The translations under genes and the position numbers were made by a program. DNA of 64,000 bases. Origin: Chloranthus sessilifolius (Eukaryota > Streptophyta > Magnoliopsida > Chloranthales > Chloranthaceae). The stretch's first letter is position 1. Each line of letters opens with the position of its first letter. The notes below the pieces were generated by a model, which had not been told where the DNA came from, ran no database searches, and worked only from the letters and a program-made list of their open reading frames with translations. Positions 1 through 64,000 of this stretch are shown in pieces. The stretch covers positions 69,132,646 to 69,196,645 of the forward strand of contig CM037585.1 of NCBI GenBank assembly GCA_021018995.1, read 5' to 3'.

Positions 1-572
1 GGCAGAAATTCGAGATCAATACCTGCGGCTGTTCGACTAAGGTTAGCCACTTTCTATGTACTGGAGCACTAGTAATCGACCATATCCTATGGTATATATT
101 TACTGTTCACATGGTAATGAGGGTGTGTAACACTCAAAGGTCAATAGTGCATAGATAATGTCAATGTACATGGTTGATAATAGTAGTAACTACAAATTTA
201 GAGATGCCATTCAGTAGTACACAAAGGTAGAAGTCTGGGATATAGTGCAGCAAGCCAAAACACAACAAACCAAACAACCCTACTTTCTGTACACCTTGCC
301 ACAGAGAGATTGAAGCTCGTCGCAATGAGATCTTCAGGTTATAGCTCACCGCAATGAGAACTTAGGGTCGCCGGGCGACTGATAAAGTTTAAAGGGGGGC
401 CCGAGAGGAACAAGGCTATTTTCCCTTGAAAAGCATGATTTCCCATGCTAAATCCCCCAAATCTTCAAGAATCGACATGCATGTACCTTCCTCGACTCTA
501 TTTCCACCATTTGGACCTTGCATTGAGGTAAAACCCTAGCTTTTCCCCAGTTCATTTGTAATTCCTTCTTCT
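1..572. other. Unassigned left edge, probably 5' part of element G
   Basis: I see no gene here. The stretch at 300-365 has the words GCTCGTCGCAATGAG and GCTCACCGCAATGAG, which resemble the CTCGCCGCAACGA words in the LTR of element G at 3630-3690, so part of it may belong to G's 5' LTR or leader. No clear primer-binding site or LTR boundary could be placed. Confidence 0.3.
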
Positions 573-1874
573 ATGGCTTCAAAAAAGCAAGCCACCACCA
601 ACCTACCGGTTTCAAAACCAAAACCATCCACGAGTTCTAAGGGCAAAGCCCCTTCTAGTTTTGCTCCACCACCAACCCGAGAGCAACCTATAGGTTGGTG
701 GGCCGTAAAAGCATTGGAACCGGAATGGTCATTTGACCAGGACATTTTTGTTAATGATGATTCAGTCGTCGGGTCTTTAAACTACCTGAGATGAGCCAAA
801 CTTGAGCCATTACTTCAGCCTATCCATCCTCATTTTTACCCCCGTCTTGTGAAGCTTTTCTAACAAAACCTCAAACAGGGAGAAACCGATGGAAACCTAA
901 CCATGGTAATTGATGGATGGACTTTCCACATACATCTCTACGACATTGCCGGTGCCATGGGCTGCTGCGTGAAATATGATGATAGCCAAGACCTACAAGC
1001 ACCTCACCCCAAAGAGGTGAAATTCCATCAGATTGTCGCTAGAATGGCGGGGGGTCGTCAAGCTTCCGATCAGTCTATAACGAGGGTTCAATTACCATCA
1101 GAAATTTGATTTTTGGATGTAGTTTTTCGAAGCAATTTATATCCCCTCCAGCATGAGCAAGAATGACGGGATGCTCTTTTACGAGCCTTATTTGTGGTAC
1201 ATGAAGACCGCTGGCTTAATGCACCACGGGTAGTCTGGGAGGGCATCATTTATACTAGCGAGCAGATGTTGAGTAGCAACCCCAAACCCTTGTTGTCCAT
1301 CCTAAATGCCCGCATTATATCTTGACTTCTCGAGGGTCATGAAGACGATGAGAACGAGGACCCATATATGGTGTCGTCGGATGAGGAGATAAGGATTGAA
1401 AATGTTCGAAAATATACCAAGAACAAATGGAGTTTGACTTATAAAAGGTGCCAGCTTAGCCTCAAAAATCAACAACTTCAGCAAGATGCGAGTGGTTCCC
1501 AGTAAGAAAACCTCGAACAGCCCGCACCCGGAGCTGCACCTCAGATGCCAGCTCAGCCTCAACAACCACTGGTACAACAGGGAGACATCCTCACATTGTT
1601 TGAGTTCACCTGGCAGATGGAAGTACTACAACAACAAAATTTTAGACAACTGGACAACGATAACCATTTGCTGCACCAACGATTTGATTTCCACAATGAA
1701 ATTCTCACTCGATTGATGGAGAAAGTCTATCCAACCAGCTACACTCCATTCATGGCTCATGCACGTGAGTATACGTCAGAGTATACTAGGAATGCAGCTG
1801 GTCCGCAAGCTGGTCCATCTACTTCTGGGGCTAAACGTTGCGCTGAGCAAGCCACCGAGCAGTCGGATCAATAA
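573..1874 (+). pseudogene. Plant transposon-protein ORF of element G (gag-like or putative plant transposon protein)
   Basis: Coding signal runs across this span. The N-terminus (573-794) is Lys/Ser/Pro-rich, then comes a globular part (903-1109 includes MVIDGWTFHIHLYDIAGAMG), and the C-terminal part (1545-1874) is Gln-rich with a coiled-coil-like stretch (QMEVLQQQNFRQLDNDNHLL) and a low-complexity end. The order resembles the 'putative plant transposon protein' family found inside many plant LTR elements, whose function is unknown. No zinc knuckle, protease or RT motif is present. The frame is broken in several places. Family assignment is from memory of sequence style, not from a search. 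Confidence 0.45.
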
Positions 1875-2358
1875 TGATTCGAGAATGGTAAACACTTACT
1901 TTTAGGTCATAGCAGCTCATGATTTATCCTACTCGTGTAAACTGTTGAAATTTTTCTATGGAATGAACTGCATGCGAATGGGTTAACATGTCATCACGAA
2001 TTACAAGTGTTCAACTACAGTGTCAAATTTCATTTAGCATTGTCATGCCTTCAATTATTACGTGCTTGCTCACGTTAACTGCATCTGTGCTTGTACTGGG
2101 AATTTTGACCATATCATCGATATATCTTGCTCATGATAGTTTAAATTGTCAAATGAATATCATGTTTAGATTTTCATAGGCACATTACGCGTCATTAGGA
2201 CCAACCTCTGAACACACACACCCTTTTCGTGAATGTTCATAATTAGATTTTTACTGCATGATGTTGATCGTCAATAAGATATTGGCCGATAACACGTCTT
2301 CCATCCCCATTATAGTCATCAATTTTCGAGGATGAAAACTTATTTAAGGGGGAGAGGA
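1875..2358 (+). other. Noncoding tail and purine tract of element G
   Basis: No gene is visible. The last bases are a purine-rich run, AAGGGGGAGAGGA, directly before the TGTAACACCC of the LTR. In this family such a tract primes plus-strand DNA synthesis. Confidence 0.6.
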
Positions 2359-4196
2359 TGTAACACCCTGTAAAATTTTGAACCCGAACACACTGGGTCT
2401 ACGTACATGAGCCCAGTGACCCTGTACGATCAACACCGTGGATCGAAATTGATCATGGTACATAGAAGTAAGTGCACCATTGTAAGTGGTTACACGTACT
2501 AAGTCGTGTAGTTCTAGCATAGACTCGAGGACTTCCATTGGTAAAAACCCTGAGTTGTGACCTTCAGGACACTTGAGAAGCACTAAGCCCCCTATTTTTG
2601 GTCTTATTATAAGCCCATACACAATGCTGGTGTGTGGGGTGCACACTAGAACACTATCTATGTTGTTCTTACATGTCCGTACACTATGGTGGATGTGTTG
2701 GTCACACACCAAAGCATGGCCCTCAATCTAAATATATCTTCCCACGACTAAAACCATGCACAAGTTAAGAATACCATATTTGTGAGACACTTGAGTCGTG
2801 GAACACCCTCTCCTTTTGAAAAAATCCCAAATCATGAGATCACTACTCCAATCTGTTGAACTCGCCATTCTCCTTAGAAAATTCACTCCGAAAGATCATG
2901 ACTTTCTGAACATCGACCTCCTACGATTGAGAAATCAAACGGTTGAGCATGTGAACAATGAGACATCTCTTCACCAAAAATCGAAGACTTCGCATGCGAA
3001 GAATCCACGAAAGTAAATGTGTTAACCCTATCTCGTAAATCTTGATTCCCTAAATCAAGATTTAATTTAGGAGATTCTGGAATTTCATGCAACGAACCTT
3101 CAAGGGTCGGACGTGTGATAGGATTAATAGCCGAGTTCATCGAGTTCTGAGGCTTCTGAGCGTTGCATGCATGATCAAATGAGGGTGGGAAGTCTTGATT
3201 TCCAAAATCTAGGACATAATTAAACAAATTCTGGAAATTCATACAACGAAACTTCGAGAATCGAATGTGTGAAGGGCTTGGAGGTCGAGTTCTCTGATGT
3301 TCGATGTTTCAGAACATAGCATGTGCAATCAAAGTAGGATAGAGACTAGAACTTAGCTTTATAATACCAATTTTAGGTTTGATTACATATGTGGGACGAG
3401 GATCATATAAGAAGAATTTAGTTTACAAAGCTAGAAGATGAAATAAAAGGGCATGCGAACCCATCAGGCTCGCCGTGGCGACTTTGAGTCTCGTCGCGGC
3501 TAGATGTGTCCTGAAGCACTCGCCACCATGACGAGTGCTACACTGAAATACAGGCCATTTTGGCACTGTGACTGCTCTCCACGGCGAGGCCTTATATGCC
3601 ACTGGGAATCTATACACCTCACTGTTTAGCTCGCCGCAACGACGTACTCTGCTTCTGTGTGATTGGGTGTGGGCCCTTTAGCTCGCCGCAACGAGGTACT
3701 CTGTTTATCACAAATACGATTCATTAATACATAGGTTATGTGCCATATGTTATTTAGGGTAAGTTTGAGGGGCCTTTGAGAAAAATTTTGCTTCGATTCG
3801 TGCCATTTTTTTCACGAGTTTCGACTTTAAGGTAGGGAAGAATACTTTCCCCAATTACTTGTTTTCTCGAATTCATGCCAATGATGCAAGTATAAAATTT
3901 AGTATATTTTCTAGAAATGTTATTCATGAAATATTGAAATGCTTTGAATGTTATAATTTGATTTCCGCACATGAATTGCGTGGCCTTGTAGTCTAACATC
4001 TTGAGATAATCATTGTGTCCGATTCAAAAAGTTCCTAATTCTAGTTTTGATCTATGTATTTATTCCTACAGCATATATATGTTCCAATTTTGTATGTCTG
4101 TTAAGTCTCAGTTTAAGGGACCCTGTTAACGTAGCTCAGGGGCTTGACATCTTGGTTCAAGTGACCCTGTTAACGTAGCTCAGGGGCTTGACTTAT
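2359..4196 (+). repeat. 3' LTR of element G, right part missing from this location
   Basis: The LTR starts TGTAACACCCTG after a purine tract. It contains GC-rich words of the CTCGCCGTGGCGAC kind (3465-3690) and two copies of an AGGGACCCTGTTAAC..AGGGGCTTGAC minisatellite at the right end. The LTR is cut at 4196 by the insertion of element C. The remainder should lie beyond C, outside the window. Confidence 0.6.
4116..4192 (+). repeat. Minisatellite, two copies (CCCTGTTAACGTAGCTCAGG)
   Basis: Two units, about 43 bp apart, share GACCCTGTTAACGTAGCTC and AGGGGCTTGAC. The same minisatellite in diverged form is repeated six times in solo LTR F at 11391-11648, which links G and F as related LTR families. 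Confidence 0.75.
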
Positions 4197-6116
4197 TGTT
4201 GAGTATAATTGTTGTGCATTTATTTTATTAAATAATATTGGTAAAAATATGGCACAAAAGCACAAAAATGGGATGGATTGAAACAACACAAAAACAACAA
4301 CAATTTATATATAGATCTGCAAGATCAAGGCTGTTGTAGCAAGTTTTGATGAATAAGAGTTTGTCCCACAGAGAATTTTTGATCTAAGGTAGTAACTTTC
4401 CAGATCTACTACAGATTTGGCAAATCTAATCCTATTCTAACTTAAACTAAGAAAAATAGGAGAAAGAGGTGGAGTTTTTTTTTGGTTGTCACTACACTGA
4501 AAACAGAAATGAAATAGATCTAATTAAAAACAAAATCAAATGCCAAATTAGAGATAAAGGAAGAGAGAATTGAAGAAGATAGCAGATATTTTGGTAAAAT
4601 AAAACTAAAATATGGAGAAGTAAACAGCCAGGGAAAAGTCTTTCACTATAAAATTGATTTGCAAAGCAGAGTAGAAGCTGGATCTACAGTAAACCTTTAT
4701 TTGGCTACAAGCACAAATGCAAGGTAAAAGGATCTAAATCAGCACTGAGATATGGACTAGTCCTAGGATTATACTCTGTCCACTCAAATGGTCACAGATT
4801 ATCCCATGGATATAATCTAGTCATGGAGGAAGAGATGAAACAGTAAAGTCACTGCAAATGCTATGGATGCAAGGCTACAAGCTCATGCATCCATAGGTAT
4901 ATAAAATCTATAGAAATCCGATGGAAATCACGAGATCTATAGATTAAATGAACAGTAAAACCAGTTATTCATTGATCTAATACTTACAACGAATCAACCC
5001 TCATATCTGCAGTCTCTGTAATGTCCACACTTCTTATAACACTTTTACAATTCAGATTACAGATCGAACTAACCCTATCTGTTACAGAGATTTAGCTAGC
5101 CATGGCTGCACTAAGGGGTGAAGAGACGAATAACAACAAAAGAAAAAGGCGGGAATAGACTTCTTCAAAAATCCCCCGATCTCTGGATGTTTAGATCTCT
5201 TTTATTCCTTCTTATATATACAATTCCTTGGTGTACTTGATCTGCCTAGGCCAATCAGAGAAGAGGAGAATCAAATCAGTTTAAGACCTGATGACATGGC
5301 TGAATTTCATCCAAGTATTGTGCCTAATTCATTAGAAAAATAATGCACATGTGGGGCAATTCGGTTAGGTGTCAGCTAGTTGATGGAGTTTCAAAAATGT
5401 CTTTCAAAACTGACAACTAACTGCTTGAACACGTGCCTCGAGTGGTTGAGGCTTCAGAACATAATTCTCGAGAGGTTCTCGAGCAGTTAGAGGCTTTAGG
5501 CATGAATCTCGAGTGGTTGGATGGGCTTCAGGACTTCACTCGAGTAGATCAGAAGCTACTCAACAGGTTAGTGTGCATCTTGAGTGCATTAGATCCAGCT
5601 GCTCGACAGGTTACTTGCCTCATCCCTGTACCACTCAACAGGTTGCTGATTTAAGTTGTAAACTGCTCGGCAGGTTTAGACAACCACTCGAGAAGTTAAA
5701 TCTACAGCTACAAACTACTCGAGTGGATGATGTTGCAGCTATGAACCACTCGACAACATCACTGCAGCTTTAGCAACTGCTCGAGTGTGCATCAGATCTA
5801 CTCGACAGGTGCTTTAAGTGGTCGAGGAGTCATTTACTGTTGGTCGAATGTGCTCGAGAACTGCTCGAGCTTACTGTTCTGCACCCCTGCTGCTATGCCT
5901 AGCCTGTTGCAGTACTCTATCATGCATGGGTCTTCTCATCGGCTAGTCATCGACTCTAATCTCCCTCCTTTTGGCTTTTGCTACATGAATTTCCGAACTT
6001 CACTGCAGAATATTGCTTACTACAAAACAACACTCAAAAAGCAGTTATTAAACAGCTCTAAGGTCTAGTAAGGGCTACATTAAAAGGTGAAAAGTGGTAC
6101 TTTTCAGTGATTAACA
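4197..6116 (-). repeat. 3' LTR of element C
   Basis: Read on the minus strand it begins TGTTAATCACTGAAAAG at 6116 and finishes ...CAACA at 4197, about 1.92 kb with TG..CA ends. The stretch at 4290-4370, with words such as GTAGCAAGTTTTGATGA, matches in reverse the end of the solo LTR at 28407-31009, and the start shares GAAAAGTACCACTTTTCACC with it. The left flank CTTAT is the candidate target duplication; its partner is not in the window. Confidence 0.7.
5430..5875. repeat. Cluster of CTCGAG/CTCGACAGGTT words inside C's LTR
   Basis: About fifteen degenerate copies of a word such as CTCGAGNGGTT or CTCGACAGGTT occur at irregular intervals of 20-45 bp. The related LTR at 48174 has a cluster of CCTGTCGAGAGGTT words in its corresponding part. 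The cluster is unlikely to be coding, although it opens a 73-codon frame by chance. Confidence 0.7.
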
Positions 6117-8119
6117 CGCCCACAAACCTAATCTTTGCTAGTCCTCGAGCAAAGAAAAAATTAAACACTTACTCTAATAATTTAAATGTCACTTTCGTAG
6201 GGAGCATGGATGCATTTAGCTTATACATCAAGCATTTTAAACCCGTAGGTGATCCCTAGTGGAGGAGTGAAGTCTCCTGAGGGTTTTCAGTGAAGATACC
6301 CACAAACTTCCTAATGAAAATAGTTAAAACAAGTGCATTCAGTGACAAGTCAGATTTCAACATACCTAGCTTAATTCCATACCTTGCTCTTTCAAATTAG
6401 AGAAGTCTTAAAATAGTAAATGTAAACAATTTAATACTTAAATTATCATGTATGCTCATCACAGCCAATCAATTATCATCAAGAGTGTAGTGTGTGTAAA
6501 TCAGTATAAAGCTCACCATTAATTCAAAAATCAGGTTCAAACAGTGCCTCAATAAATTCAATTTCAAGCCCAATCCTCACCAAGGCAGTCTCTCACAAAT
6601 GAATTGAAGGGTGTTCAATTTCACTCTAGCTCAAGATCAGTCACAGACCCCAAATAGGTCTGCAAGCATGAGCATAGGCATTTGCTTTTATTTCCTAACT
6701 TCATGATGTTCTTTTCACTATAGATCAAACATCCCTTCATCTCCACATAGCAGCTCAATTCACTTTGGATCACTAAGGACTTTTATTGGGTCATAATGTG
6801 GCTTAGGGGTGAGGTTCATAAAGAATAAAGGGGTAGAATAGATTCGATATTGAGAAATCAGCAAGGGGAGGAGGTGATTCATGACTTCACCTACTTCATT
6901 ACAGCACAACTTCACCTTCCAACAACTTTTTCAAATATGAAGTGGCCACTTCTTCTCCTATTTCCAATTTTCAGATGAAATACTTCTTTTGACTTCTCTT
7001 TCTTTCTCTTATTTTTTTTTCATTATTATTATATATATATTGATGGTTGCCACAGCCATACAACTGATACACTGCTTTACTTAGATATTCGCCCTTCTCC
7101 TTCTCTTTCCACCAAATGTCAAACCTGCTCACCTGTCTTCACTTCTTCTTCCACCTTCTGAATTCTGAGATTGAGTGTAAGGTTGAATCAGGTCAAGAGG
7201 TTCAGGTTCAATTATTCTAGTGTTTTTCAAAGAAAAATGGAATTTTCAGGCTCAAAGAGTGGTTGCAAAGGAGGCAATTCAATGGGTATAGATTTCAAGC
7301 TCAAACTGTCAAAATGAGGCCTTAGATCATCTCCTTAGTGTCATGAGTTCTGCTAAACAGTTTCAATTTGGGAATGCCTAACTTCTAGTGACAAGGTTTG
7401 AGTCAGCCAGTTCTTAAAGCACAACAATTGCCAAAGACACTCTTCAAAAGATATTTTTTTTGTATGGGCCCAAATCTCACTGGGTATGGTCTTCAAATTA
7501 ACCCATGGGACATGTTCTCACCTTTTTTCTCTCCTTACTAGTTCACTATGTACTGATTGCGAAAAAAAAATTCTTGATGATCACTTCATGGAAGTGTTGA
7601 ATTTTTAAAAAGATTCCAGTATTAAATAGTCTACTATACATTTTAATTCTCCCTTTTTTCAAAATTGCTTAGGTAGAACTTTACTCTATTAGTTTCAATC
7701 TGACTATTACTGCTACACTTAGCTTAACCATCTCTCAATATGACTACTACTGCTGCACTTAGTTTAACCATATCCTTGGTCTACCCTGTCATACCCCCAA
7801 ACCTAATATAAACAGTGTCCTCACTGTTGCAATAGACAGGTAGGTAGGGGCAGCAGGGAATGCAAAAGATTAACCATAGACAGTAGAAAATAGGAATGTA
7901 CAACAGAAATAACAAAAAAAATAAACAAAGAAGCACAATGCAAATCAACACTAAATCAATATTAACCAACACTAAATCAACACACAAAAGATATTTTCTT
8001 TAACAAAATATATATTAACCAAGACTATGTCCAAAATTAACAAGAGACTGAAAATATACAACCAGTTCTAAGACAGAAACTACAGACAGAACCTAAGTAC
8101 AAACTGGCAACACTAAATC
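6117..8119 (-). other. Noncoding 3' tail of element C
   Basis: No gene is supported. The end next to the LTR (6118-6160) reads on the minus strand as TTTGCTCGAGGACTAGCAAA followed by a T/G-rich purine-type tract. The rest is AT-rich with homopolymer runs and no long frame on either strand that continues between pieces. Confidence 0.5.
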
Positions 8120-8302
8120 CTAAGAAGAGTCAGAATCAGAATCTAAGTCAATAGGGTCCTTTTCAGCTTTGTCCTTCCCTTTTTTCACAGTTGTAGCTTG
8201 TACAACACCAGCCTTGATTCTTATTGCAACTAATTTCTTGGGCTTAGTGTTGCTCTTCTCTTGGGAAGGTTCTTTCATAGATACCCCTTTGGTGAATGTA
8301 GG
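8120..8302 (-). pseudogene. C-terminal coding piece of element C ORF
   Basis: On the minus strand this piece is Lys-rich (KPKKLVAIRIKAG, KKGKDKAEKD) and ends in an acidic Asp/Ser tail with DLDSDSDSS. It stops abruptly at the GTAGG target duplication where element B entered. The coding strand agrees with the orientation of C's LTR. Function is unknown. A Lys-rich then Asp/Ser-rich tail suggests a nucleic-acid or chromatin contact, which is inference only. Confidence 0.5.
8298..8302. repeat. Target-site duplication GTAGG, left side of element B
   Basis: GTAGG stands directly before TGTAGACGCC, the start of B's 5' LTR. The identical five bases stand directly after the other end of B at 41783-41787. 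This pair proves that B, with all its nested insertions, went into element C as one event. Confidence 0.9.
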
Positions 8303-8702
8303 TGTAGACGCCCCCATTTTTCCCCCTCAGAATGTACAAATCTGTTTGATCAACCTTCGACCTTATAACCCTAATTGGAACCATATACTGATACAATAGT
8401 ATATGGCTGAACACAGGCTAAAACAATAGCTCTGTGGCTCAAACCCCTTAACCCTAATGTGGGGAATATATGCTGAAACAATAGTATACTACTGAACCTA
8501 GGTTGAAACAATAACTCTGCGGCTCAAGCCCCATGACCCTAACGTGAGGACCATGCATTGAAACAATAGTACATGGCTGAGCACATGCTGAAATAATAGC
8601 TCTGTGGCTCAGATCCCGACATAGGAGACTATGTACTGAAACAATAGTATATAGTCGAAATATTGACTGAAATAATAGTCTGGCATTTCAGACCCCCTAA
8701 CC
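8303..8702 (+). repeat. 5' LTR of element B, left piece
   Basis: It starts TGTAGACGCCCCCATTTTTC and runs into the LTR satellite array. Solo LTR F was inserted at 8703, duplicating TAACC (8698-8702 and 12397-12401). The start matches the 3' LTR at about 38824 and the D LTR at 43662. Confidence 0.85.
8360..8700 (+). repeat. 85-bp LTR satellite array, left part
   Basis: Units begin ACCATATACTGA.ACAATAGTATATGG and end AGCTCTGTGGCTCAG. Inside each unit the word CTGAAACAATAG or a variant occurs twice. Some units carry GAGACTATATACTG in place of GGGACCATATACTG, giving a two-type higher-order pattern that continues after F. Confidence 0.85.
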
Positions 8703-8892
8703 TGTCACAGTTGACAAATTTTCCTTTCAATATATATTTATATATATATGTTACACAATAAATAAATAAATAAGTTACGAAATAATAAAATAGTGCATCA
8801 CATAAATTGGTATTGATGCATCGGTATGGTTGACACATAAAGGTGCCCACCATTTTGACCCAAAACCCGGTAAACAAAAGATTTTTATGGCA

Positions 8893-8963
8893 CCTGAGGC
8901 AAACAAGTGGTTGCCTCAGCCCATGAGGCAAGAAAAATATGTTTGCCTCAGCACTTGAGGCAA
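8893..8963. repeat. TTGCCTCAG word cluster with alternating orientation in F
   Basis: Five copies of a 9-bp word alternate in orientation: CTGAGGCAA (8894), TTGCCTCAG (8911), ATGAGGCAA (8923), TTGCCTCAG (8943), TTGAGGCAA (8955). Neighbouring copies can pair as hairpins. Confidence 0.8.
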
Positions 8964-9989
8964 CCATAGTAATATAATTAAATAGTTTCTCCAATTACAT
9001 ATACACATAGTTTGTGTATTATAATTATATGACAGCTTTGGTTTCGTTTGGCTTATATGCATATAACTAATATGCATATATAAGTTAAAAACAAAGGCCA
9101 GCTTTACATACAATCCCAGCCCCAAGTAATATGTAAGCTAAGATATGTGTTGCAGTTTTATCCTACAGCCCAAATCCAGGTTGTATAAGACTTATACACT
9201 CAAAACAGTGTATGATACTTGTATTAAAGCCAAATCCACAATTGGCTTATATGCCTATATATTGAAACCTCTGGGTACACAATACATGGGAATTCATCCC
9301 ATATCAGCTTATAAGCTGATTTATTCGGCAGCAGCCTACACGCAAGCGTGAGTCATACTTGACTCTCATGCATGCAAAGTGGATATCGCCACTACAAGAA
9401 CTCGCCAACTAGTTCGTTCTTCTTCCTCCTTGAAGACTTGAAGAAAATCTAAACCCCATTCAAATCTGCACAATCATTAAAACCAGAGAAGAATGTTTTT
9501 TTAAAACACTATCTCTCAAACCCTTCTCTCGTAAATCTCTTGAATTCAACCTTAAATTCAGAACCTTGAATCACAAGGTAACCTGCGGTTCGATCAAGAG
9601 GATTACGAAGGAGATTGCTAGGTCTCAGAAAGGTCAGTACAACCCTAGTTCTTACGAGCTCGGTGAACTCGACACCGACACACGTTCGGCATCATCGTAA
9701 TGATAAATTCACCAAAAGGTATGCCGTAAACACATAGCTTTCCTAGACTAGGTTAGTTAAGAAGTTCATTTAGATAAATGATAAATCTGTGTTGTCGATT
9801 CACTGAGACCGAATCTTCAGCACGAATCACAAATTGAAATGGGTTTTGGAACCCGTATTGGTAAATAAACTACACCAAAAATTTTGCACAAAAATGAATA
9901 AGAAAATCCAGTTTTCTATGAAATAGATATAAGAAATATATTATCCATATTTATACAAAATAATCAGCCAATTGCCTGAGTTAAAAGAA

Positions 9990-10280
9990 GTCAAAGTGGA
10001 GCAGAAAACACCCCGGCAAGCCAAGCCTGACAGGCTTGCCACGGCAAGCATTGTGCGTTGACCACTGTTCGGTATTTTGGTCATTACTTTTAACCCCGAA
10101 CTCTGATTGGCATGATTCTTGATGCATTTGAAAGGGAACAATGAACCCTATAACTTTGATGAAGTAACAAATCCCTAAATATAACATTTAAAGGGTCAAA
10201 AAGAAGTAATAAGTTGCGGCAAGGTGTTCAGCTAGGCTGCTTGCCGAGGTAACCCTGTGGCTTGTCGACGCAAGCCCATT
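9990..10280. repeat. GGCAAGCC/GGCTTGCC words in F
   Basis: CGGCAAGCC, GGCTTGCCACGGCAAGC, TTGCGGCAAGG, CTTGCCGAGG and GCTTGTCGACGCAAGC occur within 290 bp. They are inverted GC-rich words embedded in AT-rich LTR, comparable with the CTCGCCG words in G's LTR (3465-3690) but with different spelling. Confidence 0.6.
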
Positions 10281-11390
10281 TCTGGTTTGTGCCGGTGCCG
10301 TGTGACACCTTTTGTCTGTGTATGAATGTGTGAATTGACTCTATGACTCGGTAACCTCTAGAGCATGTATTTGGGGTCTAAAGTGATCCCGTATCTCAAT
10401 TGAAATACTAAAGCCAGGAATATTACACCATAGGTGCAACTTGGCACACATGACAGGTTCCTAACAGTGAAGGTATTCTTGAATGCATGAGTACATGTAC
10501 AAGAAGATACACGTGCGCGTGAGTGAAGGTAGGAAATTTTACCTTGCTACGTTATAATTGGTTTCTTCTTTGCATCTTGGATTGTACATTATTATATATA
10601 TTTATTTATTTTCGATCAAGATCATGCTAAACTCGATATATTGATTGTATATACATGTGAAGCTATACGTCTGATGTAATGATGTTAGTCAGTTTAATAT
10701 ATACGTCTGCTATGATGATATTAAGTCCGTTTTTCAATTAATGCATGCTTATGATCAGATCAGTTCAAGTATGCTAGTTCAGTTTAATTTATTACATGCG
10801 TATGATCAAATCAGCTCGATGTATGAGTGTATGCTAGTTCAGTTTGAGTGATATATGATTTTGATCAGATCAGCTTGATAAGATCAGTTCAACTCGACAT
10901 ATGTGATTATGTTAGAAATATTGTCAGACCAATTTAGATGATATGATATAGACTAGTAGATGAATGTGTATGCATGATGATACTAGAGTAATTTAGAAGA
11001 AAATTTATGAATCATGATGAAAATATAGTTCAGATACAACATATAATAATGTATGCAAATGCTAGCTTAGTTTTGATGATGTGCTAGTTTTTGATGTATG
11101 CCTATGACTGATGGTGTTAGATCAGTTTATAGTACTATATATTGATGATAAGAGCTTCAGACTTGATATATGCTTTGCATGATTATGATGTTAGTTCAGC
11201 TTCAATACATGATGATCAATGATTATGCTAGTTTCGGTTATATATGATCATGTGAGTTCAGTTATTCAAATCAGTTTTACTATATGATTCTCTGATATCT
11301 ATTCATAATGTTCTTGCATACATATTACCATGCATTGTTCATGTCTTGTTATCCTTTATGTCATGTACATGTCTTTGCTTCGTCTTGAGC

Positions 11391-11648
11391 CAAGTGATCC
11401 CGTTAACTCGGGAGCTTGATTGTGTAAGTCTTGAAACAAGTGATCCCGCTAACTCGGGAGCTTGGCAAGTGATCCCGCTAACTCGGGAGCTTGATGGTCT
11501 TGTACCAAGTGACCCTGTTAACTTAGCTCAGGAGCTTGACTTGTCTCGAATCAAGTGACCTTGATAACATAGATCAAGGGCTTCATTTGATCAAGGGATT
11601 CATTTCTCGGTGCTAGTGACCGTGTTAACATAGCTCAGGGGCTAGACA
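11391..11648 (+). repeat. CAAGTGATCCCGYTAACTCGGGAGCTTG minisatellite in F
   Basis: Six diverged units start near 11391, 11437, 11466, 11506, 11552 and 11613. Early units read TCCCG..AACTCGGGAGCTTG, in which CCCG and CGGG pair around TTAACT. Later units read GACC.TGTTAACATAGCTCAGG as in element G. Confidence 0.8.
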
Positions 11649-12401
11649 TTTGATCTCGAAAGCTTGATTCTTTATTCAGTTTGATATCTTGTTTCAGCAT
11701 GATTCCTTGCATTTGTTCAACATGAAGCATGATTCCTTGTATATGTTCAACATGAATCTGTTAGCATGATCGATCACTGTTTTGTATGATTGATTTCTTG
11801 TACAGATTTGCATGATGTAGTACTTGTTTATGCTAAATGCTACATGTTACTAAACTAAATAAGATATAATGTGCCTCAATTGGAATCTATGCATCTAGAC
11901 GTAAATTGGAAATCTAACATGTAAAGTAACATTGTAAATTTTCCTTACTGAGCTTTGATGATAGCTCATCCTACGACTTTATGTCTTAGTTGTAGATATT
12001 GTTCAGGACCCTGAGCATGAGGCTGATCCTACCTACCATCCTGAGGAGGAGGAGGATGAGGGAGACGAAAAGGAAGATTCTGCAGAAAAATTCTTTCCGA
12101 AATAGGTTTGAGAGAGAGAGAGTAGTGGTTTTAAACATATATAAATAGCAGTGTGGTTTGAGATAGTTTACTACTTCATGTATAGGTTTTATGTTTATAT
12201 TTCCTGTTCAGTTTACTGTTTTAGATAAAGGAATGGATATCAGTTGTGTCATATTTCTTCGTATCAGAGTTATTTTAATTCACTTCCACAATTGTAAAAC
12301 TTTGTACACGATGCACTTGTAAGAAAGGATCATGTTAGGTGATTCGACGGTACGACCTTTCCCATTTACAAGAAGGGGAAAAGTTGGGCTGTCACATAAC
12401 C

Positions 12402-12890
12402 CTAATTGGGACCATATACTGAAATAATAGTATATGACTGAACACAGGCTAAAATAATAGCTCTGTGTCTCAGGTCCCATAACCCAAATGCGGGGACCAT
12501 GCACTGAAACAATAGTACATGGCTGAACACAGGCTGAAATAATAGTTCTATGGCTCAGATCCCAACGTAGGGAGACTATATACTGAAATAATAGTATATA
12601 GTCGAAATGTTGATTGAAACAATAGTTTGGCATTTCAAACCCCCTAACTCTAATTGGGACCATATACTAAAATAATAGTATATGACTGAACACAGGCTGA
12701 AACAATAGCTCTGTGGCTCAAGCCCCATAACCTTAACGCGGGGACCATGCACTGAAACAATAGTACATAGCTGAATACAGGTTGAAACAATAGCTCTGTG
12801 GCTCAAATCCTAATATAGGGAGACTATATATTAAAACAATAGTATATAGTCGAAATGCAGACTAAAATAATAGTCTGGCAGTTCAGACCC
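12402..12890 (+). repeat. 85-bp LTR satellite array, right part
   Basis: This continues the array interrupted by F, with the same ACCATATACTGAAA and CAATAGCTCTGTGGCTCA words at about 85-bp spacing and the alternate GAGACTATATACTG type at the end of each higher-order block. Confidence 0.85.
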
Positions 12891-15206
12891 GACCCGGACC
12901 CGAACAGCCTCGAATTACACACCTAAAACCACTCATGCAATTCGATTGCAGGCAAAACTACACACGTGCAATCAGTCCCCCTTTAGACTAGATTTCCTTT
13001 CCCAGACCACCTCGAGATTCAATCACACGCCCCATATGAGACGCGCGATCGAATTGAGCGCCCCACCATAGGCGCGCAATCACCCTACGCCCGACCTAGT
13101 CTTACAGTCCTTTACCACGAAGCTTCCTCGATTAAACTCTTCGAAAGAGGCGCTTAATCGAATTACGCACCCCATAATTGGCGTGCAATTTGTCCTAATA
13201 TTGTTAGAACTAGGAAACTCACTAAGCAAGTCAGCCAGTCGCTCACTTAGTCGGTAACCGACCCAAAGTGATTAAGCATCAGGAGACCGGCGCGTAATCC
13301 ATTTAAATGCCTGAAACAGAGCGTTTAATTGGAGAAAAACCTATAAAAGATTTTTTTTCTAATTCGCCCCAGAGAGGCTGGCAATTTTGAGAGAACGAAT
13401 TTTTTTGAGATTTCGAAACCAGAGAACTCCGAGAACGAACACATAGAGGAACATAGCCATAATTTCGAGATTCAAGCTTCGAATCTTCGAGATTTCTCTC
13501 CGCAGCCCTTGCCCTAGGTAAAAATCTAACCTTTAGCCTTGACCCCTTAGTTTAATTTTAGTTCTTAGACCTAGGACTTCTCTTAGTTTTAATTATTAAT
13601 ATCGAATTTTTAATTTTAGACTGTAGCACCCTTTTTTTTAAACTGTAATTCTTAATATCCAGTTCTAGTTCTCCGTTTCTAGAACCAATCCTTAATCTGA
13701 CGGTCTAATTCACCGACCCTAGACTCAACTCAGTTCCAAAATCTTAATCTCAAGTTCTAGTTCTTAGGTTCTAGAACCAGCCCTCAATCATACGGTCTGA
13801 TTTTCTGATTTCGAACCCGAATTCAGTCTTAGAATTTTAAATTTTAGTTTTAATTTCTTAATTCAAGACTTCTAAAATCTCAAATATTCATTTAGTTTTA
13901 TAAAACTTTAGTTTCTTAATTTAATTCACAATTATAATCCCGAAATCGACTCTGAAAATCCAAAAATATCAATGTTATAATTCAAAATTTAATTTATCTT
14001 TAATCTCAACCACCCGATTTGCCCAAGGGAGCTTACGAAGGGTACTCGAGGACAAGGCCAATCGTCCTTGACATAGCGGGCCTAAAACCCCTTCTTTTTG
14101 TTGCTTTAATTAGGATTAGAAAATCAGTTGCACGACCTTTTCTTAGATTTTTCGTATGATTAATTTGCATGCTTTATTTTAATTTAGATCCTTTGATTAA
14201 TTGGCTTGATTAGAACTCAAATAAAATTAGTTCCTTTATTTTAATTAGATAATTCTAGCATAGTTAATTCCTCGCTTTATTAGATTTCAGTATAGTTAAT
14301 CCTTTTTTTGATTAGAATTTTAGTATAATTAACTCATTGTTTTGATTACAATTCTAGGAAAAATCAATTCCTTTATTTTAATTGGATTTTAGCATAGATA
14401 ATTCATTGCTTTAATTAGAATTTTAGGATATTCAATTTCTCGCTCTGATCAGAATTCTAGTAAAATTAGTTTCTTTATTTTAATCAGAATTTTAGCAAAA
14501 TCAGTCCTCCATTCCAATTAGAATTCTAGTAGGACTATTATAATTGCTCTAATTAGAATTTCACTCAAATCATTATATTTGCTCCAGTAAGAATTTCAAT
14601 ATAATTACCATATTTGCTTCACTTAAAAATTTTAATATAATTAGAATGCTTGACTTAATTAGAGTTTCGTTAAAATTAACATATTGGCATTCCTGATATA
14701 ATTAGGGGACTAATATCAATTGGACTTTTAGTAGTATTTGGACACTAAATTAATTAGAATTCTAATAAGATTAGGAAACTAAATTAATTAGAGTCCTAAT
14801 AGAATTATAATATTAGAATAGGCCACTATAATAAATTCTCACACAACTAAACTCACAATAGAATCAAGAAATCCAAACCAATCTGAATCACAGCAATAAC
14901 AGGGAAAGAAAAGGAAAACTAAATTATCTAAACTATAACGAAGAGTCATAGCTGCTGATGTTCGCAGGCAGACGATTTAGTAAAGAAGTAACCCACACCC
15001 ACTCTAAAACGTGATCATTGACGTGTTATAGCGCGTTAAATATCTGCAGCTGGCGATTGCAACAACTAGGGATCTTCCTAGAAAACCCCCTTTTTTTATT
15101 TTACCTCCACTATTCCAAACGCAGCATCGCTAGAGTCCACTTGGACAGAATTGGGCCACTCATTCAACGGGGACCGAAAGGAACCCAGAAAAAGTGCACA
15201 CCAACA
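12402..15206 (+). repeat. 5' LTR of element B, right piece
   Basis: The LTR resumes after F with CTAATTGGGACC and ends ...GTGCACACCAACA. The stretch contains 85-bp satellites (to about 12890), a zone of GCGCAATC/TTAATCG words (12950-13330), the run to ATTTGCCCAAGGGAGC (about 14010-14040) and an AT-rich zone of repeated TTAATTAGAATT words (14100-14820). The 3' LTR shows the same order. Left and right pieces together are about 0.2 kb longer than the 3' LTR, mostly from extra satellite units. Confidence 0.85.
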
Positions 15207-15209
15207 GAC

Positions 15210-15226
15210 TGGCGATCGCAATGGGA
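15210..15226 (+). other. Primer-binding site of element B
   Basis: TGGCGATCGCAATGGGA starts four bases after the LTR end. A run beginning TGG right after the 5' LTR fits the complement of a tRNA 3' end (CCA). Element D has the closely similar TGGCGATCGCGATGGGA at the same place. I cannot name the tRNA with certainty. Confidence 0.75.
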
Positions 15227-15326
15227 CTCTTTTGCAAACTCTTTCTTTCTTAGATAGTTAGTTTTCAGTATATTTTCCTATTTTTTTTTCTATTTCCCTC
15301 GCATTATTTCAAACCCTTTTAAATAT

Positions 15327-17635
15327 ATGAGTCTTCGTCAAAGACTCGAGATGTCTGGTATACGAAGAGTGAGTTTAGGAGACCCATCATTGTGGGGATA
15401 TCATAACAATCCCACGTACGAAGAAGAACCACTTTATAATTTCAGCCTAAGACAATCTGAGATTAACATGGTTGGCGAACAAGAAAATCCATTCTCTACC
15501 CCACACACCGGTAGTAATCATAATAGGAGAGATGGTAACTCTAGACAAAACCTTACTGCTCAACAAATCGTAGAGCTCAGTATTCAAAGAATACAAAGAG
15601 GAGATGACGACTCCGATGAATTACTTCAAGGATTGGTTGCGGCATACGAGGCCATTAGGTCACGACAATTCGCAGAAGACCAAGAATGACAGGAAAGGCC
15701 ACCGCCTACCCCGAGCATAGTGTCAGCCTGCCTCACACCATTGAGACAACCTACTCACACGTTCTTCAACGATGATTCTCTAGAAGAGGTTTGCTCATGG
15801 GCCGCTTCAAGAAACAGCACCATCAAAATTGAAGATCTCATTAAAATGCTCGACGAGTACATGGCCAAGAGAAAGTGCCCTAGTCGCTCATTCGAATTCG
15901 ATAAATTTTTTTTGGACGTCGAATTTAACTTACCAATAAACCACTGAAATTTACCAAATATAATGGCACGAGAAATCCGAACCATCACTTGGTCCTCTTT
16001 TGTAACGATTGTTGACCCATACCTGATAATCAAGGACTTCTCATTCACTATTTTCAATGCTCATTAGAAGGAGAAGCTTTAGATTGGTTTGCGGGACTCC
16101 CGCTTTATAAGATAGAAACCTTCGATGATTTGGTTGGTCAATTCCTAGACCAATACAAACACTTGACCTAGGAGACAGTCAGTCTCAACGATTTGATGGC
16201 GGCCAAGCAAGGACCCGATGAAGAGTTTACCGACTTTGTCGACAGATGGAGAAAACTCACTGCTAGGACCGACACTTCAATGAAAGAGAAGGACTCAGTA
16301 GACATTATCATCGATAATACTAGAGAACCACTAAAAAGCGCACTTGTCGTCAGTGATTGCCCCGACTTCACTGCACTCCATTCCCGGGCATCCCTACTAG
16401 CACGGCACATTAAAGGCGGAGACCTCATTCTATCCATAGTCACATTAAAAGTAGGCTCTTCCAGTGAATCAAAAATGAAAAATAATAAAAAAGCCTCAGG
16501 AATCGAATAGGTGAGCACAGTTGTCAACTAAGGACAAAACTTCGAGAATGAAAATTTCCAACTGTGAAACTTAGAGCAAAATCAAAATCAACAATGGTAC
16601 ACCAACCAAAACCAATGCGCTAATCAACAAAGATACGCAAACTAAAGCCAAGTCCAAAACCAAAATCAGGGCCAATATCAGAATAGAAATCAATATCCCA
16701 ACACCTACCATAACCAAAATATGATCCAGAACCAATCAGCCCATGCGCTGAACTATAATAGCGTACCCCCACCATAAAACTTCAGCCCAGCTAGAGGCCC
16801 CTACCAGTCGAGGTGGGAACACTATCCCCCTTTACCTGATATGATTCTCAACATCTTTCATCTCCTCAACACTCAGGCTCTCCTCCAATTCTTGCAAGAA
16901 AGACCTCGCTCATGGCAGACAAATCTAGACTATAGCAAATACTGCACGTTCCATCGATATGCGGGACACAACCTAGAAGACTGTTGGGTCCTCCAGGATG
17001 TAATCTATGACATGAATTACCAAAATCAAATCAATTGGGAGGTGCTTAGGAATCCTAACCCTAATAATAACCAACCCCAACAAAATTTAGGGATCATTAA
17101 TAACCCCATGCCCAACCACAACGAAGCAACACCGGCTCAGGTCACCACCGTAGATCTTTCCAGTCGATCTTCCTTCAAGCCCTCCACCTTAATCACTTGC
17201 ATCCAACCCTCTAATACCTCTGCCACACTTGCAAGAGTTCCTTCACTCCCGCACCCCTCGGCCTTGATCACTCGCATCGCCTCGTCGAGCCTGCCTCCTT
17301 ATCCAAAATTCACTCAGATATGAGTCCACTCCTTTAGGGACAGGAGACCCTTCCTCCATAATCACCCGCCAGATCCTTCAACCCCTCCAAATCCTGAACC
17401 AATGCAATTGCCACTCCCTTCATCCAATTCTAAACCCGAGTACGGAGATCACATTCTTCAAATTGTAGCCCAAATTGCTGCATGGGTAGAAAGTGTCACT
17501 CGAAAGATTCCAAGCCGAGAGAATGAAACAAAGACTGAGTATTTACTAAACATAGAAGAAAGTGAGCGAGAAGGACATCCCGACCCGGGCGAGATGCTGG
17601 TCTCTGCTTTCCTGGAAGAGGAGGATTACACATAG
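15327..17635 (+). pseudogene. gag: gag region of element B
   Basis: The first frame opens with MSLRQRLEMSG at 15327-15689. The capsid-like middle at 16193-16510 has LMAAKQGPDEEFTDFVDRW and DCPDFTALHSRAS, typical of plant Ty3 gag (retrotransposon gag domain). A zinc-knuckle variant CX2HX4HX4C (YCTFHRYAGHNLEDCW) lies near 16942-16985, and Pro/Asn/Gln-rich linkers surround it. The D element carries the same gag with clear similarity throughout. The protein would form the particle that packages element RNA. Several breaks are present. Confidence 0.75.
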
Positions 17636-18110
17636 TACCTCCCACCTTGAAGCGGCACCGTGCAGGCACACGCATCGACCTTGAATTTCACTCACTTCAC
17701 AAATACATCAACTTCAAGTAACACTGGGTTCGGTTAACAACCGACTTGCCCGATTCTTAAGTCAGGAACTAATTACCCACCTCCGCCTTTCCCTCGACAT
17801 AAGGATTTCACGAACGTGCAACCACTAGAGGGGAACGTGAGAGAAAGAGAGGTTAACTTGCCGCCCCCACCTCACATCATTCCTTCACCAATTCCTGCAC
17901 CTCAACCACTCCAACCACCTGCACCCAAGGATCATCGGCTAGCCAAAGAAATGGCACTTGATCTTGGGGAAGAATACGACCTTCTGCGGCATCTTCAAAA
18001 GATTCCGGCCCAAATATCCATACTAGAACTCATCAAGAAGCCGCCTGACCATCACTGGTTGTTGATAAGGACACTTGAAGACACACAAGTGGATGAGGAC
18101 ACAACCCTAG

Positions 18111-18566
18111 ATGAGCTTCATCAGATCACTTTGGTCATGGCGTAACCTCCAGCGCTCACTTTCACAGATGCAGACATGCCTAAAGCGCGGGAGTGCGGCT
18201 CCCATATACCTTACAGTCATAATTAGAAGATTCTTCGTACCCCATGCGTTGGTCGACACAGGAGCAGGACTCAATATTTTCCCTCTCACAACATTAAAGA
18301 CACTCGAATATACAAAGTAGGATGTCAGGCCCTTGGCACTATCACTCATAGCTTATGATATCTCACGTCACTTTATTAAAGGAACTATTAAACTCCAGGT
18401 TCGCCTTGGACCTGTAACGAAAGATGTAACCTTCCATATTTCTGATTCCGCTAGTACGTACAATCTTATCTTAGGAAGAAAATGGCAAGAGTCAATGACG
18501 GCCGTCGCATCCACATACCATCAATGCGTCAAATTCCCATACGAGGACTCCATTGTTCGTATATAA
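18111..18566 (+). pseudogene. Protease region of element B
   Basis: The motif ALVDTGAGLNIFPLTTL (near 18247-18297) is the catalytic Asp loop of a retropepsin-type aspartic protease, and the later YNLILGRKWQ stretch (about 18460-18490) fits the second conserved part (ILG). The region follows a Pro-rich linker (17816-18145). The family's role is to cut the element polyprotein. It is broken in the copy seen here. Confidence 0.7.
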
Positions 18567-18743
18567 GCTAACGCACCCCTCTAAGAGATGGATATTGATT
18601 ACGCAGCAAGTATTCCGACAGCCCATAATTCCGTATTGAACACGAGTCATAGTCAAAAGACTTGAATCCCTGATGAGACAACCGTTGCGAAAGTCCGTCC
18701 CCCTACCCCTCCTAGTTCTCTCCCAACGCGTAAACAAAAATTA

Positions 18744-19031
18744 ATGAGGAGAGAGGTTAGCCCAGACCTCGCCAAACTTTATGACATCAACCCCACCGTG
18801 ATAAAAGGGTGGGACTTCATGTACCAACTTGAATACATCCCCCACACCAGACTCGATAAAAATAAGCAAGGTCGTGTAGGACCTGTCGTCCCAACGAAAA
18901 TACGCAAACACATAGGGTTACATTATCAATCAGACGGCCTACAAGTCGACTTATTCCCTACCTCACCCAAATGGTCTCTATATGACCACTTTGTCTATGG
19001 GACCAATGAGAAAGCAGATGTACCAAGGTAG
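18744..19031 (+). pseudogene. G-patch-like stretch after the protease of element B
   Basis: The segment with GWDFMYQLEYIPHTRLDK and KQGRVGPV lines up in position and style with the G-patch that follows the protease in Tat/Ogre elements (compare E at 57757-57846). G-patches are short Gly-rich RNA-binding motifs. In B the likeness is weak, so this is placed mainly by context. Confidence 0.45.
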
Positions 19032-19364
19032 AAGAAAGTGTCCTTCACTAGATCCTAAGAAGCAAAAATTGAGCGAATGGCTAACGCATTCAATGATCTA
19101 ACCAATCTGAACAACGATATCGATAAACCGCTCGAAGGAGTCAAACCCTTGTTTGACACTAAGGAGTTTACAGAAGAGAGGAAGAAAGAACCTCCAGAAC
19201 CTGAGCCATAGGTAGAAGATTGGGAATCTACTGATGACGAAGATTTTAACATAGTAGCCTTGCAAGATGATGAAGAGTACTTACACTCAACATGGGAAGA
19301 AGATGATGCCCCATAAGAGGATTCTAACTCGTATAGCATCTGCCTCAACCTTAGCCTTGGGGGA

Positions 19365-19439
19365 TGGGAATGCCCCTGGGACACCCCTTGTATCGCTCAC
19401 CCATACCAACCCCGATGTAGGGCATGCACCAGCATATTA
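19365..19439 (+). other. Cys/His motif copy 1 (CX5CX2HX5CX2C) in element B
   Basis: The frame reads WECPW, then PCIAH, then QPRCRAC. The five metal-type residues are spaced CX5CX2HX5CX2C. A near-identical copy lies 473 bp downstream. It sits in the acidic linker between the G-patch-like stretch and RT. I do not recognise it as a named zinc finger. Confidence 0.6.
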
Positions 19440-19837
19440 GAATGCTTCTCTAGTTGGATCCGATATTCTGTAATAGAAGAATCGAATCACTCCAACCTCG
19501 TGACAACAGAAATAAGTAATGACCTACCAGCTCAGCCACCGGCATAAGAAGCAGAAAATCCCAACAGTCATAGGGTTGACCAAAGGGGAAACACTCACAT
19601 CGCCCTCATTGGGTTTGAAGAGGAACTTGAACTAGACACTTCATCCCCAAATGTGCCGCAACTCCAAATATTTTGGAAATCTCTCGAGGAAGAATGACAG
19701 CCTCCCCCGAGTGATGACGAGACTACTGGATAGACCTCCCTGCACTCGAGTAAGCAGAGCAAGCTAACCTAGGAATTCAAACACTGTCAGATCAAGAAGA
19801 TGCATTTGATACCGTCGTCAACTCTAACTCAGAAAGA

Positions 19838-19912
19838 TGGGAATGCCCTTGGGGATCTCCCTGCATTTCTCACCATTATCAGCCTCGCTGCCGAGCATGC
19901 ATGCTCATCCTA
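19838..19912 (+). other. Cys/His motif copy 2 (CX5CX2HX5CX2C) in element B
   Basis: The frame reads RWECPW, PCISHHY, QPRCRACMLIL, keeping every Cys and His of copy 1 while differing at silent and other positions. The conservation of protein motif between two diverged copies suggests past selection. Confidence 0.6.
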
Positions 19913-20639
19913 ACATATTATGAAGTTCAAGGGAAAGAACTCACTACCCCCGAGGATCCCTTAGGAGATCACCCTCGATAGAAAGAACAACCATATTATA
20001 ACTCAAAGGTGGATAGTTCGATTGATTATGATCTCCAGAGCCTCTACGAAGAAGGGGCAATAAATGTGATAGAGGAAATCCGAGCGTTAATGCCACTGTC
20101 ACCAGCATCGCTTATTCAAAAAATCTCATCAGATGAGGACTCCAAAAAAAAAAAAAAATTTAATGTCAAAATCAGAATAAGTCCATGTTTCCCGAAGAAT
20201 CACCCGAACGGCTTCAGCAGTCGTCTCGCTCCCTTAGTTAGAGGAAGCAACTCTCCCGGTGTCCCCTTGAGGCGACCGACCCAGTACCATATTTATTATC
20301 AAAAATCAAAAAAATAGAAAAAGTAGAAAACCCTAAAAATTTAGAAACAAAAAATTTGAGAAAATCATAAAACCTCATACAAGAAAGGGAACCCTGCGTC
20401 CCGAATCAAATTTTTGGCCAACAAGGAGACTGTTCTCCTAAGACTTCTATCCCATCTCCTGCATGAGGATGCAAAGCATCTACGCTAAACAACAAGCCAG
20501 TGATCATACTGGACGAGATACTTCACGACTTTGAGAAAAGGATCAATAGCCTTGACCTTCACCTTACCAAAGATCTCTCAGTCATAAATTGTGCCAATGA
20601 AGGGTTATCTTTAGTAAAATCGAATCCCTAGTGTAGAAA

Positions 20640-22630
20640 TTTTGTAGTATATGAGCTTATCGAAGATGAAGAAGAAACATTGATCGTCAAAGAGGCGCTA
20701 GACTTCCAACGGGTTATCAAGCATTTCGATGAGCAAACCCAAGTTGCAGCGAAACCTACGGAAGAAATAAACTTTGACACTGAAGAGAAACCCAAGAAGC
20801 TACTAATTAGCACAACGCTCAACTCCATGGAACATCAATAAATCGTACAAGTCTTACAAGAACACCTCGACTCCTTCGCATGGTCCTATGAAGATATGCC
20901 TGGTTTAGACCCAAGTTTAGTAGAACATTGCCTTGTCTTGAAACCCGATGCCAAACCTATTAAGCAGAAACTCCGTAGGATGCACCCACAAACTACCCTT
21001 CAAGTTAAAGAGGAAGTTGACAAATTACACAAAGCCAAATTCATTCGAATCGTCCTTTACCCTAAATGGGTCACCAACATAGTACTTGTCGCTAAGAAAG
21101 ATGGCAGAGTATGAGTTTGCATTGACTTCCAAAATCTCAACCAGGCATGTCCAAAAGATGACTTCCCACTTTCGCACATTGACACTCTAGTCGACCACAC
21201 CGCTGGACATGAGATGCTATCCTTTATGGACGGTTTTGCTTGGTATAATCAGATCAAATTAGCAGAGTCTGACCAAGAGAAGACTTCTTTCACCACACCA
21301 TAGGGAACTTACTGCTACATCATCATGCCTTTTGGGCTCAAGAACGCATGAGCCACGTATTAACGTGCCATGATGGCTATTTTTCACGACATGACGCATA
21401 AATGTGTAGAAGTCTATGTCGATGGTATATTAGTGAAGTCCCAAACGCGAGTAGGTCATGTTGAAGCACTCCGACTGGTACTACAAAGAGCCAAGAAGTA
21501 TCAGCTGAAAATTAACCCAAAGAAGTGTGTCTTCGGAGTCACCTCCGAGAAATTACTTGGTTTCATAGTCAGCAAGCGAGGGATCGAAGTCGACCCTACA
21601 AAAGTCAGAGCCATCCTTGAGATGTCACCTCCTAGTAATATCAAAGAAGTACTAGGTCTGATAGGAAGATTATAATTCATCAGGAGATTTATCTCCCAGC
21701 ATTCAAACATATGTAATCCTTTCTATAGACTACTTAAAGGAGGGACTGAGTACAAATGGGATGACCAGTGTTAGCAAGCCTTTAATAATATCAAGAAGTA
21801 CCTCCTTAACCCACCAATACTATCTCCACCTGCTCTCGAAAGACCTCTTATCCTATACCTCTCGGCGAATGATAAAGCAATGGGAGTGATTCTGAGACAA
21901 TATGAAGAAGACGGCAAGAGAGAGAGGGCTATCTACTACCTTAGTAGGACGATGGTCGAGTACGAACGAAAATATACTTTGATGGAGAAGACCTGCCTCA
22001 CATTGGTGTGGCCCTCAACCAAATTATGGCACTACTTCGGAGCACATAAGATACTAGTACTAGCTCGAATGGACCCTCTGAAGTATGTATTCGAAAAGCT
22101 AGCAACCTCAGGAAAGATCACTCGCTGGCATATGCTCTTGCAAGAATTCGATATCACTTACATCACGCAGAAGTTGATCAAAGGGCAAGTAATCATCGAT
22201 TACCTCACAGATCTCCCACTCCTGAGCAATGAGCCCATACAAGAAGATTTCCTCGATGAAGACCTACTCATGATTCATAACGAAGAGCCCGATAAGACGT
22301 CATGGACCCTCTATTTCGACGGCGCTCGAAACCACAAAGGAAAATGCGTCAGAGTAGTCTTCCTAAGCCCCGAAGGAGTTGTTATACCTAACACTTTTCA
22401 ACTAGATTTCCCTGTCACTAATAATGTCATAGAATACGAAGCTTTTATAGTTGGACTACGAGCAGCACTACAATTAGGCATTAATTAGTTGAAAACCATC
22501 GGTGATTCCAAGCTCGTAATCTCACAAGTTATAGGAGAATGGAAAACTAAGGAAAGGAGACTAATGGCATATTTAGAAACCGCTCAATATTTGATAAAGA
22601 AATTTGAAAGAATCTCTTTCACGCACATCC
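20640..22630 (+). pseudogene. pol: Reverse transcriptase and two RNase H regions of element B
   Basis: RT begins with VQVLQEHLDSFAWSYEDMPG-type sequence near 20840, then KQKLRRMHP, MPFGLKNA (about 21328) and the catalytic-loop region EVYVDGILVKS (about 21410-21440), then KKCVFGV and LGFIVSKRGIEVDP. The RT-linked RNase H follows (RAIYYLSRTMVEYERKYTLMEK, 21925-21985), then a second, archaeal-type RNase H (SWTLYFDGARNHKGK near 22300, NVIEYEAFIVGLRAAL near 22425). Two RNase H regions in a row mark the Tat/Ogre lineage. The region has several breaks. Confidence 0.85.
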
Positions 22631-22979
22631 CTAGACTAGAAAAATGAGCTCCCAGATTCCATAGCCACTTTAGCCTCGGTCATCCAGATACCCATCGACC
22701 AAAGTACCAAGACCTTCTTTGTCGAAAAGCTGATAGTATCCGCCCACGCGGTAGCATGGACCGTTAAGAGAGAATTACCAATCCTCCCCACAAGCACAGA
22801 ACTAAATGAAGCAATCACTCTGGAAAAGCACGTCAAGGTAGATATTGAAGTCTCTATGTTCAAATTTGAAAAATCACCAACCGACGATGGACAACCATGA
22901 TATTTTAACATCATGAACTTCTTAAAGCATCAACATATCCCTCCATATGCCACAAAGATTGAACGAAAGACTATAAGGA

Positions 22980-24163
22980 ACCGATGCGCCTAATTCTGCA
23001 TACTCGACAAAACGTTATATAAAGAAGCCTTCACCAAAAGAGTACTACTACGATGCATCACGACTACCAAAGGATAATATATCATCTAAGAAGCACATGC
23101 TTGTGCTTGCAGCGCCCACTCCGATAGATAGAGGCACGCCAATCAAGTTACACGACAAGGCTACTTCTGGCCGACGATGATAAGAGATTGCCACCTCTAT
23201 GTCCAATCCTGCAAATAATTCTAAGAACATGCCGCACTCATCAAAGCTCCATTAGTTGCATTGAACACTATGACTTTGTCATGGCCATTTTCAATCTGGG
23301 CCTTCGATGTCATTGGACCTTTCACAAATACAGTTGGGAACACTCACAAGAATGTGTTCATACTTGCAGTGACCGAATACTACACCAAATGGGCAAAAGC
23401 TGAATCCTATGTCAGAATCACCACTTCAACACTCGTAAGGTTTATTGTTTGAAATATCATCGCCAGATTTGGAGTATCCAGGATGTTTGTCACCAACAAC
23501 AGACTACAGTTCATCGCAAAAAATACGAAGAAGTTATGCAAGAAATTCGACATCGATCTATGTCACTCATCACCGTTCTACCCTCAAGGAAATGGACAAG
23601 CAAAAGCTACGAATAAAATGCTGATTTGAATCCTAAAATGCACAATAGAAATAAGTAATGGAGCCGACTGGCCTAAACGACTAGCAGAAACACTCTGGGG
23701 CTATAGGACCTCTATTCGTACGGCCACTAGCCAAACTCCCTACCTCCTTACCTACGGGATAGAGGCAATCCTATCATATGAGATACAAGTACCATCCTTA
23801 TGGATTCAACTCGATGATGAGCTATCCTTAGATGAGAGGAGAATTACCCTACTCACACAGCTAGAGCAGCTTGATGAAACACGTCTAAGGGTAGCTGATC
23901 ACGCTCAGGTATATCAGAGGAGAGTGGCAAAGGCTTATGATAAGAAAGTCCTTGAACGAACCTTTAATATTGGAGAATTAGTCTTGAAGAAAATCATACC
24001 TTCCAAGCACACCCACTCGAAAGGAAAATTGAAACCGAACTGGGAAGGCCCTTATGTTATAACAACCGCATACCCTGGAAATGCATACAAACTAACGAAC
24101 CAAGATGGGGAAAAACTCCCTAGCCCTTGGAATGCCATGTACCATAGAAAATACTATCCTTAG
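22980..24163 (+). pseudogene. pol: Integrase region of element B
   Basis: The zinc-binding front part is near 23030-23220. The core includes WAFDVIGPFTNTVGNTHKNV (23304 on) and the typical SPFYPQGNGQAKATN stretch near 23570-23610. The C-terminal frame 23924-24163 has KAYDKKV and the KLKPNWEGPYVITTAYPGNA motif common to Ty3-type integrase tails. The family inserts element DNA into the genome. It is broken. Confidence 0.8.
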
Positions 24164-25659
24164 TCCCGTGATCATCACATCCCATGGTTAAATACGTATA
24201 CTAATCACCCCCGTAATCCTCATGACCCATTCATTGGTCGTACGCCATCAATTCTCATAATATCCTTAAGACCTCTAATTTATCATCCACTTTTTCTCAC
24301 TCGGGCAATCTGATTAAAGGACTAGTGACATACCTAATCTCTTTCAAAAGCATAAGTAACACTCGATCCTCATTTTCCTTCTCTTGCCATTGGAGGAGAC
24401 ATTAGAGCAAAAAAAAATGAAGATGTCAACTTCAATCAAAACTCGCTATTCTCGTGCTAGCAGGATGCTTTCGAAGAATACATATATCAAAATGTTGAGT
24501 GAGAGCATTATGACGATTGAACAAGTTAATGAGCTCAGGGGAGCATAAGCAGACCGTGAGGACATCTCTGGTAACTTTACTAGAAGTGTATTAGCAAGCT
24601 GCGAGGGTATCCCTGATGTCCCCATACTACTAGATGTCGTCGTAAGGTGGCGGGAGGAGGACAAACTCCTACTAACCATAGAATGTGAAATTTTGATGGT
24701 ACCGAAATATGACGAAGAGCTCGATTATGGCATCCCATATCCCTCCGAGAAAAAAATTGTTACTCATCCCTTTTGGAAATCATTAGATACAAACTATTCC
24801 CCATATCACTGAGCCTTACCCCCCTATTCTATTTTTATTTTGGACGATAAATCAGAAGCTTTACAGGATACTCCTAGGAATGAAACTGAAAACCGATTAC
24901 TGATGACTGATGCAATCACCTACTATACCTATCATACTTCTCCCAATTAACCACGTGATAGGATGACCACCACCCTAAGATAGACCCCCGTATACAACTG
25001 ACCTAATCAAAATGACCTCCCCCTAGTTCGATGATAGTAGTGATGAACTTTTCTTCAAAGCTAACTCACCAAATACCCATGACTGCTTATAGACCCAAAA
25101 TGCTCATCAACAACCCAGAAAAGCTCCATTGCATCTATACACTGGGGCATTTTTTTGGATCAGAAGGAGAATCATGTTAGAAGTGCTGACTTGTCCACGA
25201 AGAAGATGAGCAATAACAAAATTACCATCCGGAGAATGCTACCGAAGATACTATACTGGCAACACTACCACGCTCCTACATTGGAGCATTTTTATTTTAT
25301 TATTTTTATTGTTTCTGTCTTAGTTATTTGCTTTCCCTATTGTATTATTTTCATTTCAAAAAAAAAGAGAAAGAAAAAAAGGAAAATAAGAAAAGAAAGC
25401 ACATATCCACCCTTATTACCAGACCCTGGTCTGAGATACAACCCCCTTGACAACTAGCAAGGGGGAGAACAGAAATTACTGATAATGGTACCTTTATATG
25501 TGTAGATACGAAGCAACCTCCAACCACCAGCGGGCCAGCCCAAGAAGCATCCAAGTCCCAATGATGGTCGTCGGCGCTAAAGAAACTAAAAAGCAAAAGT
25601 AGACGCAAGGGGTTACTAAAAGAAAAGGAGCCAATCAGGTACATCTACATAAAAAAAAA

Positions 25660-25662
<3 letters not shown>

Positions 25663-25700
<38 letters not shown>
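25663..25700. repeat. TA dinucleotide run
   Basis: About 19 uninterrupted TA units. Shorter AT runs recur at 26397-26412, 46364-46379, 52740-52757, 62288-62304 and 63342-63365, mostly in element tails and leaders. Confidence 0.95.
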
Positions 25701-25702
<2 letters not shown>

Positions 25703-25733
25703 AAGTTTTCTTTTCTTTTTACATTTGTTACTG

Positions 25734-25747
25734 GGGGCATCCCCCCA
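25734..25747. terminator. GGGGGCAT/CCCCC hairpin at the 3' end of the antisense gene
   Basis: GGGGGCATCCCCCC can fold as a short G/C stem and lies 53 bp beyond the antisense stop codon (25800-25802), next to AATATATATA. Similar small palindromes stand at 34867, 36041 and 63541. A role in ending the antisense or the sense transcript is inference. Confidence 0.4.
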
Positions 25748-25799
25748 ATATATATACAGCGCACACACACAATAGACAAAAAAAAGAACACACGCACCC

Positions 25800-27479
25800 C
25801 TACTCCCTACGCTGTCGCTGGGATGGACGAGCACCGCTGTCCCCAGTATCATCCGCTGGGAGGTCTATGGACTGGTCATCCGAACATATAATCCCAGCAC
25901 CCGGAGTCCTCGGAACCTCTAGACGACAAGGCCCCACCACAGAACCTCCCTCATTTGTCTGACTAACAGACCGCCTCGATCGAGAATGAGGAGGATACCT
26001 CGCAAGAATATCACGAATGACAGAATCCTCACGAGCATCACCCCTAACACGATCACGAGACGTGGGACGAGACTTCCCAGTCGAGGAACCCGTAGCCCTC
26101 GACTTGATCCACCAAGCGAACTAGCCAACCTATGCACCCCCCACTCACTCCTCGTTAGACGATACTGCAGATGGTCAAGGGACACCTATATCTCTGCCCG
26201 CATCGTTTGACGCGCTGCCTCCAATGCCTCAACCTGAGTCTTCTGCTCAACCATCATCTCAACAAATAGGTCGTCATGACTCTGCGTCTCCCCAAGGATC
26301 TATCTCGCCTCGGGGGTGGCACGTGCTTGCATCGCCTCTAGACACGCCTCCTCAAGCTGACGAACCTGCATAATTACACCAAGTCAAAGAAAACCCATAT
26401 ATATATATATATGAACATAAAAAAAGGGGAACTTTGGAAAGGAAATAATCATACCAGATCCAGCCTCTCCTCCAGAAGTTGCTCAACCATCTCGGAAGTC
26501 ATTGGATCAACAGGAGGCACGAAAGGGAAAGCAAATGTAGGTGGCTGTAATGAGAACAAACAAACACATCAGATGACACTATAATGACAAATACCATAGA
26601 CGTAATAACTAAAATATACTTGAGTAGGGATAGAAACAGACCCCTGAGGGGGAGCCTCAGGAGCGAAGTCTGGAACGACCTGCACAAAAAAAAAAAAACA
26701 AACCAACACAAAATATATCAGAACAAATAAGATGAAATAACCTAAACTGAATTACACCAAACCAAAAATTATATTGACTCTCAGGACGTAGAGAGGCAGC
26801 AGTCGCCTCCCTCGTCTTAAGATCCTCAGTAACCTGATGCTGAAATACCACATAATGTTAGTAAAATGTTAAGAAAGCAAAACAATAACACCCAATGAAC
26901 TATTATAATTATACAAACGAGTTGAAAGATTGAATGGAACTTACCCAATGATCTAACTCGGCCCGAAGCTGAGCCATCGCTTGATCCTCCCGACTAGAGG
27001 AAGCAACTGAAGATGGATCAAATGTCAGAACGGGACCTCCAGCAGCGAGCTTGGCTCTGTATGAATAACAATGAACATGTTAGTTGGCAAGCCCACAACA
27101 CTAACAATTAACAAAACCAAGTTCATATAGACACTTACCAATCGGTCAATCTCAGATCGCAAATTGGCCTCCACCTCTCGACCGGCCTGTTGCGACCGCG
27201 TAACAACCCTATCAGTGCCACATTACTAGCGACCTCGGCCTCCCTCTCAGACTGTCTAAAAATGAAACGAGACACCACAATCATGTCAGAACGACCGAAA
27301 GACTAGGTCAACATAATACATAAAAAAACCAATAAATCAACTAACCAAGAGCTGTCAAGTCTCCGCCAACCGAGCCCCTAACTCATCCACCACTCCCCTA
27401 GCCTGAGAAATCGAGAGGGCTAAGGAGTGCAGCATCTCCTCATCCGGACGAGGAGCACACCCCATCTGCTCCATCACCC
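25800..27479 (-). pseudogene. PMD gene, downstream coiled-coil and C-terminal exons
   Basis: Several short exons with consensus splice signals can be seen: REVEANLRSEIDRL before GTAAGT (about 27140-27256); AKLAAGGPVLTF to MAQLRAELDH before GTAAGT (about 26946-27062, CATACAG acceptor); HQVTEDLKTREATAASL (about 26762-26848, TTTCAG acceptor); VVPDFAPEAPPQGSV (26619-26681, GTGCAG acceptor); PTFAFPFVPPVDPMTSEMVE (about 26458-26546); VRQLEEACLEAMQARATPEA (from 26370). The final part is Arg/Ser-rich and ends SQRQRRE before the stop at 25800. Confidence 0.65.
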
Positions 27480-27962
27480 TGTGGAGGGCAGCTAACGCCC
27501 CCTAGACACTTGCAGTGAGATGGCCCCGCTTCAATGTGGCCAGTCTCTCCCTCAATGCCGACTCCGACCCACCGACCGTAAAAGAGCCACTTCCATGGAA
27601 GGGACGTGTGAAGAGGCGCCTGCCACCCAATGCACTAACCATCTCCTATACTCTCAGACATCCACCTCGTCATGCGTTCTATGACCCTGATCCCCCCAAC
27701 CCTGAAATCGGTCATCTGAAGTGTCATCCGCTTCGTAAAATTCTAGCCCGGGGAGTCGATCATCCTCTTCGCCACCCTATGGCGAATCTCTAGAGGGGCT
27801 CCCTAAGCAAGCCCTAGCTGCCGCACCACTCGAGACAGGTGGATTCTCTCCACCTTCTCAAAACAATGGACCCATATATCCACGTCGAAGAAGGGTTGGC
27901 CAGACTAAATCACTGGCACACCCGCATCCTCCCGGCCGCGTATGGCCTCCAAATCACCTAAC
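27480..27962 (-). pseudogene. PMD gene, VIWRPYA exon
   Basis: A TTGGTTAG acceptor is followed by VIWRPYAAGRMRVCQ, then FFDVDIWVHCFEKVERIHLS and RVVRQLGLAQGAP. This matches the PMD C-terminal pattern (W.PY, then ..VE...P.RV.RQFG..Q.iP). The 3' limit of the exon is uncertain. Confidence 0.65.
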
Positions 27963-28049
27963 CAAACGAGCAAGCCAACCCATCAATGAATTCTCATATC
28001 CTAAAAGCTGAAACAAAATTAAATGAAACATACACATGATGATATATAC

Positions 28050-28214
28050 CTGCCCCGCATGCATATCCTCGAAAAGACCGCGTGCGGTCTTAAGATCTGA
28101 AGACCAGCGATGACCCCTCAACGCCTCCCTCCACACGCGCATCCACGAAAATGTGAACGTCACCTCCAAAGGAACTCCCAGACGAAGAAAAGCAAAATGG
28201 ACATATGCCCAGAA
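28050..28214 (-). pseudogene. PMD gene, FWAYVHFAF exon
   Basis: A TTTTTTTAG acceptor precedes FWAYVHFAFLRLGVP and SSDLKTARGLFEDMHAGQ, followed by a GTATAT donor. The exon sits where PMD proteins have the segment between the core and the C-terminal W-x-PY part. Confidence 0.7.
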
Positions 28215-28304
28215 CTAAAAAAATACATAAAAGATAAATGTTGAATAGTTACCACTAAAAGACCAAGAAAATAAAGACACTATGACATCAACTAACTAAA
28301 ACTC

Positions 28305-28406
28305 ACCTGGAGGAAGGGAAGGAAACCTCCGATCATCATGACGCCCCGTCCGCGATGATAAAGCTACTCATAGAGATTTGCCAATGCAGTCGCACCCCAT
28401 GCATAG
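28305..28406 (-). pseudogene. PMD gene, YAWG exon end
   Basis: It reads YAWGATALANLY and GGFLPFLQ, the canonical continuation of the PMD core, then a GTGAGT donor. It abuts the solo LTR at 28407. Confidence 0.75.
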
Positions 28407-31009
28407 TGTTATTCATTGAAAAGTACCACTTTTCACCTCTTAACCTAGCCTTTGATAGACCTTGAAGTGGACTAATAATAATTTGTTAAGTGTGTTTTGT
28501 AGTTAGCAATAATCTATACAGCTTAATACAAAATCCATCATTATTGGCCCAAAAAAGAAGAATAAGACATGCAAAGCCGAATGGAACACCCTGGTAGTGC
28601 TCACCATGGTGACTCATTTGCTAGTCATCACTAACCAAAAGCCTAGCAGATGGATGAAGTTGGCTGAGAATGGAGAAACTGCAACAGCAGCAAGTGCAAT
28701 TCATCAAAGCATAGAAAGACGGATCTCATAGAGTTGAGAAGCTCCTTCACGAAGCTAAGGATGCAGTGGAAGATGCCCTCGCACAGATAGGACGCGCAGT
28801 CAAGAGGAGAGCTGTAAAGATTTTGCAAAAGTCTCACAGATTAAAATCCTCAAAATTTGTAATCGCGAAGCTCTCATGAAGATCAAGCCTTAAAGCAACC
28901 GTGCAAAGAATACAGCGAGTCCATGTGTGTACTAAACAAAATTCCACCTCGCGCAGTTTGTGCGTGGCCCTGGAAGAGAGAGAAGCCTAAAATTCTCCTC
29001 GCACAGATCTCGCGCACTCTGAAGCCTTACCAATTACTACGCGAACACAGGAGCACACCTACGCGAGTACTCAACGAGAGAGAGCTTCTGAAGCTCTACT
29101 GTGTGAGAAGTCTAGGCACCCCAAATCATCTCTGTGACAGAATTGCAGTGCAAAGGAACTGCACGATTAACTGAAAATTTACTGTGCGAGTGAGCACTTC
29201 CCACCAACCAAAAGCTACTCCGCGAAGGCTTTGCAACTGTGTGAATGAATGAATACATATGCCAGCCCCACGAAGCACGGGCTCCCAACTTCTCAGTTTT
29301 AACTCAAGGACCTTTTAGGAATTTCCCAAGGCTAGGGCACACTTCTTGAGGTGCAGATTTTGAGGCACACATCTCAAGGCATTCAAGGGTTATAACAGTC
29401 ATGTCTGCTAGAAAAATTAGGGTTAATCTCTTTAGAGCCAAGGCCGTATGGACAGAGTATATAAGCAACACTTAGAGTTTATTTTTATCATCGACCCTTC
29501 TTTTCATCCTCTGTCGGCTGAGAGCTCCAGCAGGCTAGGGTTAGGGTTTAATCACCTCTTTTTCCCATTTTTCTTCTCTCTTAGCCCAGCACTTGCCAAC
29601 TAATCCCCCTATAAGTAGTTAGGTTTAGTTTATTTTAGTTTGTAATAGGTTTTGTATACATTGGGATTTTTTATGGGCAGTTATGTACAGGCTACAGCCT
29701 GGAGACAGTCCATTGTAAGTTTCGTTGTTATTAATGGATTATTGTTTTAATGATTAATTGAATCTAAAGATCTTATGGTTTCTTTAGATGTCTATAGGAT
29801 CCATGTATTTGGGACGATCCCATTCAATTTCTAGTAGATCTATTGTTTACCATCTGATTTCCCTTGGTTTGATAGCCCCATGGAAAGCAATGCTAGATCT
29901 GTAGTGAGATCTGGGGAGCTCGGAGGCCTGTGGACCATGGTGGTTGCAACAGTTTTCATGCTCTTTCTCAGACCTATGTGGTATGGACAGACCAATGGGA
30001 TACCCTGTGAACATTTGAGTGGACAGAGTATAGCCCTAAGGTGGTGTCCAGCCACATGTTTGAGAAAGATTCTTCTCCCTTGCACATGAGCTTCTAGAGC
30101 CTTGTGAGGAGATTTGTACAGGAACTGGCCCCCCTCTGTTTTACCTAACCGACATCAAATGTTAGATCTGATATCTCTGTAGTAGTTGCAGCTTGAGGCT
30201 GAGTCATTACAGGCCTTTTGTAGCAATGACCAGCTGGATTTAGAGCCTTATTCAACCTATTACATGGTCCTTTTTATTGGCACCAGTGAGCCTTTGGCCA
30301 TGGCAAAGCACTTAGGATTTTATGGGTTGGAATACCTATGGATGTCAGCCAGATCTGTGTGAAGATCTGGAGAGCTTGTAGCACTGACATTATATAGTGT
30401 TGTTATAGTATTCATGGCCTGGTCTGGTCTAGTGGTTGGGGAAATGATCAGTTCACTCCTCTGGATTTGAGTGGCAACTTCTGGCTTAATCAATGGGATT
30501 TGACAGACTCTATAGGATAGGATGTGACCATTTGAGTGGACGGCCTATAGCCTTAAGAGCACCCCAAATGGCATGAGTTAAGTTAGACACTTCTACCTTG
30601 TTGAGGCTTTGATGGCATCTCAACAAGGAGCACTACAGAGACAGACTAAATCTGAGTTACATTACTGCTTTAACTCTGAACTTAACCTGCTTACTTCTCA
30701 CTAATTTTTAACCCTTTCTTTAGGATAGGGCTACATTTTATTTTTCTGTTGTTAGGATTAATTTAGTGTAGTTGTGACACCCAGCTCCCTTTCTTTAGGA
30801 TTGTCAGATCTGTAGCCAGATCCGGAGGCCTGCTGTTATAGCCCATTTTGGGTTCTAGATCAATTTCTCTATGGGACAAACTCTTACTTATCAAAACTTG
30901 CTACAATAAGCCCTATATCTTGCAGGTCTAGGATTACTTTGGTTGTGTTGAATCCATCCTTTTATTTTACTTTGTCTTTAAATTTGTTTCCACCAAACAA
31001 ATAAACACA
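28407..31009 (+). mobile_element. Solo LTR of the C family inside the PMD gene
   Basis: It starts TGTTATTCATTGAAAAGTA and ends ...AATAAACACA, about 2.6 kb. It shares GAAAAGTACCACTTTTCACC with the start of C's LTR and GGGACAAACTCTTACTTATC with its end (reverse of 4350-4370). Flanks GCATAG and GCATCG are a near-match target duplication. No coding region is present. It interrupts the PMD gene between the RDLDRVPTYV and YAWG motifs. Confidence 0.75.
28740..29240. repeat. CTCGCGCAG/TACGCGA word cluster in the C-family solo LTR
   Basis: Words such as CTCGCACAGAT, TCGCGAAGCTC, CCTCGCGCAGTTTGTGCG, CTCGCACAGATCTCGCGCA and TACGCGAACAC repeat at short irregular intervals. This is the position where related LTRs have CTCGAG words (5430-5875) or CCTGTCGAGAGG words (48505-49075). 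Confidence 0.6.
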
Positions 31010-31592
31010 GCATCGAGAATCTGACAACATAGGTAGGGACCCGATCCAAGTCCCTGAGAACCATAAAAAATAACCCGGTGATGCATCCCCGAGTCGAAGA
31101 AGAAAAGAGTATTGCACCAAGGAAGTGCATCAAGAATGCTCGGAGCACCCTATCTGTAGCCAACCACGGCCTCACGACTCGCCACCACCACACAGCGCAC
31201 CTCATAAGACGCCCTCGCCTCCAAATGATGCCTTGGAGGGACGAAGCCACTCGCAAAAGTATCAAAAAATTAAGTGACCCGAACCACACCTGGTCCCGAG
31301 CCACTCAACCTATATGGCACACCCAAAATCTCGTCGCACACCTCCAAATACACTCCTGCCATCCATCTCATGATTGGCTCACCCTCAAAATGAAGACCGG
31401 TAATGCAAACCCAGTCCTCTGGAGTTAGCAACATCATGCCAACTAGAAAGAGAAGCGCCTGATGCTCCTCCCTCTACCTCTTTAAAATCGCAGCGATCTG
31501 GCTACGATCGACCTAAAAGGGCTCCAGCTTCAGGATCGACCAAGTATGGGACTTGCTCCATGCCGAGCTGATAGCCAGCTGTGGGGGCTCCT
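31010..31592 (-). pseudogene. PMD gene, first half of the plant mobile domain
   Basis: Preceded by an AATAG acceptor near 31593. It contains YQLGMEQVPYLVDPEAG, then TPEDWVCITGLHFEGEPI (the ExLxGLxxxGxP-type region of PMD), and DRVLRAFLMHFLGAILF with LRDLDRVPTYV, which match the conserved 'yLLYLLGxxLF..D' and 'LrDldxxxxYaWG' parts of the domain. The solo LTR at 28407-31009 enters directly after this, before the YAWG motif. Confidence 0.7.
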
Positions 31593-31904
31593 ATTGAATG
31601 GAACATAAATAATGACAGTAAGACTAACACATACCTATGACAAAAGACAAATAGATCTAGAGCTAAAAGTAAATGAAATATGCCCCAAACACAATAACAA
31701 CTCATAACGAACACATAAAACATGATAAGAACAACTCAATAGAAACATGACCTATCTCTAGATGCCATCATGATGCATGAGTGAGCACACAACCAATGAT
31801 CAATGCAGATTTGACATAAATTAAAAAGGGGTTTTCGGATCCTAATAAGTCTATGTCATAATTAAAATGCCTATAAAATGAGGATACTCTTGCTCACGGG
31901 TACC

Positions 31905-32240
31905 TACCCAACCTTGAGGGAAGAAATCCTCTAGCGGGAAGTGTCTTCCATCATGACACTCCTCACCCTGGTGCTCCTCAGTCTCATCCTCAGCTCTCTC
32001 CTCCTTGACCCTCTCACCCTCCACCTCAGCTACACCCTGCTCAATCTCGGGTACCTCCTCCCTGGCTTCCACCTAGTCAACCTCCGGTACCTCCTCTCTA
32101 GCCACCTCCCTGACATCCACCTCCCTGACAATGGCGTCGATTGGAGCCGTAGAGGTCTCACCTATCTCCCCCATCATCATCCTCTCCAACTCAGAAATAG
32201 TAAGATTGTGCCTATCACCGCTTTAACCCTCCATCCTAGA
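31905..32240 (-). pseudogene. PMD gene, acidic N-terminal exon
   Basis: The frame reads LTISELERMMMGEIGE, then long Glu/Val-rich runs (VEAREEVPEIEQGVAEVEGE, EERAEDETEEHQGEE) and DFFPQGW before a GTAGGT-type donor near 31905. The composition is like a flexible acidic leader. Start codon not settled. Confidence 0.5.
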
Positions 32241-32330
32241 ATAAAGAACTCAAAATTTGGGAAAGAACAAAAGAAACGGTGCCTGAAACGAACGATCGGA
32301 TCGCAAAATATCACAAAAATATAAAAATAT

Positions 32331-32572
32331 AGCACAAGGAAACAAGAAAACAAAGAATCAAAGACCAACACGGATAGCGCGGGAAGAATGAAACATTTTT
32401 GAACTATTTATAAGACATGGCTGAATCGTGCGTGTGAACTCACGCGCTCAACCCAATCACGCACCATAATTTTCGCGCTTAATTCGGATCAAACGATAAG
32501 TTTTGAGCACGTAAACTAATCGTTGCCCGCTTAAACTAACCCGACCACCTGGTTGCGTGTCGTCCACCAAGC
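32331..32572. other. Noncoding tail of element B left of the E-family solo LTR
   Basis: No gene. It carries ACGCGCTCAA, ATCACGCACC and GCGCTTAATTCGG words like those in B's LTR. Confidence 0.5.
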
Positions 32573-34203
32573 TGTGCGACCATGGATTCTCTCGAACCCG
32601 TTGCGATGATGCACTCACGATGGAATAAATGTAGAGTCGCCACCTAGAGCTTTTGGTTACCCAGGAAACCTTTAAATCAATATTTTGAGCACCGAAGTGT
32701 TAAATATGACTCTGATTAACCGGTTTTTGCCAAAGACTCTAGGGTAGGGGCTTCGGTTATCGATCGGGAAGGGTTTAGGCACTCGATCAACCCGCACGTA
32801 GCGGTCTCTATCTATGGCCAAAATTAAAAATAAATGGGCGGAGCTTCCGCTTGCCCGAAGGCAATATGGTCCTATCAAGATTTGAGCCAAACCGAAATTT
32901 CGACGACGTAACGGCTTGAATCCTTGGATGAACGAAACACCAAGAAGGTAGAGGAAGAGACGGGTGAGACGGAGCTCATGGGCCCTTGTTGCACCGTGGA
33001 AGACCTTCGCTTCGGCGTACTTCCGATGGCTTTAACTGGCTTAAACGGTAGGGGAATGGATTCTAATGCTAGGATTCGGTAGATGGGAAGTGTAGGATGA
33101 TGCTAGAGACGAAGTTTGACTAAAAAGGGGTGATCTAATGGTTTAAATGGATTGAAAGAGGTGAACTAAGCATGCTAGAATTCTGGTTGAAGAATAAAAA
33201 AAATGGAACTTTCTCTCACTAGGGCTTTCTCTCTTAATCTCAAACTTTCAACCCTAATTTTTTTCAACCCTTTGGGAAGAGGGGGGGCCTCTCTATTTAT
33301 AGAGAAAAGGTGGATTAGAGGGTTACTTAAGAGCTAATTGGTTTAGCAATTAGGTAATCCCCCATCTAAGGTTTTCTAGGTTTTTAGGGTCCTAGGGGTT
33401 TGGGAAACCGGTTTCAATGACAGATGATGGGGTGAGACCATAGGTGACTTAAGGGTTGCATATAAGCTCAAAGGGGGTGCAACCAACCTTAAGACACCCA
33501 CCTCAACCAAGGGGATGGTCAAAAGGTCAAACCTGATGAAGGGATTTCAAGCATCTGATGACAGTTACTGTAGCTAAGTTGGGCGTATATATTACATACG
33601 CCCAATTTATGTACAATGATTTTCATGAAAACCAGAGGAGATCTGAGAAGGTGGGTGCTCGTGGTGGGCCCTACCTATGCTGGGCGTATGTATTATGTAC
33701 GCTCAATCAAATTTGGCTCAAAAATGCCAGGCGTATATAATATATATGCCTGACCAAACTGGGGCCAAATCTGCTGGGCATATGTAATACATACGCCTGA
33801 GCAAAAGTCATGATTTTATGTAAAACTTCAATTGGCCATAACTTGTGAACCATAACTCCAAATTGGGTGATCTTTGGCTTGCTGGAATGCTGGAGAAGTC
33901 CTCCTTCCAATGGCATGGGGCTCCTCCTTGGTAGTAGTCTGTATAAAATTTTGTAGCTCTCCTCCCATCAATTGCTCAGAAGGGTTCAAGTTGGGTCCGG
34001 GAAGGGATCCTAGGGCTTAGGGGTGATCTCTAAGGGTTGGGGGAATTGTTCTAAAGGGTTCAGGGTGATTCTTAAAAGTCTGGATAGGTTCCTAAGGGTT
34101 CAAGGCGATTCCTAAGGGTTCAGGGGTGCCATCAAAAGCACAGGGGTATAGCTCTCTCGGAGTATAGACTAATCGGGCCTTGGGCCGAATTTGGGTGTCT
34201 ACA
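32573..34203 (-). mobile_element. Solo LTR of the E family, minus strand
   Basis: On the minus strand it begins TGTAGACACCCAAATTCGGC (34203) and ends CCATGGTCGCACA (32573), 1.63 kb, collinear with E's 5' LTR at 49819-51370. Flanks CAAGC and CAACC are a near-match target duplication. It includes TATA-like TCTATTTATAGAG (near 33290) and four palindromes. Inserted in B's tail. Confidence 0.85.
33581..33798. repeat. Four 23-bp palindromes (GGCGTATA..TATACGCC), spacing 101, 47, 47
   Basis: Copies start at 33581, 33682, 33729 and 33776. Each has AGGCGTATA-type arms around a short AT centre and can form an 11-bp stem, with some mismatches. The mirror arrangement in E's LTR is 47, 47, 101. Confidence 0.85.
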
Positions 34204-34837
34204 CAACCGCATAATAATCTCATGCGTTTGAACCCGTGCGCGCAAATGCCAACAATGACCGGCCACCACCTTAATCCTGCGCCCATGACATGTACTAAAC
34301 TCGATTAAACGACTGGACGCCGACGCTTAATGTCCTTCCGACCCTTCGAAAAGCGCACTCCCATTCTGACGCGCAATTAGTTTATGCGCTCGGAGTGAAG
34401 CGCGCAATTTCCCAGAAACATAAAATATGTGCCCAGAACAGCAGGTTCACAGGACCAAATTAGGAGACTTTTGACACTAACTGCCAACCTAAACTACGTC
34501 GTTGTTAGAGCCAATCCAAAAACACTTCTAACTTAGGACATACACACCTTGAGTCAAAATGAAAAAAAAATGCCCCCCAACATCACATACACAGTACAAC
34601 CGAGACCAAACAAAAATGAAAAATGCCCCTCATCGTTTATACACTTGATCCTAAACTAAGCTAAACCAAAAAAAACTATCCCCAACATACCCCAGATCCA
34701 AAATAAATGAACTAAACCAAATCAAACTTAAACAAATAAACGTCACGTTCAAAACTAGATCAAGTAAGCTATAAAATAAACAAAACCAAAATTCACTAAA
34801 TATAAATAGCAAAAATAGAATTAAAAATATAATTACT

Positions 34838-35161
34838 TCATAAATAAATAAAAAAATTATAAAACACACTGAGGGCATACTCCCTGAATATACAACTTAA
34901 AATCCGCCCGTTCAGGCAATGCCTGAATCCAAAAAATCCCGAAGGAGGAATGCACCCTGAACGTATTCTAAAGATGACAGCCTCTTCCCCTTGCCTCAAA
35001 CTGGCGGAAAAGAAAGAGTGGCTCACAGAAAGCCACCCAGGATCTGCGGGATCCACCTTTGGAGGCTCACCTTGGAAAGCATAACAAGGAGGAACAACTA
35101 ACGTTGAATCCGTAGAGCCTACTGAGGAAACATACGCATCGGTCACGAGAACTCTGACCAT
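34838..35161 (-). other. Short antisense open stretch in B's tail
   Basis: A minus-strand frame reads MVRVLVTDAYVSSVGSTD, then YAFQGEPPKVDPADPGWL. It has soluble, protein-like composition in its first 70 codons and then runs through the palindrome at 34867. I do not recognise it. It may be another antisense ORF or an exon, or chance. Confidence 0.25.
34867..34880. terminator. GAGGGCATACTCCC palindrome
   Basis: A small hairpin followed by TGAATATACAAC, similar to the signals at 25734, 36041 and 63541, each at the end of an antisense open stretch. Confidence 0.35.
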
Positions 35162-36040
35162 GCCTTTTCCTTGGGTTTCCTTTCTACCACCTTTTTATCC
35201 TCCACCTCTTCCCTTAGCATGGTAGCAATTCGACTGCTACCTTGCATTCCCAATCCCGTCCATTCTCAATAACCCACGCAATAACACAACTCTTCGGGTT
35301 CAATACCCGGGATACAAAAGAGAAAGGAAGAAAAGAGAGTAGCAATAAAAAAAAAATTCCCCAAGACTTCTAATTCTAAACTTGAAATAAAATCCAAAAC
35401 AACAAGAACTCAAAGCTTTTAGCTCACACATTTATAAACTACACCTCCTAAATTACCAAATGACAACTGTCACACCTTTGAACCCTTCCAATCTAATTAA
35501 ATCCAAACCAAACACATACTCCCTTAAAAATAAAAAAAAATAAATAAATAAATAAAACTAGAATCCATGACCAACCTAATAAACCAATAATTATGCAACA
35601 CTTATACTTTCAAGGAAACACAAATCCAAAGCAAAGTAAACAAGTCAAAAGGATTTAAACACTTAACACCCATCTAGAACCTTTGAAAACTCACACCTTT
35701 TAATAAGTATCATGTTGAATAAAAAAAAAGACCAAAACTCAAGTCAAATCAAACTTAAAACCAACAAGCGATAAAATAAAATGGCCCTCCAAAGTGAGAC
35801 CTTAACTTGTTTGGGGACCCCACAAAAAAAATGCCCCTGGCAATCCCATTAGAATCAAGTAAACCCTCTAAACAAAATTCCATAAAACAAAACTAATCTC
35901 AAGATAAGCTCTAAGCTAAATTAAATCCTAGACTAAATCAAATCAAATATGCATGACTAATCCATTAAACAAGTACTAAGCATAATAAACAAAAATAATA
36001 CTCTTTTATTTATGACTAAATATTTTATATAATATCACCG

Positions 36041-36054
36041 GAGGTATACCTCCT
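36041..36054. terminator. GGAGGTATACCTCC palindrome
   Basis: A perfect 14-bp palindrome followed by TGAAATTACAAC, in the same context as the one at 34867. Confidence 0.4.
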
Positions 36055-38393
36055 GAAATTACAACCCAAAACGAAAACCTAGAACCTAACTTACAACCCA
36101 AAACGAAAACTGGAAACGAAATCAACACTAAGCGAGGAGCAAAACTCCCAATCAGAGGCTTCAGGAAGGATTGGTTGGGGAACACATCCCTTCACATGTA
36201 ACACCTTCCTCTTCCGCCATCTTCACCTCCTCCACCGCCGTCTCCTCAACGCTGCCTTCACTGCTCCCTAAAAGGGATCGATGTGAAGACTAACATCCTC
36301 ATTCCCAATACTGCCCATTCCCAGAATAATGTTGTCCCCGAGCATTGCCTCAAGGAAAAGATTACATGAAGTAATGAACATAGGAAGAAACGACATCCCA
36401 TTCGAACAGTTAGATCACCCGATATCGCTAAAATACAAATTTTAGAACACAAAATATCCAGAAAAAGTAAAACTCGAGACTAAACCAAAGAATGAGAAAC
36501 AAATGAAGGCTTCCTCACTTATATAGAGTATAGACTTAATCACGCGCCCAGACACACGCACTTAACTCGGTCACGTGCATCACACGATGCGCTCAATTCA
36601 AAACATGCGCTCCGACCCGAGTGCGCAATTGAACCATCGCCCGCACCAATGATGCGACGCTCCGATCACACGCCTATTGAAAAATGCGCAACCTCATTAA
36701 GCGACTCCCACGAGCCACGCAATATGAAAGGTCGCCCATGCAATAACCTCGTGACACCTTGATCACATGCTATGATTAGAGCGCATAATACATTCACACG
36801 CAAACTCACACACACATAAACAGCCCATCGAACCTGTGATCGCACGCACGAAAATAGGCATGCAATCATATTAAGCGGCATGTACCAAGCATGCAATACC
36901 TGAATTAATCCACCCTCACACCTTTTCACCCCACGTTGATCAAAATTCTCCTGTCCCATCACGTGGCTTCACACGCTGTTCAGAAAGAATGACACAACCA
37001 CTTACTCCTATCCCATTGCTTAACCTCGTCACACACATCCCATCACGATAAGATGTGCACACATGACGCCACCTCAATATCCAATCCCATCATGATAAAT
37101 CAATCATGCCACCACAACACCCTCTCATGACAAGCCAAAAAAAATGAAGCCAATCACGGCGTAACCACAACATGATCTTACATAACTCAAGGTCTGCCAA
37201 AGAAAGAAACAGGACGTATCTATCGCGCAAATATCCTAGCAGCGTCCCATCGCTAACTATTCTCATCCAATGACCCATCACAAACATCACTACCCAAAAA
37301 GATCATACAACACCTGCCACACCATATGAAAAAGGGAGAAAGCTCGATCATGTCCCATCGCTAAAGCAAAGAGCCCTCCTCCCGAATTGCTCACTACGTA
37401 ATAGTTACTAGACACCACTGCCAAAGTAGAAATGAATGAAGATTCGAGACTCCTACCATATCCTCTAGCATCCAACCAATGGCAAGTCCCATCACAACAT
37501 CACTTCTCCAAGACATTAAGTCCCACCAGGACTCACCAAGCTCGGCCACGGCGGACACGAGAAAAAGAGAAGAATCGACCGTACAAGCTACGCACAATCT
37601 AGGTAAGTATCACTCCTAGGTAAGTACTACCCACTTTTTAATTACTCAATATTTCTTGTAAAATATAGTAAGCTATGATTAAGTTAAAATATTTTCAAAA
37701 CCCGTCTCTCTCGACTCACAAATCACTGTAGTCCTCTCATAAGAGACAATCATTAATATTCACCGAGAAGGTTAGATGGAGCATCCAGCATGCCAAGTGT
37801 CGTCTTGACAACCATATCAACGGTTGGGTTCAGAAATCCCGTACTGGTGGATCTGCTTAGCGACGTCTCGGAAGCCACGTTTTCCATTGATTTACCACTA
37901 AATTGATCTTAAGTTAAATTCCCTAAAATTTCAAATTTCCAAAACCCCTTACTTACTCCCGAACAAAAATATTTTACTTCTAAAAAAAAAGAAGAAACAA
38001 AAAAAAAAAAACTCTTACCACTTACTCTTAAAATAAAAAATCTTATTCCAAAACCAAAAATCTTTTACTCCCAAAACAACAAAAATAGAAAGAAACCAAA
38101 GAAAAAAATGAACAAAGAAACTTTACCTACCCAAATTTCACTTCAATTACCAGCCCAAGCCAGCCATTCCATTGGGAAACTGAACAATGAGTACATTTAA
38201 TCTAAAAACTTACAAACGCCTATTGGAAAAGGAACGCCTGATGCAAATTGGTGTGAGCAATTTCGTGCCCAGTCTGACATGACTTGCGAAAGCCTTCGAC
38301 ATTATTTTGCATTGTATTATTATTAGTCCCTGGACCTACTTATGGACATTTGTATGACGCCCCCCGATACCTCGACTGTATCATACCCCTTTG

Positions 38394-38626
38394 TTTGACT
38401 ACCCCTTACAGTAGGCGACATACAACGGGATGCCCCTTACACCCACAGATTCGGATATGGTGATTCTCCTTTCCGTTTGACTGTCACTTATAGCAGGTCG
38501 TGCCACACGACTGGATGCCCCTTGCACCCGTAGAATAGGATATGCTGACTTCCCCCATGTACTGTCTATGATAGCGGGTCGCGATACATGACGAGATCGC
38601 CCCTGGGCATCCACGGCATGGAACAC
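38394..38626. repeat. 82-bp tandem repeat, nearly three units
   Basis: Units start at 38394, 38476 and 38558, each with TTTGACT or TGTACTGTC, a TA.AG.AGG or AT.GCGGG word and a GATGCCCCTTACACCC-type word. Copies are diverged by perhaps a quarter. Confidence 0.75.
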
Positions 38627-38823
38627 GCCAGTCGATAGCTACCATTGGGCCTCTGAATGCTCCATTTTAGCTTGTACAGATAGATAAGAAAGCCAAGCAT
38701 GTCATGTCAGCATCCCCAGTTCACATTTGTGATTTCCTAAGAGAAACAAGAAGACACCTCGGATGAGGGGTGCTTACTTCTTCGACGCATTCTTACTTCG
38801 CAAGAGCGCCGAAGAGGGGCATC

Positions 38824-41782
38824 GATAAACACTCCCATTTTTCCCTCTCAGAATGTATAAATTTGTTTGGTCAACCTATGACCTCATAACCCTAATTGGG
38901 ACCATATACTGAAACAATAGTATATGGCTGAACACAGGCTAAAATAATAGCTCTGTGGCTTAGACCTCTTAACCCTAATGTGGGGACCATATGCTGAAAC
39001 AATAGTATATGGCTAAACACAGGCTAAAATAATAGCTCTGTGGCTCAGGCCCCATGACCCTAATGTGAGGACCATACACTGAAATAATAGTACATGACTG
39101 AACACAGGCTAAAACAATAGCTTTGTGGCTCAGATCCCGACATAGGGAGACTATGTAATAAAATAATAGTATATAGTCAAAATGTTAACTGAAATAATAG
39201 TCTGGCATTTCAAACCCCTTAACCCTAATTGGGACCATATACTGAAATAATAGTATATGACTGAACAAAGGCTAAAGCAATAGCTTTGTGGCTCAAGCCC
39301 CATAACCCTAACGTGGGGACCATGCACTGAAATAATAGTGCATGACTGAATACAAGCTGAAACAATAGCTCTGTTGCTCAGATCCCAATGTAGGAAGACT
39401 ATATACTAAAACAATAGTATATAGTCAAAATGCAAACTAAAACAATAGTCTGGCATTTCAGACCCAACCCGGACCCGGATAGCCTCGAATTACATGCCTA
39501 AAACTATGCGCGTAATTCGATTGCATTCAAAACCACACACGTGCAATCAGTCCCCCTTTCAGACCAGAATTTCTTTCCTAGATCACCTCAAGACTCAATC
39601 ACGCGCCCCACATGAGACGCGCGATCGGATTGAGTGCCCCACCACAGGCGCGCAATCGGCCAACGCCCAACCTAGTCTTACAGTCCTTGACCCTCAAGCT
39701 TCCTCGATTAAACGCTTGGAAAGAGGTGCTTAATCGGATTACGCACCCCATAATTGGTGCTCAATTTATCCTAATATTATTAGTACTAGAAAACTTGTTG
39801 AGCAAGTCAGCCGGTTGCTCACTGAGTCGGTGACCGACCCAAAGCGATTAAGCACTGGGAGACCAGCGCACAATCCAGTTAAACGCTTGAAATATGGCAT
39901 TTAATTGGAGAAAAACCTATAAAAGATTTTTTTCTAATTCGCCCCAGGAGAGACTGGCAATTTTGAGAGAATGGATTTTTTTGGGATTTCGAAACCAGAG
40001 AACTCCGAGAACGAACATATAGAGGAACATAGCCATGATTTCGAGATTCAAGCTTTGAATCTTCGAGATTTCTCTCTGCAGCCCCTGCCCTATGTAAAAA
40101 TTCAACCTTTAGCCTCAACCCCTTAGTTTAATTTTGGTTCTTAGACCTAGGACTTCTGTTAGTTTTAATTATTAATATCAAATTTTCAGTTTTAAACCGT
40201 AGCACCCTTTTTTTTAGACCTTAATTCTTAATATCCGGTTCTACTTCATTTCTAGAACTAGTCCTTAATCTGACTGTCTAATTCACCAACCCTAGACGCA
40301 ACTCTATTCTAAAATCTTAATCTCCAGTCCTATCATTAATCTCTGGTTCTCAATCATACGGTCTGTTTTTCTTATTTCGGACCCGAATTCAGTCCTAGAA
40401 TTTTAAATTTTAATTTTAATTTCTTAATTCAATACTTCTAAAATCCCAAATATTCATTTATTTTTCTAAAACTTTAGTTTCTTAATTTAATTCACAATTA
40501 TAATCCTGAAATCGACTCTGAATATCGAAAAATATCAACATTATAATCCAAAATCTAATTTATCTTTAATTTCAGCCACCCGATTTGCCCAAGGGAGCTT
40601 ACGGAGGGTACTCGGGAATGAGGCCAATCCTCATTAACATAGCGAGCCCAAAACTCCTTTTTTGTAGAATTATTTTATTGCTTTAATTAGGATTAGAAAA
40701 TTAGTTCCACAACCTTTTCTTAGATTTTTAGTATGATTAATTTACATGCTTTATTTTAATTTAGATCTTTTGAATAATTGCCTTGATTAGAACTCTAATA
40801 AAATTAGTTCCTTTATTTTAATTAGATAATTCTAGCATAGTTAATTCCTCGCTTTATTAGATTTCAGTATAGTTAATCATTTTTTTATTAGAATTTTAGT
40901 ATAATTAACTCATTGCTTTGATTACAATTCTAGGAAAAATCGGTTCCTTTATTTTAATTGGATTTTAGCATAGATAATTCATTGCTTTAATTAGAAATTT
41001 AGGATAATCAATTTCTCGCTCTGATCAGAATTCTAGTAAAATTAGTTTCTTTATTTTAATCAGAATTTTAGTAAAATCAGTCCTCCATTCCAATTAGAAT
41101 TCTAGTAGGACTATTATAATTGCTCTAATTAGAATTTCACTCAAATTATAATATTTGCTCCAGTTAGAATTTCAATACAATTACCATATTTGCTTCACTT
41201 AAAAATTTCAGTTTAATTAGCATGCTTGACTTAATTAGAGTTTCGTTAAAATTAACATATTGGCATTCCTGATATAATTAGGAGATTGATATCAATTGGA
41301 CCCTTAGTAGTATTAAGACACTAAATTAAGTAGAATTCTAATAAGATTAGGAAACTAAATTAATTAGACTCCTAATAGAATTATAATATTAGAATAGGCC
41401 ACTATAATAAATTCCCACACAACTAATCTCAATAGAATAAGGAAATCCAAACCGATCAGAATCACAACAATAACAGGGAAAGAAAAGGAAAACTAAACTA
41501 TCTAAATTATAAGGAAGAGTCATAGCTACTGACGTTCGCAAGCGAACGATTTAGTAAAGAAGTAACCCACACCCGCTCTAAAGCGTGATCATTGACGTAT
41601 TGCAGCGTCGTTAAATATCTACAGCTAGCGATCGCAACAACTAGGGATCTTCCTAGACAACCCCTTTTTTTTTATTTTACCTCCACTATTCTAAGCATCG
41701 CATCGCTAGAGTCCACTGGGACAGAATTTGGCCACTGATTCAACGGGGATCGAAAGGAACCCAGAAAAAGTGCACACCAATA
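38824..41782 (+). repeat. 3' LTR of element B
   Basis: About 2.96 kb, collinear with the 5' LTR: CATTTTTCC.TCTCAGAATGT start, seven satellite units, GCGCAATC zone, CACCCGATTTGCCCAAGGG, AT-rich zone, GTGCACACCAATA end. A purine tract GAAGAGGGG (38811-38819) stands just before. It is followed by the GTAGG duplication. Confidence 0.85.
38901..39460 (+). repeat. 85-bp satellite array in B's 3' LTR
   Basis: ACCATA-type starts fall at about 38901, 38986, 39071, 39148, 39234, 39319 and then the alternate GACTATATAC type near 39396. The pattern is three A-type units, one B-type, two A-type, one B-type. The 5' LTR has more units, so copy number changed after insertion or during copying. Confidence 0.85.
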
Positions 41783-41787
41783 GTAGG
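41783..41787. repeat. Target-site duplication GTAGG, right side of element B
   Basis: GTAGG follows the last LTR bases (...ACACCAATA) and matches 8298-8302 exactly. The sequence then resumes inside the minus-strand ORF of element C. Confidence 0.9.
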
Positions 41788-43661
41788 GTTCATGGTTGAG
41801 ATGGTGGATGTAAGTGTCTCAACCAACTTGGCCAACTGGGTTGCTCTCTGTTCATAGACTTTGTACAGGGACAGTGCATTGTCCACCTACTTCTGCATTA
41901 TCTTCATTTCCTTTTCATGGTGCACTGATTCTTTCTCCATCAGCTTCTAGTAATTAGACTTCATCAGGGAAATCTGGTTGTCATAAAAATTCTGAACCAT
42001 CTCATTGACAGACTCCACCATTATGTGGACATTCCTCTGCACATATGGATCAACAGTCATAGACTTGCTGAGGGTGTAAAACTTGGGTATGGGTATGGCA
42101 TCAATAGGGACAATGGCCCAGTCATCAAGGTCATCTATAGGAGAAGAGATGATAGTCAGGTTAGTACAAGTGCTTGGAGATGATGGGGGGTTAAATGGAA
42201 GGATAAATGTCAGCTCCTCTTTAGGGGGTTTAGTTTGGGTGATGGTTGAGGTAGATGGGAGTAGGACAAGCTCATCAGTTTCAAAATCAGTTTGGGTGGC
42301 AGCATCAGCTATTGCCACTAAAGTTGAAGGCTCATGTGCAGGAAGAGGTGTAGGTACAAGCATGGGTGTGGGCATACGTGGTTGAGGGTGTGGAGTTATG
42401 TCCTGAAGGGTTGTTTCAATGGAATGGAGGTTGCTTTGTATGGTGGCCTGGTTTTTAGTGGTGGGATGGAGTTGGGTTTGGAGAGAGGGAAATTATTTGG
42501 GAAAAGGGGTCTAGTAAGGCTAAGGGTATAGGTTGGGTCGGTGGGATTGGTTGGAATGGTGATGTAGGGGCATGGTGGAAGTGGTCAGGCTGTGGAGAGT
42601 CTGGGAGGGGTGTGTACTCATACCCGATATCCTCCACAATGGAATCAATCAAGACTGAGTACTCCTCAGTGATGAACTACTCCAGGTCATGGGGACTTAT
42701 AGATGGGAGGGAATGGAGAGGAGAGGAAACTAGGTTAGTGGGGCTAATAGGTTCAAAGGGTGTTGCACTGATAGTGATCGTAGGTCCACTGTTAACATAT
42801 GTAAATGGGGAAGGTGGGTCTGTGGATGATATGTCAGTGGGTTCAGGGCTTGGAATGGGTGGAGGTAGGGAAATGGATGGGCTAGGTACAATGGGTGCTA
42901 TTTTTGGATGGTGGGTTCTCCTTTGGTATGTTCTTTTGATGGTGGGAGTGGGTAGGGTAAATGGTAATATAAGAGTTGGAGCTGACACTGCGGTGATGGT
43001 GGTAATTGTGGAGGATGTTGAAGTGGAAATGGTAGGAATGGGAGTAAGAATGGAAGATGTAATGGAAATGCTTGGAGGTGGGATGGGGTGTGACGTAAGA
43101 TGCACTGAGCTAGAAGTAATAGGTTCCACAAGAGAAGCTACTGAAGTATCTGCTGATGACACAAGGATGAGTGGTACAAAAACTGATGATGCTTCTATAG
43201 TAGCTGTGGGTAATGCTACTAAGCTGTCAGCAGAAAGTGCTGCAGGGGTAGTAGCAGTGGTGGCAATAGGAGTAGTTGCTAATGTATCCACAGTCCCCTT
43301 CTTCCTCCTTCCCATCAAGGTCATGCTTATTGTCCATAACTTATTCCCAAACACTACAGGGGGCAAAGTCATCAGTTGGCTCCCCCTCCTTCCAGACATA
43401 TTTCCCTCTCTTATACAAGGCTGTGATGACCCTGTAGTAAGGTAAACCCAATATTGTTTACCTCTTCCTAACCTTCCCATGGATGTCCCACATCCCCTTA
43501 AAGATCAACTCAGGAGCATTGAAAAATGCCCCTTTGATAAAGAGTAAAGGGCATCCACAATGGGAGGCCTTCTTTCTTGCTGATGTCCAACTAAAAATGC
43601 ATTCTTCCTCAGAATGTTGTCCATGAATACCAGGCTTGTGTTGAAGTCCCTCCTCCTAAGT
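41788..43661 (-). pseudogene. Ser/Thr/Pro-rich coding piece of element C ORF
   Basis: Minus-strand frames 41947-42375 (142 codons) and 42677-43480 (267 codons) are strongly Ser/Thr/Pro/Ile-rich, with SSSVHLTSHPIPPP and PTISTSTSSTITTITAVS in the larger one. The upstream part (43480-43661) has a more globular composition, with KNAFLVGHQQERRPPIVDAL readable. This is the strand expected from C's LTR orientation. It is bounded on the left by B's target duplication and on the right by D. I do not recognise the protein. It is broken in a few places. The plus-strand frame at 42612-43445 is its shadow. Confidence 0.45.
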
Positions 43662-46237
43662 TGTAGACACCCCCATTTTGCCCTCTCGGAGTATATAAGT
43701 TTGTTCGGTCAACCTTTGACCTCAACTGTGACTCTTCGAAAAGGACTTACCTTCCCCAAGGGTTTCGAAACCCTAACGTGGGGACCATATGCTGAAATAA
43801 TAGTGTATGGCTGAATGCAGGCTGAAACAATAGCTTTACGGCTCAGACCCCATAACCCTAACGCGGGGACCATATGCTAAAACAATAGTGTATCGTTGAA
43901 CACAGGCTAAAATAATAGCTCTGCGGCTTAGACCCCATAACCCTAATGTGGGACCATATACTGAAACAATAGTATAAAGCTAGACACAGGCTAAAATAAT
44001 AGCTCTGTGGCTCAAATCCCATAAAGGAGGGGACCATATACTAAAATAATAGTATATGGCTGGACACAGGCTGAAACAATAGCTCTGTGGCTTTGACCGC
44101 ACAACCTTAGGCGGGAACTATATACTAAAACAATAGTATGTAGCCGAAACGCAGGCTAAAACAATAGCTTTACGCCTCAGACCCGACCCAGACCTAGGAC
44201 AATCCCAAATTACGCGCACTGAACCATGCACGCAATTTAATTGAGTGCCACACCACCAGTGCTCAATCAATCTTGTCAGACCAAACTTCCCCTCTTTCAG
44301 ACCGCCTTGAGACCTGATTGCAGCTCCAACAAGTGTGCGCAATCGGATTAAGCGTTCCATCACCGGCACTCAATTGGTCTGCTTCAGACTTGGTCTCTAA
44401 GTCCTCAGACTGCCAAAATTCCACGATTAAGCGTCATGCATATAGCGCTTAATCAGATTGTGCACACCAAACTTGGCACGCAATTACTCTAATTAGACTA
44501 GGATTGGGACACCCCAGCTGAGCCAGTTAGCCGATCACTCACTAAGTCGGTCACCGACTCAAAGTGGTTAAACGCCTGATATTGGGCACACAACTCAATT
44601 AAGCACCCTAGATGGGGCACGTAATTGAAGTTGACCGACTAATTACACGCACCCCACAGGGCGCGTAATTAGCAAAATACCTATAAATAGACCCCCTTAA
44701 CTCGACTCAAGGGGACACAACAACGACTTCGAGATTTGAGTTTCAAGTTCTCTGCCTTCAAGCTTAGTATTTCGAGATTCCTCTCTGCAGACCCGGACTT
44801 AGGTATAATTTTTCTTCTAGTTCTTAGTTCTTAGTTCTTAGTCTCTTAGATCTCAGATTTCAACTATTAATTTTTATAATTTTCAGTCTTAGGCCGTAAT
44901 ACCCTTTTTTTAACTCATATTTTAATCTCCAGTTCTAATTCTTAGTTTTTTAGAACCAGTCCTTAATTCTATTCACTATTTTAAAGTCTAATCTCAATTT
45001 TCAGTCCTATCATTAATCTCTGGTTCTAGTTCTTAGTTTCCAGAACCAGCCCTTAATCATACGTCCTGATTTTTTTTTTTCGATCCCAATTACAGTCTTT
45101 AAATTTTAGATTCTAGTCTTAATTTACTGATTCCTTATAGTTCTAGATTTTAAATCCCAATTTATTAATCTATAATCCAAAAACTATTGATTTTTTTCAA
45201 TCCAAAAATATTGTCTTATAATTCAAGTTCAATTTACTTTAATCTTAGCCACCCGATTTGCCCAAGGGAGCTTACCGAGGGTACCCGAGAACGGGGCCGA
45301 TCCTCCTTAGCAGGCAGGCCAAAAACCCCATTTTTTAGATTTTTAGTAAAAAATCAGTTTATCTATTTTAATTAGAGTTTCAGTAAAATTAGTAGATTTT
45401 TAATTAATTAGAGCTTTGATAGAAGTATATTTTAATTAATTAGAGCTTCAAGAGAATTAGTATATTTCTAATTAGCTTCCGTAGAATTAACATATTTGCA
45501 TTCCTAGTACAATTAGGAGACTAATATTACTTATACTTCTAGTGGGATGATGAAATTTGGTTAGTTATTAGTGAAAGTAAATTATTTAAATTAATTAAAT
45601 TCCTAGTATAATTAGGATATCAAATTAGTTAGACTAAGATACTTAAATCAATTAGACTCCTAGTTAATTAGACTGCTAATAGAATTAACATACTTAGACT
45701 CCTAGTAGTATTAGGAGAATTAATTAGATTTCTAATAAAGATTAAGACACTGAAAGTAATTAGACCAGGATTAGGAGACTCAAGTAGATTAGGATATCAA
45801 GTAGACTCCTAGTATGACTAGGAGAAGTTAATTAGGTTAGGATAAAAAGGAAGAAGACCAAGAGTTAAAATAGTATTAAGCAGACTCCCAGTAGAATCAG
45901 GAAACTCTACTTAATTAATCAACACAACAAAAGGAAAATAGGTTATCTAGACATCCGAGCGACCCAGTGCTGTTGGCATTGGCAGGTTGACTATTCAGTA
46001 AAGAAGAAACCCACACCTCCTCACAAGCGTGATCATACGTGTTGCAGCGTCGATAAATATCTACACCTGGCGATCACAACGAACTAGATATTTTTGTTAC
46101 AAATTTACCTCTTTAATTTTAGCACTTATTATTTTCTAAATAATCACTCCACCACCCATCGCCAGAGTCCACTTGGGATCGAATTGGGCCACTCTTTCCG
46201 AGGACCGAAATGAACATAGAAAAAGTGCGTACCAACA
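43662..46237 (+). repeat. 5' LTR of element D
   Basis: It starts TGTAGACACCCCCATTTTGC and ends GTGCGTACCAACA, 2.58 kb. It has satellites of 80-85 bp (starts near 43784, 43869, 43953, 44033, 44113), a GCGCAATC/TTAATCGG zone (44200-44660), CTATAAATAGAC (near 44682) as a plausible TATA box, ATTTGCCCAAGGGAGC and a TTAATTAGA-rich zone, in the same order as B. Confidence 0.8.
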
Positions 46238-46240
46238 AAT

Positions 46241-46257
46241 TGGCGATCGCGATGGGA
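46241..46257 (+). other. Primer-binding site of element D
   Basis: TGGCGATCGCGATGGGA follows the LTR end by three bases, as in element B. Confidence 0.7.
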
Positions 46258-46420
46258 CCTCTTATTGTCAAAGTCGCTCTTACCTAGATACTTAGTTTTA
46301 TTTTGTTGCAGTTTACGTGCTTTTAACTAGTTGCAAACAAACAAATAAAATAGAAAATATGAAAATATATATATATATAATAAATAAATAAATAAATAAT
46401 ATAAAAGAAGCGAAGAGTAT

Positions 46421-48173
46421 ATGAACCTCCGCCAAAGACTCGAGATGTCCGGGATAAGGAGATTGAGGTTAGGAGATCCTCCGCTATAGGGATACCACAA
46501 TAATCCCATATACGAGGAAGAATCTCCCCACAATTTAAACCAACAACCGGAGATTAACATGGCCGGTGACCAAGAGAATCCTTTTTCTACCCCGAACCCT
46601 AACAAAAACCAAAGTAGAGGGGAAAGCAGTAGTGGATAGAACCTCCCGGCCCGACAGATCATAGAGCTCAACATTCAAAGAATATAAAAAGGAGATGATG
46701 AAGCTGAAAAATTGCTCCGAGGATTGGCCGCCGCATATGAGACAATCAAGGGATGAGAAGACTCAGATGAACCAGAATGACGAGAGAGTGAGAGGTCGCC
46801 ACCTACGCCAAGCACGATATCAACCACGTGTCACCCCTAAGACCGGCCGCTCGCACCCTCTTCAATGACAATTCACAAGGCAGCGCTCACTTGCGGTCTT
46901 CCCAAAGAGATGCCACTGTAAGAGTCGAGGATCTTCCTAAGATGCTTGACAAATATATGGCTAAGAGGGAACGCCCTAGCCTCTCATTCAGATTCGACAA
47001 GTTTTGCCGAGAACTCGAATTTAACTTAACTGTCAAATTTAAAACAATGGTGTTGGGAATCCCAATCACCATCTGGCCCTTTTCTGCAACGACTGTCGGC
47101 CCATACGCCATATTCATGGACTTCTCATCCACTATTTCCAACGATCATTAGAAGAAAAAGCTCTAGACTAGTTCGCAGGACTACTGCTGTATAAGATAGA
47201 TATGTTTGATGACCGAGCTGGTTAATTCCTCGACCAATATAAACACTTAATCCAAGAAACAGTCAGCCTTAGCGATATTATGGCCGCAAAGCAGGAACCT
47301 GACGAAGAGTTCACTGATTTCGTTGCAAGATGGAGGAAACTTTTTACTATAACTGGTACCTCAATGAAAGAGAAAGACTCGGTCGACATTATCATCGACA
47401 ACACTAGAGAGCCCTTCCAAAGCGCACTCGTTATAAGTGACTGCCTCGATTTCGTAGCACTTCATTCCCGAGCCTCTCGTTTGGCACGACACATTAAAGG
47501 CGGGGACCTTGCTCTATCCATAGTTACCTCAAAAGCAGGCTCTTCAGGCGAATCAAAGTAAAAAAACAACAAGAAAGCATTGGGAATCAAGTAGGTTAAT
47601 ATTGTTGCCAATCAAGGACCGGATTTAGGAAACGAAAACTTTCAGCCAAGGAACTTCGAACAAAACCAAGGCCAGCAACAATACACAAATCGAACTAAGG
47701 CCTAAATTAACAGAGATATCCAAATCAAAACCAAGGCTAGAATCAAAATCAAGAGCAATATCAAAATAGGAACCAATATCCCAACACTTACCAAAACCCA
47801 AATACAACGCAGAATCGACCTGCCAACACCCAGAACTACAACAATGTACCTCTGCCACAAAACTTTAACCAACAAACCAAAGGCCCCTACCAGCCAAAAC
47901 GGGAATACTATCCTCCATTGCCTGATATCATTCCTAACATTTTCCATCTCCTCAACACCTAGAACCTTCTTAAATTTCCGTAGGAACGACCCCGACCTTG
48001 GCCCGTGAACCTAGATTATAGCAAGTATTGTGCATTCCACCGATATGTGAGACACAAGTTGAAAGACTTTTGGGTCCTCCAGGACGTAATCTATGACATG
48101 AACGAACGAAACTAAATCGACTGGGAAGCGCTCAGGAACTCAAACCCCAATGGCAACCAACCACCATAGAACT
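46421..48173 (+). pseudogene. gag: gag region of element D
   Basis: It opens MNLRQRLEMSGIRRLRLGDP and follows B's gag across its length: AARQEPDEEFTDFVARWRKL-type middle (47280-47561) with DNTREPFQSALVISDC and ARHIKGGD, then an Asn/Gln-rich linker and the CX2H-type zinc-knuckle region near 48030. The frame is broken in several places. It ends at the insertion of the C-family LTR. Confidence 0.7.
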
Positions 48174-49818
48174 TGATAGGATACATTTAATCACAAAGTT
48201 ACAATTTTCAACCTGATCTTTGATGGACCTTCCAAATAATGTGTTGATAAATAAGTAATAAAAAGATCCACTTAAAATAGTCAAAGAAGCAATTTGCTGC
48301 TCAACCTATGACCTTACAGCCCAAAGGCCAGCTAATCAAGCAGTCCACAAGAGCCTGAGAAATTCATGAGAATGTCTTGAACCCAACTGGGAATGCTTGA
48401 GGCCAAGTGTAGTTGCAAGGAATGAAGATTAAATCCACTAAGAGGTTGCTGGATGTTGAACAAATGAAGAACATTACACTAGAGATATGTGCCAACTGTG
48501 AAAGCACAAGGATAAACCTGTCGAGAGGTTAGCCTTAGCTGCCAGGAGGATCTGGTGCCCAAAAACTAAGATTTTGAGAAGATCTAGAAATTGTCAAGAG
48601 CTCCCCATTAGTTGTTGAGAGGTTATGAGGAGAAACTATGAAAATATCAAGAGGATGACAGATCCTGTCGAGAGGCTAGGAGTGCAATGAAAGATCTTAT
48701 CAACACCTTACCTAAAGGTGAAAGGGATCTCGAGAGGTTCCAGATACTTATCACAAGGTTCAGGAAAACCTATCGAGCAGTCTAATCCAACCTATTGACA
48801 GCTTGCCGGAAGCCATGCTCATTCTCGCGAGGATCAACCAACCTGTCGAGAACTCAAAAGAAGCCTATAAAGCTGTCGATAGGAATTTGTATAACCAGTC
48901 AACAGGTTGATTATAACCTGTCAAGAGGATGAATGAAATATGGGACAGAAGTCGAGATGTGCTCCAATCCAATCGAGAGCTACACAATCCTGTCGAAAGC
49001 CACAGGGAACCTGTCAAAATGAAGAACAAGCATACTCAGAACCTGTCGAGAGGTTCCCTGAACCTCTCAACACTTGAACTGGGAAATTCTCAGCAGGTTT
49101 CTTCAATAGCTGCATATTTCAGAAGTCTGTACACACATCCCAAAGCACATCAGCGACCCCTGGGGTATTTTTGGTATTCAACTCTGCACGATTGGAAACC
49201 CTAAACTACCTCACATGTATTTGCCTATTGTGGACCAATGGGAGAAGAGTTTTTAGAAGAGAAATCAGCCACATCAACAGCCCATAATAACATAATTATT
49301 CTCTTGAACTTTGATTGGCTGAAACGGATCTGAGACAGAGGAAGAAGGTATAAATAGAAGAGAAGTTTTACAGAAGGGGAGATCCAGAATTGGAGAGAAC
49401 CAGAGCATAGTTCGAGATCCATTTTCCCTCCAAAACTTCCTTCTCTCTTCCTACTTCTTCCATTCTCTCTTTAGCCAATCATGGCTGGCTAACTTCCTTT
49501 GAGCAGTAAGGGTGAGGTTGATCTATAATTTGGGAAAGTTGAGCGCATTATTGTGGGTCAAATGTTGCACAAACTACAAATCTGAGAGCATTTCATTGTA
49601 TATTGTATTTAATTCAATGAATTGTTGATTCTATTGCTTAATTAGATTTATAGATCATCTAGTTTCATTTGGTTCTCGATCGAATTTTTGTAGATGGGAC
49701 CAGCCCACCCACTTAATTGGTAGATCTCTTAAATACCATTTGATCTTCCTAGATCTGATAAACCTGTGGCTACTTATGCCTGTGGCCTAGCATCCACATC
49801 ATTTGTAGTGATTATCAT
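48174..49818 (+). mobile_element. C-family LTR (solo or element end) in D, cut by E
   Basis: It starts TGATAGGATACATTTAATCA and shares TTTGATGGACCTT with the C-family LTR at 28407 (TTTGATAGACCTT) and the AATTGTTGATTCTATTGC..TAGATC tail region with 29735-29790. There is no ORF. Element E interrupts it at about 49819, so its end is not in the window. Left flank GAACT. Confidence 0.6.
48505..49075. repeat. CCTGTCGAGAGGTT word cluster
   Basis: About eighteen degenerate copies of CCTGTCGAGAGGTT or CTCGAGAGGTTCC occur at intervals of 25-45 bp in the middle of the LTR, at the position where C's own LTR has CTCGAG words. Confidence 0.7.
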
Positions 49819-51370
49819 TATAGACACCCAAATTCGGCCCAAGGCCCGATCAGTCTGTACTCCGAGAGAGATGTACCCCTATGCTTCCGTGGCACCCTTG
49901 AACCCTTAGAGATCACCCATAAACCCTAGGATCCCTTCCCAGACCCAACTTGAACCCTTCTGAGCAGTTTATGGGAGGAGAGCTACAAAATTTTACACAG
50001 ACCATTACCGAGAATGCGTCATGTACAATTGGAAGGAGGACTTCTCCAGCTTTCCAGCAAGCCAAAGGTCACCCAAGTTGGAGTTATGGTTCAAAAGTTA
50101 TGGCCAATTGAAGTTTTACATAAAATCATGACTTTTGCTAAGGCGTGTGTATTACATACGCCCAGCAAATTTGGCCCTAGTTTGGTCAGGCGTATATATG
50201 ATATACGCCTGGCATTTTTGGGCCAAATTTGGCTAGGCGTATATAATACATACGCCCAACATAGGTAGGGCCCACTGCGGGCACCCACCTTCTCTGATCT
50301 CCTCTGATTTTCATGAAAATCACTGTACATAAACTGGGTGTATGTAATATATAGGCCCAGCTTAGCTACAGTAACTGTCATCAGATGCTCAAAATTCCTT
50401 CATCAGGTTTGACCTTTGGACCATCCCCTTGGTTGAGGTGGGTGTGTTAAGATTGGTTGCACCCCCTTTGAGCTTATATGCAACCCTTAAGTCACTTATG
50501 GTCTCACCCCATCATCTGTCATTGAAATCGGTTCCCCAAACCCCTAGGACCCTAAAAACCTAGAAAACCTTAGATGGGGGATTACCTAATTTCTAAACCA
50601 ATTAGCTCTTAAGTAACCCTCTAACCCACCTTTTCTCTATAAATATAGAGGCACCCCCTCTTCCCAAAGGGTTGAAAAAAATTAGGGTTGAAAGTTTTTT
50701 AGCTTAAGAGAGAGAGCCCTAGTGAGAGAAAGTTCTCTTTTATTTTTCATTCTTCAACCAGAATTCTAGCATGCTTAGTTCACCCCTTTCAATCCATTTC
50801 AACCATTAGATCACTCCTTTTTAGTCAAGCTTAGCCTCTAGCTTCACCCTACACTTCCCATCTACCGAATCCTAGCATTAGAATCCATTTCCCTACCATT
50901 TAAGTCATTTAAAGCCATCAGAAGTACACCGAAGCGAAGGTCTTCCACGGTGCAACAAGGACCTGTGAGCTCCGGCTCACCCCTCTCTTCCTCTACCTTC
51001 TTGGCATTTCCTCCGTCCAAGGATTCAAGCCGTTACGTCGCCGAAATTTCAGTTTGGCTCAAAGCTTGATAGACCATATTGCCTTCGGGCAAGCGGAAGC
51101 TCCACCCATTTATTTTTCATTTTAGCCATAGATAGAGACCGCTACGTGCAGGTTAATCGGGTGTCTAAACCCTTCCCGATCAATAACCGAAACCCCTACC
51201 CTAGAGTCTTTGGCAAAAATCGGTAAATCAGAGTCATATTTAGCACTTCGGTGCTCTAAATATTGATTTAAAGGTTTCTCGGGTCACCAAAAGCTCTGGG
51301 TGGCGACTCTACATTTATTCCATCGTGAGCGCATCGTCGCGACGGGTTCAAGAGAATCCATGGTCGTACA
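49819..51370 (+). repeat. 5' LTR of element E
   Basis: It begins at the TAGACACCCAAATTCGGC stretch and ends CATGGTCGTACA, 1.55 kb. It matches the solo LTR 32573-34203 in reverse. A likely TATA box CTCTATAAATATAGAG lies near 50636, followed by the region with TTGCCTTCGGGCAAGCGGAAG. The U3 part holds four palindromes. Confidence 0.85.
50141..50358. repeat. Four 23-bp palindromes in E's LTR, spacing 47, 47, 101
   Basis: Copies start at 50141, 50188, 50235 and 50336, with arms such as AGGCGTATA and TATACGCCT. Spacers carry CCAAATTTGGC-type words. Confidence 0.85.
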
Positions 51371-51372
51371 AA

Positions 51373-51390
51373 TGGCGACTCTGCTGGGGA
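51373..51390 (+). other. Primer-binding site of element E
   Basis: TGGCGACTCTGCTGGGGA two bases after the LTR end is a standard Tat-type primer-binding site, complementary to a tRNA 3' end. Confidence 0.85.
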
Positions 51391-52799
51391 TATCACCTTA
51401 GCGCTTCCCCTCTTGTTGGCCTTTTTTTTTAATCTTTACTAACCATTGCTATTTTTCTGATTTTCTACTATTTTTTCCTTCATTTTTGTTGTTTTTACTA
51501 ACATACTCACCCCTACGATTCGGTCCTTTAAGTGCCTTAGCCGATTGGTGGGCCTACTTGCGCCTTTAAATTTCAGTTTTTACGGTTTTGTCATTTAAGC
51601 CGCCTTAGCCGTTTGGCGGGCCTCCTCGCATCTACTTTTTACGTCATTTAAATTTCAGTCATTTACGAGCCTTAGCCATTTGGCGGGCCTACGTGCGCTC
51701 TTTATTTCAGTCATCATATCTCACCATTGAACGCCAGCCCGTTGAGGCGGCACGGGCTTGTCATCCCCGACCCGAACTTGAACTTGAACTTAAATTCACT
51801 CCCCTTTAAAAATTTGCAATTAAAAGTGAACCAACAATGTGGGGACATAATCAAATTTATTTTTGGGTGTTTTGGGTAGTTTTCGGGGGGTTTAGGCACA
51901 GATATAACTTGCCCGGTTCCCAGTAAGGCGGCATCCCTAGTGCTGATGCTCCAGAAAAGAACCACCCCTTCCAATACCTAATAAGGCGCTTACGCCGAAG
52001 GTATATCAGTTGGGTTTCCAATTTCGATCAAGCCATAAAACCCGCAATGGTGAGAGCGTAGACAGCCCGAATTTAGCCGTGTATCCCTAGGAAGTGGAAA
52101 GGAGTGACCCAATAACATACACAGCAGTCCCCGGGAGCATCACTCCCAGGAAACCAGTTCAAAAAGACTCATTTGGGCTTGCTGTTCACTGTCAAACCAA
52201 GCTGAAAGAACAATTTTTGTCAGGCGTATATATTATATACGCCTAGCAAAAAATTCCCAGAAATACTCAGGCTTATATAATATATGCGCCCAGCCAAAAT
52301 CCTCAGATTTAAGCCAGGCGTATATGATATATACGCCCAGCCAAATCTGCTTAGTTTTGGTCAGGCGTATATAATACATACGCCCAGTATAAACTGGGTT
52401 CAAGCAGCCCGATCTGAGGCCCAATCCACCACCCAAGTTCTCCGATTAGCGGTATTAGTGCCCGCAGTAGCCTCCCGCATTCTATAACACCCAATATGCC
52501 CCCGCCCAGTCAAAAGAAGGCGACTTCTCATTGATTTAATCCGGGGGATCAGGTCGTTTGCGTAGATTCCCTCACCTTCAATAGAACAAAAGGGTTCCCT
52601 TTCGCTTCTTCCAAAGTTTGTCGGATCCCGCCGTGGGACGTACTAAAGGTGCATATATCACTCGAGACGGGAATTTTCCTAGGGCACCAGATCATCATTC
52701 ATTTAAATAGGGGAGTTAATTTCCATTTGAAAAATCCAAATATATATATATATATAAAGAAAAATCAAAAACCCAAAAATATATATATATACTTTTGGT
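51391..52799 (+). other. Leader of element E
   Basis: No gene. It includes three spaced copies of a GCC(T)TTAGCCGTTTGGCGGGCC-like word (51530-51690) and the palindrome array at 52222-52385, then an AT run (52740-52757) before gag. Confidence 0.6.
52222..52385. repeat. Four 23-bp palindromes in E's leader, exact 47-bp phase
   Basis: Copies start at 52222, 52269, 52316 and 52363, exactly 47 bp apart. The arms are AGGCGTATA/TATACGCC as in the LTR arrays, but here the array is outside the LTR. Confidence 0.85.
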
Positions 52800-54494
52800 G
52801 TGACCATCACTACGGCGACCTCGAACCCAACCTGTAGAAAGAGAACCAGGAAGGTATTCGGCCCTCACCCAAGACATCAATACAACACTCGTCAACGGAT
52901 CATGTCGAGAGCCGATACATCCCCACCATCATCCCCATCTCATTCCCATGTAGGAGAAGACCCGATCTCCGATGCCTTCACCCAAACCCTGTTCGATGTC
53001 ACGGGTCCATTTGGGGCGCCCGTGTTCGCATCCACCCCATCCCTCTCCCTTACATTCTCCCAACATACCCCCATCCCATCCCCTACTGAAACCCCTCATT
53101 TCCTAACTGACCCATACATCCCCATCTCCCATCCATACACCCTTACCGCACCCCCTACTCCCAAAGACCCCATTGGGAGCCCCATCCCTCGCCTACCTCC
53201 CACATCCCATCCACCTCATAATCCATGCCCCCTACATCGTATATCTCATCCACCTCATCTCACATGCCATCCACATCACATGGCCCATCCACATCCCAAC
53301 ATACCCCCCCATTTACCCAGGTCGTGCCCAACTTTTCCTAGGGTATGACCAATAACCTACCATCTTCCATAGCCATACATCCATACCCTCCAAGCATAAT
53401 CATCCATACCCCCCATACCCGGGTCATGCCCAATTTCACCTGACCCCCTCCATCCTTGAGTGGGCCATCACCCTCCAATCTCACACCTGAATCCATGCCC
53501 TCAATGGAAGACATGAGAATGATGTATGCCCTGTGGGCTGCCTCTCGGAGCCCTACATCCCAAACCCCACATCCAGGTCTCCAAAACCTCCATACTCCAT
53601 TCCCTCATGACCATGCCCAACCACCCATCATTCATACCATCCAAAATCCCACACATCAATCCCAGGCCCAGGTCCAAGCCCAAGCCCACTCATCTCATGC
53701 CCAAACCCACACAAATCCATGGGCTCAAGTCCAAATATCTTTAGAACCATGGGCCCAGGCCCACTCCCAAACCCAAGCTCAGGCCCAGGCCCAAGCCCAT
53801 CATACCCAAGACCACTCCTCCCAGGCCCAAACCATCAGACCCAGGCCCAGGCCCAAAACCATCAAGGCCCATGGGGCCAAGCTCAAACCCATCAGACCCA
53901 GGCCCAAGGTCCATCACCCCACACCCAATACCCACATGGCCCATTAGCCCAAACCCAACAGGGCCCATTGGCCAAAAATCATACCAACCCCCACACCCAG
54001 GCCCAAGGCCCATCTACCCAAGCCTTCCAAAACCATCAAGCCCAAATCCATCAAACCCCAGGCCCATCCACCCACACTCATCAAGGCCCGTTCACGATCC
54101 CCTTACCCCTCCACCAGTACCCTTCATTCACCTATACCCCTTACACCCCCATTCCGCCTCCAACGAAAAATCCGATCCACTCCATTCCTCAAACCACACC
54201 TACAGCATCCCGCCACATCAACCACACCCCCATCACCCCCAGAATATGCACCCAGCTCAGCACATCATTCATCCACCAACCACTCATCCATTCATTCCTT
54301 CCCATCCCCTACAAACCTTGTGGCCCCACCAGGTCATCCAACCCATCACCTCCCATGTCCAAATAGTGGACCTCGCCCCTCACCAGTACAATGACCAACA
54401 GTACAAGGAGGACGAGATCCGCAATAGTGGAGGAGTTCCCAGCTTCGACCCTCCCAGGCCCACCATCGTCACACCTAGGGTCGAACAAGATTAG
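52800..54494 (+). pseudogene. gag: gag N-terminal, Pro/His/Gln-rich part of element E
   Basis: The first frame (52800-53348) starts TSNPTCRKRTRKVFGPHPRH and becomes Pro/His/Thr/Ser-rich. The next part (53456-54494) is dominated by short repeats that read Gln-Ala or Pro-Ser depending on frame. Such disordered N-terminal regions precede the capsid domain in Tat elements. The start codon is uncertain and the region is broken. Confidence 0.55.
53640..54080 (+). repeat. CCCAGGCCCAAG minisatellite in E gag
   Basis: Six- and twelve-base words (CCCAGG, CCCAAG, CCCATC) repeat about 40 times, giving long Gln-Ala or Pro-Ser runs. All three frames are open for long distances for this reason, so overlapping frames here are artefacts. 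Confidence 0.85.
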
Positions 54495-54572
54495 GGGGAG
54501 GCAGTCCTCGCTATAGCCTCAAAAAAATCAGAGCAGCTGAAAGAATAGATTGACAGAATACAGAAGCAGCTG

Positions 54573-55594
54573 ATGAAGATGGGAGGAGTAGAGCTGCATT
54601 CGAAAGACTTTTCAGACTTATGTCTGTTCTCGGATGTCCCCTTTCTATTCTCAGATGTCCCCCTGCCACAGAAATTTAAGATGCCATCATTCGATAAATA
54701 TAATGGCACTGGCAACCCCATCGCCCACTTAAAATCTTACTGTGGGGATATGTGCCAGTACGGCTGAGATGAATGACTCCTCATCAAAGTGTTCTAAAAG
54801 AATCTAATGGGCCCAGCACTGAGATGGTTCACATCCCTAGAACCATTCATGATAAAAACTTGAAAAGATCTGACACAATTATTCCAAGAACAATATGTCT
54901 ATAACATAGACATAGAGCCAAGGAAGTCAGATCTGGCCCGTTTGAAGCAAAGACATGATGAAACTTTCAGTGCCTACTTAGGAAGGTGGAGGGCATTGGC
55001 CGCCCGGGTGACCCACTGAATTCTCGATGATGAGCAGATTGAATTGATAACCAAGGGAGCTCTCTCCGGTCATCAGCGTTTTTTTATGTATCGTGAGTCC
55101 GATTTTTTTGATTTGGTAAAATATAAGATGCCTTTAGAGATGGCAGGTTGGGAAAGAGCGTGGCCAGCGGGGCCACCGGAGTTTGAAAAGTCGTCAAACC
55201 AATTATTGATAGAAGACTAGGGACAGAGGTACAGAACATCGTTTACTCCCAGGCCAATACCGATGCCCCCCCGATACAGCTCCAGGCCACACAACCACCC
55301 CCAGCCCGTTTCGAGCAAGCGCCAAGGCTAAACAATGGATCGAGAGCCCCATTTACCCAGGAATAGATGAGAGCATGATTCGAACGGGTGTTCATGCCAT
55401 TGGGGCAATCTTTAAGTATCTTATTGCCAGTGTTGCTATAAAAGGGTCTGGTCAATTTACTCTAGCCTCGCCCACAACCCAATCCAATCCGGAAAACCTA
55501 TGACCCGAACCTGCATTGTAACTTCCACCAGGGACCGGGTCACCCTACGGACCGGTGCTTCCCACTAAAGCACGCGATCAAAGATTTAATAGAG
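54573..55594 (+). pseudogene. gag: gag capsid and zinc-knuckle region of element E
   Basis: LPQKFKMPSFDKYNGTGNPI then HLKSYCGDM is the classic start of the plant retrotransposon gag domain. Further on come RKSDLARLKQRHDETFSAYL (about 54913-54980) and the knuckle CX2HX4HX4C in HCNFHQGPGHPTDRCFPLKH (about 55511-55572), the same spacing as in B. Several breaks. Confidence 0.75.
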
Positions 55595-56832
55595 GTGAGA
55601 AAAATTGTTCCCATGCCGCTTCCTCAAGGGCAGAACCAAAACATCCATCAATCCCCTCTACCACAGCACCCAGGAGGCCCCAGGCCTAACATCCATTGGG
55701 TAGAAGAGGAAGAAGAAGAGTTTGACCCCTCGGATTACATCAGTAATCAAGAGGAGTTTTCATTTCACATGTTGAATAAGGACGAACCATTTGTAGGGGT
55801 GATCGAGCAGTTGTATTTAGCCGATTACTTCCCCACCCCGCTCCCGCCTATCAAATCCAAACGGGCACAGCCCCGCCACAATCATAAATATATCTGCCCC
55901 ACTCCCAATTTACCCCACAGTACACACCACCTCCCAATCACCCCATCCTATACACTATCCCACCATCAACCACCCCATATACCTCTCCGTCACACCCAAA
56001 TTATCCCACGCCATATATAACTCCACCATCCCCATACTACCCTACCCCATACACACCCCCAAATCTCTCCACCCAATACACAACTCTGCCATCCCTAAAT
56101 TATCTCATCCCGTACACAACCCCAAATCCCACCACCCAGTATACCACCTCGCCATCCCCAAATCATCTTGCCTAATACACAACTCCACCATTCCCAAATC
56201 ACCTCGCTCCATGCACAACTCCATCATCCCCAATTTACCCCATTTCATCCACGAACCCATCATCGCCCCACTATGCTATCCCATATACAAACCCTTTATA
56301 TCCGTACTCCCTTGCTCCATCCGCTACCCCGTCATATCCCTATCACCCCGCTCCACTCACACCTCCGACATCTCCCAGTCACTCCATCCCATGCAACATG
56401 CCACTCATCCCCAGTTATCCCGTCTCACACCCCATCCCGCCAGCTCTTAATCACACCCCTCAATATCCGATCCCATCGCCCTCCGACCCCTCCATCCCAG
56501 TCACACTCCCACCATCCCTTCGCTATTTTACCCCCAATCCAACTCCACCCCCACCCAAACAAACAACCCCTCACCCACTCCCCTTATCACCCGCTCCCAA
56601 TCACCACTGGTCTTATCACGCCCAGGTAATGCCTGTACAAGCCCCCTTCACACCCATAAATCCAACCTCGCCAATTCCCGCCACTACCGTTCCGCCCCCT
56701 ATTAGAGTCAACCTAGTTGGACTCGAGAATCCGACGCACCCAGCCCAATCCTCCCCAGAATCACCATGCACTTCCTTCCTCATCCCGAAATCTACCTATG
56801 ACCCGCATCAAGTGCCGTTAAGCTATGAATAG
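55595..56832 (+). pseudogene. Pro/His-rich linker of element E with an acidic start
   Basis: The 55595-56020 frame has WVEEEEEEFDPSDYI and FSFHMLNKDEPFVGVIEQLY, then passes into Pro/His/Tyr-rich repeats that continue in other frames to 56832 (ending SYE before the next ORF). Such linkers join gag and protease in the Tat group. Confidence 0.5.
55900..56640 (+). repeat. CACCATCCCCAAATCACC-type repeats
   Basis: C-rich degenerate units of about 27-33 bp (CCATCCC.A.ATCACCCC.., CACCATCCCC) repeat some 25 times. They encode Pro/His/Ser/Thr-rich sequence in any frame. Confidence 0.7.
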
Positions 56833-57045
56833 ATGAACATGAATGCTGGTTGCAACTGAGAGGAGACTATTTAATTTATTACCCGGTCAGACAGGATTTC
56901 TACACAGTCGGAAGCATCGGGGGCCGTCAGAGGAGAAGAGAAGAAGAAAGAGGAGGCCGCAGGGAACCCCTTTGAGAAAATGGCCAGAGAGCACATGTTG
57001 GAGACATAGCTCAAGAGAACACTCGCACATATTACTGTGTGAGAT

Positions 57046-58239
57046 TTGTTAATCACGTCCCCGCTCCACTTTCAAGCCTTAATGGGAGCACTCAAAGACG
57101 CACATATTTTCATCCACGTAACCCCAGATGAAGTGGGGGAAATAATCGGGCAAGTATTAGCCCTAAATGCCATCTCATTCACTGATGCGAATCTGCCACT
57201 CGAGGGGAGCAACCACTCTAACCCCCTAAATATAATAGTAGAAACAGGGAACCTAGTGGTGCCGTTGGTCTTAATAGACAATGGGTCAACACTGAACGTA
57301 TGCCCTCTAAGGACGGCAATCAAAATTGGTGCAAATCCCAACACCTTTCGGCCATCCATAGCAAGCGCCAGGGGATTCGACTACACTAGGAGAGAAATCA
57401 TAGGAGAAGTAGACCTCGACCTGATCATCGGGCCGAAAACCTTCACCATCCCCTTTCAGGTGATGGACATCAAGTCTACATTTAATCTACTGTTAGGCCG
57501 ACCGTGGCTACATGAGATCGGGGCAATACCATCAACTCTACACCAAAAACTCCGATTCATCTCAGAGGGAAAAATCGTCACCATCTTAGGTGAAAGCAGA
57601 GAAGACAGGGAGAGGAGCATTCTTCATATTGAGAATTCGAAAGTGCTTAACATGTCGCACACAGCAGATGACACCGATCTCCATCGATTTGAGTATGACT
57701 TCTCAACCGTTACCCTCAAGTCGACTGAAAAAAACCCTGCCAAAACTAGTGGAGGAATGGATGCTGCTGTGTTCATGCTCTACAAATGGGGCCACCAAAA
57801 AGGGAAAGGGCTGGGCCCGTGCCTTCAAGGAAGAAGAGACCCTGTCAGGGCCAAGGGGCAGCAAACCAAATTTAGCCTGGGCTACAGGCCCATTGAAGAA
57901 GAAGTCAGAGAGGTCAAAGAAAAGATAAGAGCCGCGGCAGTCGCCAGGGCCAGAGGAATCAACCTAGAAGAACCTCACGCTCGACCCCACATCCGTCAAA
58001 TAATTGTGAGCGTCGAGGTGGTAAAGATTGATCTGAATGGGGAGACGAGGGTAACCCCACACGAGCCTGCTTTCGCCCACCCCACCAACCCTTACATCAT
58101 CCCCCCAGACCTTGAGGTGGACTTAGCCGCCCTCTCCTTATTTGAGGAGCAAGTCCCCCGGTCCACCCATCACTCTAGCACCAGCCACTTTGGGCCTATC
58201 CTAACCATAGAGGACAGGGTCCCAGAGGATCCTTCATAA
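57046..58239 (+). CDS. Protease and G-patch ORF of element E
   Basis: An open 397-codon frame. The N-terminal 60 residues include HVTPDEVGEIIGQVL. The protease active loop is VPLVLIDNGSTLNVCPL (near residues 73-89), followed by DVKSTF-like MDIKSTFNLLLGRPWLH with the conserved LLGRPW. A G-patch follows (YKWGHQKGKGLG, LQGRRDPV, 57757-57846), then a Glu/Lys/Arg-rich helix (EEEVREVKEKIRAAAVARAR). The retropepsin-type enzyme processes the polyprotein, and G-patches bind RNA or helicase partners. The ORF stops before RT. The true start is unknown, since the frame is normally continuous with gag. Confidence 0.8.
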   Translation: MLITSPLHFQALMGALKDAHIFIHVTPDEVGEIIGQVLALNAISFTDANLPLEGSNHSNPLNIIVETGNLVVPLVLIDNGSTLNVCPLRTAIKIGANPNTFRPSIASARGFDYTRREIIGEVDLDLIIGPKTFTIPFQVMDIKSTFNLLLGRPWLHEIGAIPSTLHQKLRFISEGKIVTILGESREDRERSILHIENSKVLNMSHTADDTDLHRFEYDFSTVTLKSTEKNPAKTSGGMDAAVFMLYKWGHQKGKGLGPCLQGRRDPVRAKGQQTKFSLGYRPIEEEVREVKEKIRAAAVARARGINLEEPHARPHIRQIIVSVEVVKIDLNGETRVTPHEPAFAHPTNPYIIPPDLEVDLAALSLFEEQVPRSTHHSSTSHFGPILTIEDRVPEDPS

Positions 58240-58639
58240 ACATGCTGAGGGAGGAACTGTAAGAGCCTACCGATGCCACTTCCAACCAAAGAGGTAAAGG
58301 CCAGGCCTTGCAGGTAAGTAACTGGGCATCTTTGCCCCAACTCCTGGGAGCCACCAAAGGCCGTGAATACGGCACCGGCTCTCCAAAAAAAAACAACTTG
58401 TAAAAAGTGAGGTTAGCCTCTAGGACACTCTACCCTGTATATATAGAGATCCACCTCACCAGGGGCTGACCTCCGAAAAATGCAAAAAACCATAAAAATA
58501 GAAAAAATACAAATTCTAAAATATTGTCTTTTAAAATTCTCAATAAAATTAAAAATGATGTCGCGATACCCGTCCCGCGTGAAGTCGACCGCTTTCCAGT
58601 AGAAATATAAGAAGAGGTAGGAGTCACGAGTCTGGACGA
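58240..58639 (+). other. Spacer between protease and RT of element E
   Basis: No convincing motif. It is AT-rich around 58480-58560. An intron is known at about this position in the Ogre group; AGGTAAGTAACT at 58311 would be a strong donor, but I could not fix an acceptor. Confidence 0.4.
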
Positions 58640-60675
58640 GAAAGGTCAAATCGATGAGCTCCTAAATGAGCTCCTCAAACAATTTGCCTATTTTGAGCAT
58701 GGCCCTACCCCGATCGTCGAAGAGACGGAGGACGTCAATTTGGGTACCAAAGAGGCCCCTAGAATCACCAAAATCGGAACATCACTGTCCCCTGCAGAGG
58801 GAAAAGGTATGATAGACTTTCTTCGGTCATACCAAGACGTCTTCGCATGGTCGTATGAAGACATGTCTAGTTTGGATACCAATCTGGTTAAGCATGAGTT
58901 GCCACTTTACCCTGATATTAAGCCAGTTAAACAGAAGCTGAGATGCCTTCGACCTGAATGGATGTTGAAAGTGAAGGACGAGGTCATTAAGCAGTATGAC
59001 GCGGTTTTCCTCATGGTATCCAAGTATCCGCAATGGCTGGCCAATATCGACCCCGTACCAAAGAAGGATGGGAAGGTTCGAATGTGCATTGATTTCTGAA
59101 ATCTCAACAAGGCAAGCCCTAAAGATGACTTTTCGTTACCACACATCGATATCTTGGTCGATAACACTGCTAAGCACGAAATGCTCTCATTCATGGATGG
59201 ATTCTCGAGCTATAATCAGATTAAGATGGCAGAGGCCGACTGAGAAAAGACTGCATTCATCACTCCCTGGGGTACCTTCTGTTACAAGGTGATGCCATTC
59301 AGGCTCAAGAATGTCGGGGCAACCTACCAGAGAGCAATGACGGCCCTATTCCACAACATGATGCACCGAGAGATCGAAGTGTATGTCGACAACATGATTG
59401 CCAAATCACCAGAAAGGGATGACCACCTGGTAAACCTTCAGAAGCTGTTCGGGAGGTTGAGAAAGTATAGGTTGCGGTTGAATCCCCAAAAGTGTGTGTT
59501 TGACGCTATGTCAAGAAAACTTTTAGGCTTTATTGCCAGTAGGAGAGGGATTGAGATCGATCCGATCAAGATCAAGGCCATCACTGAAATGCCACCACCG
59601 TCTATAGAGAAGGAGGTCAGAGGCTTTTTAGGTAGAATCCAGTACATCAGTCGATTCATTACACAGTTAACTCTGATATGTGCACAGATCTTCAAGCTAC
59701 TAAGAAAGGATTCACCAGTTGAGTGGAATGATGACTGCCAAGTTGCATTTGACAAGATCAAGTTACCTCCTAAATCCTCTGGTATTGGTACCACCTATAC
59801 CTGATAGACCCCTGATATTGTACCTGTCTACGATAGAGTTTTCCATGAGCTGTGTATTAAGGCAGCATGATGAGACAGGAAGAAGAGAGCAAGCCATCTA
59901 CTACCTGAGCAAGAAGTTCACTGATTATGAGACGCGCTATTCTCATCTGGAGAAAGCATGCTTACCGCTTGTATGGGATACTCAGAAACTTCGACACTAC
60001 CTGTTATCCCAAGCCGTTCTACTTCTAGCACGGATGGATCTGTTGAAGTACCTGTTCAAGAAACTTGCTCTCACTGGCCGAACTGCACGATGGCAACTAC
60101 TCCTCTCTGAATTTGACATTGCTTATGTCACCCAGAAGTCGATCAAGGGGCAAGCACTCACTGGTCATCTTGCTGAGAACCCTCTACCGGACTATAAGCC
60201 TTTAAAGACTGAATTCCCCGATGAGGACATCCTGTTCATGACTGAAGAGGATACGGAGGAAACAAAGGAGTCCTGGGTAATGCACTTTGATGGGGCATCA
60301 CATGTTGAAGGCCAAGGAGTTGGCGCCATTCTTATCTCGCCAAGAGGATCGCATGTACCCATCTCAATCAAGTTGAACTTCCCACGCACCAACAATATGG
60401 CCGAGTATGAAGCCTGTATAGCTGGTTTACAGGCGGCTCTTGATCTGAATATAACTCACCTCAGGGTCTTTGGGGATTCACAGTTAATCATATGTCAGAC
60501 CAACAGAGATTGGAAGACCAAGGATGCGAAGCTGATCCTGTACCATGAACATCTTGAGGATCTGATAACCTGCTTTGAAGAAGTCATCTTCTCCTATGTG
60601 CCACGAGCAAGAAATCAGTTTGCCGATGCCCTAGCTACCCTGGCCTCTATGGTTGAGATTCTGTATGGAGTTTAG
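58640..60675 (+). pseudogene. pol: Reverse transcriptase and two RNase H regions of element E
   Basis: RT: DVFAWSYEDMSSLDTNLVKH (near 58840), VKQKLR, PVPKKDGKVRMCIDF (about 59050-59097), NVGATYQRAMTALFHNMMHR, EVYVDNMIAKSPE, KCVFDAMSRKLLGFIASRRG. The linked RNase H has RREQAIYYLSKKFTDYETRY and EKACLPLVW. The second RNase H (60270-60660) has SWVMHFDGASHVEGQGVGAI, TNNMAEYEACIAGLQAAL and FGDSQLI, the archaeal-type enzyme that defines Tat/Ogre. There are a few breaks. The frame 59719-60675 (318 codons) is open throughout. Confidence 0.85.
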
Positions 60676-60816
60676 ATGAAGTCGACCATGATAGAGTAGA
60701 GGGATGAACTGGCATTCTATCACCTGATCGAGGGATCTACCGAGTTAGATGATGAGCCACCCTAGTTCTCAGACATCAAAAAATTCCTCAAGACCCGAAC
60801 TATCCCGGAAGGAACA

Positions 60817-61991
60817 TTGAAGGTAGACAGACACACCATCCAGCGATTGGCAACGAACTACGTCATCTGCGGCGATCAACTATACAGACGGTCTCACGAC
60901 AATGTTCTGCTTCGATGCCTAACCAAGAGAGAAGAGGTTAAGATCATGAAGGAGATCCATGAAGGAGTTTGTGGGACACACGTCAGTGGACACATGCTCG
61001 CTAAGAAAATCCTAAGGCAAGGATACTTTTGGACCACTTTAGAGACTGATTGTTGCAAACATGTTTAGAAGTGCTATAAGTGTCAAGAATACTCCAGTCT
61101 AATACATGCTCCGGTCATTGATTTACAGAGCATGGCCACTCCTTGGCTGTTCGCCACCTGGGGTCTCGATGTCATCGACAAGTTCAATCCTAAGGCTTCC
61201 AATGGACATCAGTTCATCCTCGTCGCAGTGGAGTACTTCACGAAGTGGGTAGAGGCAGCCTCCTATACGCGCATTAAGGCCAGCCATGTCGAGAAGTTCA
61301 TCAAGAACAACATCATTTGTAGATTCGACATGCCCAAGGATATCATCACTGAGAATGGCACTAATTTTGCTAATAGACGCATCCAAGTCTTGTGTGAGCG
61401 GTTCCAGATGAAGCATCATCGATCATCCCCATATAGGCCTCAGACGAAGGGAGCTGTAGAAGCGCCCAACAAAACTCTGATCCGCATTCTTGAGAAGATG
61501 GTAGTCACTTACAGAGATTGGAGTGAGCAGTTACCCTTCGCGCTTTGGGCCTATAGAATGTCTATCCGTACCGCTACAGGGGCAACACCATTCTCCCTTG
61601 TGTATGGAACCGAGGTTGTGCTACCCGTTGAGGTTGAAGTACCGTCACTCCGTATCCTTTTGGAATCCCATCTGCCCGAAGCTGAGAAGGAAAGATCCCA
61701 TTTTGAGCAGCTAGATTTGATTGATGTCACACCCAGGTCTATTAGAGGAGAATTGCACGTGCTTACAATAAGCGTGCTCACGCTCGAGACTTGCAGATAG
61801 GTGACACGATACTGAAGAGGATTTTCCCGTCTCTCCACGCCGATCCAAGAGGGAAGTTTAAGCCGAATTGGGAAGGACCCTACATCATCCGAGAAGTATT
61901 GCCAGGATACGCCGTTCGCCTCGCCACCATGGACGGAGACCACTTTCCTGAGCCCATCAACGTTGGATACCTCCGTAGGTTCTACTCATAG
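60817..61991 (+). pseudogene. pol: Integrase of element E
   Basis: H2C2 zinc part: EIHEGVCGTHVSGHMLAKKI (about 60954-61013), then CYKCQEYS. Catalytic core: WGLDVIDKFNPKASNGHQFI, VEYFTKWVEAASY, IITENGTNFANRRIQVLCE and HHRSSPYRPQTKGAVEAPNK, with ALWAYRMSIRTATGATPFSL. C-terminal part 61791-61991 has KFKPNWEGPYIIREVLPGYA and ends GYLRRFYS. The 222-codon frame 61132-61800 is open. The family inserts element DNA. A few breaks are present. Confidence 0.85.
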
Positions 61992-62673
61992 GCCTTGCAA
62001 CAAGGTAAGTGTTGATAAAGGTAGATGCGTGACCGCTTAAGGACCCCATAGAAGAGGCCATCATTTCAAAGACAAGTAGCCAAAAAAAAAAAAAAATATT
62101 CCCTGAATACCTTTACCCTTTTGCTACACACGTCGGGCCAAGAACCATTTCTTTCATATACCCCTCCCAAAAACATCAAAAAAAAAAGAAGAAGAGGAGA
62201 AAAGAGAAATATGTTTAATACCAACAAAAAAGAAGGAGAAAAGAGAAAGGAAAATTCCAAAAAAAAAGAGAAGAAAAATCCAAACAAAATATATATATAT
62301 ATATAGAAAAGCAAAACCCAAAAGCGGGGGATCAAGAATGAAAAAGAAACGACTGGGGCACGTACCGTAAAAATCCCCTGGAAAGGAAGAGGAATCACTG
62401 AATCTGGAATTATCTCAAAGCTTAAATCCAAAATCTCATAAAAACCCAACCTGTTTGAGCCCCGGCCACATTCCAACCTAGAAGAAAGCCCTCTTTAAGG
62501 TCCACAAGCAGTCATATCATCTGTTGCATCAGCACAAGCTGAGTTAACGGACCACACAGAACTTCATCCAGTCGGCTATAATGGAATCGATGTCCATGTT
62601 GTGGCTTTTAGGTTCTTGAAGAAAGTAAGAAAAAAAAGGAAAGAAGAAAAAATTAATTTGAGTTCAAAGCAAG

Positions 62674-62869
62674 ATGGACATGATGAAAACCCGCAAGGTC
62701 ACCGCGGGTAAAATAGTGAACTCACGCGGACCAGGTGAAAACCTAAAAAGGCACCTGGGGTAAGAGAGCGAACCCATGGATGTAGTGAATACCCAAAAGG
62801 GCGCTACAGGTAAAAACAGGGATGACAAGCATAGCGAAAACCCGTCTTGGGCGCTGTGAGCAAAAAAGT
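62674..62869 (+). repeat. Four GGTGAAAACCC..GGGCACC hairpin units
   Basis: Four units of 42-55 bp each contain GTGAAAACCC-type sequence followed by an AAAGG or GGG run and a matching arm: CCAGGTG..CACCTGG, TGTAGTG..CGCTACA, CATAGCG..CGCTGTG, and a weaker first unit. Arms differ between units yet still pair. Confidence 0.7.
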
Positions 62870-63167
62870 CAAGAAAAGAGAGATTAGGAGAGGATCTGTT
62901 CTGGCCCGCCTATTTTAGTCTGAACCCCTTGAGCCTCTTCTCCCCTTTGCTGGGCCGCTCATGTTAAAAATTGGATCGGATCCTGATCAAGTATGTCGTC
63001 TCTACCACGTCATCTGACACATGACCAAAGATAAAGACAGAAGACTAATCAATCTCGGGGAAGCTGACCTTTCCATGTTTAAAAGAAAAACCTAAGCCTC
63101 ATGAACAGGGTTTGATCATGCTCAAAAAAGGACCCACCAGTTGGCCTTGTAAATACCGACATCACAA

Positions 63168-63330
63168 AAAGAGCCCCACACTATGTAGGAGAAAATTTTC
63201 AAAAAGATAATAGACTTTCCTTTTCCATAAAGAGCCTCACACTGTGTAGGAGAAAATTTCAAAAAAGATAATAGATTTTCCTTTTCCATAAAAGGCCTTA
63301 CGTTGCGAGACGTACGGAAGGAAATTCGAA
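63168..63330 (+). repeat. 61-bp tandem repeat, two full units and part of a third
   Basis: Units start at 63168, 63229 and 63290 with AAAGAGCC.CACACT.TGTAG; the first two differ by only a few bases, the third diverges after AAAAGGCC. Confidence 0.85.
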
Positions 63331-63540
63331 CACCAAAAAAAAAATATATATATATATATATATAATAGATTTCATTTCTTTTCTTACAGCGTTACGTATG
63401 AAGTGTCACGTCCCAAAAAGATAACAACATGACACACTTTCTATTTTCTGCCTTCTTTACAAGTATAAAAAAAAAAAAAAAGAGAAAAAAGAAAGAAAAA
63501 AAAGAAGAAACAACCCAAAAAGAAAAGAGATCTCTGTTAA

Positions 63541-63556
63541 GGGGCATCAGCCCCCC
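63541..63556. terminator. GGGGCATCAGCCCC hairpin at the antisense stop in element E
   Basis: The palindrome contains the antisense stop codon (63547-63549). It resembles the hairpin behind B's antisense gene at 25734. Confidence 0.4.
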
Positions 63557-64000
63557 CTCTGTGTATATGATCTATGGTATGTGCAGGAACAGGTCAGGGG
63601 CAGGGACCACGCTTCAAAGCACTGATCTCTACAAGGAGAGTCCTCACGGGCATTCCGATCAGACAACCACCTACCATGAAGACTCTTTTGCCACCTCCGT
63701 GAAGCGTCAACTACACTGCGAAACTCAGTCAAAAGCCCAGTCAACCGAAGAACCTCACTCTCGGCTGTAGCAACTCTCACCTCCGCAATCTCAGCTTTGG
63801 CCCTTTCCTTCTCCAAAGCCCCAGTCAAATCCAGCCTCTCTACAGAAAGAGATTCAATCCTAGTCCAGAGTATCGTTTCCTTGTATGGCTAGGGCCCCGT
63901 CTCTATCACATCTATCGAAACCAGGCTAGGGGCAGGTAAGTCCTCGGATGCCAGCCAAACCTTATAATCAGAAGAGAGAATGCCCCCCTGAACTAAGTTG
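63547..64000 (-). CDS. Antisense coiled-coil ORF in element E, 5' end outside window
   Basis: On the minus strand it reads from the window edge with GILSSDYKVWLASEDLPAPS, then SLSVERLDLTGALEKERAKA and IAEVRVATAESEVLRLTGLL, a clear heptad-rich coiled coil, and ends in a short Arg/Cys-rich tail at 63547. It converges on integrase from the far side of the tail, exactly as the PMD gene does in B, whose downstream exons are also coiled-coil. Whether a PMD lies upstream cannot be seen. The lower part of the frame (63547-63828) is open; the upper part is less certain. Confidence 0.5.

Follow-up and report, generated by a model that had tools for sequence, protein, structure and literature searches.

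Plant LTR retrotransposons are generally free of introns, the exceptions, Ogre and EVADE, carrying sense introns (PMC12786077; here and below, a PMC number refers to sections of the paper concerned). A locus of Chloranthus sessilifolius raises the question of how a gene split by about nine introns can lie inside such an element, on the strand opposite to pol, and whether that gene is the element's own. The window, meaning the whole stretch of 64,000 nucleotides that was analysed (assembly GCA_021018995.1, contig CM037585.1, positions 69,132,646 to 69,196,645), very probably contains a decayed, large Ogre-like (Tat-lineage) copy of a Ty3/gypsy element with a lineage-typical accessory gene, which encodes a plant mobile domain (PMD) and lies antisense in the interval from pol to the 3′ LTR. 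The general rule that plant LTR retrotransposons are intron-free counts against this explanation.

The carrier element

The boundaries and plus-strand content of the element are as follows.
8298-8302: left target-site duplication, GTAGG, identical to 41783-41787
8303-15206, plus strand: 5′ LTR, starting with TGTAGAC, broken up by the insertion at 8703-12396 (self-comparison)
8703-12396: insertion in the 5′ LTR, 3,694 bp, TGTCACA...TGTCACA, TAACC at both flanks
15210-15227, plus strand: putative primer binding site, TGGCGATCGCAATGGGAC, 3 nt 3′ of the 5′ LTR
15258-17320, plus strand: decayed gag region, Gag_p24_C match at 16172-16507 (E = 1.3e-4), resembling 46415-48136
20842-24160, plus strand: decayed pol with reverse transcriptase (RT), RNase H, RVT_3, and SH3_Tf2-1 matches
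38824-41782, plus strand: 3′ LTR, containing arrayed repeats of ~85 bp (self-comparison)
41783-41787: right target-site duplication, GTAGG, identical to 8298-8302

Self-comparison of the window, which took in self-matches of at least 100 bp (and, for frame-based similarity, frames of at least 25 residues), gave one pair of LTRs in the same direction at 88-90% identity (8305-8702 with 38826-39224; 12397-15207 with 38970-41783). The initial annotation had described a single LTR pair within a single target duplication, and this holds: the element occupies 8303-41782 between the two GTAGG copies, the 5-bp duplication agreeing with the 4 or 5 bp of the Tat lineage. The pentamer occurs 44 times in the window. 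The LTRs are ~90% identical. Across 2797 aligned columns, 204 transitions and 73 transversions separate them, a Kimura distance (K2P) of 0.108, which rises to 0.141 in the first 400 columns, so that the insertion of the element is old. Three nested insertions (3694, 2621, and 1631 bp) were found; without them the 33.5 kb span is reduced to ~25.5 kb, the upper end of the 16-25 kb published for Ogre elements (PMC6431247). A tRNA scan found none, and a sequence nearly identical to the primer binding site begins near 46241, 3′ of the LTR-like start of a second element in the window.

Profile searches place pol on the plus strand. RVT_1 was matched twice (E = 1.3e-4 and 2.7e-10), RT_RNaseH at 21775-22485 (E = 1.5e-22), and a second RNase H, RVT_3, at 22489-22644 (E = 1.8e-8), directly after the first; an integrase C-terminal match, SH3_Tf2-1, follows at 23630-24160 (E = 5.2e-4). 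The searched set comprised ten pieces, nine from the PMD-bearing element and one representing the antisense open reading frame (ORF) of the second element; five matched retroelement families, two gave only weak unrelated matches, and three gave none (among the pieces without a match was 16778-17320 of the gag region). The follow-up search that gave the RVT_3 match had matches for four of six pieces and left two unmatched. No integrase core was matched among the pieces profiled from the PMD-bearing element. The second RNase H (aRH) thus lies between RNase H and integrase, an arrangement characteristic of two Tat-lineage clades, Ogre and Retand (PMC6317226), and the assignment to a Tat-type element made in the initial annotation is upheld by the plus-strand reverse transcriptase, RNase H, and RVT_3 matches.

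An antisense plant mobile domain gene

The interval from pol to the 3′ LTR carries the following features on its minus strand.
25803-32234, minus strand: remnant of the antisense PMD gene, from first ATG to last sense codon
28307-28406, minus strand: remainder of the interrupted PMD exon (AWGATALANLY ... GGFLPFLQ), PF10536 positions 148-180, E = 0.1
28407-31027, minus strand: insertion in the PMD exon, 2,621 bp, CTATG at both flanks
31028-31590, minus strand: exon encoding the N-terminal portion of the PMD, with the left CTATG at its end, PF10536 positions 11-84 and 107-146
32405-32412, minus strand: TATAAATA, candidate promoter, 178 nt before the ATG at 32234
32573-34203, minus strand: apparent solo LTR of another element, 1,631 bp, upstream of the antisense gene

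PMD-like stretches are spread over several frames of the minus-strand translation. Homology to PMD proteins on this strand had been proposed earlier, together with a profile search as a check, and the search agrees. Six minus-strand pieces were submitted to Pfam separately, with stops as X, and three of them matched PF10536, their order collinear with the profile (positions 11-84, E = 9.2e-5; 107-146, E = 0.0078; 148-180), each below the gathering score of 34.9 bits, in a gene that is fragmented. The other three pieces, from downstream exons, had no Pfam match; these unmatched pieces and the low scores of the rest count against the preferred explanation. A sequence search of the PDB with one PMD piece returned zero matches. 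Two scans of viral contigs, for which a PMD piece and an RNase H piece were used, confirmed no relatives, which counts against the preferred explanation.

Read along the element, pol (plus strand) extends to ~24160, the PMD gene (minus strand) occupies 32234-25803, and the 3′ LTR begins at 38824. Antisense ORFs in this interval (aORF-3R) are frequent, and one has its own promoter, according to a review (PMC7264820) and a survey (PMC11963269). The position of the gene within the LTR pair and target duplication, and in a place where antisense genes are known, supports the view of the initial annotation that it belongs to the element and reads against it. Octamers of the TATAAATA type occur four times on the minus strand and five times on the plus strand of the window. 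The apparent solo LTR at 34203-32573 is flanked by GGTTG and GCTTG (four of five positions the same) and is 92% identical to 49901-51370.

A gene in this position could also have arrived with a MULE DNA transposon that carried a PMD and inserted into the retrotransposon. PMD-MULE transposase fusions are described in several grasses and Amborella (PMC5418596), and nested insertions are common at this locus, three having been found; against this, of 25 inverted-repeat pairs (25 of the 30 within 24200-38820), 19 are AT microsatellite and none flanks the gene in the manner of terminal repeats, and no transposase was matched among the pieces profiled. A MULE around the gene was rejected for want of bracketing terminal repeats among these pairs, and such an origin is highly improbable.

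Introns on the minus strand

The gene model contains nine introns, listed in the order of transcription.
31591-31912, minus strand: intron 1, weak donor
28215-28306, minus strand: intron 2, also in intron scan
27958-28049, minus strand: intron 3, also in intron scan
27252-27345, minus strand: intron 4, donor outside the scan pattern
27057-27138, minus strand: intron 5, also in intron scan
26840-26944, minus strand: intron 6, also in intron scan
26680-26762, minus strand: intron 7, donor uncertain
26545-26619, minus strand: intron 8, also in intron scan
26366-26454, minus strand: intron 9, also in intron scan

All nine were placed as GT-AG introns, and seven are firm (all except 1 and 7). They are 75-322 nt long, with a GC content of 26-34% and 43-60% T; exon GC is 47-57%, leaving out the exon that spans the insertion. 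Joined by hand, neighboring frames meet in phase at seven of the nine introns (2-6, 8, and 9). Two details count against the preferred explanation: the 28-codon open stretch reached through intron 1 is off the PMD frame, and an in-phase join at intron 7 excludes one at intron 8.

The strand distribution was assessed with a scan for GT[AG][AT]...[CT]AG segments of 70-130 nt that are T-rich and have GC-richer flanks. Within 25800-28420, six intron-like segments were found on the minus strand (introns 2, 3, 5, 6, 8, and 9) and none on the plus strand. Control tiles (39 half-overlapping tiles on two strands, tiles touching 25000-33000 being left out) gave at most one match per tile-strand and four over all 78 tile-strands, and dinucleotide shuffles gave at most two (mean 0.17), with none of 300 reaching six. 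The contrast is strong but not blind, as the introns were already known when the thresholds were fixed, and the scan recovers six of the nine introns, its length limits or donor pattern missing 1, 4, and 7. The introns of the antisense PMD gene look real on these grounds. Chance GT-AG pairs were considered as a source of the segments and rejected on the six-to-zero strand count, with controls of one or fewer and shuffles of two or fewer.

An earlier count of at least eight GT-AG introns is therefore broadly borne out. The accompanying proposal, that introns survive through copying of the element via sense RNA, fits the asymmetry between strands. Since the gene reads against the RNA that is copied, its introns need not be lost, and the locus clearly exemplifies the way in which a spliced gene can be carried by a retrotransposon.

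Decay of the gene

The gene was initially described as complete. Its model contains 13 in-frame stops (nine TAG, two TAA, and two TGA), four of them in PMD-matching exons, and at least four frame changes, counts that depend on the frames chosen and, for exons without a PMD match, on a frame picked by its openness. A 2,621-bp insertion also splits the PMD exon, between RAFLMHFLGAILF...DLDRVPTY and AWGATALANLY, and no open frame remains after splicing. The description as complete is thus wrong; to judge from its sequence, this copy of the antisense PMD gene is dead and the locus a fossil. The PMD motifs cited in the initial annotation, four in number, are affected in two ways: RVVRQLGLAQGAP was misread, the DNA giving RVVRQLGLA*GAP with a TAG stop inside, and RVLRAFLMHFLGAILF and YAWGATALANLY stand on either side of the insertion at 31027-28407.

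For the insertion itself, a nested transposable element is the best reading. Short parts of it are similar to the window at 4.3-6.1 kb, a resemblance expected of a transposable element. An intron spanning 31.0-28.4 kb was considered and rejected, given CTATG at both flanks and these short matches.

A second element and the origin of the gene

A second element begins with an LTR-like stretch from 43662, has a similar gag (46415-48136) and a pol, and continues to the end of the window. Its pol is better kept (RVT_1, 5.2e-13; RT_RNaseH, 7.4e-23; RVT_3, 4.7e-23; then rve, 4.7e-11). An antisense ORF of 113 codons (63888-63550) ends ~1.6 kb past pol, as in the first element. A PMD match was lacking, the sole match, a weak one (E = 0.076), being to a different family, and comparison with two pieces from the C-terminal part of the first gene gave chance-level similarity (best E 0.85); both results count against the preferred explanation. 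The PMD part of the second element, if any, would lie beyond the end of the window. Just downstream of both antisense genes is a 39-bp DNA match (90%, E = 1.5e-9) in AT simple repeat, to which little weight is given.

The absence of a PMD match in the second antisense ORF, and the many introns, which give the first gene the look of a host nuclear gene, would suit a different origin, in which a host MAIN/MAIL-type gene was captured with its introns by one copy or a small subfamily and is a private passenger, not a lineage feature. This is quite unlikely: strand and place match those of known lineage genes (PMC7264820, PMC11963269), a PMD is present in 57% of Ogre elements (Neumann 2019, PMC6317226, which cites Steinbauerova 2011 on Ogre PMD extra ORFs), and published host-type PMDs belong to other clades (PMC5418596). 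PMD-A1 and PMD-A2 are encoded by Gypsy elements only, while MAIN and MAIL proteins form PMD-C (Ikeda 2017, PMC5418596). Naming the gene a member of the MAIN/MAIL1 family, as had been done at first, accordingly goes too far, as the PMDs of Gypsy elements stand in clades of their own, apart from PMD-C.

The explanation preferred here, an Ogre-like copy with its own antisense PMD gene, rests on the collinear PMD matches, the strand asymmetry of the introns, their number and low GC content with seven of nine in phase, the LTR pair with GTAGG, the succession of RNase H and second RNase H, the equivalent place of the 113-codon antisense ORF in the second element, and published precedents.

Possible function

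In live relatives of this element, the gene would be transcribed on the minus strand from its own promoter (here the candidate TATAAATA), the transcript would be spliced at about nine introns, and the product would be a PMD protein extended by a long tail at its C terminus. The introns would outlast retrotransposition as the RNA being copied is of sense orientation, in which they would go unrecognized, consistent with the strand asymmetry. From knowledge of the family, the protein is most likely nuclear and may be accessory to the expression or chromatin state of the element.

As to function, a serious, albeit fairly unlikely, alternative lies at the RNA level and would feed silencing. The antisense unit would then act mainly as RNA, pairing with sense genomic RNA, feeding small-RNA silencing, and restraining the element, all of which is compatible with the identity of the gene proposed above. 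A role of this kind has been suggested for antisense ORFs (PMC7264820), and 175 phased-siRNA loci are reported at tea PMD genes (PMC10673657), whereas the length of the exon frames and the introns that join in phase are suggestive of a protein once under selection. A further, unlikely reading is that the Ogre-like family retains a multi-intron antisense PMD gene as a fixed part, its introns shielded by their strand, and that the protein acts against host silencing in which host PMD proteins are involved. The anti-silencing role of an element PMD protein is speculation; for MULEs, the authors of PMC5418596 speculate that captured PMDs are turned against silencing.

Whether PMDs passed from Gypsy elements to the host MAIN/MAIL silencing genes or in reverse is fully open according to Ikeda 2017 (PMC5418596). 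If sibling copies of the element share the same introns, this direction becomes testable, as does the duration of selection on the gene.

Comparison with known systems

An element-borne PMD gene is of an already known kind, the PMD being the commonest extra domain among Gypsy consensuses (PMC9289625). The multi-intron antisense structure appears under-described, on weak evidence: no mention of introns in antisense PMD genes was found in the sections concerned of PMC6317226, PMC5418596, PMC9289625, PMC12786077, PMC6431247, PMC7264820, and PMC11963269, which is weak evidence of absence, with the subscription literature mostly outside this scope. The word "intron" is absent from the main texts of PMC7264820 and PMC11963269, and the former calls for a look at antisense and spliced transcripts.

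Arabidopsis MAIN/MAIL1 (PMD-C) share the plant mobile domain with the gene described here. However, they are host genes of a PMD clade other than the Gypsy-encoded ones, whereas this gene is element-borne and broken. The PMD-A Gypsy elements (PMC5418596) likewise combine a PMD gene with a plant Gypsy carrier, a likeness by domain and carrier only. The aORF-3R genes, among them Grande gene23 and the Retand TRP28 ORFs, correspond in being antisense, in occupying the interval between pol and the 3′ LTR, and in having their own candidate promoter, but encode Transposase_28, SMC, or no known domain in place of a PMD (PMC7264820, PMC11963269). Ogre elements with PMD extra ORFs resemble the present element in their large size and long LTRs, in a Tat pol whose first RNase H is followed by a second, and in possessing a PMD extra gene. 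The Ogre survey, whose sections concerned give no orientation for the PMD ORFs, took 250 codons as its lower limit for ORFs (PMC6317226), while the gene described here is split by about nine introns.

Related Elements in the Window

The first element, a decayed Tat-lineage Ty3/gypsy retrotransposon carrying the broken antisense plant mobile domain (PMD) gene, is followed by a related second element whose pol is in a better state, with frames of 323 codons for RNase H/aRH and 243 codons for integrase. Repeat arrays near the LTR start are common to both elements, and in both a TA-rich simple repeat lies close downstream of the antisense gene.

8365-8682, 12397-12890, 38880-39465, 43769-44187: arrays near LTR starts, repeat unit about 85 bp
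25664-25700: TA-rich repeat, first element
43662-64000: second Ty3/gypsy element, truncated by window end
49821-51370: LTR-like sequence belonging to another element, with TGGCGACTCTGCTGGGG after it
About 63344-63382: TA-rich repeat, second element
63888-63550, minus: antisense ORF, 113 codons, within the second, Tat-type element

The antisense ORF, for which Pfam gave no clear match, sits where the PMD gene ends in the first element.

TGGCGACTCTGCTGGGG is likely a primer site. The apparent solo LTR upstream of the PMD gene (32573-34203) is 92% identical to 49901-51370. The 2.6-kb insertion splitting the PMD exon shows scattered resemblance to 4333-6118 (plus strand), perhaps a relative of the inserted transposable element.
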